Below are positions 1 to 64,000 of a stretch of DNA of 64,000 nucleotides, one piece after another. Every line of letters begins with the position of its first letter. Positions within the stretch are counted from its first letter, which is position 1. The position numbers were made by a program, and so were the translations under genes. The notes below the pieces were generated by a model. It was not told the origin of the DNA. It did no database searches and saw only the letters and a list, made by a program, of their open reading frames with translations. The stretch covers positions 1-64,000 of the forward strand of contig JAFWOE010000050.1 of assembly GCA_017509985.1 (NCBI GenBank), written 5' to 3'. Origin of the DNA: Lachnospiraceae bacterium (GTDB lineage: Bacteria > Bacillota > Clostridia > Lachnospirales > Lachnospiraceae).

Positions 1-14
1 AGGGCAAATAAAGA

Positions 15-133
15 GGCTCTTTAGAGCCAGCCCGTGGCCGCAGTGCGGAAGGCGGACTTTTCAGAGCCCCTTTAGGGGCAAGCCGGGAACAGCGGCTTAT
101 AGCCGCAGAGCAAACCACCGGCTGAGCCGGTGG
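15..133. repeat. Cluster of four short perfect hairpins
   Basis: Four inverted repeats follow one another: GGCTC-TTTA-GAGCC at 15-28, GCCCC-TTTA-GGGGC at 66-79, GCGGCT-TAT-AGCCGC at 92-106 and CCACCGGC-TGA-GCCGGTGG at 115-133. The last lies just beyond the stop of the leftward lysR gene and could end its transcript, although no clear T run follows it. The first two share a TTTA loop and differ only in stem sequence, so they look like members of a structured repeat family that continues beyond the left edge. Confidence 0.6.
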
Positions 134-140
134 TCATGAT

Positions 141-1058
141 TCAGGCATCTTCATACTGCTTTGCAGCAGACACCAGGATCTCCATTAGAGCCATAGCTGC
201 GCGGCTCATCGGCAGATGCCGCGGTGTTATGAGACAGACATGCCTTTCAAGATCCTGTTCACCGGAAATATGAAGCCGGAAGAGTTCTCCTTCTGCAATT
301 TCTTTACGGATACGCGGTGCCGGAACAAAACTGTATCCCAGGCCGAGCGATACCGCCCTGATCTGGATGTCCAGTGTAGGAGTTTCGATTTCCGGACGGA
401 AATCCAGACCGTGACGCCTGTAAAGCATATCGTAATGTTCACGAATGCTGTATCCCTGATGTGTAAAAACAAGCGGATATTTGTTCAGCTCTTCAAGAGT
501 GATCTCATCGTCAGCAAGAGATATGTACTTGCGTCCTACAATGGGGATGTTGTCAGAGCGGTATATCTGAAGATAGTTGAACTGTTCGTCATTGCGTGAC
601 TGAGTGATTCCCATTACAGCCAGATCGATATCTCCCGAAAGGATTCCCTGTTCAGCTTCCTTGGCCGTAAGATGGCGTATGATCAGCCGGACTTTCGGAT
701 ATCGGGTGCAGAATTCACCGATCACGGCAGGCATTGTGAAGTAATGCGCTGCGGCTTCGCTCATGGCAGCGCGGACGGTTCCGCCTTCGAGACTTGTGAG
801 CATGTGAATTTCCTGCTCACCGGCCTGCAGCAGTGCAAGCCCCGGCTTTACCCGTTCAAGCAGTGCCTTACCTTCTGCGCTCAGGTGCATACCTCTTGCA
901 GACCGGATAAACAGCTGGCAGTCCAGCTGCTGCTCCAGTGCCTGTATTGCCTTGGTAACGGTCGGTGGTGTCAGACACAGCTTTTCTGCAGCACGGGTCA
1001 CGCTTCCCGAAAGCGCAACAGCATAAAAGCTTTTGTAGTAATCCAGTGTAACGGCCAT
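141..1058 (-). CDS. LysR-family transcriptional regulator
   Basis: A 305-residue LysR-type regulator of normal length. The N-terminal winged helix-turn-helix spans about residues 5-65, with the recognition stretch around RAAEKLCLTPPTVTKAIQ. The rest is a LysR effector-binding domain, in which DIDLAVMGI is the usual family signature. The start is ATG at 1058 behind an AAGGAG site on the minus strand. It is divergent from the flavoprotein operon starting at 1229, with a 15-bp perfect palindrome between them, so it probably activates that operon in response to the substrate or a related metabolite. The inducer cannot be read from the sequence. Confidence 0.93.
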   Translation of the reverse strand: MAVTLDYYKSFYAVALSGSVTRAAEKLCLTPPTVTKAIQALEQQLDCQLFIRSARGMHLSAEGKALLERVKPGLALLQAGEQEIHMLTSLEGGTVRAAMSEAAAHYFTMPAVIGEFCTRYPKVRLIIRHLTAKEAEQGILSGDIDLAVMGITQSRNDEQFNYLQIYRSDNIPIVGRKYISLADDEITLEELNKYPLVFTHQGYSIREHYDMLYRRHGLDFRPEIETPTLDIQIRAVSLGLGYSFVPAPRIRKEIAEGELFRLHISGEQDLERHVCLITPRHLPMSRAAMALMEILVSAAKQYEDA

Positions 1059-1084
1059 AATAACTCCTTAGTATTAGATAATTT

Positions 1085-1099
1085 GAAACGAATCGTTTC
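1085..1099. promoter_or_regulatory. Perfect palindrome, candidate LysR operator
   Basis: GAAACGA-A-TCGTTTC is a perfect 7-bp inverted repeat between the divergent lysR and flavoprotein genes. It fits the T-N11-A dyad form of LysR sites and lies about 40 bp upstream of the candidate -10 element of the rightward operon, a usual activating position. A second, weaker dyad (ATTTCA-5-TGAAAT) lies at 1163-1179. Confidence 0.55.
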
Positions 1100-1110
1100 T
1101 AAAATTTCAA

Positions 1111-1139
1111 TTCATGAATCTGTATAAATGAATTATACT
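1111..1139 (+). promoter_or_regulatory. Candidate promoter of the flavoprotein operon
   Basis: TTCATG at 1111-1116 and TATACT at 1134-1139 are 17 bp apart. The -10 element is good and the -35 poor, as expected for a promoter that depends on an activator such as the divergent LysR protein. Confidence 0.45.
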
Positions 1140-1228
1140 AAATGCAATTAAAGAAGACAAGCATTTCAAAACATGAAATATTGAAAGATAACAGAATCGA
1201 AAGATATCAATGATCCGGAGATGATGGG

Positions 1229-3193
1229 ATGAATTTTCAGAACAACAACGGCAATGAAGCAATCGAATGGCCATATCCCGTACATTATGACAGGACGATA
1301 CATGTATATGCAGATGTCCTTGTGATCGGCGGGGGACTGGCCGGTTGCTGTGCAGCCATAGCGGCGTCCCGGAGAGGAAAGAAAGTCGTGATCTGCGACA
1401 AGGCGCCGATAAAGAAAAGCGGATGCGGCGGCGCCGGGATGGATCACTGGAATACCGTGCTTGAAAGTCCTACAAGCCCGATGTCGGTAGAAGAGAATAT
1501 CGAGTGCGGCAGGGATACCGGTATGTGCCACAGGGACTATATAGCAGAAAAAGGCACCTGGGATGCCCTGATGGAACTGGAAAAGCTCGGCCTTAATATC
1601 AGGGATGACCTGGATGAGTTTAAAGATGCTGCGACCAGGGACGAGGCAACAGGACTGCTTAAAGCCTATGATTACCGTGAGATGGTTGCCGTAAAACTGC
1701 ATGGCGGCAACTATATTAAACCGATCCTCTGGAAAGGCGCAAAAGACGCCGGTGCGGAAATGTACGAACGGGTCATGGTGACTTCGCTTCTTACAGAGGG
1801 AGGCAGACAGGGAGCCCGTGTTGTGGGAGCAGCCGGCTTCTCCATGACCGGGGGTGAATTCTATGTATTTCATTCAAAGAGCGTGATCATCTCCGCGGGA
1901 TATGCCTGCAGCATGTGGATATACAACATGGAAATTACCGGAAACAGCTATCGCTGGGATCCGAATGAAATCGGCGAAGGACTGGCTATGGCCTGGACTG
2001 CCGGTGCTGAGGTGTACGGTATGCATAAGGCCGGGTCTACAAAGGGAAACAATCCCTTTGCATGGCCGCGTTTCGGTATAGGGAATCCTTCCAACACCTG
2101 GTTTCCGTGTTCGATCGTTGACAACAGGGGAAAAGAAATTCCCTGGGAAGATGTGAACGGCAATATCCTCACCAGCGTGGAAGCAAGAAATATCCCGGCT
2201 GAAGGCCAGCCTTACATCGGTTCATCCAAAAGTGATAATCTGCAGGGCATAGGCCAGGCAAATCTGATACACGATCTCGGGGAACGCATCAGAAACGGTG
2301 AATATGAACTTCCTTTATGGGCGGATCTTGCAGGCATGCCTGAGGCGGAACGCCGCAGTATCTGGGGCGTGATGATCGGCAATGAAGGCAAGAGCCGTTT
2401 TACACTGTATGACCTTTATACCCGATCCGGATTCGACCCTGAAAAGGACATGCTGATGGCGCCGGTAGAGCTGCCGGAAAACTATATGAAATTCGGCGCA
2501 TGGTTCCACGGCGAGCCGGATGTGGTAAAGCCCTGGAGAACAGAAAACGGCGGCCAGGGCGAGATCGCCTGTGACTGGAAGCTGATGACAAATCTTCCGG
2601 GGCTCTTCGTGGCAGGAGCGTCCGGGGGACTTGAAGGCTGTTCTTTCGCATGTTCCACGGGTTTCTACGCAGGAAACCGTGCGGCAGAGTATGCAGCGGA
2701 TACAGACCAGGGTGAGATCGATGAGAAACAGCTTATTGCCGAAAGAGAGCGGGTTTATGCTCCCGTAAAGCGGACCGGGCAGAAAAACGCCTATGTCAGC
2801 TGGAAAGAACTCTGGGGCGGCACTACCAGGGTCATGCAGCAGTGCTGCGGTGAGTATAAGACCGTACCGATACTAAAGCACGGCCTGATGTGGCTTGAGA
2901 GCATTAAAAACACAGAAGGACAGATGACGTTTGCCCGCAATCCTCATGAACTGGCCCGCGTGCTTGAGTGCGACACTCGTTTTACGGTCTCCTCTATATT
3001 CCTGCATGCATGCATTTCGCGCATTGAGGCCGAGGAAACCGGAGAGACCGATGGATATATTTTTAACCGGCTCAACGGAGAAAACGTTGAAACGGTTTTC
3101 AAGGAGAAAAAATACTGGCTCAAAGGAGAGAACGAGCCCGGTTATCTCGATAATTATGAGAAATGTCTTGAAAGGGAAAGGAGCGGAAGATGA
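1229..3193 (+). CDS. FAD-dependent oxidoreductase, AprA/fumarate reductase-like
   Basis: A 654-residue flavoprotein of the adenylylsulfate-reductase alpha/fumarate reductase superfamily. The dinucleotide fold is at residues 30-55 (VLVIGGGLAGCCAAIAASRR), and a second FAD-contact segment near residues 460-490 includes GLFVAGASGGLEGCSFACS. It has no signal peptide or Tat motif, so it acts in the cytoplasm. The next gene overlaps it by 4 nt and encodes a two-cluster ferredoxin like AprB; NADH-dehydrogenase-like subunits and a TRAP transporter follow. Known for the family: reduction of fumarate-like enoates or APS at the flavin. Inferred: NADH-driven reduction of an imported organic acid. No sulfate-activation genes are present, so true APS reductase is unlikely. 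The substrate is unknown. Confidence 0.85.
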   Translation: MNFQNNNGNEAIEWPYPVHYDRTIHVYADVLVIGGGLAGCCAAIAASRRGKKVVICDKAPIKKSGCGGAGMDHWNTVLESPTSPMSVEENIECGRDTGMCHRDYIAEKGTWDALMELEKLGLNIRDDLDEFKDAATRDEATGLLKAYDYREMVAVKLHGGNYIKPILWKGAKDAGAEMYERVMVTSLLTEGGRQGARVVGAAGFSMTGGEFYVFHSKSVIISAGYACSMWIYNMEITGNSYRWDPNEIGEGLAMAWTAGAEVYGMHKAGSTKGNNPFAWPRFGIGNPSNTWFPCSIVDNRGKEIPWEDVNGNILTSVEARNIPAEGQPYIGSSKSDNLQGIGQANLIHDLGERIRNGEYELPLWADLAGMPEAERRSIWGVMIGNEGKSRFTLYDLYTRSGFDPEKDMLMAPVELPENYMKFGAWFHGEPDVVKPWRTENGGQGEIACDWKLMTNLPGLFVAGASGGLEGCSFACSTGFYAGNRAAEYAADTDQGEIDEKQLIAERERVYAPVKRTGQKNAYVSWKELWGGTTRVMQQCCGEYKTVPILKHGLMWLESIKNTEGQMTFARNPHELARVLECDTRFTVSSIFLHACISRIEAEETGETDGYIFNRLNGENVETVFKEKKYWLKGENEPGYLDNYEKCLERERSGR

Positions 3194-3531
3194 GCGACAA
3201 ATGCTACGTTGTACCTAATCCCAGCGGGCCTACACTTGCAGTTTCCATCGATCCGGACAGATGTGTCGGCTGCAACAGCTGCGTGAATATCTGCCGCATC
3301 CAGACCCTCCTGCCGAATCCCGTGCACGGCCGGCCGCCCATCGTGGCCTATCCGGACGAGTGCTGGTACTGCGCCTGCTGTGTGGAAGCATGTCCAAGGG
3401 GAGCGCTGGAAATGCATCTCCCGATAAACCAGCGCATTTTCTTTAAACGCAAGGAAACGGGCGAGGTTTTCCGGATAGGAGCAGCGGACAGTCCGTCGAA
3501 GAGTTATTTTCAGCCCCCGGTAGGCTGGTGA
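3190..3531 (+). CDS. Ferredoxin-like 2x[4Fe-4S] protein, AprB-like
   Basis: A 113-residue iron-sulfur protein with two complete cluster motifs, CVGCNSCVNIC and CWYCACCVEACP, the second close to that of AprB. The remainder is a short C-terminal tail. Its ATG overlaps the end of the flavoprotein gene by 4 nt, so the two are probably translationally coupled and form a complex in which this subunit passes electrons to the FAD subunit. The electrons would come from the NuoF-like and hydrogenase-like proteins encoded next. Confidence 0.88.
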   Translation: MSDKCYVVPNPSGPTLAVSIDPDRCVGCNSCVNICRIQTLLPNPVHGRPPIVAYPDECWYCACCVEACPRGALEMHLPINQRIFFKRKETGEVFRIGAADSPSKSYFQPPVGW

Positions 3532-3542
3532 AGGAGGCTGAC

Positions 3543-4883
3543 ATGGAACTTTTATCAGAACTCGGCGCCATCCAGGCTGAATACGGCTTTCTTCCAACCG
3601 GAGAACTGAAGGCGCTTTCATCAAAAACCGGTATGCATATCGGGGAGATCCTCTCCGCTGCGAGCTTCTACAGTTTTTTTACACTGGAACCCGATGCGGA
3701 AGATCATATCGAAAAACTCTACCCGTGCAGAAAGGCCGGCATGCTTTTGATCCCGAAGCTTCCCTATGAATGGACAGCACTGGAGAATGCACGGAAAGCA
3801 CCGGAAACGATTATTGAAGCTGTCGGGGAAGCCGGTCTTCTCGGACGCAGCGGAGGCGGCTTTCCGGTCGCAAGGAAATGGTCTGTAACGAAAAATGCCT
3901 CCGGCAGGGAAAAGTACATAGTCTGCAATGCCGATGAAGGTGAACTGTTCACCGGAAAAGACAGAATTCTTATAGAAAAAAATCCGTGGGCGGTCGTGGA
4001 AGGAATGGCGGTCTGCGCGGAAGCGACAGGGGCGAAAAAGGGTTTTATCTATCTGCGCGGCGAATATGAAGACCTTGCTGAAACCCTTAAAAAAGCGGTT
4101 TCCGAAGCACCGCTTGATAATCGTTTTGATATAGAGATCTATATGGGACACGGGGCTTATGTCTGCGGAGATGAGACAGCCCTGCTGAATTCCCTGGAAG
4201 GCAAAAGAGGAGAGACCAGGCTGAAACCGCCTTATCCGGGTGTTTCCGGCTATATGGGGTGTCCTACCGTAGTTAATAATGTCGAAAGCTTCGCATGCGT
4301 TTCGGCCATACTGAATATGGGGCCGGATGTTTTCAGAAGCACAGGCATGCCCGATTATCCGGGAACCAAGCTTTATACGGTCTGCGGAGCGGTAAGGTCG
4401 CCGGGCGTTTATGAGTATCCGTCCGGAATAAGTATCGGGGAACTGCTCGAAGCTGCCGGCGGAGCGGAAACACCGATACAGGCTGTCCTGGTCGGAGGAG
4501 GATCCTGTAAACTTGCAGGACCCGACTGCCTGGATGTCGTAATGACACCCGGGAACTGTATGGCGCACGGACTGAGCTTCGGGACCGGATCGGTCTGCTT
4601 TATCGGAGCGGAAGAGAACCTGGTCGGTTTTGTTCGGGGCCTCACCGAGTTTTTCATGCGTGAATCCTGCGGGTCATGCACGCCTTGCAGGGTCGGCCTG
4701 AGACGTCTTGCGGAACTGATGAAGAAGTTTGAGGCCGGCAAAGCATGGCCGGAGGATCTGGACAGGCTTGGCGCGCTTGCCTGTCACATCAGGGATAATT
4801 CCCGCTGCCCGTTAGGCCAGGCAGCAGTTACACCTGTACTTAGTCTGATCGATCGTTTCCCGGAGGTGATGCAATGTTTGTAA
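3543..4883 (+). CDS. NuoF-like NADH dehydrogenase flavoprotein with NuoE remnant
   Basis: A 446-residue protein homologous to the 51-kDa NADH-binding subunit of complex I and to HydB/HndC of NAD-linked hydrogenases. The FMN/NADH site shows GRSGGGFPVARKW and CNADEGE; the C-terminal [4Fe-4S] site shows ESCGSCTPCRVG. The first 50 or so residues resemble only the helical N-terminus of NuoE (EYGFLPTGELKALSSKTG...FYSFF), while the [2Fe-2S] thioredoxin fold of NuoE is absent. ATG 3543 is preferred over the earlier GTG at 3528 because AAGGAGG lies 5 nt before it. The role is NADH oxidation feeding the Fe-S proteins of this operon. The 3' end overlaps the next gene by 10 nt. Confidence 0.9.
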   Translation: MELLSELGAIQAEYGFLPTGELKALSSKTGMHIGEILSAASFYSFFTLEPDAEDHIEKLYPCRKAGMLLIPKLPYEWTALENARKAPETIIEAVGEAGLLGRSGGGFPVARKWSVTKNASGREKYIVCNADEGELFTGKDRILIEKNPWAVVEGMAVCAEATGAKKGFIYLRGEYEDLAETLKKAVSEAPLDNRFDIEIYMGHGAYVCGDETALLNSLEGKRGETRLKPPYPGVSGYMGCPTVVNNVESFACVSAILNMGPDVFRSTGMPDYPGTKLYTVCGAVRSPGVYEYPSGISIGELLEAAGGAETPIQAVLVGGGSCKLAGPDCLDVVMTPGNCMAHGLSFGTGSVCFIGAEENLVGFVRGLTEFFMRESCGSCTPCRVGLRRLAELMKKFEAGKAWPEDLDRLGALACHIRDNSRCPLGQAAVTPVLSLIDRFPEVMQCL

Positions 4884-6319
4884 ACATTACTATTAATGAT
4901 AGAAGCATCGCCGCTCCCGAAGGAGCAACGATTCTGGAAGCGGCAAAGACTGCGGGTATCGAGATCCCGTCGTTATGTCATATTGATCATGTAAATACTG
5001 CTTCCGCCTGCCGGATCTGTGTGGTTGAAGTAAAAGGCATGCCGACACTTAAGCCGGCCTGCTCGACCGTCATCCAGGAGGGTATGGAAGTCATAACGGA
5101 TAACGAGCGTGTCCGGACAGCCAGACGCAGGAACCTTGAGCTGATGTGTTCTGATCACACGATGGCGTGCACAGAGTGCTCCAGGGGCGCGGACTGCCGC
5201 CTGCGTGATCTGTGCAGGGAATATGAAGCGGATGATGCCGCTTTCGGCGAGGGCAGCAGGACGCCGATGCGTGATGAAAGCATGCCTCATTTGGTCCGTG
5301 ACAATGAAAAATGCATTCTCTGCCACCGCTGCGAAGCAACCTGCCGCGTAGCTCAGACAGTAAAAGCCATATTTGTAAACAACCGATCCGAAGAGACCAG
5401 AGTCGGTTTCGGCCTGCCGTTGAGCGAGACGGACTGCGTATCCTGCGGGCAGTGCGCGGCAGCCTGTCCCACAGGCGCGTTGTCGGTAAAGGATAACACG
5501 AAAGAAGTATGGAAAGCGCTGTACGACAGGCGGATCAAGGTCGTTGCGGCTCTTTCTTCCGAGGCGGCTGCAAGGGTTGGAGAACTGTTTGACGGCAGAC
5601 GGGACAGCGGCAGCGCGGGCAAAGCAGCAGCTATACTGCGCCGAATAGGCGTGGAAGCTGTGATCGACCCGGAAGACTATTACAGCAGGTTTAACGATAT
5701 TGTTCAGAAAACAACAGAAGAGAAGACAGGAGCCGGCAAACCTGTTATTCAGTGCAGATGCTATGCTGCACGGCAGTTTATAGAGCATTTTTATCCTCAA
5801 TATAAGGAATACATTCTTCCTTTTACGCATCCGCGCAATTCATTGGCGGCATACTGCAGAGAAAACATGAAGGACGACGACAGAGAAGTGTTCTTTGTAA
5901 GCATAGACGGCTGCGCGTCTGCAAAGACGGAACGGGAAAAAAGCGCGGATGGAGCAGTGCCCGATGCAGCGCTCACAGCAAGGGAACTGTTCTGGATGAT
6001 CCAGCGATCTTGCGTATCGTCATTCACGGCACAGCAGGTCTGGAAATCGATGGAACCTGAGCCTTATAACGTTTTATTCCCCGGTGTGCACGCTTCCGTA
6101 GAACATGAAACAGAACTGTTTTCAGAGGGCGAGATGCAGGTGGAAAACAGGAAACTGAAGACAGCAGAAGCAAGCGGTCTTGGAAATGTCCGCAGGGCGC
6201 TGGATCAGATAGACAGCTATGACGTGCTGCGTCTGTATGCCTGTCCGGGCGGATGCATAAACGGCGGCGGTATGCCGCAGAAAAGAAACTCTGAAACCCG
6301 ATCATCTTTTAATGCTTAG
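4874..6319 (+). CDS. Degenerate [FeFe]-hydrogenase-like (HydA/NuoG-type) Fe-S protein
   Basis: A 481-residue protein with the domain order of a monomeric [FeFe] hydrogenase: [2Fe-2S] domain (Cys35, 46, 49, 63), His-Cys3 cluster (His95, Cys99, 102, 108), two [4Fe-4S] clusters (from Cys147 and Cys188), then an H-cluster-like domain. Motif L1, normally TSCCPGW, is QCRCYAA (293-299): the ligand Cys is kept but the proton-relay Cys is Arg. Motif L2, normally MPCTAKK, is DGCASAK, shifted or altered. Motif L3 CPGGCINGGG (457-466) is intact, but the protein stops 15 residues later, without the usual C-terminal part. It probably acts as an electron conduit between the NuoF-like and AprB-like partners; hydrogenase activity is doubtful. 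No hydE/F/G maturation genes are in the window. Confidence 0.8.
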   Translation: MFVNITINDRSIAAPEGATILEAAKTAGIEIPSLCHIDHVNTASACRICVVEVKGMPTLKPACSTVIQEGMEVITDNERVRTARRRNLELMCSDHTMACTECSRGADCRLRDLCREYEADDAAFGEGSRTPMRDESMPHLVRDNEKCILCHRCEATCRVAQTVKAIFVNNRSEETRVGFGLPLSETDCVSCGQCAAACPTGALSVKDNTKEVWKALYDRRIKVVAALSSEAAARVGELFDGRRDSGSAGKAAAILRRIGVEAVIDPEDYYSRFNDIVQKTTEEKTGAGKPVIQCRCYAARQFIEHFYPQYKEYILPFTHPRNSLAAYCRENMKDDDREVFFVSIDGCASAKTEREKSADGAVPDAALTARELFWMIQRSCVSSFTAQQVWKSMEPEPYNVLFPGVHASVEHETELFSEGEMQVENRKLKTAEASGLGNVRRALDQIDSYDVLRLYACPGGCINGGGMPQKRNSETRSSFNA

Positions 6320-6330
6320 GAGGAATCAAC

Positions 6331-6849
6331 ATGCCATATCCAAAATGGCTCAGAAAGCTGAATGACACCTTTGGACGGATAGGGGGCATATTATGCTTCA
6401 TCGTCGCGATCATGTTCCTGGTCAATGCTGTCATGCGGTACGTTTTCCGTCAGCCTACCTCATGGATGACGGATTATGCATGCTATCTGCACTGCCTGGC
6501 GCTGTTCCTGGGCTGCGCCTATACCTTCCAGGTCCACGGACATGTCGGTGTTGATCTGGTCAGAAAGCAGGTCGATAAGATCACACACAGGGCACACAAC
6601 AGGCTCGGCACCCGAATCATGGCCATTATCGGTCATATTCAGACGCTGATCTTTCTTGGAATCACCACATATGCGGTCTATAACCAGATGATAAAATCAA
6701 AAACTCTGGGAAGTGTGACAGAAGCAACATATCCTATCCCTCAGTTTATTCTGTATCTGATCATGTTCGGCGGCTGTCTGCTGATGATCCTCACGGTAGT
6801 CTGCATTGTTCTTACGCTCTTCACCGAGAGCGATGAATACATCGAGTAA
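6331..6849 (+). CDS. TRAP transporter small permease (DctQ)
   Basis: A 172-residue membrane protein of the DctQ family with about four hydrophobic helices and the usual region around RQPTSWMTDYACYLHCLALFLG before the second helix pair. It follows the hydrogenase-like gene by 11 nt behind AGGAGG and precedes the large permease. It would help move an organic acid, captured outside by the binding protein at 8261, across the membrane with Na+ or H+. Its place in the operon makes the transported compound the likely substrate of the flavoprotein reductase. Confidence 0.9.
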   Translation: MPYPKWLRKLNDTFGRIGGILCFIVAIMFLVNAVMRYVFRQPTSWMTDYACYLHCLALFLGCAYTFQVHGHVGVDLVRKQVDKITHRAHNRLGTRIMAIIGHIQTLIFLGITTYAVYNQMIKSKTLGSVTEATYPIPQFILYLIMFGGCLLMILTVVCIVLTLFTESDEYIE

Positions 6850-6863
6850 AGGGGGAACGCAAA

Positions 6864-8193
6864 ATGCTTTATACACTTCTGATAATTCTTGTTATTTTGC
6901 TGCTTTCCATCGCTATCGGCGGACCTATCGCTACTACTCTGGGCTTTACCGCTTCCATAGCAACGCTGCTGTTCCTTACAACCGGACATCTTTCGTTCCT
7001 GGGGACGAAGATGTACGCGAATGCCATAAGCGCAGACAACGTCATTGTTCCGTTATTCATTATGATGGCTGAATTTATGGCTAAGGGCGGCATTGCGGAA
7101 GATCTGTACTATGTTATGGCAAAACTGACACATCGTATCAAAGGCGGTCTTGCCGTTGCGACGACGCTTGCCTGTACCATCTTTGCAGCTCTGTGCGGTT
7201 CATCGCCGGCTACGGCTGCAACCATCGGAAAAGTTTCTCTGGACGCCATGAAAAAGCGCGGATACCGTGAAGACTTCGCAATCGGCACTGTTGCAGGCGG
7301 AGGAACTCTGGGTATCATGATCCCGCCCAGTATCACGCTGGTCATGTACGGCATACTGACGCAGACATCCATTCTGAGCCTGCTGATGGCCGGGATCCTT
7401 CCGGGATTGCTGCTTTCCGCTCTGATGTGTGCATATTCGATCATTCGCGCGCACCTTCAGCCGGAGATCGTCGGACAGAAGAAGAGTACGGACGGAGCGC
7501 CTGTCAAATATATTGAATATGAAAAGTACGATACGACACTCGGCCAGGATTTTGCAAAAGCAGGACCTGCGCTGATCCTGATCGCCGTTATCATTTACGG
7601 CATGTACTCCGGCGCAGCTACTGCAACAGAGTGTGCCGGACTGGGAGCTGTTACTGCTTTTCTGCTTGTGACAGCGAAAAAGAAAATGACGAAAAAAGTA
7701 TTTTTCGACGCCATGTCCTCAACAGTCAAAAGCAGTTCCATGATGATCCTCATGCTTACCGCAGCCCTGATGCTTACCAATGTTATAGCCAGGCTCGGAA
7801 TTGCGACAGCGCTGGCTCAGCTTGTTGCGACCATGCAGGTAAACCGATGGGTAGTCATGTTCATGCTGATCGTTCTCTGGTATTTCCTCGGATGCATCAT
7901 GTCGCCGACCGCCATGGTAACGCTGACGATACCGTTTATATTTGAACCGCTTATGCCAGCTGGGCTTTAATCCGATCTGGCTCGGAATCGTTTCCACACT
8001 GTGCGTAGAGGTAGGGATGATCACGCCTCCTGTAGGCAACAATCTTTTCATACTTAAGCAGACGACAGGTCTTGATATCGGCACGATCATAAAAGGAGCA
8101 CTTCCGCAGATCGCTGTATTGACGGCAGGACTTATCCTCCTCTGCCTGTTCCCGGGAATAGCCACTCTTATCCCGACTCTGATGGCTAAGTGA
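6864..8193 (+). pseudogene. TRAP large permease (DctM), interrupted by a frameshift
   Basis: A DctM-family permease in two frames. The first runs from 6864 to a TAA ending at 7970 (368 residues, ending ...PFIFEPLMPAGL). The remaining 80 or so residues, including LGFNPIWLG and the signature EVGMITPPVGNN, continue in the next frame to 8193. Restoring one base near 7957-7962 (expected codons for Met-x-Gln-Leu-Gly-Phe-Asn) would give one protein of about 443 residues, the family length and similar to the intact copy at 15780. Codon use and RBS are otherwise normal, so this is either a very recent inactivation or a base-calling error. If real, the transporter of this operon is broken. Confidence 0.85.
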
Positions 8194-8260
8194 GCAAAGA
8201 CTCATTTAACATAAAGAACTGAAAGACTAAAGAAAAATATACTCAGAAAGGAAGAAGAAA

Positions 8261-9472
8261 ATGAAAAAACGCATTCTTGCAACAGTACTTTCACTCATGC
8301 TGGCTTTAATGCTGGCAGCCTGCGGCGGAAACTCATCATCAGCATCGGCCGCTTCCTCTGCTCAGAAGTCTGAAGCAGCTTCAGCAGCATCAAAAGAGGC
8401 TTCCGAGCCGGCTCCGGCCGAGAGCGCATCAGCGTCCTCAGCTGAGGCTTCCGAACCCGCAGCAGCGGAAGAATCCTCCGCTGCCGCTTCATCTGCAGCA
8501 TCTTCTGCAGAAGCTTCCGAGCCCGCAGCTGCAGAAGCCGTAGAACCGTATGAATTCAACATCTCTTACGGAGGAACTCCTTCCAGCTCCATGGTCGCTG
8601 TTATGACCAAGCTGCAGGACATCCTCAGCGAGGAATCCGGCGGAGCGTTCACATTCAACGTGTATAACGACAACAGCTACAAAGAGAGCCAGGCTCTTGA
8701 CGAAATGATGAACGATATTGTCGACATAGTATATCTGGCTTCCGGCGCCACTTCCGGAACAGTTACAGAGGTAGCCTATCTCGGAATGCCGGGCTGCTTC
8801 CGCTACACGGACAAACCGGAAGAATTCAAGGATTTTGAAGCATCTGTTTCCGACATCATGACTGATATCTACGATCAGTACAACATCCATTATCTCGGAC
8901 TTCGTGTTCCTGCCCGTATGGCGATAGTTGGAACCGGCAATGTTGTAACTGCACCTGAAGATCTGGAAGGCAAGGTAGTCCGCGTATCCGGTACCTGGCT
9001 CGGACGTCTGGCAGTTGCGATGAACATTGCTACAGCTAATGTAGGCCTGAGCGAACTTGCAACTGCGCTGCAGAGAAAAACGGTTGACAGCTGCTTTACC
9101 GGAATAGAGCAGGTCTACAGCCAGATGCTTGGAGAAGTTGTTGATTATGCTTCCATACTTCCCGAAACAGACGGTATCGGCTCTCTTGTTATGGATAACG
9201 ACTGCTGGAACAAGCTCAGCGATGCGCAGAAAGCCTGCGTGGAACGTTCTGTGGAAAAATGGATGGATGCCTGTCTTGAAGTATCAAACGAATTCTATGA
9301 TACTGCAGTCAAGCATCTTGAAGAGAATAATGTTGAGATCCACGAATTTACCGATGAAGAATGCGACGCATTCCTTTACGCTGTTCCTTCGGTTTACGAA
9401 GAGATCGATGCTCAGACCAGCGATCTGGGAATCCAGCTTAAGGATGCAATCCTTGCCTGGAGGGCAAACTGA
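8261..9472 (+). CDS. TRAP transporter substrate-binding lipoprotein (DctP)
   Basis: A 403-residue solute receptor. A lipoprotein signal with lipobox LAAC puts the acylated Cys at residue 21. Residues 25-95 are an Ala/Ser/Glu/Pro-rich linker made of EASEPAAAE-like units that would hold the receptor away from the membrane. The DctP domain follows from about residue 97, with the characteristic stretch DLEGKVVRVSGTWLGR and the ALQRKTVDSCFTG segment. It ends the operon; a tandem duplication and a strong terminator follow the stop. The ligand is probably a carboxylate but its identity is unknown. Confidence 0.92.
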   Translation: MKKRILATVLSLMLALMLAACGGNSSSASAASSAQKSEAASAASKEASEPAPAESASASSAEASEPAAAEESSAAASSAASSAEASEPAAAEAVEPYEFNISYGGTPSSSMVAVMTKLQDILSEESGGAFTFNVYNDNSYKESQALDEMMNDIVDIVYLASGATSGTVTEVAYLGMPGCFRYTDKPEEFKDFEASVSDIMTDIYDQYNIHYLGLRVPARMAIVGTGNVVTAPEDLEGKVVRVSGTWLGRLAVAMNIATANVGLSELATALQRKTVDSCFTGIEQVYSQMLGEVVDYASILPETDGIGSLVMDNDCWNKLSDAQKACVERSVEKWMDACLEVSNEFYDTAVKHLEENNVEIHEFTDEECDAFLYAVPSVYEEIDAQTSDLGIQLKDAILAWRAN

Positions 9473-9551
9473 CAACGGGCTTATACAGAAAGACCGGTTT
9501 TGAATCATGATGACAACGGGCTTGTACAGAAAGACCGGTTTTGAATCATGA
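9470..9551 (+). repeat. 41-bp tandem duplication at the dctP stop codon
   Basis: A 41-bp segment beginning with the dctP TGA (9470-9510) is repeated directly at 9511-9551 with one difference (TTATACAG against TTGTACAG). The duplication lies entirely in the 3' untranslated region, between the stop codon and the terminator. Confidence 0.9.
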
Positions 9552-9556
9552 CTCCT

Positions 9557-9582
9557 GAGGCTCCCGAAAGGGAGCCTCTTAT
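9557..9582 (+). terminator. Rho-independent terminator of the flavoprotein/TRAP operon
   Basis: A 9-bp perfect stem GAGGCTCCC-GAAA-GGGAGCCTC with a GAAA tetraloop is followed by a short T-rich run. It lies 85 nt after the dctP stop. Confidence 0.85.
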
Positions 9583-9599
9583 TATCCGTTTCGTAAGGG

Positions 9600-10030
9600 C
9601 AACTGGAGATTACGGGGAGAATTGATGATTGTCTTACTCCGCCACGTAGCAGCCCCGGGAGATTACGGAGATAATCGATGCATTTTTGCTGCGCCATGTA
9701 GCAGTCCCGGGAGATGACGGAGATAATTGATGAATTTCTTGCTGCACCACGTAACAGTGCCGGGGGATTACGGAGATAATTGATGAATTTCTTGTTGCAC
9801 CACGTAACAGTGCCGGGGGATTACGGGGACAATTGATGATTGTCTTACTCCGCCACGTAGCGGTGCCGGGGGATTACGGGGACAATTAATGCGTTTCTAA
9901 CTCCGCCACGTAACGGCGGCAGAAGATTACGGAGATAATGGATAGATTTCTTGCTCCGCCACGTAACGGCGGCTGGAGATTACGGAGATTATTGACAAAC
10001 TTCCTTCTCCGCCACGTACGGCGCCGGAAA
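9600..10030. repeat. Tandem array of about eight 53-bp units
   Basis: The word GATTACGG (once GATGACGG) recurs at 9608, 9661, 9713, 9766, 9819, 9872, 9925 and 9978, giving a period of 53 bp, once 52. Each unit continues with an ATAATTGATGAATTTCTTGC-like middle and a dyad around CCACGTAAC. In some units the dyad is CCGCC-ACGTAAC-GGCGG; in others it is GCAC...GTGC with paired changes on both arms. The period is not a multiple of three and no reading frame stays open through it, so it is non-coding. Units are too long and too degenerate for CRISPR, and no spacers exist. It fills the gap between the dctP terminator and the tRNA genes. Confidence 0.85.
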
Positions 10031-10086
10031 ACAAATGCGCGCATCAACACTGTTCTGCAGTGCCTCGTGTTTGAAGCCTCACAATA

Positions 10087-10119
10087 CAAAAAAAGCACCA
10101 TTGATATGGTGCTCTTTTT
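10087..10119 (-). terminator. Terminator of the leftward tRNA transcript
   Basis: On the minus strand AGCACCAT-ATCA-ATGGTGCT forms an 8-bp stem followed by seven T residues, directly beyond the 3' end of the tRNA-Met gene. The plus strand also reads into a T run, so it may work in both directions. Confidence 0.85.
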
Positions 10120-10122
10120 CCG

Positions 10123-10196
10123 TAGCGAGAGGGGGATTCGAACCCTCGACACTGCGGGTATGAACCGCATGCTCTAGCCAACTGAGCTATCTCGCC
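10123..10196 (-). tRNA. tRNA-Met (CAT), elongator type
   Basis: A 74-nt cloverleaf on the minus strand, with acceptor arm GGCGAGA/TCTCGCT, D arm AGCTCAGTTGGCTAGAGC, anticodon stem TGCGG/CCGCA with loop TTCATAC, and T loop GGTTCGAATCC. It lacks the initiator-type mismatched first pair. The 3' CCA is not encoded. A CAT anticodon modified to lysidine (Ile) cannot be excluded from the gene alone. Confidence 0.93.
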
Positions 10197-10214
10197 GTAT
10201 TCGCAGTCCTGCGA

Positions 10215-10287
10215 TGGGGCCTACAGGGCTCGAACCTGTGACCCTCTGCTTGTAAGGCAGATGCTCTCCCAGCTGAGCTAAGACCCC
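10215..10287 (-). tRNA. tRNA-Val (TAC)
   Basis: A 73-nt cloverleaf on the minus strand, with acceptor GGGGTCT/AGGCCCC, anticodon stem TCTGC/GCAGA with TAC in the loop, and T loop GGTTCGAGCCC. CCA is not encoded. It is the first gene of a two-tRNA transcript shared with tRNA-Met. Confidence 0.95.
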
Positions 10288-10323
10288 TTTGGTTTAAAAC
10301 GCTAACCTGCAGACCGCTTCGCT

Positions 10324-10352
10324 ATTGTATTATTTAGAGAGAGTTTTGTCAA
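10324..10352 (-). promoter_or_regulatory. Strong sigma-A promoter of the tRNA operon
   Basis: On the minus strand a consensus TTGACA (10347-10352) and TACAAT (10324-10329) are separated by exactly 17 bp, with transcription predicted to start near 10317, about 30 nt before tRNA-Val. Confidence 0.88.
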
Positions 10353-10394
10353 CAGGTTTTTTAACAGACCGGTCAAATCGACCGCCTGCTTCCA

Positions 10395-10422
10395 TTGCCT
10401 TTTTTTTAAATAGTTGTATACT
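10395..10422 (+). promoter_or_regulatory. Promoter of the MATE gene, suggesting a leaderless mRNA
   Basis: TTGCCT (10395-10400) and TATACT (10417-10422) are separated by 16 bp. Transcription would start 7-8 nt after the -10 element, on the ATG at 10430 itself. No Shine-Dalgarno sequence lies before that ATG. Confidence 0.6.
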
Positions 10423-10429
10423 TTTTATT

Positions 10430-11794
10430 ATGCAGACCAAATCACTTACAACCGAGTTTACTGAAGGAAACATTCCTGTCCAGCTTACACGTTTCATGCT
10501 GCCGTTCATGGCTTCGAACGCGCTTCAGATCCTTTATTCTGTCGTGGATATGATCATTGTCGGACAATACGTTGGCAGCGCAGGCCTGACAGCGGTTTCG
10601 CAGGGGAGCATCTATATTAATTTTGTAGCGATGCTTGCCCTGGGTTTCTTTTCCGCGGGCCAGATTATTGCGGCCCAGCTGCTGGGCGCAGGAAGAAAAG
10701 ACAAACTGCCCGAATTCGAGGGTTCCTTTCTCTGCATCAGTACAATCATAGCCGTATTGCTGACTGTGGTGGCAGGCCTCCTGCAGGATCCCGTGCTTAC
10801 AATGCTTAAACTTCCGGGCGAGTCTATGCAGATGGGCATCGCATATGTAAAGATCTGCATATGGGGAGTGCTTTTTGTCTGCGGATACAATGCGGTAACC
10901 GCTCTGATGAAGGGAATGGGGGATTCGCGTCATCCCCTGCTTTTTATCATAGTTGCAGCCATAGTCAATCTGGGACTGGATATCTGGTTCGTCGGAATAC
11001 TGGGCATGGGTTCTGCCGGCGCAGCTGCCGCAACGGTCATCGGACAGGCGGCTTCGTTTTTTGCGGCTGTGATCTTTTTTTTCACCCACAGGGAAGGGTA
11101 TTACTGTACCATTACCTGGAGAATGTTCAGGATCAGACGGGATGATCTGGATAAGATACTGGCTTTAGGCATACCGATGTCGATCATGGCCGCAGGGATA
11201 AATATCACGATGATCTTTGTCAACCGGTTCGTTAATTCGCTGGATATGGTGGCTGCTTCCGCTACTTTCGGCGCGGGCATCAAGCTGGATGATATCTCAA
11301 ATAAGATCGGGCTCGGGGTTCAGATGGCTGCGACGCCCATGATCGGACAGAATTTCGGGGCAGGCAAGTATGACCGGATCAAAAAGATCGTTTACTGGAC
11401 CTGGGGCTTTTCCGCAGTAGTAGCGGGAATATTTGTTGCCGTTTATCTTACCTGCGGAAGAGAGATGTTCGCGCTTTTTACGGATGATCCGCAGGTGCTT
11501 GATCTTTCCCATACGTTTATTATTGCCTCACTGTGGACATTCCCTTCAATGACTCTTATGAAGGGAGGCAACTCCCTGATGAACGGCATTGGGAATTCGA
11601 AGCTTATCATGCTCCTTTCTTTTCTGGATTCCTTCCTTCGTGTTGCAGCGAGTTACTTTTTCGGATTTACCCTCGGAATGGGCTTCTTCGGTTTTGTCCT
11701 GGGCTACTCCATAGCTCCGTTCGGAGTTGCCGTTCCGGGAACGATCTACTTCTTCAGCGGAAAGTGGAAGAGAAGAAGCCGCTATCTGGACTGA
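10430..11794 (+). CDS. MATE-family multidrug/Na+ antiporter
   Basis: A 454-residue integral membrane protein of the MATE family with about twelve helices in two related halves. The N-terminal half begins GNIPVQLTRFMLPFMASNALQ and contains the DMIIVGQYVG segment typical of the clostridial DinF/NorM group. It is predicted to export cationic drugs or metabolites using an Na+ or H+ gradient. The frame stays open upstream to a TTG at 10325, but that stretch contains the promoter and has no RBS, so ATG 10430 is chosen; this matches the family length. It stands alone, divergent from the tRNA operon. Confidence 0.92.
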   Translation: MQTKSLTTEFTEGNIPVQLTRFMLPFMASNALQILYSVVDMIIVGQYVGSAGLTAVSQGSIYINFVAMLALGFFSAGQIIAAQLLGAGRKDKLPEFEGSFLCISTIIAVLLTVVAGLLQDPVLTMLKLPGESMQMGIAYVKICIWGVLFVCGYNAVTALMKGMGDSRHPLLFIIVAAIVNLGLDIWFVGILGMGSAGAAAATVIGQAASFFAAVIFFFTHREGYYCTITWRMFRIRRDDLDKILALGIPMSIMAAGINITMIFVNRFVNSLDMVAASATFGAGIKLDDISNKIGLGVQMAATPMIGQNFGAGKYDRIKKIVYWTWGFSAVVAGIFVAVYLTCGREMFALFTDDPQVLDLSHTFIIASLWTFPSMTLMKGGNSLMNGIGNSKLIMLLSFLDSFLRVAASYFFGFTLGMGFFGFVLGYSIAPFGVAVPGTIYFFSGKWKRRSRYLD

Positions 11795-11877
11795 AGCCGG
11801 CCCTGAACGGAAGAGACGCTGCAGATCTCTGAAATCCTTTCATAATTTATTATCTGAAAATATTTATTATTTTTTCC

Positions 11878-11906
11878 TTGCATATTGATTTCCGGAGTGT
11901 TAGAAT
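11878..11906 (+). promoter_or_regulatory. Promoter of the alpha ribosomal operon
   Basis: TTGCAT (11878-11883) and TAGAAT (11901-11906) are separated by 17 bp, about 75 nt before the rpmJ start codon. This promoter lets the alpha operon be transcribed without an upstream spc operon. Confidence 0.75.
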
Positions 11907-11988
11907 ATGACTTGCGCCTTTGCGCGTGTGTGTTTGCTGACCCACAAACACAGGTCACTGAAGGTTCGTTTACGAAAGGAGGATTCAC

Positions 11989-12102
11989 ATGAAAGTTAGA
12001 TCTTCTGTTAAGCCGATCTGCGATAAATGCAAGGTCATTAAGAGAAAAGGAAGCATTCGTATCATCTGTGAGAATCCGAAACACAAGCAGCGCCAGGGAT
12101 AA
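11989..12102 (+). CDS. rpmJ: 50S ribosomal protein L36
   Basis: A 37-residue protein beginning [15 protein letters not shown] and ending KHKQRQG. Its zinc-ribbon residues Cys11, Cys14, Cys27 and His32 are present, so this is the zinc-binding form of L36. The start ATG is preceded by AAAGGAGG. It is the first gene of the alpha operon here; infA, adk and map, which often precede it in Firmicutes, are replaced by a MATE gene and a fresh promoter. Confidence 0.95.
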
Positions 12103-12117
12103 TCCCTCAAATCCCGA

Positions 12118-12232
12118 AACTGCCTGTAACCGGGAGGAGGTTCCCGGACAGTTATATTATAAAGATGAGACCTGACAAGGCTGCGTCAGGATACCTCAGT
12201 AGATGTGCACCAGATGTGCTCCTTTATAATAT
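12118..12232 (+). promoter_or_regulatory. Structured leader between rpmJ and rpsM
   Basis: The 255-nt gap before rpsM holds nested secondary structure. A first hairpin pairs AACTG/CAGTT (12118-12122 with 12149-12153) around CCGGGA/TCCCGG. An 11-bp long-range stem ATATTATAAAG (12154-12164) with CTTTATAATAT (12222-12232) then encloses a CCTGAC/GTCAGG hairpin (12171-12190). In E. coli, S4 controls the alpha operon by binding a folded rpsM leader, and rpsD (S4) is in this operon, so a similar autoregulatory RNA is a reasonable inference. It is not a family I recognise. Confidence 0.5.
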
Positions 12233-12357
12233 TGCTCAATACTCCTTCATCCGTCACGAAGGAGAAAGGCCGCATTACCGGCGGCTGGATGCACGCATAC
12301 CGGCATCCCAATTTAGTAATAATGCAACAGAAAAATTGAATTAGGAGGAAAAGTCAC

Positions 12358-12726
12358 ATGGCTCGTATAGCTGGTGTAGATTTACCGAGAGACAAACGCG
12401 TAGAGATTGGCCTTACTTATATTTACGGAATAGGCAGATCTTCCGCAACCCGTATCCTGGCTGACGCCGGGGTAGATCCGGATACCAGAGTCCGGGATCT
12501 TACGGACGATGAAGTTAAGAAGATCGCTTCTGTCATCGATGAAACTCAGATGGTAGAAGGTGACCTTCGCCGTGAAGTTGCGATGAACATAAAGCGCCTT
12601 CAGGAGATCGGATGCTACAGAGGCATCCGTCACAGGAAGGGCCTTCCGGTTCGCGGACAGAAAACAAAAACAAACGCCCGTACTCGTAAAGGTCCGAGAA
12701 GGACTGTTGCGAACAAGAAGAAATAA
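12358..12726 (+). CDS. rpsM: 30S ribosomal protein S13
   Basis: A 122-residue S13 of normal length, starting [20 protein letters not shown] and ending in a basic tail ([13 protein letters not shown]). The conserved [20 protein letters not shown] and [11 protein letters not shown] segments are present. It lies at the small-subunit head and contacts tRNA and the intersubunit bridges. ATG 12358 follows TTAGGAGGAAAA. It is second in the alpha operon, behind a long structured leader. Confidence 0.98.
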
Positions 12727-12806
12727 GGTCTTGTGTTTGCTGCCTAAGGCAGCATGGTATCGAAAAATTATTTCATTATTAAAGAAAGCGCAGGTTATTT
12801 TATAAT

Positions 12807-13199
12807 ATGGCGAAAGCAACAAAGAAAACGACCAGACGTCGTGTTAAGAAAAACGTTGAGCGCGGCCAGGCACATATCCAGTCATCCTTTAACAACACCA
12901 TTGTTACACTGACGGATACCGAAGGCAATGCACTTTCATGGGCATCTGCCGGCGGCCTTGGCTTCCGCGGATCCAGAAAATCCACTCCTTATGCGGCTCA
13001 GATGGCTGCAGAGACTGCAACAAAAGCAGCTCTTGTTCATGGACTGAAGAGCGTTGACGTGTTCGTTAAGGGCCCCGGTTCAGGACGTGAAGCAGCGATT
13101 CGTGCTTTATCAGCATGCGGTCTGCAGGTAACCAGTATCCGTGACGTGACACCCGTTCCTCACAACGGCTGCCGTCCGCCCAAACGCAGAAGAGTCTGA
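12807..13199 (+). CDS. rpsK: 30S ribosomal protein S11
   Basis: A 130-residue S11 of normal length, with the signature [20 protein letters not shown] and the C-terminal [12 protein letters not shown]. It sits on the 30S platform near the mRNA exit. Unlike its neighbours it has no clear Shine-Dalgarno sequence: the 20 nt before ATG 12807 read TTATTTTATAAT, and the nearest purine-rich stretch (AAGAAAGCGCAGG) is further away. Translation may depend on coupling or on low structure. Confidence 0.98.
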
Positions 13200-13219
13200 T
13201 AAAAGGAGGATCATAAGAA

Positions 13220-13813
13220 ATGGCAGTGAATAAAACACCTGTTCTTAAAAGATGCAGATCTTTAGGACTGGATCCCGTATATCTCGGAATCGATAAAAAA
13301 TCCACCCGTGAGCTCAGAAGAAGCGGACGTAAAATGTCCGAATACGGTCTTCAGCTCCGTGAAAAACAGAAAGCAAAGTTCATCTATGGCGTACTTGAGA
13401 AGCCTTTCCGCAACTACTACGAGAAGGCAGACCGTATGCCCGGACAGACCGGTGCGAACCTCATGGCTATGCTTGAGTGCCGTCTGGACAGCATCATCTT
13501 CCGCCTCGGATTCGCAAGAACCAGAAGAGAAGCCCGTCAGATCGTCGATCATAAGCATGTAACGGTCAACGGCAAAGTTGTCAACATTCCTTCCTATCTT
13601 TGCGGAGTCGGCGACGTGATCGCCATCAAAGAGAACAAGAAGGACGCTCAGAGATACAAAGACATCCTGGAAGTTACGGCAGACCGTGCGGTTCCGTCAT
13701 GGCTGGAATGCAATCAGGAAGCAAAGGAAGGTACGGTAAAAGAGATCCCGTCCCGTGATCTGATCGATGTTCCGGTAAATGAAATGCTTATCGTCGAGCT
13801 GTATTCCAAATAA
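13220..13813 (+). CDS. rpsD: 30S ribosomal protein S4
   Basis: A 197-residue S4 with the S4 RNA-binding domain around residues 90-150 (RLDSIIFRLGFARTRREARQIVDH). It begins the assembly of the 30S body and, in other bacteria, represses its own operon. This is the cysteine-poor form typical of many Clostridia. AAAGGAGG precedes ATG 13220. Its position between rpsK and rpoA, as in E. coli and other Clostridia and unlike Bacillus, fits a role in autoregulating the operon through the leader upstream of rpsM. Confidence 0.98.
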   Translation: MAVNKTPVLKRCRSLGLDPVYLGIDKKSTRELRRSGRKMSEYGLQLREKQKAKFIYGVLEKPFRNYYEKADRMPGQTGANLMAMLECRLDSIIFRLGFARTRREARQIVDHKHVTVNGKVVNIPSYLCGVGDVIAIKENKKDAQRYKDILEVTADRAVPSWLECNQEAKEGTVKEIPSRDLIDVPVNEMLIVELYSK

Positions 13814-13852
13814 TAGTTTCTCGTAACGGTTTCTCACAACGGAGGAAAAACT

Positions 13853-14821
13853 GTGTTTGATTTTAACAAACCGAAAATTGAAATGGCCGAGATATCCGAA
13901 GACGGAAAATTCGGCAGATTCGTGGTTGAGCCGCTCGAGCGCGGTTACGGCACAACGCTTGGCAACTCCCTGAGAAGGATCATGCTTTCTTCCCTTCCGG
14001 GCTGTGCGGTGAGCCAGGCCAAGATCGAAGGCGTTCTTCATGAGTTCAGCACGATCAAGGGCGTAAAAGAAGACGTAACCGAGATCATCATGAACCTCAA
14101 GAGCCTTGTTGTAAGGGACAACAGCGACGACGGTGCGCCAAAGCGCGGATACATCGATTACACCGGTGACGGTGTCGTTACGGGAGCGGATATCAATCTG
14201 GATTCCAACCTTGAGATCATCAACAAGGACCAGGTTATCGCGACCTTAAGCGGCGGAGCCGAAACGCATCTCTACATCGACCTTACCTTCACCTGCGGAC
14301 GCGGCTATGTTTCCGCGGACAAAGTGAAGTCGGATGATGCTGTGATCGGAGTGATCGCCATTGACGCCATGTATACACCGGTTGAACGTGTCAACCTTAC
14401 CGTAGAAGATACCCGTGTAGGCCAGGTCACCGACTTTGACAAGCTGACACTGGACGTTATTACAAACGGAGCGCTTGCGCCTGATGAGGCTGTCAGCCTT
14501 GCAGCGAAAGTTTTAAGCGAGCATCTGAAGCTCTTCATCGACCTTTCCGAACATACAAAGTCTGTTGAGGTCATGATCGAGAAAGAAGACGACGAGAAAG
14601 AAAAGATCCTCGAGATGAACATCGACGAGCTGGAGCTTTCCGTACGTTCCTTCAATTGCTTAAAGCGCGCAGGCATCAATACGGTGGAAGAGCTCTGCTC
14701 CAAGACTTCGAACGAGATGATGAAAGTCCGCAACCTCGGACGCAAATCTCTGGATGAAGTTCTCGGCAAGCTGAGCGAACTTGGCTTATCCTTAAGCCAG
14801 GGAGAAGATGTGATCCAGTAA
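13853..14821 (+). CDS. rpoA: DNA-directed RNA polymerase subunit alpha
   Basis: A 322-residue alpha subunit. The N-terminal assembly domain contains [20 protein letters not shown], and the C-terminal domain (from about residue 250) contains [19 protein letters not shown] and the helix-hairpin-helix [14 protein letters not shown] that contacts UP elements and activators. The start is GTG 13853 behind GGAGG. The length and both domains are normal. Confidence 0.98.
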
Positions 14822-14943
14822 GATCCCATCCTACGGCGCCTGAAAGGACGGGCAGCCGGAAATGTTACTTTTGTTAATACAGGATGTGCCAGGTAAGACC
14901 GAAGAAGCGCTGGCATGTCAGAACAAAACGGAGGAAAACCAAA

Positions 14944-15480
14944 ATGTCCGGATACAGGAAATTAAGCAGGACCGCAGACCAGAGAAAAGCACTTTTAAGA
15001 GGACAGGTCACATCCCTGCTTTATCACGGAAAGATCCGTACCACGGAAAGCAAGGCCAAGGAGATCCGCAGGATCGCCGAGAGCCTGATCGCACTTGCTG
15101 TCAGGGAAAAGGATAACTTTGAAGAGGCGACCGTTACTGCAAAAGTAGCGCGTAAGGACGCCAACGGCAAGAGAGTAAAGGAAGTCAAGGACGGTAAGAA
15201 AGTAACTGTTTATGACGAAGTTGAGAAGAAGATCAAGAAGGACGCTCCGAGCAGACTTCACGCACGCCGTCAGATGATGAAGGTATTCTATCCTGTCAAG
15301 GAAGTTCCGGCCGCCGGCAAGGGACGCAAGAGGAATACCAAGGAAATCGATATGGTTGCGAAGATGTTCGACGAGATCGCTCCGAGATATGTGAACAGAA
15401 ACGGCGGATATACCCGTATTACCAAGATCGGACCGAGAAAAGGCGATGCAGCCATGGAAGTCCTGATCGAACTGGTATGA
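14944..15480 (+). CDS. rplQ: 50S ribosomal protein L17, extended form
   Basis: A 178-residue L17. The conserved start MSGYRKLSRTADQRKALLRG and the C-terminal GGYTRITKIGPRKGDAAMEV are intact. The central region carries about 50-60 extra residues relative to the usual 115-130, rich in Lys/Glu/Val (for example VKEVKDGKKVTVYDEVEKKI) and therefore solvent-facing. ATG 14944 is chosen because ACGGAGGAAAACC precedes it and it gives the family N-terminus. It is the last gene of the alpha operon, ended by a strong hairpin. Extended L17 is known from some Clostridia. Confidence 0.95.
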   Translation: MSGYRKLSRTADQRKALLRGQVTSLLYHGKIRTTESKAKEIRRIAESLIALAVREKDNFEEATVTAKVARKDANGKRVKEVKDGKKVTVYDEVEKKIKKDAPSRLHARRQMMKVFYPVKEVPAAGKGRKRNTKEIDMVAKMFDEIAPRYVNRNGGYTRITKIGPRKGDAAMEVLIELV

Positions 15481-15521
15481 TTTCTGCTCAAAAGAGTACT
15501 GATCGTATTATTGAAAAAAAC

Positions 15522-15556
15522 AAAAAAGCGGTTCCGGTTTGCCGGAACCGCTTTTT
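15522..15556 (+). terminator. Rho-independent terminator of the alpha operon
   Basis: AAGCGGTTCCGG-TTTG-CCGGAACCGCTT is a 12-bp perfect stem flanked by A and T runs, 40 nt after the rplQ stop. Confidence 0.95.
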
Positions 15557-15683
15557 CAGTCGGCACAGTGTTGATTTGTCATCCGAAACAAAAATTGTTC
15601 AGTTTGATAAAAAGATCAGGCGAAAATTGTGCGCGCTGAGAAAAAATAAAGGATGAGTTATAGCATTATTACCTTAAAATCTG

Positions 15684-15711
15684 TTGACTTTTAAAGTAAA
15701 GATGATATAGT
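15684..15711 (+). promoter_or_regulatory. Promoter of the second TRAP operon
   Basis: TTGACT (15684-15689) and TATAGT (15706-15711) are separated by 16 bp, about 70 nt before the TTG start codon at 15780. Apart from this promoter and the terminator at 15522, I see nothing else in the 299-nt gap. Confidence 0.75.
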
Positions 15712-15779
15712 AATCAATAGTCTATTTCAATAATATAATAGCTAACTATGTGATTTTTTAATGCAGGGAGGACAATATC

Positions 15780-17087
15780 TTGACTAATTTCCAAATCGCC
15801 ATCATCGGCGTTGTCATCCTGCTGGTGCTTCTGGTGCTGGGTATGAACATCGGTGTTACAATGATGTGCATCGGTTTCTTCGGTACCTGGGTCGTCAGAG
15901 GCTTTATGCCGGCACTGGCTCTGTTTAAGAACATTCCTTTCACGCAGGCGACAACGTATTCGTTTACGGTAATACCGCTGTTCGTCCTGATGGGGAACCT
16001 ATGTTATTATTCCGGCATGTCGGGAGACCTTTATGACTGTGCGCATAAGATCCTCGGCGGATTAAAGGGCGGCCTGGCCATTGCGACAGTCGCAGCCTGC
16101 GCCTGCTTCTCCGCGATCTGCGGATCCACAGCAGCTACCGCGGCAACCATGGGTGTCGTAGCTCTGCCGGAAATGCGTGAACACGGATATGACGACGGCC
16201 TCTCCTGCGGCTCCATTGCCGCCGGCGGTACCCTGGGAATCCTGATCCCGCCGAGTACGGGCTTCATCATTTACGGTATCGTATCCGGCGCTTCGATCGG
16301 CGGGCTTTTCGCGGCCGGTATTCTTCCCGGCATCCTGCTCGCAGTCTGCTACATCGTTGCGATCATGATCACCTGCAGGATCCATCCGGAATACGCACCC
16401 GGAAAGCTTAATTTCACCCTGAAGGAAAAGCTGATCTCCCTGAAAGGCGCGGTTGCGATGGTCGTGATCTTCGTAATCGTTATCGGCGGTATCTTCGGCG
16501 GATGGTTTACGGCAAACGAGGCATCGGCGATCGGTGCTACCGGCGCCCTGTTATACCTGATCGGCAGACGGAAATTCACCTGGAAGATCTTCTTCAGCTG
16601 TCTGAGAGATACCGTGAAGACGTCGGGTATGATTTTCCTTATCCTGATCGGTGCCTACATTTTCGGTTCCTTCCTGACACTGACGCAGCTGCCCAGCGTT
16701 CTGGCGGATTTTGTTACCGGTCTTGACGTCAGCAAATACGTCATTCTGCTGGTCATCATTATTGTTTATGCCGTAATGGGCTGCCTGATGGACTCCCTGG
16801 CGATGGTTATGCTGACCGTTCCGATCTTCCTGCCGATCATGCAGGAACTGGGCTTCAACGATATCTGGTACGGCGTTCTGATGATCATGGTTATGGAAAT
16901 GGGACTGATCACACCGCCTGTCGGCATGAACGTTTATATCGTTGCCGGTGTGGCCAAGGACGTACCGCTGCAGAAGATTTTCCGCGGCGTTGCCCCGATG
17001 GTGCTCGGAATGTTCGTAGCAGTCTTCATCGTCTGTGCATGGCAGGATCTTGCCCTGTATCTGCCCAGAGCATTCGGGTACATTTAA
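15780..17087 (+). CDS. TRAP transporter large permease (DctM)
   Basis: A 435-residue DctM permease with many helices, intact over the family length. It shows the repeated signatures CGSTAATAATMGVVALPEM and GGTLGILIPPSTGFIIYGI in the first half and MEMGLITPPVGMNVYIVAG near the C-terminus. The start is TTG 15780 behind GGGAGG. It would carry out Na+-coupled uptake of an organic acid with the DctP and DctQ encoded downstream. The gene order M-P-Q is unusual, since the first TRAP cluster of this window runs Q-M-P. The two permeases are clearly diverged paralogues rather than a recent duplication. Confidence 0.94.
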   Translation: MTNFQIAIIGVVILLVLLVLGMNIGVTMMCIGFFGTWVVRGFMPALALFKNIPFTQATTYSFTVIPLFVLMGNLCYYSGMSGDLYDCAHKILGGLKGGLAIATVAACACFSAICGSTAATAATMGVVALPEMREHGYDDGLSCGSIAAGGTLGILIPPSTGFIIYGIVSGASIGGLFAAGILPGILLAVCYIVAIMITCRIHPEYAPGKLNFTLKEKLISLKGAVAMVVIFVIVIGGIFGGWFTANEASAIGATGALLYLIGRRKFTWKIFFSCLRDTVKTSGMIFLILIGAYIFGSFLTLTQLPSVLADFVTGLDVSKYVILLVIIIVYAVMGCLMDSLAMVMLTVPIFLPIMQELGFNDIWYGVLMIMVMEMGLITPPVGMNVYIVAGVAKDVPLQKIFRGVAPMVLGMFVAVFIVCAWQDLALYLPRAFGYI

Positions 17088-17162
17088 CGAAACGGATTTA
17101 AAGGGTTTTGCCCTTTGATCATAACTAAAAAACCAATATAAATTCATTTAGGAGGAGACAAA

Positions 17163-18488
17163 ATGAAAAAGATTATTTCCTTAGTTGTTATCGCAGCTAT
17201 GGGCCTGGCTCTCTTCACCGGCTGCGGCGGCAGCAGTGCAGCACCGGCGGCAGAAGCCAAATCTGAAGCAGCAGCTCCGGCGGCAGAAGCTAAATCCGAA
17301 GCTCCTGCAGCAGAAGCATCTTCAGCAGCACCGGCAGCAGAAGCTTCTTCTGCAGCATCCGAAGCAGCAGCTGAGTCTGAAGCTCCGGCGGCAGAAGACT
17401 ACATTGCACCCCCGGACAGCCATGTAGCGCTTGTAGACCAGGATACTTCCAAAGCGGAGTATACTCTCTATGTTGCAAACCATGACGCTACCACCAGCAT
17501 GTGCGAAGCTTACATTGAGACTCTTTGCAACATGATCAACCAGGAGTCCGGCGGACGTATCGCATTCGTTTACAATCCCGGCGGTTCCCTTCTTGGAGCG
17601 ATGGAGACCATCGATGGTGTTAAAGACGGCACAGCAGATATCTGCTGGTCCTGCACCTCTTTCTTCAGCGGACGTTTCCCGGTTTCCGAGTTCATCAACC
17701 TCTGCGGAAACGGATGCACCAGCGCCCGTATGGCAACGGATGTTTTCCAGCAGATGTATGAAGAGATCCCCGAAGTGCAGAATGAATTCAAAGACTGGAA
17801 GATCCTTGCTCTGCATTCCTGCGCTTACGGCCCGGTTTCCACTGTAGGCAAGAAGATCGAGAAGAAAGAAGACTTTGCCGGAATGCAGATCCGTACCGCA
17901 GGTGCGATCCCGACTCAGTATCTGACCGCTCTCGGCGCAAACCCGATGACCGTTCCGACCTCTGATGTTTACGAGTCTGTTGAGAAGGGCGTTATCGACG
18001 GCTTCACCAATGACTGGCACAACATCGACTGCTTCAAACTGTATCAGCCGATCGACTACTGCCTGGATCTGCCGATCAGCTATACTTCCTGCTTCGTTCT
18101 GATGAACAAGGACACCTATGACAGCCTTCCGGATGATCTGAAAGCGATCATCGACAAGTATGCAGGCAACTATGCAGGCGATATGGCCGGCTACTGGTGG
18201 GATTCCTGCAACTACTGGGTTGCTGACAAGATGGAAGCGGAAGGCGTAGAAGTTTACAAACCCACTGATGAGCTCCGTGACTGGGCAACTTCACCCGAAA
18301 TCATTGATGGTATCCATGAGTGGTATGTAAACTATCTGATCAATGATGCCAAGCTTGCCAACGGTCAGGAGATCTATGACAAGTGCATGGAGATCGTAGA
18401 ACAGAACAAGGCAGCTCATGAGAATGACTGGGCTAACAAGTTCAGCTATCTTAACTGGCACTATACACCGGACAACCTTCCGGGATGA
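17163..18488 (+). CDS. TRAP transporter substrate-binding lipoprotein (DctP)
   Basis: A 441-residue receptor with lipoprotein signal MKKIISLVVIAAMGLALFTGC, giving an acylated Cys21. A 55-residue Ala/Glu/Pro/Ser linker follows (units like APAAEAKSEA), then a DctP fold from about residue 95. The family segment FAGMQIRTAGAIPTQYLTALG and the downstream SVEKGVIDGFTND are present. A strong AGGAGG precedes the start. The binding pocket cannot be read well enough to name the ligand. The linker resembles the one in the other DctP in composition but not in detailed sequence. Confidence 0.93.
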   Translation: MKKIISLVVIAAMGLALFTGCGGSSAAPAAEAKSEAAAPAAEAKSEAPAAEASSAAPAAEASSAASEAAAESEAPAAEDYIAPPDSHVALVDQDTSKAEYTLYVANHDATTSMCEAYIETLCNMINQESGGRIAFVYNPGGSLLGAMETIDGVKDGTADICWSCTSFFSGRFPVSEFINLCGNGCTSARMATDVFQQMYEEIPEVQNEFKDWKILALHSCAYGPVSTVGKKIEKKEDFAGMQIRTAGAIPTQYLTALGANPMTVPTSDVYESVEKGVIDGFTNDWHNIDCFKLYQPIDYCLDLPISYTSCFVLMNKDTYDSLPDDLKAIIDKYAGNYAGDMAGYWWDSCNYWVADKMEAEGVEVYKPTDELRDWATSPEIIDGIHEWYVNYLINDAKLANGQEIYDKCMEIVEQNKAAHENDWANKFSYLNWHYTPDNLPG

Positions 18489-18561
18489 TAATCAGCTGAA
18501 GCTGAAAGATTTCTCTTCAAATTAGTTTACATCTTTTGCCGGAAAACAGGAGGAAAAACAG

Positions 18562-19092
18562 ATGAAAGCAGTTAACGGTTTTTGCAGTGTCATTAAGAAG
18601 ATCTGCTATGCGCTGTGCTATGTCAGTATGTTCATCGTTGCATTTATGATGATCCTGATGTTTGCAGATGCCATCGGCGGTCTGTTCTTCAATCATCGTA
18701 TTCCCGGTTCCTATGAACTGGTACAGATGATCTTAAGCGTCGTCGTATTTACGTCCTGGGCTTATACGCAGACAGAACATGGCCACATTCATGTCGTTAT
18801 GTTTATCCGTCTGTTCCCGATGAAGCTGAGATTCGTCATCTTTGCCCTGACATCGCTGTTGTCGACGATAGTCATGGCACTGGCTTCCTACGGCGTATAC
18901 AGAATGGTGCATGATAAGATCAGTGATGGTTTAAAGACTTCCACACTGCTGATCCCCTACTGGCCGTTCTACATGATCGAGTTTATTGCTTTTGTGATCT
19001 TCACAGTTGCGCTTCTTGCAGATACGCTGAAAGCGTTTGCCGCGATCGTAAATAAGGAAGCGGCAGAAGATGTCATGTCCACCTGGGCATGA
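18562..19092 (+). CDS. TRAP transporter small permease (DctQ)
   Basis: A 176-residue four-helix membrane protein of the DctQ family. The hydrophobic segments lie at about residues 12-36, 45-65, 85-110 and 128-155, and the loop between helices 2 and 3 has TEHGHIHVVMFIRLFP, typical of the family. It follows dctP after 73 nt with its own AGGAGG and ends the operon. It is the partner of the permease at 15780. Confidence 0.9.
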   Translation: MKAVNGFCSVIKKICYALCYVSMFIVAFMMILMFADAIGGLFFNHRIPGSYELVQMILSVVVFTSWAYTQTEHGHIHVVMFIRLFPMKLRFVIFALTSLLSTIVMALASYGVYRMVHDKISDGLKTSTLLIPYWPFYMIEFIAFVIFTVALLADTLKAFAAIVNKEAAEDVMSTWA

Positions 19093-19190
19093 TCCAAAGA
19101 GCGGACAGAGTTTTGGAACCCCTGCATTGCAGCGGGTCGAAAAACAGATGTCAAACCTCCCGGCAAATTGAATAAACTGTATTTTGCACA

Positions 19191-19222
19191 GGACAGTCGG
19201 ATTTATTCCGGCTGTCCTTTTT
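19191..19222 (+). terminator. Rho-independent terminator after the second TRAP operon
   Basis: GGACAGTCGG-ATTTATT-CCGGCTGTCC is a 10-bp stem with one G-U pair, followed by TTTTTG. It lies about 100 nt after dctQ and before the hyp promoter. Confidence 0.85.
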
Positions 19223-19244
19223 GTATTCAAAAATTATTTGCCCC

Positions 19245-19273
19245 TTGCATTAAACCGCTTTTTAGACGATACT
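19245..19273 (+). promoter_or_regulatory. Candidate promoter of the hyp/hydrogenase operon
   Basis: TTGCAT (19245-19250) and GATACT (19268-19273) are separated by 17 bp, ending 17 nt before the hypF ATG. No other strong promoter is obvious until past 33.3 kb, so the hyp and hydrogenase genes may be one long transcript. Confidence 0.6.
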
Positions 19274-19290
19274 CTTACTGGGAAAAAGAC

Positions 19291-21603
19291 ATGAAAAAAA
19301 TACGGGCAAAAGTCATTATCAAAGGAATCGTACAGGGCGTCGGTTTTCGGCCTTATATTCACCGTGAAGTGGAAGAGGCCGGACTTTTCGGCTGGGTCCG
19401 CAATACCTCCGACGGAGCCGAAATGGAAGCGGAAGGAGAAGAATCCGGTGTTCTTCGCCTGATTGATCATATTCAGAACGATCCGCCCGAACTGGCCTAT
19501 ATCGAAAGCGTCCATTATGAGCTTTTTGATGAGCTGTGCGGATATCAGGGCTTTACCATAGAAAAAAGCCGGACTCTTTCCAGAAGGAACACTTTGATCT
19601 CTCCGGATGTCTGCATCTGTGAGGATTGTCTTTCGGAACTGTTTGATCCAAAGGACCGGCGGTTCCGCTATCCTTTTATCAACTGCACGAACTGCGGTCC
19701 CCGCTTTACTATTATAAAAGACGTACCTTATGACAGGGAGAAGACCACAATGGCCGCATTTCCCATGTGCCCTGAGTGCGCTGCGGAGTACGGAGATATT
19801 ACCAGCAGGCGCTATCACGCCCAGCCGGACTGCTGCGAAGCCTGCGGACCGGGGCTGTCCTTTACGGAGGCGGGAGATACATCCTATACAGACTGTATTG
19901 ATAAAGCCATCCGTGCTCTTGAAAGCGGGAAGATCGTTGCTGTCAAGGGGATCGGGGGCTTTCACCTTGCCTGCAAAACGGAAGAATCCGTCGTAAGGCT
20001 GCTGAGAGAAAGAAAACAGCGCGACGGGCGTCCCTTTGCACTGATGTGCAGAGACATTGAAGCTGCCGGAAAACTGGCATATATTTCCGAAGGCGAAAAA
20101 AAACTTCTGCTGAGCCGGGCGCGGCCGATCGTACTTCTGAAAAAGAAAAAAGAAGCCGTTCCGGAAAGTGTCAGCAGTAATTCGCGTGTCGGGATCATGC
20201 TTCCTTATACACCGATGCATTACCTGCTTTTCGAAAAGGGGCCGGAAGCCCTGGTGATGACGAGCGCGAACCTTTCCGATCTGCCGATCATCTATAAAAA
20301 TGAAGATGCCTTAAAGGATCTTGCCGGGATCGCAGATGCTTTCCTTCTTCACGACCGGGATATCCACACACGGTGTGATGACTCTGTAGTTTTTGAACGC
20401 GGCGGGAAACCTTATTTTGTGAGGAGATCCAGAGGCTACGTCCCGCTTCCCGTTTCACTTCATCTGCCGGCAGAGAAAAGCATTCTCGCCTGTGGGGCGG
20501 AACAGAAGGCAAGCTTTTCTCTTTATTCGGACGGCCATCTCTTTTCAAGTCAGCATATCGGCGATCTGAAAAACGCCGAAACACTGGATTTTTATGAGGA
20601 GCAGATCCGCAATTTTGAGAATCTGTTTGACCGCAGGCCTGAGGTCCTGGCCTGTGACCTGCATCCGGATTATCTTTCCGGCCGTTATGCGGCTGCCCGG
20701 GCAGCAGCGGAAGGCCTGCCCCTTGTACGTGTTCAGCATCATTTCGCACATATGGCTTCATGCATGGCGGACAATGGCCTGACGGAAAAATGCATCGGGA
20801 TCGTCTGGGACGGGACCGGACTGGGAACGGATCGGACGATCTGGGGAGCGGAGTTCCTGTACGGGGATCTTAGCGGTTATGAGCGGCTCGGGAGCATCCG
20901 GCCGATCCGCCTGCCCGGGGGAGATGTCTGCACCAGGGAAAATTTCCGTACGGCGTATTCGCTCTGCGCGGAAGCCGGCTTGCTATTTGACTGCGAGCAT
21001 AAAGACGTCCTGAAAAAGATCCTGCAGGCAGACGTCAACTGTCCGAAGGCTTCGAGTATGGGCAGGCTGTTTGACGGGGTAAGTGCTCTGCTCGGAATCT
21101 GCAGCAGGTCCACGTATGAAGGCGAAGGGGCGGTTCTGCTGGAAGCTGCAGCGGATGACTGGCTTTTCCGGCAGTTTTCGGGTTATAATAGCCCCGGGGA
21201 CCGGATCGAAAAGGAAGGATTTGCCGATCCGGCAGAGAGTTACGAGATCCCGATCCGGAAAGAAGATGTATACCGTTTTGACTGGCGGGAAATGATCCGC
21301 GGGATCTTGGAAGACTTTCAAAACGGTAAAGAAAAGGGTTATATTGCATACCGGTTTATTTATACAATGGCGGTGATGGCTGTCCGGATGTGCCGGATCC
21401 TGAGAGATCTGACCGGGACAGACCGGGCAGTCCTTTCGGGAGGGACCTTCCAGAATATGCTTCTGATGGACCTGCTTCCTAAAATGCTTGAGGCTGAAGG
21501 CTTTTCGGTATATATTCATTCCCGTACAGCCACGAACGATGAAGGCATCAGTGCCGGACAGGCAGCCGCGGTGCTCGGGGGATACAAGGGAGAAATACTT
21601 TGA
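19291..21603 (+). CDS. hypF: Carbamoyltransferase HypF (NiFe hydrogenase maturation)
   Basis: A 770-residue HypF with all family modules in order: acylphosphatase domain (KGIVQGVGFRPYIHREV, residues 12-28), two zinc fingers (CICEDC...CTNCGP and CPECAAEY...CCEACGP), a YrdC-like domain, and a Kae1/carbamoyltransferase-like part (VQHHFAHMASCMADNGL, WDGTGLGTDRTIWGAEF, LSGGTFQNML). It converts carbamoyl phosphate to the thiocarboxamide on HypE that becomes the CN ligands of the NiFe centre. The frame is open upstream, but ATG 19291 gives the canonical N-terminus. Confidence 0.97.
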   Translation: MKKIRAKVIIKGIVQGVGFRPYIHREVEEAGLFGWVRNTSDGAEMEAEGEESGVLRLIDHIQNDPPELAYIESVHYELFDELCGYQGFTIEKSRTLSRRNTLISPDVCICEDCLSELFDPKDRRFRYPFINCTNCGPRFTIIKDVPYDREKTTMAAFPMCPECAAEYGDITSRRYHAQPDCCEACGPGLSFTEAGDTSYTDCIDKAIRALESGKIVAVKGIGGFHLACKTEESVVRLLRERKQRDGRPFALMCRDIEAAGKLAYISEGEKKLLLSRARPIVLLKKKKEAVPESVSSNSRVGIMLPYTPMHYLLFEKGPEALVMTSANLSDLPIIYKNEDALKDLAGIADAFLLHDRDIHTRCDDSVVFERGGKPYFVRRSRGYVPLPVSLHLPAEKSILACGAEQKASFSLYSDGHLFSSQHIGDLKNAETLDFYEEQIRNFENLFDRRPEVLACDLHPDYLSGRYAAARAAAEGLPLVRVQHHFAHMASCMADNGLTEKCIGIVWDGTGLGTDRTIWGAEFLYGDLSGYERLGSIRPIRLPGGDVCTRENFRTAYSLCAEAGLLFDCEHKDVLKKILQADVNCPKASSMGRLFDGVSALLGICSRSTYEGEGAVLLEAAADDWLFRQFSGYNSPGDRIEKEGFADPAESYEIPIRKEDVYRFDWREMIRGILEDFQNGKEKGYIAYRFIYTMAVMAVRMCRILRDLTGTDRAVLSGGTFQNMLLMDLLPKMLEAEGFSVYIHSRTATNDEGISAGQAAAVLGGYKGEIL

Positions 21604-21694
21604 CCGGAAAAGGAAGCATCCGGGACAGACAACCGTTCTTAACACAATAAGCTCGGGCCACAGATAATAATACAGAATACGGAGAATTCGGAAT

Positions 21695-21937
21695 ATGTGT
21701 CTTGCAGTTCCGTTCAAAATAACGGAGATCAACGAAAAAGAAGGAATCGGCGAAAGAAACGGCATCCGCCGCAGCATCCGCCTTGATTTTATAAAAGAGC
21801 CGAAGATCGGGGACTATGTGATTGTGCATGCCGGCTTTGCCATTGAAAGGCTCCCGAAGGAGCAGGCCGAAAATGCCTGTGGGGCAGCGGCAGAAGTGGA
21901 AGAAGAGCTCCGGAAGATCATGGAGGAAATGGCATGA
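21695..21937 (+). CDS. hypC: Hydrogenase assembly chaperone HypC
   Basis: An 80-residue HypC/HupF protein beginning MCLAVPFKI, with the essential Cys2 that binds the Fe(CN)2CO precursor. A central VIVHAGFAIERL segment matches the family. It would carry the Fe fragment between HypD and the hydrogenase large subunit. Its last codons overlap hypD by 4 nt. Confidence 0.96.
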   Translation: MCLAVPFKITEINEKEGIGERNGIRRSIRLDFIKEPKIGDYVIVHAGFAIERLPKEQAENACGAAAEVEEELRKIMEEMA

Positions 21938-23046
21938 CCGACCCTGCAAAATACAAGGAGATGCTTGCGCGGCTTTGCAGCCGAAAGATCCGGATCATGG
22001 AGGTCTGCGGGACCCATACCATGGCCATCGCAAAAGCAGGGATCCGAAATCTTCTGCCCGACAATATCAAACTGATCTCCGGTCCGGGCTGTCCGGTCTG
22101 CGTGACCGACCAGCAGGATATCGACCGTATCCTGGAACTGTCCGGGCTGGAAGACATCATTATCGCGAGTTACGGGGATATGCTCCGTGTGCCGGGATCG
22201 ATCAGAGGCGACAGCCTTCTTGCGCGCAAAGCCAAAGGTGCGCAGGTGGAAGTGGTTTATTCCCCTGTGGACGCAGTTGAACTGGCTCTTCGGAATAAAG
22301 ATAAAAGAGTAGTGTTTATCGGTGTCGGCTTTGAGACGACAGCGCCCGGGACGGCGTCTGCCGTTCTTTATGCCGAAGAAAAGGGAGCAAAGAATTTTTT
22401 CCTACTTTCATTGATGAAAAGGGTGGAACCGTCCCTCCGTGCCCTGATCGCGCGTCCGGATTTTAATATCGACGGTTTCCTGTGCCCGGGCCATGTCGCC
22501 ACCATCACGGGTGCAAATGCTTTCCGGTTCCTTCCGGAAGAGTACGGCCTTCCTGCCGTGGTCAGCGGTTTCGAGGCAGAGGATATCCTTCTTTCAATCT
22601 ATGAGATCACAAGACAGATCGCCCAGGGAGAGCCTGGGATATTCAATGAATATAAACGTGCCGTGACCGATGAAGGAAATGAAGCCGCCATGGAGACCCT
22701 GAACCGAGTTTTTGAGCCGGCAGAGGCAGAATGGAGAGGACTGGGTAGCATAGCGGCAAGCGGTCTGAAACTGCGGCAGGAATATGGAAGGTATGATATT
22801 ATTAATGAATTAACGCCGGAAGAACTGAAAAACGTCCTTGAAAAAGCAAGATTCAACAAAATGAGTACCTCTGAAACAAAAAAGTGCGTGTGCGGAGACG
22901 TTATATGTGGCATAATTAATCCATTAAGGTGTATAATGTTCGGGAAAGTGTGTACACCTGCGAATCCCCTCGGTCCCTGTATGGTCTCATCGGAGGGGAG
23001 CTGTGCCGCCGCCTATAAATACTGCGGCGTCAATCAGATCATATAA
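21934..23046 (+). CDS. hypD: Hydrogenase formation protein HypD
   Basis: A 370-residue HypD of normal length with the family motifs VCGTHTMAIAKAGIR, GPGCPVCVT and GFETTAPGTA. The C-terminal cysteines for the [4Fe-4S] cluster are around CVCGDVICG and ANPLGPCMVSSEGSCAAAY. It holds the Fe atom while the CN and CO ligands are attached, together with HypC and HypE. It overlaps hypC by 4 nt. Confidence 0.97.
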   Translation: MTDPAKYKEMLARLCSRKIRIMEVCGTHTMAIAKAGIRNLLPDNIKLISGPGCPVCVTDQQDIDRILELSGLEDIIIASYGDMLRVPGSIRGDSLLARKAKGAQVEVVYSPVDAVELALRNKDKRVVFIGVGFETTAPGTASAVLYAEEKGAKNFFLLSLMKRVEPSLRALIARPDFNIDGFLCPGHVATITGANAFRFLPEEYGLPAVVSGFEAEDILLSIYEITRQIAQGEPGIFNEYKRAVTDEGNEAAMETLNRVFEPAEAEWRGLGSIAASGLKLRQEYGRYDIINELTPEELKNVLEKARFNKMSTSETKKCVCGDVICGIINPLRCIMFGKVCTPANPLGPCMVSSEGSCAAAYKYCGVNQII

Positions 23047-23099
23047 AGATTCAGCGCAGGACAGAAAAACTGCGCTTTGGGGGATAGAACAGCAGATTT

Positions 23100-24098
23100 A
23101 TGAGCGAGATCATCACGCTTGATCATGGCAGCGGGGGAGAAAAAACCTCCGGGCTGGTTAAAGAGCTTGTCCTGAAATATCTGGGCAACTGCATTCTGGA
23201 CCGGCTCGAGGACGCGGCACTGATCCGTGCCGGCGACCAGATCGTTTTTTCTACCGACAGCTTTGTCATCGATCCGCTTTTCTTCCCGGGTGGAAATATA
23301 GGAAAACTATGCGTTTGCGGAACGGCAAACGATGTATGCATGCGCGGAGGAAAGCCGTATGCCTTAAGCCTCGCACTGATCCTGGAGGAAGGCTTTCCGG
23401 TAGCGGACCTTGAAAAGATCCTGGCTTCCATCGCGGAAACCGCCCGGAAAGCCGGTGTTTTGATCGTGACGGGAGACACCAAGGTCGTCGAAAAGGGAAA
23501 AGGCGACGGGATCTACATCAACACGGCGGGGATCGGACTGCCGGTTTTGAAGAACCTCGGCACGGAATACATCCGTGAAGGGGATGCAGTCCTGGTCTCC
23601 GGAACCGTAGGCGATCACGGTGCGGCTGTCATGCTTGCCCGGAACGAAGGCCTTCTGGCCGGAGAGATCCGTTCGGACTGCGGCCTTTTGACCGGCCTGG
23701 CCGAAGAACTTCAGAAACTCGGAGATGCTGTCCGTATCATGCGCGATCCTACCCGCGGAGGCCTGGCCACCGTTATGGCGGAATTTGCAGAAGATACGCC
23801 TTTCCTCTTCGAACTCGAGGAGGATAAGATCCCGGTCCGGGAGGACGTAAGGAGCGCCTGTGATATACTGGGCCTGGATCCGTTATACTGCGCCTGTGAA
23901 GGACGGCTTGTCGCTGTAGTGGAAGGCAGCCGTGCCGAAGAAGCGGCAGAACTTTTAAGATCAAGAGAGGAAGGCCGGGATGCGGCTGTGATCGGCCGCG
24001 TCGTGCAGGGGGCTTTTGGCAGAGTCGTTTTAAAGACCGCTTACTCGTCCAGAGTGCTGACAAAACTTTCGGGAATGCAGCTCCCGAGAATATGCTGA
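23100..24098 (+). CDS. hypE: Carbamoyl dehydratase HypE
   Basis: A 332-residue HypE of the PurM/ThiL-like ATPase fold, with DHGSGGEKT at the N-terminus and the conserved C-terminal PRIC ending in the Cys that receives the carbamoyl group. It dehydrates the thiocarboxamide to thiocyanate and passes CN to iron on HypC-HypD. It lies 53 nt after hypD and before the hydrogenase structural genes. Confidence 0.97.
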   Translation: MSEIITLDHGSGGEKTSGLVKELVLKYLGNCILDRLEDAALIRAGDQIVFSTDSFVIDPLFFPGGNIGKLCVCGTANDVCMRGGKPYALSLALILEEGFPVADLEKILASIAETARKAGVLIVTGDTKVVEKGKGDGIYINTAGIGLPVLKNLGTEYIREGDAVLVSGTVGDHGAAVMLARNEGLLAGEIRSDCGLLTGLAEELQKLGDAVRIMRDPTRGGLATVMAEFAEDTPFLFELEEDKIPVREDVRSACDILGLDPLYCACEGRLVAVVEGSRAEEAAELLRSREEGRDAAVIGRVVQGAFGRVVLKTAYSSRVLTKLSGMQLPRIC

Positions 24099-24144
24099 GA
24101 CAAATTCCTTTCACGGATGAGATATATATAGTAGGAGGAATCTT

Positions 24145-24534
24145 ATGCAGGAATACAACAAGATCACGATTACAAAAGAGGAGATCGTCCCCCTTGCGGA
24201 AAAAATGCGCGCAGAGGGGGTAACTCTGGCCATGATCCATGCGTTCAAGGAGGATGACGGAACGGCTAATGTTTCCTACGAGTACCAGACGGCAAAAGGC
24301 GTGGATTCCTATACCGTGACGGGAGAGAATGTTCTCCCGAGCATTTCCGGGATCTACGATCTTGCTGCGGAATGGCCGGAGCGCGAGATCATGGAGCTGA
24401 TGGATATCACCTTCGAAGGGGTGGATACTTCGGAAAGACTATTCCTTCCGGAATCCATGCTCAGCGAACAGGGCCAGATCCTGATCACATCCATGGATGA
24501 TCTTATCGAGAAGAAGAAAGGAGATAAGGAATGA
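24145..24534 (+). CDS. NuoC-like 30-kDa-type subunit of group 4 hydrogenase (MbhK/EchD-like)
   Basis: A 129-residue hydrophilic protein resembling the NuoC/30-kDa family and the equivalent subunits of membrane hydrogenases, with a C-terminal DITFEGVDTSERLFLPESM close to that family. It has no cysteines and binds no cluster; it would stabilise the peripheral arm next to the large subunit. It has its own AGGAGG site and overlaps the large-subunit gene by 4 nt. Similarity is modest at the N-terminus, and the assignment leans on position. Confidence 0.8.
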   Translation: MQEYNKITITKEEIVPLAEKMRAEGVTLAMIHAFKEDDGTANVSYEYQTAKGVDSYTVTGENVLPSISGIYDLAAEWPEREIMELMDITFEGVDTSERLFLPESMLSEQGQILITSMDDLIEKKKGDKE

Positions 24535-25622
24535 GTTATATCGTACCGATAGGTCCCTATCATCCAGCTCTCGAGGAACCAGTGCACGCCCGGCTTTATG
24601 TTGAGGGCGAGGTCATTAAGGAAGCCAAAGTCTTTATCGGCTACAACCACAGGGGAATCGAAAAGCTTGCTACGCAGAAGAACATCATCCAGACCCTCGT
24701 CATGGTTGAAAGAGTGTGCGGTATCTGCTCTCATTCACATGCCTGGACGTATGCCATGGCTGTGGAAGGCTGTGCGGGAATAGAGGTCCCGAAAAGAGGA
24801 GAGTACATCAGGGTAATCGTCGGAGAACTGGAAAGGCTTCATTCGCATTATCTGTGGCTCGGAATCGCACTGCATCTCATCGGGCATGACAGCCTGTTCA
24901 TGCATACCTGGGACGACCGTGAAGCCATCATGGATATCCTGGAGGAGATCAGCGGAAACCGGGTAAACTACGGAATGATCACCATCGGCGGCGCCAGAAG
25001 GGATATCAGCGACGAGACCCGAAGGAACACCCTCGCGATGCTGGACAAGATCGAAGAATCCATCCTCCGCATCAGGGACATGCTCCTTACGGATAAGACC
25101 GTTGCCCTCCGTACCCAGGGAGTCGGAGTCCTCACGACGGAAGACGCCATCCGGATCGGAGCCAACGGACCTCATGCCAGGGCTTCGAATGTGCCGATCG
25201 ACGTGCGGAAGGATTCTCCGTACAGCTGTTATGAGGATTTCGAGTTTGAGAAGGCCGTTTTCCCGACCTGCGATGTATTCTCGAGAGTCGTCATCCGTGT
25301 CCTGGAATCGGTTGAGAGCATCAAGATCGTCCGTCAGGCGCTGGAGAATCTTCCGGCAGGCAAGATCAACAACGACGGCGCTGTTCCCAAGCTTCCGAAG
25401 GTTCCCGTTGCGGAATACATGGTACGTTATGAAGCACCGCGCGGCCAGCTGACCTACAAAGTCGTTACCGACGGAAAAGTAGGCAATAAGCGGGTCAGCA
25501 TTCACGTGCCTACGTTCCGGAATGCGCCGACGATCCCGACCATGCTCCGCGAGAATTCGGTGGCTGATGCAGGACTGATCATTGCAAGCATCGATCCCTG
25601 CTTCTCCTGCATGGACAGATAA
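24531..25622 (+). CDS. NiFe hydrogenase large subunit, group 4 (MbhL/EchE-like)
   Basis: A 363-residue catalytic subunit of the group 4, complex-I-related hydrogenases. The two CxxC motifs that bind Ni-Fe are RVCGICSHSH near residues 62-71 and DPCFSCMDR at the C-terminus. The protein stops on that Arg, with no cleavable tail; many large subunits need an endopeptidase to remove one, and no such gene is here. The NuoD-like core is normal (GELERLHSHYLWLG). It would reduce protons to H2 with electrons from ferredoxin through the small and polyferredoxin subunits. Confidence 0.94.
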   Translation: MSYIVPIGPYHPALEEPVHARLYVEGEVIKEAKVFIGYNHRGIEKLATQKNIIQTLVMVERVCGICSHSHAWTYAMAVEGCAGIEVPKRGEYIRVIVGELERLHSHYLWLGIALHLIGHDSLFMHTWDDREAIMDILEEISGNRVNYGMITIGGARRDISDETRRNTLAMLDKIEESILRIRDMLLTDKTVALRTQGVGVLTTEDAIRIGANGPHARASNVPIDVRKDSPYSCYEDFEFEKAVFPTCDVFSRVVIRVLESVESIKIVRQALENLPAGKINNDGAVPKLPKVPVAEYMVRYEAPRGQLTYKVVTDGKVGNKRVSIHVPTFRNAPTIPTMLRENSVADAGLIIASIDPCFSCMDR

Positions 25623-25624
25623 TC

Positions 25625-25966
25625 ATGCATGAACTGGCCATAACGGAAGGAATCATGAACGCCGCGGTACCGGCAGCAGAATCAGCCGGTGCGAAAAAGA
25701 TCCTGGAGATCCGGCTGAAAATAGGCGAACTTTCGGGTGTCCTTCCGGAATATATACAGTATTATTTCAACATCATAAGCAAAGGGACTGTGGCAGAAGG
25801 AGCAAAACTCGTCTCTCAGACGATCCCGGTGCAGATTAAATGCCCGGACTGCGGTTTCGAAGGCCCGATCAACAGGAAAAAGATACGGTGCCCGGACTGC
25901 GGGGGAACACATTTTAAGATCACCGCCGGAAGAGAGTATTTTGTAGACAGTCTCGAAGTGGAATAA
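25625..25966 (+). CDS. hypA: Hydrogenase nickel incorporation protein HypA
   Basis: A 113-residue HypA with the N-terminal nickel site MHELAITEG (His2) and a zinc ribbon CPDC...CPDC near residues 75-95. It delivers nickel to the large subunit together with HypB. It starts 2 nt after the large-subunit stop, so maturation and structural genes are co-translated. Confidence 0.96.
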   Translation: MHELAITEGIMNAAVPAAESAGAKKILEIRLKIGELSGVLPEYIQYYFNIISKGTVAEGAKLVSQTIPVQIKCPDCGFEGPINRKKIRCPDCGGTHFKITAGREYFVDSLEVE

Positions 25967-25994
25967 CAGGCTGTAAAAGAGAAGAGGAGAAACA

Positions 25995-26654
25995 GTGGAG
26001 ATAAAGGTTGTCAAACAGATCCTTGAATGGAACGAGGATGTCAGCCGCGAGGTTTCCGAGACCCTTAAAGATCATAAAGTGATCATGATCAACGTTATGG
26101 GATCCCCAGGAGCCGGCAGGACAAGCCTCATCAAGAGGATCATAAACCGGCTGTCCGGCGAGTACCGGATAGCTGTTATAGAGGGTGATATAGCCGGAAC
26201 CATCGACGCGAAAGCGATCGACGAAATGGGCATTCCGGTCGTTCAGCTGCAGACGGACGGCGCCTGCCATATCGAGGCGATGTCCGTGCAGAACATGCTT
26301 CCGATGTTTGATCTGGACAATATCGATGTGATCCTGGTCGAAAATATCGGAAACCTTGTCTGCCCGGCGGAATTCAATATCGGAGAGGACGTGAGAGTTT
26401 CGATCCTGAGCATTCCGGAAGGCGATGATAAGGTGGAAAAATATCCGCTCATGTTCACGCTGACCGACGCGATCATCCTGAATAAATATGATATGCTGCA
26501 GTATTTTGATTTTGACGAAATGAGGGTCAGAAGAAACGCAGAGGACATAAATCCGGATGCCGAGATCTTTGCGATGTCCGCAAAGGACGGAAATCTGGAA
26601 AATGATTTTATTGAATGGCTTAAGGAAAGGATAAACGAGAAGATCAGGGGGTGA
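25995..26654 (+). CDS. hypB: Hydrogenase nickel-incorporation GTPase HypB, altered Walker A
   Basis: A 219-residue HypB with GACHIEA, ENIGNLVCP (metal-binding Cys) and NKYD (guanine specificity). The P-loop reads GSPGAGRTS, so the Walker A lysine that binds nucleotide phosphates in nearly all P-loop GTPases is arginine (codon AGG). There is no His-rich N-terminal nickel store. The start is GTG 25995 after GAGGAGAAAC. Reduced GTP hydrolysis is expected from this change, but other residues look functional and the gene is otherwise intact in its operon. Confidence 0.92.
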   Translation: MEIKVVKQILEWNEDVSREVSETLKDHKVIMINVMGSPGAGRTSLIKRIINRLSGEYRIAVIEGDIAGTIDAKAIDEMGIPVVQLQTDGACHIEAMSVQNMLPMFDLDNIDVILVENIGNLVCPAEFNIGEDVRVSILSIPEGDDKVEKYPLMFTLTDAIILNKYDMLQYFDFDEMRVRRNAEDINPDAEIFAMSAKDGNLENDFIEWLKERINEKIRG

Positions 26655-26659
26655 TCCTT

Positions 26660-27205
26660 TTGAGGAAGACGACTCTTCCCGCATTCATATCCACACTGGT
26701 GGTATGTTACATTTTCTGGCTGCTCATCACAGGCCAGATCCCGGCCGTGTTCAAGGGAGGCGCTGCTCCGCAGATACTGATTGCGGGCGTGCTTGTGAGC
26801 ATACTGGCGGCTGCCTTTACGGCAAGGTTCTTTATTCACAGCAGAGCTTTTCACCTGTTTAATCCGGTGCGGCTCATTACGCTTCTGTTCTACTGTGTCA
26901 TCATCTTTATGAAAGAGCTGATCAAGGCGAACATCGATGTTGCAAAGAGGGCTCTGAGCCCGAAGCTTCCGGTCAAACCGGGTATTGTAAAAGTCCCGAC
27001 GGAGCTTAAGAGCGATTACGGCCTTTCGATGCTTTCGAATTCGATCACGCTGACACCGGGAACGATCACGATGGACGTGGCGGACGAAGAAGGCGGAACG
27101 AACCTTTACATACACTGGATCGACGTCGGATCGGAAGATCCCAAAGAGGCAGGCGACCAGATAAAGGGAACAATGGAAAACTGGATCAGGAGGATATTTG
27201 AATGA
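26660..27205 (+). CDS. MnhE/MbhA-like membrane subunit
   Basis: About 181 residues with two hydrophobic helices at the N-terminus and another pair near residues 45-85, followed by the family's C-terminal globular part (SNSITLTPGTITMDV, then YIHWIDV). It matches MnhE of Mrp antiporters and MbhA of membrane hydrogenases. I choose TTG 26660 because AGGGGGGTGAT is spaced 5 nt before it; GTG 26651 is the alternative and overlaps the hypB stop. It opens the ion-translocating block of eight genes. Confidence 0.85.
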   Translation: MRKTTLPAFISTLVVCYIFWLLITGQIPAVFKGGAAPQILIAGVLVSILAAAFTARFFIHSRAFHLFNPVRLITLLFYCVIIFMKELIKANIDVAKRALSPKLPVKPGIVKVPTELKSDYGLSMLSNSITLTPGTITMDVADEEGGTNLYIHWIDVGSEDPKEAGDQIKGTMENWIRRIFE

Positions 27206-27456
27206 GTATGTTTATATTTCTTGCTATCTGCTTTGCGGCTCTGGCCCTGATCCTTCTCATAAGGCTTTTCGGAGGCCCTTCGGCGGCAGACAGGGCGGTT
27301 GCCGCTGACGCGATAGAGGTGCTTACGGACATGGCGCTTGTGCTTTTCGCACTCTACAGCGGCAGGAGCATTTATCTGGACATCGCCCTTGTAACAGCAG
27401 TACTCGGATTCATCGGATCCGTACTTATCGGACGCTATCTGGAGGGAAAATTATGA
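27202..27456 (+). CDS. MnhF/MbhB-like membrane subunit
   Basis: An 84-residue three-helix protein matching MrpF/MnhF, with the conserved RLFGGPSAADRAVAADAIEVL segment between helices 1 and 2. It overlaps the genes on both sides by 4 nt, as in Mrp operons. It forms part of the Mrp-like proton/sodium module attached to the hydrogenase. Confidence 0.92.
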   Translation: MSMFIFLAICFAALALILLIRLFGGPSAADRAVAADAIEVLTDMALVLFALYSGRSIYLDIALVTAVLGFIGSVLIGRYLEGKL

Positions 27457-27791
27457 TATATGTGATCTACGCCCTCATTATAGTAAGTCTCTTCTTTGCC
27501 GCTGCCGGAGTAGTGGGCATGCTCCGTATGCCGGATGCGTACTGCAGAATGCAGTCCAGCACAAATGTAGGCACTCTGGGGACACTCGGAGTCATGATAG
27601 CAGCGGTGCTTTACTCGGCGATCTATCTCCACGACGGAGGTATGGCCGTAAAATGCGCAGTGATCGGTATTTTCCTGATCCTTACCAACCCGATCGCGGG
27701 ACATGCTCTTGCCAAGGGCGCATACCATCACGGCGTAAGACTTTCGAAAAAGACGATCATGGACAAGTATGGGGAGGATATGGAAAAATGA
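27453..27791 (+). CDS. MnhG/MbhC-like membrane subunit
   Basis: A 112-residue MrpG/MnhG protein with three helices and the family signature GMLRMPDAYCRMQSSTNVGT near residues 23-42. It overlaps both neighbours by 4 nt. With MnhE and MnhF it forms the small-subunit part of the Mrp-type arm. Confidence 0.93.
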   Translation: MIYVIYALIIVSLFFAAAGVVGMLRMPDAYCRMQSSTNVGTLGTLGVMIAAVLYSAIYLHDGGMAVKCAVIGIFLILTNPIAGHALAKGAYHHGVRLSKKTIMDKYGEDMEK

Positions 27792-28048
27792 TTGATGCTG
27801 TATTTATCCTCAACCTGCTTATAATGGCCGGAGCTGTCCTGACTGCCGCTTATGCGGTTTTCAGCACCAGGATTCTTTCCTCGGTCATTTCGCTTGGAGC
27901 GACAGGTGCATTCATCGCGCTGGAGTTCATCCTCCTGCATGCTCCCGACGTAGCCATCGCCGAGGCAGCCGTAGGCGCGGTGCTTACTACCACGATATTC
28001 ATTATTGCCGTAAGAAAAACGACCAGGAAGGAGGATGAAGAGGAATGA
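27788..28048 (+). CDS. MbhD-like subunit (DUF4040)
   Basis: An 86-residue three-helix protein with the MbhD signature FILLHAPDVAIAEAAVGAVL. In Mrp antiporters this segment is part of the large MrpA subunit; in membrane hydrogenases it is a separate gene, as here. ATG 27788 overlaps the mnhG stop by 4 nt; the longer open frame upstream lies inside mnhG and is not used. The acidic residues in the helices are candidates for the proton path. Confidence 0.9.
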   Translation: MIDAVFILNLLIMAGAVLTAAYAVFSTRILSSVISLGATGAFIALEFILLHAPDVAIAEAAVGAVLTTTIFIIAVRKTTRKEDEEE

Positions 28049-28404
28049 AGAAAAGAAATACGATCGCTTTGATCTCACTCCTGGCCCTGATGGTGTTCGG
28101 ACTTGTGGCAGTCAATTATGCCTATAAGCACGACATGAAGTCGTACGACGGCTCCGATACCGACGTAGTTGCCCTGTATAATGATCCGGAAAACTACGAC
28201 GTATCCGATGCAAAAGGCGTTGCCGATGTCATCGTAAAGGAAAACCTTTCAAAGACCATGGCAGCCAACAACACAGCTGCAGTAGTGTTCGACTTCCGAG
28301 GCTATGATACGCTCGGAGAGTCTTTCATACTTCTTACTGCCATAGCAGGTTCATTCGCAATCCTCGGCAGGCATATCAAGAGAAAGGAAGGTGAGAGCGT
28401 ATGA
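28045..28404 (+). CDS. MbhE-like subunit
   Basis: A 119-residue protein with an N-terminal helix, a polar extracytoplasmic segment of about 60 residues and a C-terminal helix. It has the MbhE/MrpA-C-terminal motif VVFDFRGYDTLGESFILLTA. Separate MbhD and MbhE genes rather than an MrpA fusion mark this as a hydrogenase-type (Mbh) arm, not a free-standing Mrp antiporter. Confidence 0.9.
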   Translation: MKKRNTIALISLLALMVFGLVAVNYAYKHDMKSYDGSDTDVVALYNDPENYDVSDAKGVADVIVKENLSKTMAANNTAAVVFDFRGYDTLGESFILLTAIAGSFAILGRHIKRKEGESV

Positions 28405-28901
28405 AGTTCAAGAGCGGCATCAGACAGCGTGAAGTCATCGTCAAAGGCTCAGCTGACTTTTTCCTTCCGTTTTCTATAGTATTCGGAGTTTATATCATTC
28501 TTTTCGGAACGATATCTCCCGGAGGAGGTTTCCAGGGCGGTGTTATCACGGCGGCCGGAGCGATCCTTCTCTATCTGGGATACGGATACTCGAACGCGAA
28601 GAAGGCCTTAAGCCCGGAAGTGCTCCGTGTCAATGAGGCCTGCGGCGCGACATTATATGTTTTCCTCGGCTTCCTCGGGATAATACTCGGAGCGAATTTT
28701 GCACGCAACGTATTTTTCGACAACGGAAATGTGGGAGACATGATCTCGGCCGGAACCATTACCTTCATGGGATATGCGGTCGGATACAAGGTACTTACAG
28801 GTGTCTCGTTCCTGGTGCTTTTGATGCTTTCGGTTCTGGCGCCCGGCTCGGACGATGACGATTACGGTTTCGAGGAGGAGGCTGAAAATGATTATCATTA
28901 A
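28401..28901 (+). CDS. MnhB/MbhF-like membrane subunit
   Basis: A 166-residue four-helix protein of the MrpB/MnhB family with the conserved GTISPGGGFQGGVITAAGAIL near residues 35-55 and an acidic C-terminal tail (SDDDDYGFEEEAEND). It overlaps mbhE by 4 nt. It lies next to MnhC in the order B-C-D found in Mrp and Mbh operons. Confidence 0.92.
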   Translation: MKFKSGIRQREVIVKGSADFFLPFSIVFGVYIILFGTISPGGGFQGGVITAAGAILLYLGYGYSNAKKALSPEVLRVNEACGATLYVFLGFLGIILGANFARNVFFDNGNVGDMISAGTITFMGYAVGYKVLTGVSFLVLLMLSVLAPGSDDDDYGFEEEAENDYH

Positions 28902-29247
28902 TTTCGTGGTATCCGTTCTGCTCATATTCCTCGGCCTCTACTGCGTCTGCACAAGGAAAAACTTTATCAAGATCGTCATGGGACTGGGAATCGTAGATTA
29001 CGGTGTAAATCTTTTCATAGTAAGTGTAGGCTTTAATGACGGCGGGACCGCTCCGATCTATGCATTATCGGATCTGACGAACGGCGCGGCTTCCCATTTC
29101 TTTGTCGATCCTGTTCCACAGGCACTGACCCTTACGTCGATCGTAATCGGAGCCTGCGTTCAGGCAATGGCGCTTTCCTTTGTCATTATGCTCTACAAGA
29201 GATACCAGACAATCAATGCTGATGAGATAAGGGGGCTTCACGGATGA
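28888..29247 (+). CDS. MnhC/MbhG-like (NuoK-related) membrane subunit
   Basis: A 119-residue three-helix protein homologous to MrpC and NuoK, with LGLYCVCTRKNFIKIVMGLGI and the NuoK-like ALTLTSIVIGACVQAMALS. ATG 28888 follows GAGGAGG, and the frame upstream belongs to mnhB, which overlaps it by 14 nt. It contributes a proton half-channel beside the large antiporter subunit. Confidence 0.9.
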   Translation: MIIINFVVSVLLIFLGLYCVCTRKNFIKIVMGLGIVDYGVNLFIVSVGFNDGGTAPIYALSDLTNGAASHFFVDPVPQALTLTSIVIGACVQAMALSFVIMLYKRYQTINADEIRGLHG

Positions 29248-31154
29248 TGTATGCACATTTTCCCGTTATCGCGGTAATGGGGCTCTTCCTCGGAGCATTC
29301 CTTGTCGAGATTTTCGGTACAAAAAACAAATATATCAGAAATACCATCGTTATGATCTTTGTCCTGCTTGCAGCAGTGCTTACTTTCGCACTGATCAAGC
29401 CGGTAATGGTAAATGGCGAGATCATCACATACTGGATGGGCAGCTGGGAACCGGTAGAAGGCTGGGCCATCGGTATCGGTTATGAAGTAGACGCCCTCGG
29501 GCTGTTCTTCGGACTGTTCTGTGCAGCCACGTTCGTGCTTTCGGCAATCTACTCGTTCCGGTATATGGATTCGGACGACCATCTTGGCCATTACTACACA
29601 CTGTTCCTCATGCTCTGCGGCGGTGTCCTGGGTCTCGTATTTACGGGTGACCTCTTCAATATGTTTATCATGGTAGAGATCATCACCTTCGCTTCGGCGG
29701 CACTGGCAGCATTCAGGAACTATAAATTCGGAGCACTCGAGGCCGGCTTCAAATACCTGGTCATCGGCTCTGTCGGATCTTCCATGATCCTGTTCGGTGT
29801 AGCGCTCATCTATCTTCAGACACATACGCTCAACATCGCACAGATCGGAAACGAAATGGCCGGAAACCTCACACCGGTAACCATTCTGGCACTGGGACTG
29901 CTGATCATGGGCTTTTCTGTCAAGGCCTTTATCTTCCCGTTCCATACCCCGGTTGTGGATTCCTACGCGACCGCTCCGGCACCCATATCCATGATGTTCT
30001 CCGGAACCGTCAACAAGATCGGTGTGCTGGGACTTATCCGTGTACTGTATCAGATGTTCCGTGTAATGGATAAAGAAGCGATGCAGATGACCCTGGTCGT
30101 CATCGGAATGGCTACGATGTTCATAGCGGTCACCTGCGCACTGGCACAGCACAGGCTCAAGAGGCTGCTGGCCTACCACAGCATTTCCCAGGTAGGCTAC
30201 GTTATCATGGCGATCGGCCTTGCGACTCCTCTGGGTGTGACCGGCGGACTTTTCCATGCGATGAACCATACGGTGTTCAAGGGACTGCTGTTCCTCTGCG
30301 CCGGCGCGGTCTTCTACGCAGCCGGAACGACCAATATGGACAAGCTCGGCGGACTTTCCAAGAAGATGCCCCTCACCTGCGCATGCTTTATCGTCGGCGC
30401 TTTCGCGATCTCGGGCATTCCGCCGTTCAACGGCTTTGCGTCAAAATGGATGATTTATCTTGCCGCGTACAACAAAGGCATGGAGACGGGCAACTTCCTT
30501 TATATCGCAGCCACTATCGTTGCCGTGGTAACATCGGTTATGACGCTGGCTTCCTTCATTAAAGTCACACAGACGGTATTCTTCGGACAGCTTAAAGCGA
30601 CAAATGATTATATCAGGGATGTGCCGCTTTCCATGAGGATACCGATGTGGATCGGCTCGGCTCTCTGCATATTCTTAGGCGTAGGATACAATTTCGTCAA
30701 TAAGACGATCCTGAATCCGGCTATGAATGCCGCGTTCTCGGCAGAACGGTATTTCGATGTCATGATGGGCGACCCGGCAGCTGCTTCCGCCGGCACAAAC
30801 TACACAATAAACCTGTCTGTCTGGAATCCGATCCTCTGGCTCGTACTTTTCGCTATCGTATTTGCCGCTGTGGCAATAGCGATCATCACTACGAAGAAGA
30901 CGGTCGGCAAGGTCATGCTTTCCGGTTCCGACAATCAGGATCCCGATGGAAAATATGCGGTATTCTTCAGCGGTGAGAGATCACAGTATTCCCACGTTGT
31001 CGGCAGCGACATGTTCTGGGGATTCCGGAAGAACTTCAGCAAATACTTTGATGTATTTCATAAGTTCCACAACGGAAATGTAAACGATTACGCCACCTAC
31101 TGTGTTGTCGGCGGAATCATCATTACGATAATCGTATTCATATTTGTGAGATAG
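29244..31154 (+). CDS. Proton-conducting antiporter-like subunit (MnhD/MbhH), possibly fused to MbhI
   Basis: A 636-residue membrane protein homologous to NuoN/M/L and MrpD. The core (about residues 1-500) has the key lysine helices and AFIFPFHTPVVDSYATAPAPIS, AYHSISQVGYVIMAIGL and HAMNHTVFKGLLFLCAGAV. The usual MbhH is about 500 residues; the extra 130 or so carry a helix (NPILWLVLFAIVFAAVAIAI), a polar stretch and a final helix at the C-terminus. In Mbh complexes a separate MbhI bridges the antiporter and NuoH-like parts, and no separate mbhI is present, so the tail may be MbhI fused on. That is inference from size and layout. Confidence 0.9.
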   Translation: MMYAHFPVIAVMGLFLGAFLVEIFGTKNKYIRNTIVMIFVLLAAVLTFALIKPVMVNGEIITYWMGSWEPVEGWAIGIGYEVDALGLFFGLFCAATFVLSAIYSFRYMDSDDHLGHYYTLFLMLCGGVLGLVFTGDLFNMFIMVEIITFASAALAAFRNYKFGALEAGFKYLVIGSVGSSMILFGVALIYLQTHTLNIAQIGNEMAGNLTPVTILALGLLIMGFSVKAFIFPFHTPVVDSYATAPAPISMMFSGTVNKIGVLGLIRVLYQMFRVMDKEAMQMTLVVIGMATMFIAVTCALAQHRLKRLLAYHSISQVGYVIMAIGLATPLGVTGGLFHAMNHTVFKGLLFLCAGAVFYAAGTTNMDKLGGLSKKMPLTCACFIVGAFAISGIPPFNGFASKWMIYLAAYNKGMETGNFLYIAATIVAVVTSVMTLASFIKVTQTVFFGQLKATNDYIRDVPLSMRIPMWIGSALCIFLGVGYNFVNKTILNPAMNAAFSAERYFDVMMGDPAAASAGTNYTINLSVWNPILWLVLFAIVFAAVAIAIITTKKTVGKVMLSGSDNQDPDGKYAVFFSGERSQYSHVVGSDMFWGFRKNFSKYFDVFHKFHNGNVNDYATYCVVGGIIITIIVFIFVR

Positions 31155-31167
31155 GAGGTGTGAGAAA

Positions 31168-32118
31168 ATGATTGTTTTGACAACTATACTGCAAATATTG
31201 ATTTTCCCGGGCTTCCTGTTCGCCTCCTTTATAGGACTGCTCCTGGCCGGCATAGACAGAAAGGTCCTGGCCCGCATGCAGCATCGTATCGGACCGCCGA
31301 TCATCCAGCCCATGTATGATTTCTTCAAGCTCTGCGGAAAAGAGACGATCGTACCGGCAGCGGCCAACAGGCACGTATACATGCTGGCACCGTGGGCTTC
31401 CCTTTGCAGCCTGATCGTCATGTGCCTGTTCATCCCGGTCGGCGGACTGACCTTCTTCTCCGGCAATGCGGACCTTATCATAATCATCTACCTGCTCACG
31501 ATCCCGGCTGTCTGCCTGATCATCGGCGGATCGTCTTCGGGCTCGCCGTACGCGGCAGTAGGTATTTCAAGGGAAATGGTAACGATGATCGCCTATGAGC
31601 TTCCGCTCATCATCGTATTCCTGGCTATTGCGAGGGTCGTAGGCAGAGGAGAACTGGTTTTCTCCATCAAAACGGTTGCGGAATATCAGATTGCAAACGG
31701 TGCTCTGGTCTCGCACATCGCGCTTATACCGGCAGCGATCGCCTTCCTGCTTATCATTCCTGCGGAAGTAGGCACCCAGCCTTTCGATACGGCAGAAGCG
31801 GAGACAGAGATCTGCGAAGGACCTCTCGTAGAATACAGCGGCAAACCGCTTGCGTTGTTCAAGCTGAATTCATCGCTGAAGATGTTCATAATGTCGGCGC
31901 TCTTCACAACACTGTTCATCGGTGTGGTATACACCGGGAACGTCATCGCGGATGTTGTCATCTTCGTCGCAATCTGCTGCCTGGTAACGATCATCTGCAT
32001 GACTCTAGTCCATGCGGTAACAGCAAGACTGAAGATCGAACATCTTTTCAAGTTTTACTGGACCGTTGTGGCAGGGATCGCTCTGGTGAGCCTTATCCTT
32101 GTCTGGGCAGGCTTATAA
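31168..32118 (+). CDS. NuoH-like membrane anchor subunit (MbhM/EchB)
   Basis: A 316-residue protein with about eight helices homologous to NuoH and HyfC/EchB. It has GIDRKVLARMQHRIGPP in the first cytoplasmic loop and PFDTAEAETEICEGPLVEYSG, the usual NuoH signature next to the catalytic arm. It connects the hydrogenase module to the antiporter module. AGGAGGTG precedes ATG 31168. Length and motifs are normal. Confidence 0.94.
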   Translation: MIVLTTILQILIFPGFLFASFIGLLLAGIDRKVLARMQHRIGPPIIQPMYDFFKLCGKETIVPAAANRHVYMLAPWASLCSLIVMCLFIPVGGLTFFSGNADLIIIIYLLTIPAVCLIIGGSSSGSPYAAVGISREMVTMIAYELPLIIVFLAIARVVGRGELVFSIKTVAEYQIANGALVSHIALIPAAIAFLLIIPAEVGTQPFDTAEAETEICEGPLVEYSGKPLALFKLNSSLKMFIMSALFTTLFIGVVYTGNVIADVVIFVAICCLVTIICMTLVHAVTARLKIEHLFKFYWTVVAGIALVSLILVWAGL

Positions 32119-32137
32119 TACAGGGGGTGATAATCGA

Positions 32138-32590
32138 ATGAGCGTATTAAGTAAAATAATAGCCGACAGTGCTTCAAAATCTCCGTGGATCTATCATATC
32201 AATACAGGATCCTGCAATGGCTGCGATATCGAGCTGGTAGCGGTCCTTACGCCGCGGTACGACGCGGAACGGTTCGGCTTCAAGCTTACCGGCAGTCCGA
32301 GACACGCTGATATCGTTGTTGTTTCCGGACCCATAACCACACAGTCGGAAGAAAGACTGAAGAGAACGCTGGAACAGGTCCCGGAGCCCAAGTGCGTGGT
32401 TTCCTTGGGATCCTGCCCCCAGTCCGGCAATGTTTTCAAGGGAAGCTATTCCATTGAAGGTCCGCTGGAAAAATATGTACATGTAGACGTAACGGTTGCG
32501 GGATGCACTCCCAAACCGGAAGCGGTAATCGAAGGCCTTTACAAAGCGGCCGGGATATTAAAAAAGAAGAGGGAGGCGATGAAGAAATGA
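32138..32590 (+). CDS. NiFe hydrogenase small subunit, NuoB-like (MbhJ/EchC)
   Basis: A 150-residue small subunit with the proximal [4Fe-4S] ligands CNGCDIE (residues 27-33), SLGSCPQSGNVF and VAGCTPKPEAVIEGL. It passes electrons from the polyferredoxin to the Ni-Fe site. ATG 32138 follows GGGGGTGATAATC and gives the normal N-terminus; the frame is open 39 nt further upstream into the preceding gene. It is separated from the large subunit by twelve genes, an unusual rearrangement for this family. Confidence 0.94.
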   Translation: MSVLSKIIADSASKSPWIYHINTGSCNGCDIELVAVLTPRYDAERFGFKLTGSPRHADIVVVSGPITTQSEERLKRTLEQVPEPKCVVSLGSCPQSGNVFKGSYSIEGPLEKYVHVDVTVAGCTPKPEAVIEGLYKAAGILKKKREAMKK

Positions 32591-33327
32591 TGTTTCCCTA
32601 TTTACCGTTAGCCATCAGGAATTTTTTCACCAGGCCGAGCACGGTTCAGTTTCCGAAGGTGCCCGTCGAGGCAAAGAAAAACTACAGAGGCTGGCTGGCC
32701 TATGATCCGGAAAAGTGTGTGAACTGCGGCATGTGCATAAAGGTGTGCTCTCCTTCCGCCATTACACGTACGGTAGAACCGGTGGAAGGCGGAGAAAAGA
32801 TAACCTATGAGTTCAACATGACTTCCTGTACTTTCTGCGCGACCTGTGTGGACTTCTGTTCTACAAAAGCCATACATATGACAGAAAACTATCATATGGT
32901 ATCCGAGGATCCGAAAGATCTTGTCACCGTCGGTTCCAGGATCAAGGAAACAAAGAACAAGAACAAAAAGCTTACCTGCGGCGATGCCTGCGTATTCTGT
33001 ACGCTTTGCGCAAAGAACTGTCCGGAGGAAGCGATCACCGTCGATCGGGCAGAGAAAAAATGGGAAGTTGACCACAGCGCATGCGTAAAATGCGGTATCT
33101 GCGTTGAAAAGTGCCCGAAGAAATGTCTTTCCTTTGAAGAACCGGCAGAAGAAAAGCTTACCTGCGGCGATGACTGTGTGTTCTGTACATTGTGCGCAAA
33201 GAACTGCCCGCAGGATGCCATTACGGTAGACAGAGCAGAGAAAAAATGGGAAGTTGACCACAGTGCATGCGTAAAATGCGGAATTTGTGTTGACAAATGC
33301 CCGAAGAAATGTCTATCATTTCAGTAA
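32587..33327 (+). CDS. Polyferredoxin subunit with six [4Fe-4S] motifs (NuoI/MbhN-like)
   Basis: A 246-residue protein. The first half is a NuoI/MbhN-like ferredoxin with two clusters (CVNCGMCIKVC and CTFCATCVDFC). The second half is a direct repeat of a 62-residue two-cluster unit: CGDACVFCTLCAKNCP...CVKCGICVEKCP, then CGDDCVFCTLCAKNCP...CVKCGICVDKCP. The total is six clusters instead of the usual two. The repeats (32967-33152 and 33153-33327) are nearly identical in DNA, so the duplication is recent or kept uniform by conversion. It should form a longer wire from ferredoxin to the small subunit. It is the last gene of the hydrogenase operon. Confidence 0.93.
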   Translation: MMFPYLPLAIRNFFTRPSTVQFPKVPVEAKKNYRGWLAYDPEKCVNCGMCIKVCSPSAITRTVEPVEGGEKITYEFNMTSCTFCATCVDFCSTKAIHMTENYHMVSEDPKDLVTVGSRIKETKNKNKKLTCGDACVFCTLCAKNCPEEAITVDRAEKKWEVDHSACVKCGICVEKCPKKCLSFEEPAEEKLTCGDDCVFCTLCAKNCPQDAITVDRAEKKWEVDHSACVKCGICVDKCPKKCLSFQ

Positions 33328-33348
33328 ATGATCAGGCAGTGTTCTTAG

Positions 33349-33377
33349 AAGGAGGCTGTTGAACAGCCTCCTTTTAG
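33349..33377 (+). terminator. Rho-independent terminator of the hydrogenase operon
   Basis: AAGGAGGCTGTT-G-AACAGCCTCCTT is a 12-bp perfect inverted repeat followed by a short T run, 22 nt after the polyferredoxin stop. Confidence 0.88.
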
Positions 33378-33495
33378 ATTTCCTTTAACGGTTTATTACA
33401 GCACTGCGTTGATGCATTGGCTTCCGGATATTGAAAATGAAAAGCGATCCGGGACTTATGTCTTTTTCAAACAGAGAGAGGAGCATAGTATAGTT

Positions 33496-35313
33496 ATGAG
33501 GATTTCTGGCAAACGAAGATTATTCGTTGTTGCTGTCCTGTGCATGATCACATTCTCGATCGGGATGTTATCCGTGTTCGGCAGCTCAAAGAAAGTTTCG
33601 GCAGATGAACAGCTCATCGCACCTGCAGCTGCAGAGACCGGTTTTTCGGTCGATTACGGCGACGGACCGGTGGATTTTGATCTGACGGATGCGGACTCCG
33701 CAATGGAGTATGTAGACAGCTACGCGGACAATCTGGGTTCGGATGCGGAATTTGACAGCCACATCGGTCTGGCAATCGATAAAGTAAGAGAAGATATCGG
33801 TGCTTATGCGACATTCTGGTCGCTGCTTGCCCCGATCGTTGCGATCGTACTTGCGCTTATTACAAAAGAAGTATATTCCTCCCTTGTGATCGGAATCATT
33901 GTCGGCGGTGTAATCTACGCGGGCGGCAATTTTGAGAAAACGCTCGTGCACGTCGTCAGTGACGGCTTCATTGCCAACCTGGCGGATTCCTATAACATGG
34001 GCATCATCATCTTCCTGGTCCTTCTGGGAACCCTGGTCGCGATCATGAACAAGGCCGGCGGATCCGCTGCGTTTGGAAGATGGGCATCCAACAGGATCAA
34101 ATCCCGCGCCGGAGCTCAGCTTGCCACGATCGTGCTCGGCATTCTGATCTTTATTGATGATTATTTCAACTGCCTTACGGTCGGTTCCGTAATGCGTCCG
34201 GTATCGGATGAGAATAAGATCTCCAGAGCCAAACTGGCGTACCTTATCGATTCCACAGCGGCGCCGGTATGTATTATTGCTCCGATCTCGTCCTGGGCGG
34301 CAGCGGTAGCCGGTTTTGCAAACGGGGCAGGTGCGGAGAGCGGAATCGCGCTTTTCATTAAAGCGATCCCGTACAACTTCTATGCGATCCTGACGATCGT
34401 CATGATGATCTTCCTGGCAATTACGGGTCTGGAGTACGGCCCGATGAAAAAGCATGAAGACAACGCGAAGAACAACGGGGACCTGTTCACCACAGGTGAA
34501 TTTGCGGCAATGGCAGATCTGGAAGCGAACCCGAAAGGAAGGGTCCTGGATCTGATCTTCCCCATTGTTGTTCTCATCATTACCTGCATCATCGGCATGA
34601 TCTATTCCGGCGGGTTCTTTGAGGGAGAAAGCTTTGTTGATGCTTTCTCGAACAGCGATGCTTCCGTAGGACTTGCGTACGGCGCATTTGTTACAGTAAT
34701 AATCACTGTTATCTATTTTGTCTTCCGCAGAACGATCAAATTCAAGGAGCTCATGAGCTGCCTTCCGGAAGGCTTCAAAGCCATGGTACCGGCGATCCTG
34801 ATCCTGGCCTGCGCATGGACTCTGAAGGCAATGACGGATTCTCTGGGAGCAAAGATCTATATTTCACAGCTCGTAGAGGGAAGCGCAGCGGCCTTCCAGA
34901 TGCTTCTTCCGGCGATCATCTTCCTGATCGCGGTAGGACTTTCCTTCGCGACAGGAACCTCCTGGGGAACATTCGGTATCCTTATCCCGATCGTCCTTTC
35001 GGTATTCTCAGCAGGACAGCCGATCACGATCGTTGCGATCTCTGCCTGCATGGCCGGTGCTGTCTGCGGTGACCACTGCTCGCCGATCTCGGATACGACG
35101 ATTATGGCCTCTGCGGGAGCGCAGTGTGACCATATCAATCACGTATCCACGCAGCTTCCTTATGCGTTAACGGTTGCGGCCGTTTCCGCGGTAAGCTATA
35201 TTATAGCAGGAGTGGTCAGCAACTGGGTCGTTGTTCTGCCCATTGCGATCGTCCTTATGATCGTAACGCTTTTAATTATCAGACATAACGTAGTAAAAGG
35301 AGAAAAGGCATGA
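33496..35313 (+). CDS. NhaC-family Na+/H+ antiporter with extracytoplasmic N-terminal domain
   Basis: A 605-residue transporter of the NhaC family with about twelve helices. The signatures [38 protein letters not shown] and [20 protein letters not shown] are present. Unusually, the transporter core is preceded by about 110 residues: a signal-like helix ([19 protein letters not shown]), then an acidic segment likely outside the cell. ATG 33496 is chosen; a longer frame to 33409 has no RBS. It overlaps argG by 4 nt. A Na+/H+ or substrate/Na+ exchanger would suit the ion-pumping hydrogenase upstream, but its exact substrate is uncertain. Confidence 0.88.
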
Positions 35314-36524
35314 ATAAAGCGGATATAAAGAAGGTAGTGCTTGCATACTCGGGCGGACTGGATACCTCGATCATTATTCCGTGGTTAAAAGAGAATTACA
35401 ACAACTGTGAAGTCATCGCCGTATCCGGCAACGTCGGACAGGCGGACGAGCTGGAAGGCCTGGAGGAAAAAGCCCTCAAGACAGGAGCATCCAAGCTTTA
35501 TGTACTGGATCTGACCGATGATTATGTAGATAACTATATCATTCCCACGATGAAGGCCGGAGCTATTTACGAAGAGTATCTCCTGGGTACTTCCCATGCC
35601 AGACCCTGCATCGCCAAAGGCCTTGTAGAGATCGCTCTTAAGGAAAAAGCCGACGCCATCTGCCACGGCTGCACCGGCAAGGGCAACGACCAGGTTCGTT
35701 TTGAACTGGCCATCAAGCATTTCGCTCCGAACATGCCTATCATCGCTCCGTGGAGAGAATGGGATATCAAATCCAGGGATGAAGAGATCGACTATGCGGA
35801 AGCTCATAATGTACCGCTTAAGATAAACCGTGAGACGAATTACTCTAAGGACAAGAACCTCTGGCATCTTTCGCATGAGGGCCTTGATCTTGAAGACACC
35901 GGGAACGAGCCGCTTTACGACAAAGAAGGCTTCCTGGAAATGGGCGTTTCGCCTCTGAAGGCACCGGACGAGCCTACTTATATCACGATCGATTTTGAGC
36001 AGGGGATCCCGGTTGCCCTTAATGATGAAAAGCTTACCGCCAAAGAGATCATCCTTAAGCTCAACGAGCTCGGCGGAGCCAACGGCATAGGCCTTCTGGA
36101 TATCGTAGAGAACAGGCTTGTCGGCATGAAGTGCCGCGGCGTGTACGAGACCCCTGGCGGAACCATCCTTTACAGGGCTCATGAGTATCTCGAAAGCGTC
36201 TGCCTTGACAAGATGACTCTGCACGAAAAGCAGAGACTGGCCATCACTTTCGCGGAACTGGTTTACAACGGCCAGTGGTTCACACCGCTGCGTGAAGCAC
36301 TTTCCGCGTTCGTCGACAAGACGCAGGAAAGAGTTACAGGCAAGGTAAGGCTCAAACTCTACAAAGGCAACATCATCAAAGCCGGCGTATGGAGTCCCTA
36401 CTCCCTTTACAGCGAAGAGATCGCTACCTTCGGCGAAAGCGATTACAATCAGGCTGATTCCGCAGGTTTTATCAACCTTTTCGGACTGCCGATCAAGGTC
36501 CAGGCCATGGTCGACGGAAAGTGA
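35310..36524 (+). CDS. argG: Argininosuccinate synthase
   Basis: A 404-residue enzyme joining citrulline and aspartate at the cost of ATP, in arginine synthesis. The PP-loop motif AYSGGLDTS is at residues 11-19, and [11 protein letters not shown] and the C-terminal [20 protein letters not shown] are typical. The length is normal. It is translationally coupled to the NhaC gene by a 4-nt overlap, and a long hairpin follows. The gene for the next step, argH, lies 2.6 kb downstream; a relic of another argG 3' end lies directly before argH. Confidence 0.97.
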
Positions 36525-36570
36525 TCTGCAGAATCGTATGCCAACTGACAACATAACAGACTTTGATTTC

Positions 36571-36600
36571 ATAAGTGCCGGCCTTCAGGCCGGCACTTAT
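36571..36600. terminator. Perfect 13-bp hairpin after argG
   Basis: ATAAGTGCCGGCC-TTCA-GGCCGGCACTTAT is a perfect inverted repeat 46 nt after argG. It has A/T-rich flanks rather than a long T run but is the obvious end of the nhaC-argG transcript. From here to 36858 I see no gene and no clear promoter. Confidence 0.75.
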
Positions 36601-36858
36601 GATCAGATCGTGAAAGACTCTGTTAAAGCATCAGGAAATTACAGTTAATATGCGGGATTCGTCTGAGCATAGCCTTGTGCTGCTGACAGGTTGAAATCGA
36701 AAAGGAAATCAAATATTATTAAAGAAGCGACAGCTTCCAGTTTTTATGCAGCCGATGTTCTGATCCCTTCCCAAAGGCATATTTTCGAAACAGGACGGGT
36801 CTTTTGTTCAGACATCCGGATCGATGCGGAAGAAATCGAAGAAGGAGGGCTTTTCAAA

Positions 36859-37845
36859 ATGATGACACGCAAAGACAATTTGATGGCGATCTTTAATCAC
36901 CAGTCGCACGATCATATTGGAAGTATGATGGATATGGTCCAGGTCGGCGGGGACGCCGAGGCTTTTGAAAACGGCCCTGCGGGAGGTACCGGCGGCCCGG
37001 ACGGATTCGGCCTGGTCTGGAGACGAACAACATCTGGGTTCGGCGGCGGAACACCGGCTCCGAACCAGAATCTGATCCCCGATATCTGTGACTGGAAAGA
37101 GGTCGTTCATTTCCCCGATATTGCGAATTACGACTGGGAAGGCCAGGCCAGGGCCCAGCTGACCGGCATCGACCGCAATGAAAAAGTGATCGATTACTGC
37201 TGCTGGAACGGACCGTTTTTGCGCCTGGTCGATATGATGGGCATGGTAGAGGGGCTTATGGCTTTTGCCAGCGAGCCGGAAGCCTGCGAGGAATTTCTGA
37301 ACGCTTATACGGATTACCGCATCAGCACCCTTCCTTATATTGTCAAATACTTTGAACCGGACGTCATCACACTTTTCGATGACTTCGCTCATGAGAGAGG
37401 CCTGTTCATTTCACCGAATACCTATAACGAACTGATCGTTCCGCAGCATAAACGCTGGACCGAGGCGGTCCGTTCCTACGGCATTATCCCGGATATGCAT
37501 GTCTGCGGAAAACCCGAAGCGGTCGCTCCCGGCTTTATCGACGAAGGCTTTGAAGCGTGGCAGATCGTGCAGCCGGAAAATGATATTGTCAGCCTCCAGA
37601 AAGAGACTGCCGACAAACTGGCACTCATCGGCTGCTGGGACCTCCAGGGCAAATGGATCACGCCCGGAGTTACGCCCACCGAGGAAGAACTGCGCGCCAA
37701 GATCCGCGAAGCGATTGACAATTACGGCCCCGGAGGAAATGTTGCGATATTCTGCATGATCATGAACCCTCAGGTGGATTTCGCTGAGTCCTCGGCAATC
37801 ATGCACGACGAGATCGTGAAATACGGAACAGGCTATTACTGCTGA
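36859..37845 (+). CDS. Uroporphyrinogen decarboxylase (URO-D) family methyltransferase-like protein
   Basis: A 328-residue TIM-barrel protein of the URO-D/MtaA group, used in corrinoid-dependent methyl transfer. The zinc-site region HVCGK is at about residues 215-219, and a C-terminal Cys ends the protein (GYYC), as in the His-x-Cys...Cys zinc site of methylcobamide:CoM methyltransferases. Other landmarks are LFDDFAHERGLFISP and IGCWDLQGKW. It lacks the Arg-rich N-terminus of true HemE and no haem genes are near. GAAGGAGG is 9 nt before ATG 36859. A CobW-type GTPase and a His-rich protein follow, which suggests metal delivery to it. The methyl donor is unknown. Confidence 0.8.
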   Translation: MMTRKDNLMAIFNHQSHDHIGSMMDMVQVGGDAEAFENGPAGGTGGPDGFGLVWRRTTSGFGGGTPAPNQNLIPDICDWKEVVHFPDIANYDWEGQARAQLTGIDRNEKVIDYCCWNGPFLRLVDMMGMVEGLMAFASEPEACEEFLNAYTDYRISTLPYIVKYFEPDVITLFDDFAHERGLFISPNTYNELIVPQHKRWTEAVRSYGIIPDMHVCGKPEAVAPGFIDEGFEAWQIVQPENDIVSLQKETADKLALIGCWDLQGKWITPGVTPTEEELRAKIREAIDNYGPGGNVAIFCMIMNPQVDFAESSAIMHDEIVKYGTGYYC

Positions 37846-37879
37846 ATATAACTGACGGAGTAATAAATCGGAGGTCAGT

Positions 37880-38473
37880 ATGAAGATCCTTTTGGTAGGC
37901 GGTTTTTTAGGCTCGGGAAAAACGAGTTTCATACTTCAGCTGGCGCACTATATGGCTGAAAAAATGGGGATCGCAAATATTGCGGTCCTCGAAAACGAAA
38001 TAGGCGAGCTGAGCATCGATGATAAACTGATAAAAGGTTCTGGCTTTGAAGTGAGGAGCCTTTTCTCCGGTTGTGTCTGCTGCAGTATGGCAGGGGAGCT
38101 TCCTGTCACGATCCATACGATCGAAAAGGAGATCCATCCGGACTGGCTGCTCATGGAAGCCACCGGACTGGCATTCCCGGACTCCATCCGGGATAATATT
38201 GAATTCAGTCTTGGAATTACCTGCAGGATCTGCTCCCTTGCGGATGCGAAACGCTGGGACCGCATCATCCAGGCAATGAACGAGCTGGTCTCCGATCAGA
38301 TCGCTTCGGCAGACGTCGTTCTGATCAATAAAATCGATCTTGTGGATGAAGAAACCCTGAAAAGGGTGGAAGAATCTGTCAGGAACATAAACAGCAAAGC
38401 GTATGTTTCGCCCATGTGCGCCGGGAACGAGATTCCGGAAGGCATATTTGAAGAAGTGCTCCGGGAGGTGTGA
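37880..38473 (+). CDS. CobW/HypB-like G3E-family GTPase
   Basis: A 197-residue metallochaperone GTPase with Walker A GGFLGSGKTS (residues 7-16), the metal-binding CxCC motif GCVCC near residue 64, and NKID for guanine recognition. It stops after the GTPase domain, without the CobW C-terminal domain. The family delivers zinc, cobalt or other metals to target proteins. It is coupled by a 4-nt overlap region to a His-rich protein and lies 34 nt after the URO-D-family gene, so the likely target is that enzyme or its corrinoid partner. Confidence 0.88.
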   Translation: MKILLVGGFLGSGKTSFILQLAHYMAEKMGIANIAVLENEIGELSIDDKLIKGSGFEVRSLFSGCVCCSMAGELPVTIHTIEKEIHPDWLLMEATGLAFPDSIRDNIEFSLGITCRICSLADAKRWDRIIQAMNELVSDQIASADVVLINKIDLVDEETLKRVEESVRNINSKAYVSPMCAGNEIPEGIFEEVLREV

Positions 38474-38475
38474 AG

Positions 38476-38943
38476 ATGGCAGAGGAAAAAGATTTTATTA
38501 CAGAGGAAGATCATCACGGACACGGGCACAGTCATGTGCATGATTGCAGTCATGAACATCATGATCACGACAGCTATCACGATCATGATCATCATCACGG
38601 AACAGTGCACATCTCGCATCACGAGGGTGCAGTCATCGGCGCGATGCAGGGCAGCATTCCAATCGCCGATTACGACAAAGCAGAAAAACTCCTGGCTTCA
38701 AAGATGCGCGAAGCGGGCCGCCTGGTGACGGAAGCAGGAGGAATCATTGGCCACATTAAGTTTATTGTGACGGAAGCCGGCCGCTGCGGGCAGATCTCTG
38801 TTACGGATACCGATGAACACATCCGGCATTTCGAAGGAGGAAACTGCCGTGCGGAAGGCGTTGCGATCGTTTTCGGTGTGGCTGATGATAAACTGACGGA
38901 GATCCTGACGGATACGATAGGAAAAATACTGGAGAAGGGATAA
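38476..38943 (+). CDS. Histidine-rich putative metal-binding protein
   Basis: A 155-residue protein of unknown family. Residues 11-50 hold about twenty histidines mixed with Asp (HGHGHSHVHD, then HEHHDHDSYHDHDHHHG), a typical zinc/nickel/cobalt store. The remaining 100 residues look like a compact alpha/beta domain (KLLASKMREAGRLVTEAGG, FIVTEAGRCGQISVTDTDEH). ATG 38476 follows GGGAGGTG at 6 nt. The gene begins 2 nt after the stop of the CobW-like GTPase, so they probably work together: the GTPase uses metal stored or buffered here. I do not recognise the C-terminal domain. Confidence 0.8.
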   Translation: MAEEKDFITEEDHHGHGHSHVHDCSHEHHDHDSYHDHDHHHGTVHISHHEGAVIGAMQGSIPIADYDKAEKLLASKMREAGRLVTEAGGIIGHIKFIVTEAGRCGQISVTDTDEHIRHFEGGNCRAEGVAIVFGVADDKLTEILTDTIGKILEKG

Positions 38944-38958
38944 ACCACAAAACAATAA

Positions 38959-39045
38959 CAGTATCTGTCCCGATGCAATGAAGAGATTGCAACCTTTGAT
39001 GAAAGTGATTATAATCAAAGGGATGCGACAGAGTTTATAATCTGT
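38959..39045 (+). pseudogene. Relic of an argG 3' end upstream of argH
   Basis: The plus-strand frame here reads EEIATFDESDYNQRDATEFI. The C-terminal part of the intact ArgG in this window reads [20 protein letters not shown]. Most codons differ at third positions, so this is a diverged copy, not a recent duplication. The frame has a stop at 38956 and loses the ArgG match after about 39040. The segment occupies the gap before argH and continues into it in frame. The simplest reading is that an argG gene once stood directly before argH and was deleted except for its tail. Confidence 0.75.
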
Positions 39046-39159
39046 TTGAAGAAATACAGGCTGTCGTATGGCGGCACGGAATGGTTTCCAGCCGCTGATA
39101 TGACAGCTTTTCTGACGACAGGGAACTGCCTTTGCATCGCCCAGAGAGGGGGAGTGTTT

Positions 39160-40542
39160 ATGGCAAAACTGTGGGCCGGCCGTACGGACGGCACAACAGC
39201 AAAGATCGCGGACGATTTCAATTCGTCTGTTTCATTCGACAGCCGCATGTATAAAGAAGACATCACCGGAAGCATCGCACACGCGCGGATGCTGGCCCGG
39301 TGCGGCATTATTTCCGAAAAAGATGCAGAAGAGATCATTACCGGACTGGAAGGCATTTTAAAAGATCTGGAAAGCGGAGCCCTTCCGATCGATTTGGAGA
39401 GCGAAGATATTCACATGTTTGTGGAAAGCGTGCTCACGGAGCGTATCGGGGATACCGGCAAGAAGCTTCATACCGCCCGAAGCCGGAACGATCAGGTCGC
39501 ACTGGATCTGAAGCTGTATCTGAAAAAAGAGGCGGATGAGATCGCGGTCCTGATAAAAGAACTGATCCTGGCAGATATTAAGAAAGCAGAAGAGTATAAG
39601 GCAGCGATCCTGCCGGGCTATACGCATCTGCAGCGCGCTCAGCCGATTACTTTCGGGCATCACCTTCTGACCTATGCGGTAATGTTTCTGCGCGATCTGG
39701 GACGTCTTACGGACGCCTCAGAGCGAATGAATGTTTCACCCATCGGAAGCTGTGCGCTGGCTGGAACCACATACAGCACAGACCGGGATTACGAAGCGGA
39801 GCTTTTAGGCTTTCCGGAGATCACGATCAATTCCCTGGACGGCGTCTCGGACCGGGACCATGCCCTGGAATTCTTATCCTGCTTTTCCATCCTGATGATG
39901 CATCTTTCCCGTTTTTCCGAGGAGATCGTGCTCTGGTCAAGCTGGGAATTCAAGTTTGTGGAGCTTTCGGATGCATACACGACCGGCTCTTCGATCATGC
40001 CCCAGAAGAAAAACCCGGATATGGCGGAGCTGGTAAGAGGCAAGACCGGCAGAGTCTACGGGGATCTGATCTCTCTTCTTGTAACTTTAAAAGGCCTTCC
40101 GCTGGCCTATAATAAAGATATGCAGGAGGACAAGGAGCCGCTGTTCGATGCGATCGATACGGTCAAGGCCTGCCTGCAGGTCTTCACGGGAATGCTTGCC
40201 ACAATGAAAGCGATTCCCGAAAATATGCGCAAAGCTGCTTCCGGCGGCTTCATCAATGCGACAGATCTGGCCGATTACCTGGTCGGTAAGGGCCTTCCGT
40301 TCAGGGATGCCTATAAGATCTCCGGCAGGATCGTTACGGACTGTATCGAAAAAGGTTGCGTGCTGGAAAACCTTCCGCTAAAGGATTATAAGGAGTACAG
40401 TCCGCTTTTCGAAGAAGATGTTTATGAGGCTGTTGACCTGGACAACTGCGTGAACAAAAGGATCAGCAGCGGCGGGACCAGCGTACAGAATGTAGAAAAA
40501 GAAATCATAACAATAAAACAAAGACTGGAGAAACTGAAATGA
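39160..40542 (+). CDS. argH: Argininosuccinate lyase
   Basis: A 460-residue lyase of the fumarase/aspartase superfamily that splits argininosuccinate to arginine and fumarate. HTARSRNDQVALDLKLYLK is present, as is the superfamily signature GSSIMPQKKNPDMAEL with the catalytic Ser loop. The frame extends upstream to 39046 into the argG relic; ATG 39160 with GAGAGGGGGAG before it gives the canonical MAKLWAGR start. It overlaps the MFS gene by 4 nt, so arginine synthesis and that carrier are co-translated. Confidence 0.97.
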   Translation: MAKLWAGRTDGTTAKIADDFNSSVSFDSRMYKEDITGSIAHARMLARCGIISEKDAEEIITGLEGILKDLESGALPIDLESEDIHMFVESVLTERIGDTGKKLHTARSRNDQVALDLKLYLKKEADEIAVLIKELILADIKKAEEYKAAILPGYTHLQRAQPITFGHHLLTYAVMFLRDLGRLTDASERMNVSPIGSCALAGTTYSTDRDYEAELLGFPEITINSLDGVSDRDHALEFLSCFSILMMHLSRFSEEIVLWSSWEFKFVELSDAYTTGSSIMPQKKNPDMAELVRGKTGRVYGDLISLLVTLKGLPLAYNKDMQEDKEPLFDAIDTVKACLQVFTGMLATMKAIPENMRKAASGGFINATDLADYLVGKGLPFRDAYKISGRIVTDCIEKGCVLENLPLKDYKEYSPLFEEDVYEAVDLDNCVNKRISSGGTSVQNVEKEIITIKQRLEKLK

Positions 40543-41759
40543 AAAACAAAAAGATCGCTGCGATCATCGGCTGCCTGATCGTGCAGCTCTGCGTCGGAAT
40601 ACTTTATCTCTGGAGTATCTTCAGAACCGATGTTTCCAACGCGTACGGCGGATGGGAAGGCACCGCCATGGTTGCTTCCTATATGGTTTTTGCGTTTGTT
40701 GTCGGCAACTTTGTCGGAGGAATCGTCAATGACCATAAAGGTCCCAAATTTGCGGCGGTACTGGGCGTGGTTCTGTTTTCGGCAGGAATCGGGCTTTCCG
40801 CACTGATCAGTGCTTCGACAGCAGGGCTTTTCGTCCTTACTTACTGCATATGTTCCGGACTGGGAAGCGGTATTGCCTACGGCGCCTGCATTTCCTGTGT
40901 GCAGAAATGGCTCCCGCACCGTAAAGGACTTGCTTCCGGACTGGCTGTATCGGCGTTCGGGCTTTCTACGGTGATCTTTACGCCGGTGTCCAAATGGCTC
41001 ATGGAAATGAACCGGGACGCGGCTACCGGACTGGTGAATTTCAAGGCGGTTTTCGCAATCCTCGCGCTGGTATTTTTTGTGGCCGGCATTATCGGCTGCA
41101 TCATGATCTCACTTCCGGACAAGGCTTATCTGGAGTCGCTTCCCAAGGTTGAGAATAAAGCCGTTATGACAGCCAACAGGAGCATCCCGCTTCGGGAGTC
41201 GATCCGGACCGTCCCGTTCTGGTGTCTGTTTTTCGTAATCTTTTTTATCAACGGTACCTGGAACCTTACGGTTCCGTTAATCTATGATCTGGGTCTGGAA
41301 CGCGGACTGACTCCGGCCATGGCGGCATTTGCCGTATCCATTACCGGTATTCCGAACGCGGCAGGCAGACTGATCATGGCAACCTTATCCGATAAGATCG
41401 GCCGTGTATCTTCACTGATCATTCTTTCGGTCCTTACCGGGTTCGGCGCGGTCTGCATGATCTTTGCAGGAGGCGGCTTCTACATCCTGATCGTATGCCT
41501 GATCGCCTTTGCCTATGGCGGACCTTCACCGATCAATGCTGCGATGTCGACCGACTTTTTCGGGCCGAAGTATTCCGGGACAAACTACGGTGTGATCATG
41601 ACCGGGCTTGGCTTTTCTTCGGTTTTCTTCAATGCAGTATCCAAAAACATACTTCACGGAAACATCAGGCCGACTTTCTTAATGGCATTGGTAACAGCTG
41701 TTGTTACGATCTTCCTGGTAATGGTACTCGGGAGATATGCAAAACACTGGAACGACTGA
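40539..41759 (+). CDS. OFA-type MFS carrier (oxalate/formate antiporter family)
   Basis: A 406-residue major facilitator with twelve helices, close to the OFA (OxlT-like) family. It has YLWSIFRTDVSNAYGGWEGTA at the first loop and GLGSGIAYGACISCVQKWLP in helix 4-5. The family exchanges or takes up small carboxylates. It overlaps argH by 4 nt and precedes an Fe-S aldo/keto reductase and a molybdoenzyme, so it may import their substrate or export their product. The substrate cannot be read from the sequence. Confidence 0.9.
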   Translation: MKNKKIAAIIGCLIVQLCVGILYLWSIFRTDVSNAYGGWEGTAMVASYMVFAFVVGNFVGGIVNDHKGPKFAAVLGVVLFSAGIGLSALISASTAGLFVLTYCICSGLGSGIAYGACISCVQKWLPHRKGLASGLAVSAFGLSTVIFTPVSKWLMEMNRDAATGLVNFKAVFAILALVFFVAGIIGCIMISLPDKAYLESLPKVENKAVMTANRSIPLRESIRTVPFWCLFFVIFFINGTWNLTVPLIYDLGLERGLTPAMAAFAVSITGIPNAAGRLIMATLSDKIGRVSSLIILSVLTGFGAVCMIFAGGGFYILIVCLIAFAYGGPSPINAAMSTDFFGPKYSGTNYGVIMTGLGFSSVFFNAVSKNILHGNIRPTFLMALVTAVVTIFLVMVLGRYAKHWND

Positions 41760-41814
41760 GAACCGGGTCTTTAAGACAGTTTAATGTCGTTTCGGCCGGA
41801 AAGCGGTGAAACGG

Positions 41815-43014
41815 ATGAAATACAGATCCAACAGGAGCGGCGAACCGGTCTCTTTAATGGGATTCGGCTGCATGCGGTTCGCAAAAAAAGCCGGCAGTAT
41901 CGATATGGCCAAAGCAGAAGAAGCCATCCTTCGGGCGTATGAGCTGGGCGTGAATTATTATGATACGGCCTACATTTACCTCGGCAGTGAAGCGGCCCTC
42001 GGCGAAATTCTGGAAAAAAACGGGATCCGGGAAAAGGTCAATGTTGCCACGAAGCTTCCGCAGTATATGGTCAAAGACGTTGCCGGAGCGGACCGGTTCT
42101 TCAATGAAGAGCTCAAACGGCTTCGCACCGGATACGTTGATTATTATCTGATGCATCATATGACGGACGTAAACCAGTGGAACCGGCTGGAGTCGATCGG
42201 GATGGCAGAGTGGCTTTCCTCGAAAAAGAGCACAGGCCAGATAAAAAACGCAGGCTTCTCATTCCACGGATCGACGGAGGAGTTCCTGAAAGTCCTCAAT
42301 GCGTACGACTGGGATTTCTGCCAGATCCAGTATAATTATGTTGATGAAACGACGCAGGCCGGGCGTATTGGGCTGGAGGCCGCGTATGAAAAAGGCATCC
42401 CTGTGATCATTATGGAGCCTCTGCGCGGCGGAAGGCTGGTGCAGTACCTTCCAGAAAAGGCCAAAAGGATCCTTGAGAACAGTCCGAAGGGATACACGCC
42501 GGCTTCGCTGGCTTTCAAATGGCTTTTTGACCAGCCGGGCGTGACCTGTGTGCTTTCCGGCATGAATTCGGCCGAAATGGTGGAGGAGAACTGCCGGACA
42601 GCTTCCGGGTGCGAGCCGGGCTGTCTTGATGATGAAGACAAAGAGCTGATCGCACAGGTCAAAGCGGTCCTCAGTGAATATGAGAAGGTCGGCTGTACCG
42701 GATGCCGCTACTGCATGCCGTGTCCGGCCGGTGTCGATATCCCGCTCGCGTTTCACTGTTATAATATGCTTGGGATCGAAAAGAAGTTTTCGGTACGTGC
42801 CGAATATTTCCAGTCCGCCGGTGCAAAAAAGGTACCTGCTTTCGCAAACCGGTGTGTCGGCTGCGGCAAGTGCGAAAAGCACTGTCCCCAGAGCCTTCCG
42901 ATCCGAGAAAAGCTCAAGGAGGCTGATAAAGCGCTGATGCCGGGGCCGTATAAACTGGGATTCGCGATCGCCGGAAAGTTTATGTACGGAAGAAAGAGCA
43001 AACCGGCAGACTGA
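41815..43014 (+). CDS. Aldo/keto reductase with C-terminal ferredoxin domain
   Basis: A 399-residue protein: an aldo/keto reductase barrel (residues 1-280; NYYDTAYIYLGSE holds the catalytic Tyr, and LMHHM follows), then a ferredoxin-like tail with CTGCRYCMPCPAGVDIP and CVGCGKCEKHCPQ that can bind two [4Fe-4S] clusters. This layout is common in anaerobes; the electrons probably reach the substrate through ferredoxin rather than only NADPH. ATG 41815 is preferred (AAGCGGTGA before it); GTG 41806 is possible. It lies 55 nt after the MFS gene. Confidence 0.92.
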   Translation: MKYRSNRSGEPVSLMGFGCMRFAKKAGSIDMAKAEEAILRAYELGVNYYDTAYIYLGSEAALGEILEKNGIREKVNVATKLPQYMVKDVAGADRFFNEELKRLRTGYVDYYLMHHMTDVNQWNRLESIGMAEWLSSKKSTGQIKNAGFSFHGSTEEFLKVLNAYDWDFCQIQYNYVDETTQAGRIGLEAAYEKGIPVIIMEPLRGGRLVQYLPEKAKRILENSPKGYTPASLAFKWLFDQPGVTCVLSGMNSAEMVEENCRTASGCEPGCLDDEDKELIAQVKAVLSEYEKVGCTGCRYCMPCPAGVDIPLAFHCYNMLGIEKKFSVRAEYFQSAGAKKVPAFANRCVGCGKCEKHCPQSLPIREKLKEADKALMPGPYKLGFAIAGKFMYGRKSKPAD

Positions 43015-43096
43015 GATACACGCAGTTCCTTTCGGTTCATTTGGAGCATCGGAAACCGGTCTTCCGGTCATAAGCCTCAGGATTCACAGGAAAAAC

Positions 43097-45223
43097 ATGA
43101 TAAAAGAACCTTTCTCATTAAAAGAAAAGATCAAAGCAAAAATACCGGGTGAAGATACCGGTATTTTGCTTAAAGCGAGCTTTTGCGATATCTGCTCTCC
43201 CGCGCCTTCCTGCGGGGTGAACTGTTTCGTAAAAGACGGAAAGCTGCTGAAAGCGGAAGGCATACAGGGCCATCCGGCAGGGAACGGCGTCCTGTGTACC
43301 AAGGGTCTTGCGCAGCGCCAGTATGTTTACCGGAAAGACCGGCTTAAGGTACCGTTGAAGCGTATCGGAGCACGGGGTGAAGGCCGCTTTGAGGCAGTCT
43401 CCTGGGACGAGGCGCTTGACGAGATCGCCGAAAGGCTCAATGCGGTCAAAAATGAATACGGTGCTTCTTCTGCCGCGTTCTTTTCGGGTTACAATAAATG
43501 GTACAGGCCGTTTCTGCAGCGGCTTTGCTATTCTTTCGGATCGGTGAACTACGGATCCGAGTCTTCCACCTGCTTCCTTGCGACGGTCATGGCGTGGAAA
43601 TCCATGACCGGATGCGAAACGACCATGCCCGACCGGAAGAATGCCGGGACATTTCTGGGCTGGGGCTTTAATCCTTATTATTCCAGAAACATGGGACCGG
43701 CTCCGGAAGGCGGAAGAAAAGGAAATGAAAAGGTGATCATTATCGATCCGAGAGAAATGCCGGCAGTTCGTCTGGAAGCGGACCTCTTTCTGCAGATCCG
43801 GCCCGGAACCGACGGAGCCCTGGCCAATGCCCTGGCAAGGGAACTGATCCTTAGGGATAAGATCGATCACGATTATATAGAAAAACACGTTTACGGTTTT
43901 GAAGAGTACCGGGCATATGTTATGGATTTCACGCCCGAGAAAGCCGAAGCGATCACGGATGTTCCGGCAGAAAAGATCCGGGAAGCCGCGGCAGTCATCG
44001 GCGGCAACCTGCCTCTGGCGATCAGCCACTCCAGTTCGACGATCGTACACCATAAGAACGGTTTTCAGAATCAGAGAGCGATCTATGCTCTGAGCGCGAT
44101 CACCGGTTCTTTTGACCAAAAAGGCGGGAACATCCCGTCTCCGGATACGTATGCGCATACCAGGGCCGGCTTCGCGACGAACGTCGAACGATTTGAACTG
44201 GAAAACTACCCCGGAGAGGGTCCGCAGCGTGTGGGAGCAGGGCAGTATCCGCTCTGGAATGAACTGATCCCGGAGATGCAGGCCAACGCATTGGCGGACC
44301 AGATCCTTTCCGGCGAGCCGTATCCGATACGCGCGGTCATGACGCACGGCATGAATTACCGGATGTTTCAGGCGGATATGCGGCTGAAAAAAGCCCTGGA
44401 AGAACTGGATTTCTTTGCGGTCGCGGACCTCTTTATGACGGATACCGCAAAAATGGCGGACATCATCCTCCCCTGTGCGTCATCTCTGGAAAGAAGCGAG
44501 CTGAAAGTTTACCCGGGGCCGAAGGCCTGGTATACGCATCCGGTGATCGATCCGGTCGGGGATGTGCGTTCCGACACGGATATCATTATTGAACTGGCAA
44601 AGAGGCTGGATATAAAGGATGAGCTGCTGAGATCCGGTTATGATGCCTGCTTGAAGTATATTTTCGAAGGAACCGGTCTGGATGTGGACCGGATCAGAGC
44701 GGCAGAAGGAGAACTGGTACCGCTGGAAGAAACGAAGACCGTCCGTCCGGGCGAATTTATCTTCAAAACTCCGACCGGGAAATTTGAGCTGTACTCCAAA
44801 GTCATCGAAAAGTATGATGGTTTCTGTCCGCTGCCACAATACAGTGACGGCAGCAGCGAGGCGGATCCGGAAGAGTATCCGCTGCAGCTTGTGGCGGGAG
44901 GCAGGCTGCCTTCCTCCATGCATTCCAGACTGAATGACGTGCCCTGGCTACGGTCGCTGCGGCCGCAGCCGATGGCGGACCTTCATCCGGAAGATCTGGA
45001 TGAGCGCGGTATAACAGCGGGAGAAAGGATCCGGATACGTACCACAGAAGGAGAGATAACCGCAGCGGCAAACCCGTCGTCTGCTGTTAAAAGAGGCCTG
45101 GTGTTCATGACCAACGGATATCCGGAAGCCGATGTGAATTCGATCGTTCCGCACGGACATAACGACCCTTATACCGGATATCCCGGGTTCCGAAATGTGC
45201 GCTGTACGGTGGAAAAACTATGA
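43097..45223 (+). CDS. Cytoplasmic molybdopterin oxidoreductase (DMSO reductase family)
   Basis: A 708-residue enzyme with an N-terminal [4Fe-4S] site (CDICSPAPSCGVNC...GVLCTKG, residues 30-70), a molybdopterin core with GWGFNPYYSRN, IIIDPREMP and LADQILSGEPYPIRAVMTHG, and a C-terminal molybdopterin-dinucleotide domain (TNGYPEADVNSIVPHGHNDP). A Cys in SESSTCF (about residue 156) is the likely Mo/W ligand. There is no Tat signal, so it is cytosolic. It is coupled to the four-cluster ferredoxin gene by a 4-nt overlap. It resembles the family of thiosulfate/polysulfide reductases and hydroxylation enzymes only broadly; the substrate is unknown. Confidence 0.9.
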   Translation: MIKEPFSLKEKIKAKIPGEDTGILLKASFCDICSPAPSCGVNCFVKDGKLLKAEGIQGHPAGNGVLCTKGLAQRQYVYRKDRLKVPLKRIGARGEGRFEAVSWDEALDEIAERLNAVKNEYGASSAAFFSGYNKWYRPFLQRLCYSFGSVNYGSESSTCFLATVMAWKSMTGCETTMPDRKNAGTFLGWGFNPYYSRNMGPAPEGGRKGNEKVIIIDPREMPAVRLEADLFLQIRPGTDGALANALARELILRDKIDHDYIEKHVYGFEEYRAYVMDFTPEKAEAITDVPAEKIREAAAVIGGNLPLAISHSSSTIVHHKNGFQNQRAIYALSAITGSFDQKGGNIPSPDTYAHTRAGFATNVERFELENYPGEGPQRVGAGQYPLWNELIPEMQANALADQILSGEPYPIRAVMTHGMNYRMFQADMRLKKALEELDFFAVADLFMTDTAKMADIILPCASSLERSELKVYPGPKAWYTHPVIDPVGDVRSDTDIIIELAKRLDIKDELLRSGYDACLKYIFEGTGLDVDRIRAAEGELVPLEETKTVRPGEFIFKTPTGKFELYSKVIEKYDGFCPLPQYSDGSSEADPEEYPLQLVAGGRLPSSMHSRLNDVPWLRSLRPQPMADLHPEDLDERGITAGERIRIRTTEGEITAAANPSSAVKRGLVFMTNGYPEADVNSIVPHGHNDPYTGYPGFRNVRCTVEKL
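43136..43169 (+). promoter_or_regulatory. Strong hairpin inside the start of the molybdoenzyme gene
   Basis: Codons 14-24 contain AAAATACCGG and CCGGTATTTT separated by 9 nt, a 10-bp stem that extends by two more pairs past a bulge, with a T run in the 3' arm. It lies 40 nt after the start codon and could act as an attenuator or translational pause, or be chance. Confidence 0.4.
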
Positions 45224-45660
45224 GTATAAGAATACTGTTTGACGAATCTTTATGCACGGCCTGCGGCGCCTGCGCCATAGCCTGTATGGATCAGAACGAC
45301 ATTGATACGGAAGGCGGCCAGAGGCCTTACCGGAGAGTTACGAAAACCGAGATCGGGCGAATACGCTGCATTTCATCCGCATGTATGCACTGTGAGGAAC
45401 CTGCCTGTGCTTCAGCCTGTGCGGCAGGCTGCATTTACAGGGACGAAAAAAGCGGGCTGGTACTGTATGATAATTCGGATTGTGCCGGCTGCCATGCCTG
45501 TGAAGCAGCCTGTCCTTATGACGCGGTCTCTTTTAGGATGGATGTTTTTGGCTGTGAGAAAATGGAAAAATGTGACGGCTGTTATGCGCGGGTTTTTTCG
45601 GGCATGAAGCCCTCCTGTGTACAGAACTGCCCGACAGGAGCGCTTAAGGTCAGGACGTGA
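45220..45660 (+). CDS. Four-cluster ferredoxin subunit (DmsB/HycB-like)
   Basis: A 146-residue protein with four [4Fe-4S] motifs: CTACGACAIAC, CMHCEEPACASAC, CAGCHACEAACP and CDGCYARVFSG with CVQNCP. This is the usual electron-transfer partner of DMSO-reductase-family enzymes. No membrane anchor gene follows, so the complex is soluble and takes electrons from, or gives them to, a cytosolic carrier. Its last 11 nt overlap the end of the convergent GH25 gene; no terminator separates the two. Confidence 0.92.
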   Translation: MSIRILFDESLCTACGACAIACMDQNDIDTEGGQRPYRRVTKTEIGRIRCISSACMHCEEPACASACAAGCIYRDEKSGLVLYDNSDCAGCHACEAACPYDAVSFRMDVFGCEKMEKCDGCYARVFSGMKPSCVQNCPTGALKVRT

Positions 45661-46741
45661 CCTTACGTATCCGGATATTCAGGTCGACCGGAGCTTCGAT
45701 CCCTTCCAGTTTTCCGGATTCAGTGTACTGCCAGTACTCAAATTCATACGGGGTCAGAGGAAAAGAGTCGTATCCCGCGAACCAGACCGGGATCCCTTCC
45801 AGCTGTTCCAGGTCGTAGACCAGGCATTCGGAGATCAGGTTCGTGTAAAGCATGGGCTCGTATCCGGCTGCCTTTATTTTTTCAAAAAACGCAAGTGCGT
45901 TTTCCGTATACTGTGAAAGAAGGACTGCGTCCGTACGCGCGTCGTCATTTTTGATGATCTCTTCGTCGAAGACCAGCGGAAGATCCAGTTCGATCCCGTC
46001 CAGCATCGAAAGCACATATTCTGCTTCTTCTTCAGCTTCCTCCCTGCTGACCGCCTGTGAAAAGAAATACGCGCCGACAAGCAGGCCCGCTTCTTTTGCC
46101 CCGGCAATGTTTTTCCGGAACAGTTCATCTTCGTTCAAAGAGCCGCTTTCACCGTAGCCGCGGTATCCGGCGCGGATAATCGCAAAGGAGATCCCCTGTT
46201 CCTTTACTTTTTTCCAGTCGATCTCTCCCTGAAATACGGAAACGTCGATCCCGAGCTGATATTCATACTCCGGATCTTCATAGCCAAGCAGATCCCCGTC
46301 ATGATGAAAAGCGGAGACCTTATAGGGATTCTTCGGAATGTCATTTTTCAGAAAGTGGTTGATCAAAAAAGAGGCCTGGGTCTTCAGCTTGGAATAATCC
46401 ATGGCTTTTAAGCCGCCGACGGTCAGGGAAGGATCCAAAAGAAGGTCCAGTTCGCCCGGAACGGGATCGGAAACAGGATCTTTTACTTCTGCCATGTTTT
46501 CCGGTGAAGTATCTTGCGTCACCTCCTTTGATCCCTCAGAGGAGATATCGGAAATCCCGGAATCGGCCGACGAAGAAGCATCAGAAGATACGCCGGCAGC
46601 AGCGGCGTTCTGGGAAGAAGCAGTTTGTTCTGCAGCCGGAACATCCCGGTAAGAATCCGTCTGATCTGCAGCAGAAGTGCCGCATCCGTAAAAGAACACG
46701 GTAAGCATTACAGCTGCAAGCAGAAACAGAACCTTTTTCAT
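45650..46741 (-). CDS. GH25 muramidase (lysozyme-like) lipoprotein
   Basis: About 363 residues with lipoprotein signal MKKVLFLLAAVMLTVFFYGC, a Ser/Ala/Glu-rich stretch, then a glycoside hydrolase 25 domain (about residues 155-363). It has GIDVSVFQGEIDWKKVK, AIIRAGYRGYG, the catalytic LVFDEE and the terminal VDLNI. It would cut peptidoglycan between MurNAc and GlcNAc from outside the membrane. ATG 46741 puts the signal peptide in the normal place; a TTG at 46768 in frame is the other option. It is convergent with the ferredoxin gene and divergent from the HD gene. Confidence 0.9.
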   Translation of the reverse strand: MKKVLFLLAAVMLTVFFYGCGTSAADQTDSYRDVPAAEQTASSQNAAAAGVSSDASSSADSGISDISSEGSKEVTQDTSPENMAEVKDPVSDPVPGELDLLLDPSLTVGGLKAMDYSKLKTQASFLINHFLKNDIPKNPYKVSAFHHDGDLLGYEDPEYEYQLGIDVSVFQGEIDWKKVKEQGISFAIIRAGYRGYGESGSLNEDELFRKNIAGAKEAGLLVGAYFFSQAVSREEAEEEAEYVLSMLDGIELDLPLVFDEEIIKNDDARTDAVLLSQYTENALAFFEKIKAAGYEPMLYTNLISECLVYDLEQLEGIPVWFAGYDSFPLTPYEFEYWQYTESGKLEGIEAPVDLNIRIRKVTS

Positions 46742-46877
46742 CGATCGATCCATCCTTTTATTTTTCAAATTAATCTATTATGATAGGACTGAGGGCACTC
46801 ACAATGAGTGATTCAGCGCTATACGCCGAGAGGCTTAATCATATCACATACTCACAGATTCGAACAGAGGCAATATC

Positions 46878-47480
46878 ATGGATGAACGGTTAAGAAAACA
46901 GCTGGTTTTTTCACTGGAGATCGATAAGGAAAAAAATATCTTCCGGCAGACGCATCTTTCAGGGCACGGCCGCAACGAAAACGACGCGGAGCACGCCTGG
47001 CATATGGCCCTGATGGCTTATCTTCTCCGGGAGTATGCCAATGAAGAAGTAGACATCACAAGGGTCATGCTGATGTGCCTGATCCATGATATCGTGGAGA
47101 TCGACGCGGGAGACACCTACGCTTATGACGAAGAAGAGTTAAAAACCCAGAAAGCCCGTGAAGAGGCCGCAAAAGAGAGGATCTTTTCGATGCTTCCAAA
47201 GGACCAGAAAGAGGAGTTTACGGCTTTGTTTGATGAATTTGAGGAGTATGAAACGGCCGACTCGAAATTCGCCCATGCCATGGACAATTTCCAGCCCCTG
47301 ATCTTAAACAACAGCAACGAAGGGGGAGACTGGAAAGAACACGGCGTTACGGCAAAGACAGTGTACAGCCGCCAGAATAAGACCAGGCTCGGCTCCGAAA
47401 AACTTTTTGAGGTCACCGACCGGATCCTGAAGGAGAACATCCGGAAAGGAAGTCTCCCAGAGGAGAAACCGACTGAGTAA
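46878..47480 (+). CDS. HD-domain nucleotidase/phosphohydrolase (YfbR/HDDC2-like)
   Basis: A 200-residue HD hydrolase. Metal ligands appear as AEHAWHMA, HDIVEIDAGDT and a downstream Asp in HAMDNF. This is the arrangement of 5'-deoxynucleotidases that cleave dNMPs. The length is normal. It precedes the nitrogenase-like pair by 15 nt on the same strand and may share its transcript, but its own upstream region separates it from the divergent GH25 gene. Confidence 0.88.
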   Translation: MDERLRKQLVFSLEIDKEKNIFRQTHLSGHGRNENDAEHAWHMALMAYLLREYANEEVDITRVMLMCLIHDIVEIDAGDTYAYDEEELKTQKAREEAAKERIFSMLPKDQKEEFTALFDEFEEYETADSKFAHAMDNFQPLILNNSNEGGDWKEHGVTAKTVYSRQNKTRLGSEKLFEVTDRILKENIRKGSLPEEKPTE

Positions 47481-47495
47481 AGGGAGGTTTATTGA

Positions 47496-49805
47496 TTGAA
47501 AGAATTCGATGAAGAAAAGAGGCTTGAGCTGGCGGTCTACGGAAAGGGCGGGATCGGGAAGTCCACGATCAGCGCGAACCTTTCCGCAGCGATGGCTTTG
47601 AACGGAAAGAGGGTCCTTCAGATCGGCTGCGATCCGAAGCATGATTCGACGCGCCTTCTGCTTTACGGTCAGAGGATCCCGACAGTTCTGGATCATCTGA
47701 GAGATATCCCGGAAGAGCAGGCACAGGTTTCTGAAATCCTGCACGAGGGATTTTGCGGAGTCGGCTGCATCGAAGCCGGCGGGCCGAAGCCCGGAGTCGG
47801 CTGCGCGGGACGGGGGATCATTTCGGCTTTTGAGTTCCTTTCCAAAAATAAAATCAAGAAAAACTATGACGCTGTGATCTATGACGTGCTCGGAGACGTT
47901 GTCTGCGGCGGCTTTGCCGTGCCGGTCCGCCGGGAGTATGCCAATACCGTGGTGTTAGTGACCAGCGGCGAGTTTATGGCCATTTATGCCGCGAACAACA
48001 TCCTTCACGGTATCCGGAACTTTGACGGGGATCAGCATCAAAGGGTGGCCGGGATCGTTTACAACGCCAGAAATCTGGCAGGGGAAAAAGAGCGCGTCGA
48101 ACGCTTTGCAAAAGCGGTAAAGCTGCCGATCCTTGCCTGCATTCCGAGAAGCGAAGCATTTGCAGAAGCAGAAGAGAAAAACATCCCTTTATTTGAGCTG
48201 GAAGGATATGAGAAAGAAAAGCAGATATTTAATGAGCTGGCCGAAAAGCTGACAGAAGGCAGAGAGCTTTTTCCTGCCTGTCCGCTGGATGATGAAAAAC
48301 TGGAAGAAGCGGTCCTGGGCGAAAAAAGATACGCAGCAGGATGCAGGGTTCCGGAAGATAAGGCAGAAACGGATGCCGGAATCGCGGCAGCGGGATTGCC
48401 GTATTTCAAAGAAGAGAGCGGTTCTGTTTTGGAAAACGGGTCGGAAGATCCGCACTCCTGCAGAACAGAGAATGCAGCGGAAAACGGAAATACAGATACA
48501 GCAGCTGCCGAAAAACTGTCCGTGCGCCGCATGCCCCTGTATGGCTGCGCTTTCAACGGTGCGGCGGTGACTGCAGTCTTCCTGACCGACGCAATCGTGA
48601 TCGCACATTCCCCGAATTCCTGCGCGTTCTTTGCCTGGCAGACGATCACCTCGGCAGGCCGGAAGGGCCTGTTCAACCGGGGAATCCTGCTTCCCTCGGC
48701 GATCAGTCCGCGGTTTGCCTGCACAGAGATCACACGGACCGAAGCCGTTTACGGCGGAACAGAAAAGCTTCGCGAAGCGGTCGCCCGGGCCGTAGCGCAA
48801 AAGCCCGGAGCCGTCATCGTGATCAGCTCCTGTGTCAGCGGGATCATCGGGGACGACCTGCTTTCGGTGGAAGATCTTTCGACGGAAGAAGTACCGGTGA
48901 TCGCAGTTCCGGCGGACGGCGATATTGCGGGTGATTACATGAAAGGCATTCAGATGTGTCTGCATGCGCTGGCAAAACACCTGATCCGCACGGATATAAA
49001 AGAGAAGACGAAATCCGTCAATCTGATCGGGGAGGTAAGCCTTTCCACCAACCTGGAGACCAGTTACCGGATCTTAAAAGATCTGCTAAAGCGGCTGGGG
49101 ATTGCAGTCAACTGCCGCTTCTTAGGCGGGGCTGCAGTTTCCGATGTGAAGGGGTTTATGAAGGCGCCGTTAAACATACTTGCTTCTGAAAACGCCGATA
49201 ATCTTGCATTAAAACAGTGGCTGACTGAAGAGTACGGCTGCACGTTTTTCGACATGGCGCTTCCGACGGGCTTTGAGGAAACCACCCGCTTTACACGAAA
49301 GATCGCAGACTTCTTTGGCTGCGCGGATAAAGTGCCTGCGATCCTTCAAGAGGAAGAAGAAAAGTATAAAGAAAGCATCGAAAGACTGAAACCGGTACTT
49401 TTTGGAAAACGCCTGCTCATGACCACGATCAGCACAGGCCTCGACTGGCTCTTTTCTGCCGCAGCCGATGCCGGAATGAAAGTTGTCTGGGTCGGCGTGG
49501 CCGATTATTTGCATCAGGGGCTGGCCGTAAGCAGGAATCCGGAGATCTTAAACGTTTCGGAATATGTTTATGATCTTGTAACGGCGGAAGAAAAAATACG
49601 GGAACTGAAACCGGATATCGTCGTATCCAATTACCCTTCCGCCTTTTCACAGGGCGATTACGTACTGGATTTCATGCCCATGACCGAGACACAGGGCTTT
49701 TCTTCGGGCATTTATGCGCTGGAGCGCTGGGCAGGGGAGTTTGAACACAGGAGAAAGGGGGACTGGACGAATGACCGCAAGCTGTACCAGAAGTATTTCT
49801 CCTGA
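47496..49805 (+). CDS. Nitrogenase-like fusion: NifH-type Fe protein joined to NifD-type component
   Basis: A 769-residue protein. Residues 1-262 are NifH/BchL-like: P-loop GKGGIGKST (16-24), [11 protein letters not shown], and both [4Fe-4S] ligands, Cys103 in GVGCAGRG and Cys137 in [10 protein letters not shown]. Residues 265-345 are a low-complexity linker. Residues 346-769 are a nitrogenase component 1-type domain with three cluster cysteines, YGCAFNG (351), HSPNSC (376) and [11 protein letters not shown] (446), matching NifD Cys62, 88 and 154. TTG 47496 follows AGGGAGG. Fe protein and catalytic subunit are separate genes in known nitrogenases and relatives. ATP-driven electron transfer to an unknown substrate is inferred. 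No nifB or other cofactor genes are nearby. Confidence 0.92.
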
Positions 49806-51021
49806 CGCGATCACCGGCATGATCTTCGCAATGGAAGGCATGCAGGAAACCATCGTCCTTTTGAACGGACCGATGGGCTGCCGGTTTTATCACAGCAGCA
49901 CATCCGGCTTCCTTATGCGGCGCCCCCTTCTGTATCTTCCTGCAGGAAAAGGAAAAGAGCGGGTCCCTGTGGATTATAACTATTTAAACGACTGGTTTTT
50001 CCGCCAGGATCGGGTCCCCTGCACGTATCTTGACGGGTACGACTATGTCTACGGGACCGGGGAGAAGGTGGCTGAAGCACTTGCCTTTATCCGGGAACAT
50101 GTCGATTTTAAAATACTCGCCGTGGTGAACTCTCCCGGAGCGGCGCTGATCGGGGACGATCTGTACGGGATCGCAAAGAGAGCGATGCCCGACAGACCGA
50201 TCGTTTATATGGAATCCCCGGGCTATTCGGTCACGTTTGAGGAAGGCTACAGTCTGGCGGCTCTGGAGATGCTGAAGATTCTCCTGCCGGATAAGAAAGA
50301 AGCAAAAGACAAAGAATCCGAACGCCGCAGGCCTGCGATCAACCTGCTCGGCATGTCGATCTGGCACCGCTACTGCGAGGGGGACGTGCGCGAACTGAAA
50401 AGGCTGTTTGAGCTGTGCGGGATTGATGTGAACGCAGTACTGTGCGCGGACTGTTCGATCAGGGAACTGACCGATATCCCGAAGGCGGATCTCAACGTGG
50501 TCGTTTATCCGAAGGCCGGGCTGGAATCTGCGAAATATCTGGAAGAACGGTACGGTCAGCCTTATTATGTCTGCGATCCCCTGCCGGTCGGATTTTCTTC
50601 CACGGAGAAGGTTTTTTCCGAGATCTGTACCCTGCTCGGCACTTCCGAGGGCGCCTTTATGGAGCAAAGCGAACGGGCCCGGGCACTGGCATGGAATAAG
50701 ATCAATGGAATCTTCCAGATGTACGGAAAGCCAAAAGGTGTGACTTTTCATGTTGCAGCGTCGGAATCGCTTGCAAAAGCTTATGGAATCTTCCTGACGG
50801 ATTATCTGGGTATGGAGCCGGCGCCTTTTGATGTGGCAGAGCTTTTGTTTTCCGATGCGAACCGGATCTCGGAGCGGGCTCTGATGCCGGATGAATTCTG
50901 CGGGATCGAAATCAGTTTCCCGGGAATGGGCTACACGGATCTGACCGTTAAGACACACATGGGGATCGAAGGGACACTGTTTTTGATCGAACAGGTGTTA
51001 AACGGCATCATGTCCAAATAA
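49771..51021 (+). CDS. Nitrogenase-like component 1 beta-type subunit (NifK/NifE-like)
   Basis: A 416-residue protein of the nitrogenase component 1 family and partner of the preceding fusion. It keeps GPMGCRFYH (Cys37), but the other cluster positions are changed: the third Cys site reads [14 protein letters not shown]. Three cysteines from the fusion and one from here could hold one [4Fe-4S] cluster, as in dark-operative protochlorophyllide reductase-type enzymes. The C-terminus has FPGMGYTDL and [12 protein letters not shown] 49771 follows AGAAAGGGG and overlaps the fusion gene by 35 nt, so the two proteins are probably made in equal amounts. The substrate is unknown. Confidence 0.88.
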
Positions 51022-51095
51022 ACGATGGATCAGACGACAGTACCGGCTGCCCTGAAGTGGCAGTGAGCCGCCAGTACTGTTTTTGGTAACCGGTA

Positions 51096-51455
51096 TTATA
51101 CGTGTCCGTAATAATCCCGGTGATTGACGACGGAGTACGCATAATCGAGCAGTGTCCCCCAGCTGAAGACCGGAAGTTCCACTTCGCGCTGTACGGCTCT
51201 TGCAAAAGGCTGCATGCCGGTGCATTCCAGCATGATCGCGCCGATATCAGGGTTCTTTTCGACAAAAGCTGCGGCACAGCGGACCATCTGTTCTTCCGCT
51301 TTGTCATAATAGGCTTCCGGAACAGACGGACGTTTCCCGGGATTCCAGAGGTTGTCGAATTCCGTGACCCCGTATTCATCCTGGGCGCCGGCAATGACGT
51401 AATTGCTGCCCGGGTCGATCCCTACGTTCGCAAGATGTTCCTCTGAAAGATACTG
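51096..51455 (-). pseudogene. 3' fragment of an Asp/Glu racemase-family gene
   Basis: On the minus strand about 118 codons encode the C-terminal half of an aspartate/glutamate/hydantoin racemase-family protein: SEEHLANVGIDPGSNYVI, AAAFVEKNPDIGAIMLEC with the second catalytic Cys region, and LPVFSWGTLLDY before the stop. The frame remains open to 51749, but the upstream part has no resemblance to the family because it is the antisense of the gldA fragment. The N-terminal half and promoter are missing. Confidence 0.78.
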
Positions 51456-52075
51456 CCGCTGCGCCGCTGCGTCTGTTCTGTGCCGGAGTCGCCGATGCAC
51501 TTTCCACCTGGTTCGAAGCCCGGGCAAATCAGGCTTCCGATACGGACAACTATATCGGATCCGGTTACCGCAGAACACTTGCCGGTATGGCGATTGCAAG
51601 GAAGTGTTTTGAGACGCTGATGGAGGACGCCAGGACGGCAAAAGCGGATCTGGAAGCCGGAAAGCTTTCCGAAGCAGTGGAAAATGTGATCGAAGCGAAC
51701 ATCCTTTTAAGCGGTCTGGGATTTGAAAACACGGGCTGAGCCGGTGCACGTTCCGTCCATACCGGGATCCATGAGATCCCGGGTACGAACCGGTACTATC
51801 ACGGAGAAATGGTTTCTTTCGGGATCGTTTTCCAGCTTGTTCTGGAAAACGCGCCGGAGGAAGAAAAGAGACAGGTATTCTCCCTGCTTCGGGATCTGGA
51901 TCTTCCGATCACCCTTTCACAGCTTGGCGTGGAACCGGTACCTGAAAATATTTGTATTATTACAAAACGGATCCTGGACGGGAATTCCGGAATGGAAGCA
52001 GAACCGTTTGCATTGACGGAAGAACGGGTGTATAATGCCCTGATCCTGGCGGATAAAGAAGGAAAGGCGTTTTAG
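51452..52075 (+). pseudogene. 3' fragment of a glycerol dehydrogenase-like gene
   Basis: About 207 codons match the C-terminal half of iron/zinc-containing glycerol dehydrogenases: VADALSTWFEARANQAS, ANILLSGLGFENTG, then an in-frame TGA at 51737-51739, AGARSVHTGIHEIPGT, YHGEMVSFGIVFQLVLENAP and LPITLSQLGVEPVP. It begins abruptly beside the racemase fragment without a start codon or RBS. The internal stop and missing NAD-binding half show that it is dead. Confidence 0.85.
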
Positions 52076-52079
52076 CATC

Positions 52080-52964
52080 ATGAAAAAAGTATTATCGAAA
52101 ATCAAAGGCATAGATTACATCCTGGTAGTGATCTCAACCTGTATCATGTGTTTTTCCGTAAACCTGTTTTTCGAGGCTGCCAATATCGTTCCCGGCGGCT
52201 TTACCGGCCTGGCCATGATGGTGAACCGGTTTTCAAAAGCATTTCTGCCGTTTGAAATCTCCACGGGGCTGGCAACACTGGTTTTCAATATTCCGCTTTT
52301 AATCATCTCGATAAAGGTCCGGGGACTGAAGTTCATGACCAAGACCATCTTAGGAGCGCTTTCCTATTCTTTCTGGCTGATCGTCCTGCCTCATTCGACG
52401 GTTGCCGCGCATGATCTTACGATCTCCGCGCTTGCAGGCGGTGCCATGATGGGGGTCGGAATGGGCCTGATCCTGCTTGCAAAAGGCTCGACCGGCGGAA
52501 CCGATACTCTGGCTGCACTGATCCAGAAGAAGTTTCCGTACCTGGAGACTTCCAGCATCTATCCGGTCATCGACGGTATCATCGTTATTGTCGCCATGTG
52601 GGTGTTTGGCGTTTTGCCGTCTCTTTATGCGATCCTTTCGGTCATTCTCTCCGGAAGAATGGCCAACTGGCTGCAGAGCGGTGTCCGCGGACATGTCAAT
52701 CAGGCTTTTATCATTACGATGAAATACGAGGAGATCTCCGACGGGATCATTCACCTTTTGGACCGCGGCGCTACGCTGATCGAAGCCAAAGGAATGTATA
52801 CTCACGAAAACCGGCACATCTTATTATGCGCAGTTTCGAAAAGACAGACCGCGGACCTTCGAAACCTGGTATTTTCAATCGATCCTGCGGCATTTGTAAT
52901 TGTTTCCGATGCGAAGGATATCCGGGGAGAAGGATTTAAGGCGATTAACGCAGAAGAGCTGTAA
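52080..52964 (+). CDS. YitT-family membrane protein (DUF161/DUF2179)
   Basis: A 294-residue protein with five or so helices in the first 200 residues (NLFFEAANIVPGGFTGLAMM, GAMMGVGMGLILLAKGSTGG) and a C-terminal cytoplasmic DUF2179 domain (GMYTHENRHILLCAVSKRQ, then DPAAFVIVSDAKDIRGEGF). The function of the family is unknown; a transport role is suspected. It starts 4 nt after the gldA relic. Its original promoter was perhaps in the deleted segment. Confidence 0.92.
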   Translation: MKKVLSKIKGIDYILVVISTCIMCFSVNLFFEAANIVPGGFTGLAMMVNRFSKAFLPFEISTGLATLVFNIPLLIISIKVRGLKFMTKTILGALSYSFWLIVLPHSTVAAHDLTISALAGGAMMGVGMGLILLAKGSTGGTDTLAALIQKKFPYLETSSIYPVIDGIIVIVAMWVFGVLPSLYAILSVILSGRMANWLQSGVRGHVNQAFIITMKYEEISDGIIHLLDRGATLIEAKGMYTHENRHILLCAVSKRQTADLRNLVFSIDPAAFVIVSDAKDIRGEGFKAINAEEL

Positions 52965-52986
52965 CAGGCAGGCGGATGAGACGTCA

Positions 52987-54090
52987 TCACTCGGAAAGGA
53001 CCGGGATAATGAGCCTGCTGTATGCAAAAAAAGCTGCAGGGATCGCGATCTCATCGATCAGTGTACGGATCGGAACGAAAAGATATCCTTCGGGCAAAAC
53101 AGGAGGTATGGAATTTAAGATGCGTACCTCATAGCCGGTCATTTCCCAGATGCGGTGGCTGAAGACGTGCCTGGCCGGTCCTGCAGGTTTAATATCTGAA
53201 ACATCGAATCCAAAAGAAGAGCAGTATCGCACTGCCTCTTCTTTTTTTAATGTTCCTTCCGTATTGGGAAACTCGTACAATCCGGCAAGCAGGCCTTTTC
53301 TGTCACGGCGGTGAAGAAGCACAAGATCGTCTGCAAGGATCAGAAAAACGGTTTTATGATCCACGAGCTTTTCTGACTTTTCTCTTGCTTTGGGGATCTC
53401 ATCCTGAAGCCCCTTTTTCTTTGTCTCACAGAATCCTGCGAAGGGGCAGTCATTGCAGAGGGGAGCGCCGTTCGGAAGGCAGATCGTGGCGCCGATATCC
53501 ATCAGGGCCTGGTTCATATCGCCGGGACGGTCTTTGGGCAGAACACTTAAAAAGGCGTTTTCCGCCAGCTTTTTGGCCGCGGCAGTGCGGATGTCCTCCC
53601 GGTAAGCCGCAAGGCGGGCATAGACACGCAGAAGGTTCCCGTCCACGGAAGGGATGCGGACCTGGTACGCGATCGATGCGATCGCCGCCGCAGTATAGGC
53701 TCCGATCCCGGAAAGCTTTTCAAGCCTGGCCGGATCTGATGGAATGACACCGTTATGATCCTGCATGATCTGTATGGCAGCTTTCTGCATGTTGCGGACG
53801 CGGGAATAATAGCCGAGGCCTTCCCACAGCTTTAAAAGCCGTTCTTCCGGGACTTCTGCCAGGGTGCGGACATCTGGGAGTTCTTTCATAAAACGTTCGT
53901 AATAAGGGATGACCGTATCCACGCGGGTCTGCTGGAGCATGATCTCGGAAACCCACACATGATACGGCGTGGGGTCTTCCCGCCAGGGAAGAAAACGCCG
54001 GTGGGCGTCGTACCAGTCTAACAGCAGGCCGGTCATATCCGCAGGCAGTTCAGGCACAGATTCGATTGGCTTTGACACAGATTCGTTCAT
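52987..54090 (-). CDS. mutY: A/G-specific adenine glycosylase
   Basis: A 367-residue MutY that removes adenine mispaired with 8-oxoguanine. LPWREDPTPYHVWVSEIMLQ holds the catalytic Glu region, the helix-hairpin-helix is LSGIGAYTAAAIASIAY with the catalytic Asp in SVDGNLLRVYARL, and the [4Fe-4S] ligands are CLPNGAPLCNDCPFAGFC. The C-terminal third (residues 240-367) is the NUDIX-like 8-oxoG recognition domain. The length is normal. It stands alone on the minus strand, converging on yitT. Confidence 0.96.
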   Translation of the reverse strand: MNESVSKPIESVPELPADMTGLLLDWYDAHRRFLPWREDPTPYHVWVSEIMLQQTRVDTVIPYYERFMKELPDVRTLAEVPEERLLKLWEGLGYYSRVRNMQKAAIQIMQDHNGVIPSDPARLEKLSGIGAYTAAAIASIAYQVRIPSVDGNLLRVYARLAAYREDIRTAAAKKLAENAFLSVLPKDRPGDMNQALMDIGATICLPNGAPLCNDCPFAGFCETKKKGLQDEIPKAREKSEKLVDHKTVFLILADDLVLLHRRDRKGLLAGLYEFPNTEGTLKKEEAVRYCSSFGFDVSDIKPAGPARHVFSHRIWEMTGYEVRILNSIPPVLPEGYLFVPIRTLIDEIAIPAAFFAYSRLIIPVLSE

Positions 54091-54184
54091 GCCAAAAGTA
54101 TAGCCTGAGCGGGAGGGATTTTCAAGAAGACAGCCTGGTGGCGTGAAAATAAGAACCTGTCAGCTTCCGCCGCCGGGATCATTT

Positions 54185-54922
54185 TCAGCCCGCAACAAAA
54201 CTCTTAACAACGCCGAAAAACTCACGCAGCATGTTGTTCGGAAGGTAAAGAGGCGTGGACGGAGCCGGAATACCGTAGACATCCGACAAGCCTGCCTTTT
54301 TTGCCAGACGCAGAGCGCGATACATATGGAAGTTGTTGCTGATGATCCCGACACTTTCTTTTTTTGCATCAAACAGCTTCATGCTGTAGGAAATGTTCTG
54401 TTTTGTATCCAGCGCCTGATCTTCCAAAATGATCCGGCCTTCGTTTATACCCCGTGAGATAAGGTAGCGGCGCATTCCTTCCGCTTCGGAGAACGGCTCA
54501 TTCGGACCTTTTGCCCCGGTCACGATGCAGACGGTAGCCGGGTTCTCCTGAAGATAATCAAAAGCTTCATCCAGACGGTGCTTAAGAACCACGCTGGGAC
54601 CGGATTCGTAAACCTGTGCCCCGAGGACGATGATCACGTCCAGGTCTTTTTTTGAAGTATCTTTAAAGCCTGTCAGGATAAGTGCTTCTACGAAGAAAAA
54701 TAACCCGAGGAAAACGATGAGGATTAGGATAAGCATAGTCTTAAGCGCTTTCGGAAGCCTTTTCCATCTGCCGCGCCCGGAAAACAGTGCGCAGGCTAAA
54801 CATAGTGCGCAAAGAAGGAACCAGACAATAAAAAAACCGGTACCGGAGCCGGTCAGAAAAACCAGGATCCCGTAAATAAAACAAAGAACTGCCAGAATGG
54901 ACCAGAAAATTCGAAACTTCAT
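54185..54922 (-). CDS. YdcF/SanA-like DUF218 membrane protein
   Basis: A 245-residue protein with three hydrophobic helices in the first 85 residues and a DUF218 domain after them: DVIIVLGAQVYESGPSVVLK, VTGAKGPNEPFSEAEGMRRYL, LEDQALDTKQNISYSMKL and IISNNFHMYRAL. The family is linked to envelope maintenance but its reaction is not known. ATG 54922 lies 6 nt after a TATAAT and has no RBS, suggesting a leaderless transcript. Confidence 0.88.
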   Translation of the reverse strand: MKFRIFWSILAVLCFIYGILVFLTGSGTGFFIVWFLLCALCLACALFSGRGRWKRLPKALKTMLILILIVFLGLFFFVEALILTGFKDTSKKDLDVIIVLGAQVYESGPSVVLKHRLDEAFDYLQENPATVCIVTGAKGPNEPFSEAEGMRRYLISRGINEGRIILEDQALDTKQNISYSMKLFDAKKESVGIISNNFHMYRALRLAKKAGLSDVYGIPAPSTPLYLPNNMLREFFGVVKSFVAG

Positions 54923-54928
54923 GAGGGA

Positions 54929-54957
54929 ATTATAGCATAAAAAGGATAGAATCATAA
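54929..54957 (-). promoter_or_regulatory. Promoter abutting the ydcF-like start codon
   Basis: On the minus strand a consensus TATAAT (54929-54934) and a weak TTATGA (54952-54957) are 17 bp apart. The predicted transcription start falls on the A of ATG 54922, leaving no 5' leader. Confidence 0.5.
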
Positions 54958-55015
54958 ACAGGGAATGGTGTATTATTAACCTGTAGCCGGAAGGACAAAA
55001 GGATCAGGAGTGAAG

Positions 55016-55585
55016 ATGACCGATTTGAATGCGCTTCCCTGCGAAGTGACCTGCCAAAACAGCAAAGGCCAAAAACTGAAAACAGAACTGAGACTTTGTA
55101 CACATAAGGACCTTCCAAGGATCCTGAAGCTTCAGGAGTTGGTTTTGAACAGGATGCCGGATAAAGATCAGTTTGTTTGGACACCAGATGTGGAGATCGA
55201 AGAGTCTTTGGCGGAGGATTGCTGTATCGGAGCTTTTCATGCGGGCAGGCTGGTACTGTTTGCCCTGATGATCAAAAACCGCGTTTCTCCCAGAAACCTC
55301 GGTTATGCACTGGGTTATGATGAGGACAGGCTGAAGAAAACAGTGACTTACGACACGACTTTTGTGGATCCGGATTACCGGGGATACGGCCTGCAGTATC
55401 TTGCGATCGGTATCATGGATCGTCTTGCCGTTAAGATCGGAGCAGCGGAGGCGCTTGCCACGATCTCGCCGGAGAATTCATACAGTTTACATAATGCAAT
55501 GATCAAAGGGTTTGCCGTTGCAGCAAAAAAGGAAATGTACGGCGGTTATGAGCGGTTCATACTGCGGAAAGTGTTGGATGATTGA
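55016..55585 (+). CDS. GNAT-family N-acetyltransferase
   Basis: A 189-residue acetyltransferase fold. The acetyl-CoA-binding motif A is TTFVDPDYRGYGLQYLAIG at about residues 120-138, and ENSYSLHNAMIKGFAV follows. The target is unknown. ATG 55016 follows AGGAG at 7 nt; GTG 55010 is in frame but has no spacing for an RBS. It starts a run of closely spaced genes that reaches 58530. Confidence 0.88.
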   Translation: MTDLNALPCEVTCQNSKGQKLKTELRLCTHKDLPRILKLQELVLNRMPDKDQFVWTPDVEIEESLAEDCCIGAFHAGRLVLFALMIKNRVSPRNLGYALGYDEDRLKKTVTYDTTFVDPDYRGYGLQYLAIGIMDRLAVKIGAAEALATISPENSYSLHNAMIKGFAVAAKKEMYGGYERFILRKVLDD

Positions 55586-55588
55586 ACT

Positions 55589-55999
55589 ATGGTCCGGCCG
55601 ATCGTAAAAGATATCATGTTCTTAAGCCGGAGATCCGAACCGGCAACAGCAGAAGATCTGCAGATCGCTAAAGATCTTAAGGATACGCTGGCGGCGCACA
55701 GGGAAAGCTGTGTCGGCATGGCGGCGAACATGATCGGATATTCGAAAAACATCATTATAGTTTCTCTGGGATTTGCGGATCTGGTGATGCTGAATGCCAA
55801 GATCACAAAAAGATCCGGATCCTATGAAACACAAGAAGGCTGCCTTTCTCTGACCGGTACCCGTAAAACGATACGGTATCAGAAGATCACGGTAGAGTAT
55901 CAGGACATGCAGATGAAAGAGCATACGCAGGATTTCTCCGGCTGGTCCGCGCAGATCATCCAGCATGAGATCGACCACTGCAGCGGGGTGATCATTTAA
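55589..55999 (+). CDS. Peptide deformylase-like protein with altered motif I
   Basis: A 136-residue protein of the deformylase family. Motif II EGCLS and motif III QHEIDHCSG, which bind the metal, are intact. Motif I, normally GxGLAAPQIG, is VGMAANMIG, so the catalytic Gln is replaced by Met. It is also shorter than the usual 150-190 residues. It is probably a secondary deformylase or a relative with another substrate, rather than the essential enzyme. It starts 3 nt after the GNAT stop. Confidence 0.85.
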   Translation: MVRPIVKDIMFLSRRSEPATAEDLQIAKDLKDTLAAHRESCVGMAANMIGYSKNIIIVSLGFADLVMLNAKITKRSGSYETQEGCLSLTGTRKTIRYQKITVEYQDMQMKEHTQDFSGWSAQIIQHEIDHCSGVII

Positions 56000-56060
56000 C
56001 AGACGGAGAAAAGAATAATACTTTGTGAAGTATGACTGAAACAATGACTGGAAAAAACCA

Positions 56061-56276
56061 ATGGAAGAATTCAGAATAATAAGAATAGAAGAGGACATTG
56101 ACTACGGCTGTGAAGAGCGGCCGGATGGCGCGCCGGTCATGGCTGTTTTGACGATCCGGAATAGGGCCGGAGAGGAGCAGGTCGTCCGCTATCCGGACAA
56201 AGAGCTTTACAGAATGGGGGTCAGCGAAGGAGACCGGATCTTTTGGGATCCGAAAACCGGAGGGATTACGAAATAA
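56061..56276 (+). CDS. Small conserved-looking protein of unknown function
   Basis: A 71-residue acidic soluble protein with no signal, helix or cysteine motif (one Cys at residue 17). IEEDIDYGCEERPDGAPVMAV and VSEGDRIFWDPKTG suggest a small beta-barrel. It lies between the deformylase-like gene and the acetyltransferase on the same strand. The RBS is weak (GACTGGAAAAAACC). I recognise no family. Confidence 0.65.
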   Translation: MEEFRIIRIEEDIDYGCEERPDGAPVMAVLTIRNRAGEEQVVRYPDKELYRMGVSEGDRIFWDPKTGGITK

Positions 56277-56294
56277 CGGATAAGGAGCAGACTT

Positions 56295-56864
56295 ATGGAC
56301 CTGAAAGAATTACTGGATTACTTTAACAAAAGCGACACCATCGGCGAAGACGCCGAAAAGATCGCCCTGATGAGGCAGTACTGCCGTGAGGCTCAGAAGA
56401 TCACCATGGAGATCAATACGCGGTTTCACGAGCCGGAAGAACTGCAGGAGCTGTTCTCAAAGCTGATCGGCAAACCGGTGGATGAAGGGTTTGGCCTGTT
56501 TCCGCCGTTCTATACGGATTTCGGCAAGAATATCACGGTCGGCAGAAACGTATTTATCAATGCGGACTGCAAGTTTCAGGATCAGGGAGGCATAACCATC
56601 GGTGACGGGGCTTTGATCGGCCACGGCGTCGTGCTAGCAACGCTGAATCACGATATGGATCCGGCAAAAAGGCAGCAGCTGCATCCCGGCCCGATCATGA
56701 TCGGAAAGGGCGTCTGGATCGGGGCGAATGCCGTTGTCACTGCCGGCGTTACGATCGGGGATAATGCAGTGGTTGCAGCAGGAGCGGTCGTTACAAAGGA
56801 CGTTCCAGCGAATACAGTGGTCGGCGGTGTTCCGGCGAGAATCATAAAGGAGCTTGAGTATTAG
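56295..56864 (+). CDS. Maltose/galactoside O-acetyltransferase-like hexapeptide protein
   Basis: A 189-residue left-handed beta-helix acetyltransferase. The N-terminal helical part (residues 1-60) is followed by hexapeptide repeats from [14 protein letters not shown] to [14 protein letters not shown]. The catalytic His is in ATLNHD near residue 117. It would move an acetyl group from acetyl-CoA to a sugar as a trimer. AAGGAG precedes ATG 56295. The length is normal. Confidence 0.93.
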
Positions 56865-56870
56865 AAAACA

Positions 56871-57731
56871 ATGAGAAGCAGAAAATGGGTCTGCCTGACA
56901 GGGATCGTGCTGATGATCATGACGGCAGGCTGTACAGAAAAAGCAGAAGTGAATACTCCGGCTGCCATCGGCAGTATAACAGCACAGGAGAATACCCCGG
57001 CTGCCTCAGACACTGTAACCCCGGAAGAGACGAAAGAAGAGGCCGGCTGGAAGCACATCAGCCAGGATGAGGCGAAGAGGATCATGGCGGAAGAAGCCGG
57101 CTTTATTATTTTAGACGTCCGTTCCAGGCAGGAATATGACGAAGGACATATTCCGGGCGCAGTCTGTATTCCGAACGAGACGATCGGTGAAAAAGAGATC
57201 CCGGAGCTGCCGGATAAGGATCAGACTATTCTGGTATACTGCAGGAGCGGACGAAGAAGCAAGGCAGCCTCCGAAAAACTGGCGGCGCTCGGTTATACAG
57301 GCGTACTGGAATTTGGAGGGATTCTGGACTGGACCGGTGAGATCGTGACGGAAGAAGGATCTTCAAACGGGGTACTGCAGCTGACTCTCTCCGGTCGGGA
57401 GATCCCGGTCGTATGGGAAGAAAATGCTTCTGTTGAAGCACTGAAAGCCCTTGCATACGAAAACGGACTGAGCGTCTCTTTATCCCCTTACGGCGGATTT
57501 GAGCAGGTCGGCCCTCTCGGGAAGGAGATCGTACGGGAGGATACCGAGATCACTTCCTCGCCCGGCGACATTATGCTGTATGCCGGGGACCAGATCGTGC
57601 TGTTTTACGGGTCCAATACGTGGGCATATACGAAGCTGGGGCACATCGATCTTGCAGAAGATGAGCTGGAAAAGCTGCTCGGCGGCGAGCATGTGGATCT
57701 GACATTAACAACCGTGAAAGAAAGTGAATAA
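56871..57731 (+). CDS. Rhodanese/cyclophilin-like fusion lipoprotein
   Basis: A 286-residue lipoprotein. The signal ends in the lipobox TAGC (Cys22). Residues 60-165 form a rhodanese domain with DVRSRQEYDEGHIPGAVCIP and the active-site loop YCRSGRRSK. Residues 165-286 (LTLSGREIPVVWEENASVEAL, LSPYGGFEQVGPLG, YAGDQIVLFYGSNTWAYTKLG) resemble the bacterial cyclophilin-like fold. The pair would sit on the outer face of the membrane; rhodanese suggests persulfide chemistry, the second domain ligand binding. It starts 6 nt after the acetyltransferase gene. Confidence 0.88.
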   Translation: MRSRKWVCLTGIVLMIMTAGCTEKAEVNTPAAIGSITAQENTPAASDTVTPEETKEEAGWKHISQDEAKRIMAEEAGFIILDVRSRQEYDEGHIPGAVCIPNETIGEKEIPELPDKDQTILVYCRSGRRSKAASEKLAALGYTGVLEFGGILDWTGEIVTEEGSSNGVLQLTLSGREIPVVWEENASVEALKALAYENGLSVSLSPYGGFEQVGPLGKEIVREDTEITSSPGDIMLYAGDQIVLFYGSNTWAYTKLGHIDLAEDELEKLLGGEHVDLTLTTVKESE

Positions 57732-58530
57732 GAAGATCGATACAAAAACAGAAGCAGGTGCTTCCCGGATACGCAGGACGCCGAAAAACGTCCATGACCC
57801 CGCGGCAGCCGCAGGGGTTTTAAGAATTGCGCGCTCTTATCTGGAAAATGCAAAAAGCCTGATCTATTCTTACGGCAGCAGGACTTTCCTGTCCGGATAT
57901 GATCTGCATGAGACGGAGTTTGGCGGACGCGGGAATATCGACTGTTCCACCTTTATCCTTCTAGTCCTTGCCGGGGTGCCGTACGATCAAAGCCCATATA
58001 AAAAAGGGACGGCAAAGGGGCTTATGCTTCATCCCCTCGCGGATCTCGACTTTTCCTGCTTCAAAGAAATACCGGATAAGTATACCGGGATTGCAGAGCG
58101 AATCGGCCGGCCCTATCTGGCTGGACCAAAAGGTCTGGATCTGGACAAGGCGAAAGAACTTGGGATCACAATAGAGATGCTGAAGGAAGAAATACTCCAA
58201 ACCGGTATGATAAGAAGATCCGTATCCCTTGCGATACAGTTTTTAAAAAAAGATGAATGCTTTTTGAATCCAGACTGCAGACAGCCCGGGGACCTTGTGT
58301 TTTTCCGATCTTCGGAATTCTTTGTGGATGAAACCTCCGATTTCGCAAAAGAAACCGATATTTCCCATGTCGGGATCATCAGTGAAGGTACAAGCCTTAT
58401 GATCAACAGCTCCGGCTATCTGGACCGGCAGCGTGCACAGGAAGAGAACCTGCCAGCTGTTTCGCTTACGCCTGTTTTCGGCAGGAGAAAGCCGGCCTTT
58501 TTTGCAAGACCGGCGTATAGACAGCTGTAA
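57724..58530 (+). CDS. NlpC/P60-type peptidase-like protein
   Basis: A 268-residue protein resembling NlpC/P60 amidases. The catalytic Cys region is GNIDCSTFILLVLAGVPY and the His region DISHVGIISEG, with QPGDLVFFRSSEF between them. There is no clear signal peptide, so it may act inside the cell or be released differently. A 40-residue insert around residues 120-165 is unusual. GTG 57724 overlaps the end of the rhodanese gene by 8 nt. Confidence 0.8.
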   Translation: MNKKIDTKTEAGASRIRRTPKNVHDPAAAAGVLRIARSYLENAKSLIYSYGSRTFLSGYDLHETEFGGRGNIDCSTFILLVLAGVPYDQSPYKKGTAKGLMLHPLADLDFSCFKEIPDKYTGIAERIGRPYLAGPKGLDLDKAKELGITIEMLKEEILQTGMIRRSVSLAIQFLKKDECFLNPDCRQPGDLVFFRSSEFFVDETSDFAKETDISHVGIISEGTSLMINSSGYLDRQRAQEENLPAVSLTPVFGRRKPAFFARPAYRQL

Positions 58531-58560
58531 AAATGCAGCGGTGATGTCCTTGCGGAGTGA

Positions 58561-60099
58561 TCAGGCCAGTTCCACTAAGCTTTTCTCCAGATCAGGATTG
58601 ATCTTTACCGGGAAGGAGATCCGATCCAGTATATCTTTTTTCAGATCGATCCCGGGGTAGACTTCCGTAAGAACGAGACCTTCTTTGCCCAGGCGGAAAA
58701 CGCATCGTTCGGTGATATAAAGTACCTCCTGGCCAATCTCATGGGCGTTTACCGCCGCAAAGCTCACAGCACGGACGTTTTCGACAAACTTCGGAATCTT
58801 TCCCTCTTTCAGGATACGGACTTTGCCGTAGGCCTCTTTTACTTCCAGACCTCCTGCGGAAAAAGCCATGGCAAAGACGACTTTCTTTGCGGTCTGGGTG
58901 ATGTTCGCAAAACCGCCGATCCCGGCCAGCTTTCCCGGACTGTAATGCGAGTTCGCATTGCCGTAACGGTCCACCTCCATAGCACCGACATAACAAAGAT
59001 CCAGTCCGCCGCCATCGTAGAAATCAAACATCTGTGCCGCGTTGATCACGCAGTGTGCGCCGACGGCCGAGCCGAAAGCTTTTCCTGCGGCAGGCATACC
59101 GCCGATCGCCCCGTCCTCCACAGTCAGGGTAACTCTGCCGAGCAGGTTCCTTTTTGCCGCCTCGACACCGACTTCTTCCGGTATTCCGATCCCGATATTT
59201 ACAACTGCGCCGGGATGGAGTTCCCGAACAGCCCTTTTGGCGATGATCGCACGGATCGCATCCGTATTGACCGTGCCGTGTGTGAGGACAAATTCGGTGG
59301 TCTCATCAGGAGTCATGAACCGGTCACCGGTATAGGCCGGCTCCACTTCATCCAGCCCTAGGATCGGCACCTGGTCCGGGCAGATAACGATATAATCGAC
59401 AAACGCTCCGGGAATGATGCATTCCCAGGGGCGGCGCTTTTCCGTGAATCCGCCGACCTGGACGATCACTTTGCCGCCGTTCCTGCGGACAGCCTGGACC
59501 AGGGAGAGAGCATCCAGGGTACAGCTTTCTTTTTCAAATGTAATGTTGCCGAAACGGTCGCAGCTGCTTCCTTTGATCAGGGCAATGTCAAATTTCGGGA
59601 TTTTGTACTTCAGAAAGCGTTCTCCGTCGATCGTGATCTCGCCGACCCAGTCTTCTGAGGCCTTTTCATTGAGTTTGCTTCCGCCGAAGATGGGATCCAC
59701 AAAAAGGTTCCGGCCGCCGGAGGTGATGTAATACTCACTGCCTCTTGCGGCTTCGCGGACCATATGGCTCATGGCGCCGAACGGAAGATTATAGCCGGCG
59801 ATCCGGTTCTCCAGCACCATTTCGATCGTTCCGGGCATCGAAGCATAATGGCTGAGCATCACACTTTTAACCCCGCCGCTGGTAATGATCCTTTCACAGC
59901 CGGAGGCTTTTTCCCAGTTGCCGAAGGCCGCTTCACAGAAGAGTGTCAGATTGCCTGGCTCTCCGGTAATATCAAAGCGGTCTGCGAGAGCGCCGAGCAA
60001 CTCTTCCGGATTGGCAAGCGTTAAAAAGGCGTTGATCCCTATGAAATCACCGTTTTGAATCACGGAAACCGCTTCCTGCGCAGAAACATATTCGGCCAT
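58561..60099 (-). CDS. Acyl-CoA:acetate/3-ketoacid CoA-transferase (fused alpha-beta)
   Basis: A 512-residue family I CoA-transferase with both halves in one chain, like YdiF and propionate CoA-transferase. The oxyanion glycines are in NIGIGIPEEVG, and the catalytic Glu is in TVEDGAIGG near residue 333. It moves CoA between short-chain acids, as in butyrate or propionate metabolism. ATG 60099 follows AAGGAGG. It stands alone, with 259 nt of sequence to the divergent DUF937 gene. No partner dehydratase or dehydrogenase is adjacent. Confidence 0.95.
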   Translation of the reverse strand: MAEYVSAQEAVSVIQNGDFIGINAFLTLANPEELLGALADRFDITGEPGNLTLFCEAAFGNWEKASGCERIITSGGVKSVMLSHYASMPGTIEMVLENRIAGYNLPFGAMSHMVREAARGSEYYITSGGRNLFVDPIFGGSKLNEKASEDWVGEITIDGERFLKYKIPKFDIALIKGSSCDRFGNITFEKESCTLDALSLVQAVRRNGGKVIVQVGGFTEKRRPWECIIPGAFVDYIVICPDQVPILGLDEVEPAYTGDRFMTPDETTEFVLTHGTVNTDAIRAIIAKRAVRELHPGAVVNIGIGIPEEVGVEAAKRNLLGRVTLTVEDGAIGGMPAAGKAFGSAVGAHCVINAAQMFDFYDGGGLDLCYVGAMEVDRYGNANSHYSPGKLAGIGGFANITQTAKKVVFAMAFSAGGLEVKEAYGKVRILKEGKIPKFVENVRAVSFAAVNAHEIGQEVLYITERCVFRLGKEGLVLTEVYPGIDLKKDILDRISFPVKINPDLEKSLVELA

Positions 60100-60358
60100 A
60101 GATCCCTCCTTACCCGGATATTTGTTTTCAACTGATTTTCCGGTTTTGAGATGATTCGGTTATTGCGGGAGACGCGGGTGGTGATTCCGGAAAAGATCAG
60201 ATATAAACTGAACCAATTTTACTGCATTAAACAGCGGCTTTCAAGATCAGAAAAATCGCAGGTAGAGAAGAAAAAGGTATATCATTCCGGCAGAATCAGT
60301 TATAATAAATGTAGTTTTTCAGATTTCACTCTAAAACATAAAAAAAGGAGATACAAGT

Positions 60359-60967
60359 ATGAACCTGATCAATTTTCTTATGGACTCCATGTCCGATGAT
60401 TCTTCTGTAGACGCACTGGCGGAAAAAGCAGGAACGACGAAAAAACAGACCTCTTCGCTGTTATCAATTGCACTTCCGCTGCTGATCCAGTATATGACGC
60501 AGAACGCTTCTTCACAGAGCGGAGCACTGTCCCTGGCGAACGCGTTGACGCAGCATACCGACACTTCTTCCATGATGCAGCAGTTCAGCAACGCAGATTC
60601 CCAGGATGGAAACGCGATCATTTCCCACATCCTTGGGGCGGATTCCGATAATGTTGTCGGTTCGCTGGCACAGCAGACCGGAATGGGCAATGAACAGGTT
60701 ATCAATGTTCTCGGGAACATGGCTCCCGGAATGATGAGCGGTCTTTCCGCTGCAGCAACGTCGGCACAGGCTCAACAGCAGCAGGCAGACTCTTTTGATT
60801 TTTCCGACCTGATGGGCTCCTTTGGAGCGCCTCAGGCATCTGCAGGAAGCACAGGGGGGATCGGCAGCCTTTTCAGCAGCCTTTTCGGGGGCGGCTCCTC
60901 TGTCGACCTGAACAGCGGCAATGACGGCACGGATCTGTTAAGTTCCCTGCTCGGAATGCTGAAATAA
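60359..60967 (+). CDS. DUF937 protein
   Basis: A 202-residue soluble protein of DUF937. Residues 1-120 hold helical repeats with the family feel (LAEKAGTTKKQTSSLLSIALP and LAQQTGMGNEQVINVLGNMAP), and a Ser/Gly/Gln-rich tail follows. The function is unknown. AAAAGGAG precedes ATG 60359. The 259 nt upstream contains a TATAAT at 60301-60306 but no good -35, and otherwise nothing recognisable. Confidence 0.85.
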   Translation: MNLINFLMDSMSDDSSVDALAEKAGTTKKQTSSLLSIALPLLIQYMTQNASSQSGALSLANALTQHTDTSSMMQQFSNADSQDGNAIISHILGADSDNVVGSLAQQTGMGNEQVINVLGNMAPGMMSGLSAAATSAQAQQQQADSFDFSDLMGSFGAPQASAGSTGGIGSLFSSLFGGGSSVDLNSGNDGTDLLSSLLGMLK

Positions 60968-61002
60968 GAGTATAAAAAAGAGTTTACAGATCCGGGGAAT
61001 CA

Positions 61003-61761
61003 ATGCAGTTATCATTTCAAACATTCCTGATCGTCTGTCCGATGCTTTTTCTGGCAGGCCTGGTCGATTCGATCGGCGGGGGAGGGGGACTGATCTCTCT
61101 CCCCGCCTATCTTTTTGCCGGGCTGCCGATCCATTCCGCGATCGCTACGAATAAGCTTTCTTCCGCCTGCGGCACCTCGCTTTCAACGGTTCGTTATATC
61201 AAAAACCGGCTGGTCAATGCAAGGCTGGCGGTCCCTTCCGTGGCTTTCGCTGTTTTAGGCTCTTCGATCGGGGCAAGGCTTTCCCTCCGGGTGGAAGACC
61301 GGATCCTGAAATATATTCTTTTCGTCGTATTGCCCGTCGCGGCTTTTTTTGTCCTGAACAGGCATCTGTTTCCCGACCACGAAGAGGATAACCTGATCCC
61401 GGACCGGAAAATGCTTCTGACAGCGGTCATCGCGGCATTTGTGATTGGCATCTACGACGGTTTCTACGGCCCCGGCACGGGGACGTTCCTTATCATCGCC
61501 TTTACGGTATTTGCGAAAATGGGCGCGAACCACGCCAACGCGCACACCAAGGTGATCAATCTGACGACAAATGTCACATCGCTGGTGATCTTTCTAATCC
61601 ACGGGCAGGTGCTGATCCCTCTGGGACTGGCGGCTGCTGCCTTTAACATGGCCGGGAACTATATCGGTTCCGGCCTGGTCCTGTCCAGGGGCACGAAAAT
61701 CATACGGCCCGTCATTCTGGTCGTTCTGGCACTTCTGTTTGTAAAGATCCTGCTGGATTGA
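61003..61761 (+). CDS. TSUP-family (TauE/SafE) anion exporter
   Basis: A 252-residue membrane protein with eight or so helices. GLVDSIGGGGGLISLPAYL and IGIYDGFYGPGTGTFLIIAF are the paired family signatures. The family moves sulfite, sulfoacetate or similar anions. It starts 35 nt after DUF937. No sulfonate-utilising genes are nearby, so its substrate is open. Confidence 0.93.
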   Translation: MQLSFQTFLIVCPMLFLAGLVDSIGGGGGLISLPAYLFAGLPIHSAIATNKLSSACGTSLSTVRYIKNRLVNARLAVPSVAFAVLGSSIGARLSLRVEDRILKYILFVVLPVAAFFVLNRHLFPDHEEDNLIPDRKMLLTAVIAAFVIGIYDGFYGPGTGTFLIIAFTVFAKMGANHANAHTKVINLTTNVTSLVIFLIHGQVLIPLGLAAAAFNMAGNYIGSGLVLSRGTKIIRPVILVVLALLFVKILLD

Positions 61762-61810
61762 GAAGAGTAAAAAGTTCCCCGGCCCGGAGTGAGGCCGGAG
61801 AACGTATATT

Positions 61811-62413
61811 TCAGATAACATAGAGGGTTTCCACGGATTCGCGGCCGATCAGTATTGCTTCCCGGGTGTCAGCTGCGCCGAGCGAGTATTCATGATTTTT
61901 TTCATCCAGGATCGTTTCCCAGGGGATCATAAGATTGTGCGAAAACGGATGCCCTTCGATGCGGCGTACCTTTTCGCTGTACAGCTGATCTCCGCGGTAA
62001 TAAGGATCAAATGCCAGAAGCCCCTCTTCAGAGAGACCGGTCAGGAGGATATAGTGACCTGTCTCAACGAACACATGGAGCACACAGGCACCGCCCTCCT
62101 TCAGATGCCGGAGAATCTGGCTGCCCTCTTCAAAATGGACCTCTTCCTTCTCCAGATAGGAGCTCCGTACCGGCAGGAGACCGGCAAAACGCAGTTCGTT
62201 CAGCCAGGTGCCGAAGTATCGCACCGCAGCCCCGCTGGTGCCGTACTTGCCGCAGTGCCCCGTGGTGTCGTAGCTGTCGAGCGTACACTGACCGATATGC
62301 CGTACGACGTCGGGAGGAATCTCTTCCCTTTCAAATAAAAACATAATAGCGTTGATCATTGTTGTCGGTCCGCAGTCATACGGGGTGACCTGGTAGCGAA
62401 GAGGTGATCTCAT
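61811..62413 (-). CDS. C39-like cysteine peptidase family protein
   Basis: A 200-residue protein of the C39-like peptidase superfamily: VTPYDCGPTTMINAIM holds the catalytic Cys (residue 14), ETGHYILLTG the His and FDPYYRG the Asp. It has no transporter domain or signal peptide, so it is a stand-alone cytoplasmic member whose target is unknown. It lies 23 nt after the AGCS symporter on the same strand and may be co-transcribed with it. Confidence 0.8.
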   Translation of the reverse strand: MRSPLRYQVTPYDCGPTTMINAIMFLFEREEIPPDVVRHIGQCTLDSYDTTGHCGKYGTSGAAVRYFGTWLNELRFAGLLPVRSSYLEKEEVHFEEGSQILRHLKEGGACVLHVFVETGHYILLTGLSEEGLLAFDPYYRGDQLYSEKVRRIEGHPFSHNLMIPWETILDEKNHEYSLGAADTREAILIGRESVETLYVI

Positions 62414-62436
62414 ACGGGAAGCTCCTTTCAGTCCGG

Positions 62437-63831
62437 TCAGGTCCGGTCGATATATTTTCTGGTATCACCGGAGATGATCTTCCAGAAAATGATCAGTGAA
62501 AACAGGTTCGGAATGCACATGACGCCGTTGCAGAAATCGGCCGCGTCCCAAAGTACCTGGGCAGAAAGGATAAAGCCCAGGAAAGTCATCACAACATGAA
62601 GGCTTCTGAAAAGTATGAGCGATCTGGATCCGAAAAGATATTCCCAGGAAGTTTCGCCATACGTGCACCAGCCGATGATCGTTGAGAAGCAGAACAGTAC
62701 GAGCGACACGGTAACGACGACGTCGCCGACGCCTCCAAGCGACATCTGCCATGCTTTATTTGAGATCGCCGCTGTTTCCGTGACCGGGATCGTCCCTGCA
62801 GCAACGATATTGCTGACGCCTGAGACAAGGATGACCAGGGCGGTGAAGGTGCAGACGATGATCGTATCAAAAAATACTTCAAAAATCCCATACAGACTCT
62901 GTCTGGCAGGGACTTCGATATCCGAGGTGACGTGAACCAGCGGAGCGCCGCCGACACCGGCCTCGTTGGAGAAAATACCCCTTGTTACGCCTTTGGATAT
63001 GGCTGTCTTGATCGTGATGCCGGCAACGCCGCCCCATGCGGCCTGATTGCTGAAGGCGCTCTTAACGATGAGAGCCAGGGCGGGACCGATCTGGCCTGCA
63101 TTCAGGATGAGGATAATAATGCCGAAGAATACGTAAAGAACAGCCATGACGGGGGTAAGAACGGAACAGACCTGACCGATCTTGCGGATACCGCCCATGA
63201 TGCACAGGCTGGAGATGGCAGCAAATATGAGCCCCCAGCCCCAGGTCGGAACAGCCGGTATCGAGCTTCCGAGCACGCTGGAGATGGAACTGGACTGAAC
63301 AGCGTTGCAGGAAATATAGGAAACCAGTACGCAGCAGACAGCAAACACGGCGCCGAGAATCCGTGCAAGCCATTTAAAACGCCCGCTCATTCCGCGTGTT
63401 AGGATATACATGACGCCGCCCCGCCAGATGCCGCGTTCATCTTTTTCACGAAAATGCATGGCGAGCAGGATCTCCGAGTATTTCGTTGCCATACCTGTTA
63501 CCGCTGCGATCCACATCCAGAAGATCGCCCCCGGTCCGCCGGAGACCAGAGCTGCTGCTACACCTACCACATTGCCGTTTCCCACACAGGACGACAAAGC
63601 TGTAGCCAGTGCCTGGAAAGGTTTCAGCTGGCCGTATCCGCCGGCTGTCTTTCGGCCAAGACTGGAAAAGATCTCTCTGACGGAAGCACCGAACTTTCGG
63701 AACTGGACACCCCTGGTAACGATCGTCATCAGGATCCCCGTTCCGAAGAAAACAACCAGCATGACCGGACCGAACAGAAAACCTGTACCGATATTGAAAA
63801 ACCTGTCAAGTACAGACAAAACACCACTCAT
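62437..63831 (-). CDS. AGCS-family sodium:alanine symporter
   Basis: A 464-residue transporter with about eleven helices. Typical family stretches are KPFQALATALSSCVGNGNVV, FWMWIAAVTGMATKYSEILL, GIFSNEAGVGGAPLVH and STIIGWCTYGE. It takes up alanine or glycine with Na+. ATG 63831 follows AAAGGAG. It is the leftmost-reading gene of the window's right end and could use a Na+ gradient maintained by the hydrogenase and NhaC. Confidence 0.95.
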   Translation of the reverse strand: MSGVLSVLDRFFNIGTGFLFGPVMLVVFFGTGILMTIVTRGVQFRKFGASVREIFSSLGRKTAGGYGQLKPFQALATALSSCVGNGNVVGVAAALVSGGPGAIFWMWIAAVTGMATKYSEILLAMHFREKDERGIWRGGVMYILTRGMSGRFKWLARILGAVFAVCCVLVSYISCNAVQSSSISSVLGSSIPAVPTWGWGLIFAAISSLCIMGGIRKIGQVCSVLTPVMAVLYVFFGIIILILNAGQIGPALALIVKSAFSNQAAWGGVAGITIKTAISKGVTRGIFSNEAGVGGAPLVHVTSDIEVPARQSLYGIFEVFFDTIIVCTFTALVILVSGVSNIVAAGTIPVTETAAISNKAWQMSLGGVGDVVVTVSLVLFCFSTIIGWCTYGETSWEYLFGSRSLILFRSLHVVMTFLGFILSAQVLWDAADFCNGVMCIPNLFSLIIFWKIISGDTRKYIDRT

Positions 63832-63959
63832 CTTTTAACTCCTTTCGACCTCACGAAAACAAAAACATAGATCCGTTTTATTATCTCTGTTCAGCAGATC
63901 CTGGAATCGTTATTTCTTTTGTCGGAACAGATACTTATTCTTTACTTAACCAGTTTTTA

Positions 63960-63976
63960 CCTATTATGTCAATAGG
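63960..63976 (-). promoter_or_regulatory. Palindrome over the -35 region upstream of the alanine symporter
   Basis: CCTATT-GACAT-AATAGG (minus strand) is a 6-bp inverted repeat that includes a consensus TTGACA. A weak -10 (TTAAGT at 63944-63949) lies 17 bp downstream. A repressor bound here would block the promoter, but the dyad is short and the -10 is poor. Confidence 0.4.
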
Positions 63977-64000
63977 TTTAATAAGATTTTGGCTTTTCGC

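Follow-up and report, generated by a model that had tools for sequence, protein, structure and literature searches.

A NifH-NifD fusion with a NifK-like partner: a little-noticed nitrogenase-like architecture in bacteria and archaea, with a possible role in tetrapyrrole reduction

Can a nitrogenase-type Fe protein work while permanently joined to the catalytic subunit that it serves, and which compound might such an enzyme reduce? Docking and release of the Fe protein set the catalytic rhythm of nitrogenase and, to our knowledge, the Fe protein is always encoded by its own gene in the characterised nitrogenases and nitrogenase-like enzymes. The window analysed here, a stretch of 64,000 nucleotides from a Lachnospiraceae genome, contains a gene (HD) that encodes a NifH-type and a NifD-type domain in one frame, followed by a gene for a NifK-like protein (K).

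The fused gene and its partner

The HD gene (47,496–49,805, forward strand, as are all features given below) started with a TTG codon, preceded by a ribosome-binding site, GGGAGG, read directly from the sequence at 47,482–47,487, and ran as a single open reading frame of 769 amino acids with no internal stop. Pfam placed Fer4_NifH (PF00142, residues 12–272, E 1e-90) and Oxidored_nitro (PF00148, residues 351–722, E 9e-67) on this one protein, in agreement with the original prediction of two domains in one chain. The Fe-protein domain (residues 12–272; 47,529–48,311) contained the P-loop GKGGIGKS and was recovered by Pfam, AF2 and Foldseek, while the catalytic domain (residues 345–769; 48,528–49,802) was placed by its sequence in the fused D clade described below. 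The AF2 model consisted of two confident domains (pTM 0.60), between which residues 277–348 had a pLDDT below 50, and the connection between H and D is thus predicted to be disordered. A linker had been foreseen, although at 80 residues; a length of about 72 (residues about 273–344; 48,312–48,527) fits better, and lengths across the intact fusions ranged from 24 to 195 amino acids, with a median of 42 and with archaeal linkers of 24–36 residues among them. In Foldseek searches the HD model matched Fe proteins with a target-normalised TM of about 0.9, and its best 50 matches were Fe proteins only, because the H domain dominates.

The partner gene (49,771–51,021; ATG start, 416 amino acids) began inside HD, overlapping its end by 35 nt, and an overlap of exactly 35 nt was found in 34 loci. 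K matched Oxidored_nitro (PF00148, E 9e-49) and carried a single P-cluster-type cysteine, C37, confirming the overlapping, one-cysteine NifK-like gene that had been described. Its AF2 model (pLDDT 87.9) had the highest query-normalised TM, 0.76, with BchB of DPOR (8vqj_D), and the second-best solved match was a MarK chain.

Distribution and phylogeny of the fusion

The fusion was found as a single frame in 3 of 6 other genomes of the same genus, two of which also carried a second fusion type, 40–42% identical. Separate genes in close relatives would have pointed to an assembly error at the junction; an artefact there was rejected because these three relatives have the fusion in one open reading frame. 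A scan of one genome per species, with the D-domain alignment as query, gave 240 relatives, from which 78 loci were kept; about 55 of these combined H and D in a single frame followed by K. A scan of genome contigs with a single sequence gave no match. In total, 67 intact fusions were collected from Clostridia, one member of the Bacteroidota and archaea. The bacterial carriers included rumen and gut Lachnospiraceae and Oscillospiraceae MAGs and a Sporobacter MAG, together with the named strains Acetitomaculum ruminis DSM 5522, a cultured rumen acetogen (L093, HD-K at 9,056–12,605), and Labilibaculum filiforme (the latter from the Bacteroidota), and the archaeal ones were mostly named Methanomassiliicoccales-type. 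Of 120 genomes sampled from one archaeal order, at least 67 had a full-length fusion, many of them in several copies. Long open reading frames in three genomes of the window's order (G380, G203 and G368) were not fusions and had separate NifH genes, one in a MarBHDK set.

Phylogenetic analysis of the H domain (61 rows) grouped all fused H sequences into one clade with a long stem (support 94/99), split into an archaeal (95/90) and a bacterial half (97/93). This clade was apart from NifH, AnfH, MarH, CfbC, BchL, BchX and the separate nitrogenase-like H of other clostridia. A tree of D and K (93 rows, quick method) likewise united the fused D sequences (support 98) and the fused K sequences (100) in one clade each, both splitting into bacteria and archaea. 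In both trees the fused proteins fell outside Nif, Anf, Mar, Bch and Cfb, the exact placement of Bch being unsure because its branches are long, and neither tree put them within a functionally known clade, the outcome that would have spoken against the original prediction. The family, with H and D in one chain, was therefore monophyletic in H, D and K, with the exception of one unfused archaeal D protein (L163) inside the archaeal half of the fused D clade, which reads as a later loss or split. Since fused clades are concordant in H, D and K, one old fusion event is the simplest reading of the trees. Judged by these sequences, the fusion is an old family that spans bacteria and archaea and no local oddity. 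Within the known nitrogenase superfamily, the HD-K architecture is genuine, old and widespread and has gone almost unnoticed, and our confidence in the architecture itself is high.

The claim that known enzymes of this superfamily have a separate Fe protein held for the characterised ones. A fusion had, however, been listed once, as a 'fused nifH/nifE' of Ca. Methanomassiliicoccus intestinalis that served in 2014 as a landmark in a replication-origin table (PMC4153887), the main text of that paper giving no analysis of its sequence, clade or function. That gene, from the same archaeal order, very probably belongs to the HD-K family. No other mention of a NifH-NifD fusion was found in a literature search that covered mainly openly accessible papers, so that an unseen report is possible. 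In the available text of the accounts of Mar (PMC12552129) and Isr (PMC11423573), the Fe proteins are separate and fused forms go unmentioned.

Cluster ligands and predicted mechanism

Both Fe-protein cluster ligands, Cys103 (47,802–47,804) and Cys137 (47,904–47,906), and three cysteines of the D domain, Cys351 (48,546–48,548), Cys376 (48,621–48,623) and Cys446 (48,831–48,833), equivalent to NifD Cys62, Cys88 and Cys154, were present as originally reported along with the P-loop. All five were invariant in the 67 fused homologues (67/67 each), a conservation that, on the alignment, is far beyond chance. The putative fourth ligand of the D/K cluster, K Cys37 (49,879–49,881), lies in the motif GPMGC in the window protein and was conserved in 75 of 76 K proteins. 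In the alignment it shared a column with NifK Cys95 and the single cysteine of BchZ; BchB had no cysteine in this column, with Asp as the next residue. The equivalent of NifK Cys70 was missing in fused K, as it was in BchB and BchZ. In every fused D aligned, the equivalents of alpha-Cys275 and alpha-His442, the FeMo-co ligands, were replaced, while the NifE, Anf and Mar references retained that of Cys275. The COR-type pattern of three D cysteines plus one K cysteine was thus found (D 67/67, K 75/76), and not the six P-cluster cysteines (three each from D and K) of N2-fixing nitrogenase, K having one. From the 3+1 pattern and the lost FeMo-co ligands, neither a P-cluster nor a FeMo-type cofactor would be expected, and one [4Fe-4S] per D/K pair is predicted from the residues, as in DPOR and COR (PMC7242693). 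The single cluster proposed from the window's cysteines is strengthened by their invariance and the absent cofactor ligands.

Membership of the nitrogenase superfamily was supported by PF00142 and PF00148 matches well over cut-off, together with the invariant Cys103 and Cys137. An N2-fixing nitrogenase (Nif/Vnf/Anf) was rejected on the absent cofactor ligands, the single K cysteine and the scores of the window proteins against curated nitrogenase models, which were below cut-off (nifH 305 of 394 bits, nifD 97 of 654). DPOR (BchL-BchN-BchB/ChlLNB) resembles HD-K in having an Fe protein and a D/K heterotetramer with one [4Fe-4S] and no FeMo-type cofactor (predicted for HD-K), in the H motif GCDPKHDST, common among the references to fused H and BchL only, and in the K fold, closest by TM to BchB. 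However, BchL is a separate protein of a separate clade, HD-K has no photosynthesis genes, and the DPOR D/K cluster is reported as 1Asp-3Cys (in a title cited by PMC11423573) where fused K would supply Cys. Membership of DPOR was rejected on the separation from BchL/N/B in the trees, in which Bch branches are long, and on Cys37 in place of the BchB Asp ligand. COR (BchX-BchY-BchZ) has the same three D-type cysteines and one K-type cysteine, the latter aligned with K Cys37, yet BchX is separate and of a separate clade, and the tree position of HD-K apart from BchX/Y/Z led to its rejection. CfbCD, the Ni-sirohydrochlorin a,c-diamide reductase, is a tetrapyrrole reductase that lacks a FeMo-type cofactor, as predicted for HD-K, and that likewise occurs in methanogens; unlike HD-K it has a D homodimer without K and belongs to a separate clade, and it was rejected on the presence of a K gene and a CfbD model score of 31.6 of 268 bits, below cut-off, for the window protein. 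MarBHDK and IsrBHDK are nitrogenase-like HDK sets of anaerobes that differ in their radical SAM partner; no radical SAM gene was found beside the window pair. Mar has P- and [Fe8S9C]-clusters, the latter held in MarDK by Cys270 and His429, and needs the NifB-like MarB (PMC12552129), whereas fused D lacked the Cys and His ligands and MarHDK was rejected on this ground.

A DPOR/COR-like mechanism with a tethered Fe protein is well supported by these residues and trees. HD-K would be an oxygen-sensitive, ATP-driven reductase, probably built as an (HD-K)2 core from two chains of each protein. Each D/K interface would hold one [4Fe-4S], ligated by three cysteines of D and one of K, and a FeMo-type cofactor would be absent. 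To function as an Fe protein, the two tethered H domains would have to pair and share a further [4Fe-4S], which would make three such clusters per (HD-K)2. In each ATP cycle this pair would dock, hand a single electron to the D/K cluster and let go before docking again, which the long disordered linker would permit without departure. The Fe protein is a dimer; with H, D and K at 1:1:1, each (HD-K)2 would have only one Fe-protein dimer, and so half of the docking capacity that is usual, and the halves would then have to alternate or pair between complexes. The organic substrate that receives the electrons would be bound where D and K meet, a corrinoid or another tetrapyrrole macrocycle being the most likely candidate. 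As a tethered form that is natural, old and common, HD-K would allow tests of whether the Fe protein needs to dissociate and whether the halves need to alternate, and the HD fusion offers a ready single-chain template for nitrogenase engineering.

Gene neighbourhoods and candidate substrates

The window pair had no conserved neighbours, as was the case for most type-1 clostridial pairs; the YfbR-like HD hydrolase 16 bp upstream was rejected as an operon partner, not being conserved. The earlier view that the neighbours offer no substrate clue thus stood for the window, but not for its relatives, which had corrinoid, tetrapyrrole and chelatase genes nearby. Three archaeal loci (L175–L177) had the order PBP-FecCD-ATPase-CbiZ-ChlI-ChlD-HD-K, with CobN adjoining. 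Across 20 archaeal fusion loci CobN was found in 6, ChlI in 4 and ChlD in 5, compared with none in 20 control regions of the same archaeal order. Within this order CobN was encoded by 61 of 67 fusion genomes versus 7 of 53 others (Fisher 5e-19, kinship ignored), and in 23 of 81 cases CobN was no more than 12 kb from HD, where 3.8 would be expected, again with kinship ignored; bile-salt hydrolase, chosen as a negative control for co-occurrence, occurred in too few genomes (9/120) to be informative.

Among the bacteria, CobN was found in 1 of 32 carrier genomes searched, as a partial match. CbiG followed K by 26 bp in one bacterial locus (L067), CbiA/BtuR adjoined another fusion (L116), and L. 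filiforme (L107) had a haem-receptor-like TonB protein and PBP/FecCD nearby, with two PBPs in all. Type-2 fusions (L043, L044, L113 and L114) ended an operon with a SAM methyltransferase, a solute-binding protein, two permeases and two Opp/Nik-type ATPases, and downstream of that of L113 were CbiD and a haem/siderophore-type transporter. CbiD was present in 21 of 22 bacterial carriers versus 75 of 195 genomes of the window's order (p 1e-7), a comparison of mixed taxa in which several carriers are from outside the order. For a tetrapyrrole or corrinoid role, support from the neighbours is therefore strong among archaea and weak among bacteria. As the window pair has no conserved neighbours and bacterial carriers are almost all without CobN, the archaeal association may not hold for the window.

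In our estimate the chances are about even that HD-K, its Fe protein permanently tethered, is an ATP-driven tetrapyrrole reductase of the DPOR/COR kind, and the same holds for the substrate class (tetrapyrrole or corrinoid) taken alone. For the archaeal members a tetrapyrrole substrate is probable, and we infer it less firmly elsewhere, especially for the stand-alone type-1 pair of the window. More tentatively, and somewhat short of an even chance, the fusions may constitute a new cross-domain clade of tetrapyrrole (corrinoid) reductases with one tethered Fe-protein dimer per two catalytic halves, found in gut and rumen Clostridia and one methanogen order, where they would act with the CobN-ChlI-ChlD chelatases and CbiZ on imported corrinoids. 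HmuS, a CobN-family haem de-chelatase, sets a precedent in gut anaerobes for a CobN-type protein that acts on tetrapyrroles after their import, although a nitrogenase-like partner is not reported in the available text of that account, which describes the role of CobN-type chelatases of methanogens as unclear (PMC12583661). If the substrate is a corrinoid or other pigment, HD-K would represent a hidden pigment-salvage route in methane-producing and rumen microbes and would give the methanogen CobN-type chelatases a role.

The probability that HD is a decaying gene, or an artefact of assembly or annotation, is negligible: three loci (L088, L099 and L108), all in draft genomes, were split by frameshifts or stops, as decay would have it, against 67 intact fusions in independent genomes that include named strains, with invariant ligands and concordant trees. 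For the plain reduction of a metal, nitrogenase-like chemistry is an expensive route, which counts against a metal or metallophore reductase that frees or assimilates imported nickel, cobalt or iron chelates. Such an enzyme would account for the SAM methyltransferase and Opp/Nik-type ABC transporter of the type-2 operons and for the PBP/FecCD-type transporters adjoining other members, but corrinoids, haem and peptides are also among the cargo of FecCD and Opp/Nik transporters, and CbiZ, ChlI/ChlD, CobN, CbiG and CbiD indicate a macrocycle; we consider it improbable. Slightly less probable still is a sulfur-compound reductase like MarHDK/IsrHDK, which would cleave C-S bonds and pass sulfide or thiols to assimilation. 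The structural match of K to MarK fits this reading, as do CysK 29 bp after K in L070 and CysK/CysE/CysRS behind K in archaeal L178 and L184. The lack of equivalents of both MarDK [Fe8S9C] ligands in fused D argues against it, as do the separation from Mar in the H and D/K trees and the fact that no NifB-like gene was found next to the fused loci examined.

The remaining alternatives would place HD-K in known tetrapyrrole pathways. Replacement of CfbCD in archaea was rejected for most members, true CfbD being over cut-off in 5 of 6 archaeal fusion genomes searched. It is very unlikely that HD-K takes over a reduction already known from anaerobic B12 synthesis, for instance the step of CbiJ (cobalt-precorrin-6A reductase). 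Most carriers encode CbiD, and the ring double bond on which DPOR acts is comparable (PMC7242693), but CbiJ was present in 18 of 18 bacterial carriers tested, so HD-K would not replace this step there, and in 3 of 5 archaeal ones, the two without it (G417 and G435) leaving a small opening.

Archaeal variants of the fusion

The archaeal NifH-NifD fusion (HD) gene at locus L183 (about 9543-11690) contains an in-frame amber codon (TAG) at residue 280, within the linker, and one TAG was also present in several further archaeal HD genes. The methanogen order carrying these genes (Methanomassiliicoccales-type) uses TAG for pyrrolysine. The linker codon of L183 raises the question of read-through or gene fission. 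At L163 (16182-17507), the NifD-type part (D) occurred without a fused Fe protein (H), with the NifK-like partner (K) present. This unfused D was nested within the archaeal fused clade, an apparent secondary loss of H.

Gene neighborhoods of the bacterial fusions

The type-2 bacterial fusion ends a conserved operon in L043 (3328-13000), L044, L113 and L114, ordered as SAM methyltransferase, solute-binding protein, Opp/Nik-type BCDE, HD and K. In two distantly related bacteria (L105, 845-1882; L107, Labilibaculum filiforme, Bacteroidota, 2638-3636), the fusion lies downstream of a gene for a xylose-isomerase-like TIM-barrel protein.

Within the window, genes read by eye as HypF-, HypD- and HypE-like precede the fusion at 19168-25622, and the same interval encodes a hydrogenase-like large subunit of group 4. 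A URO-D/MtaA-like protein of corrinoid methyltransferase-type fold (36691-37845) was also recognized by eye. Just upstream of the fusion lay a molybdopterin oxidoreductase with a 4Fe-4S partner (43097-45660); this oxidoreductase scored below the cut-offs of all known subfamily models.

Separate nitrogenase-like sets

The window's own genome carried a second nitrogenase-like set (L047, 4796-12131), consisting of a NifB-like radical SAM protein, an NMT1/SsuABC-like transporter, D, K and a separate H.

Among other Lachnospirales, tandem pairs of separate nitrogenase-like HDK sets were found among hydrogenase-maturation genes at L054 (5295-16974), interleaved with HypF, HypD, HypE and a TM1266 regulator, and at L056 (1-13608), interleaved with HypF/D/E-like genes, HydE and HydF. 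Those of these genes that were compared with NCBIfam models scored over cut-off. Both loci show a link between nitrogenase-like sets and hydrogenase functions. Nitrogenase-like HDK sets with separate, unfused genes were also observed at L052, L053 and L057, followed directly in L052 and L057 by a PBP/FecCD/ATPase transporter.
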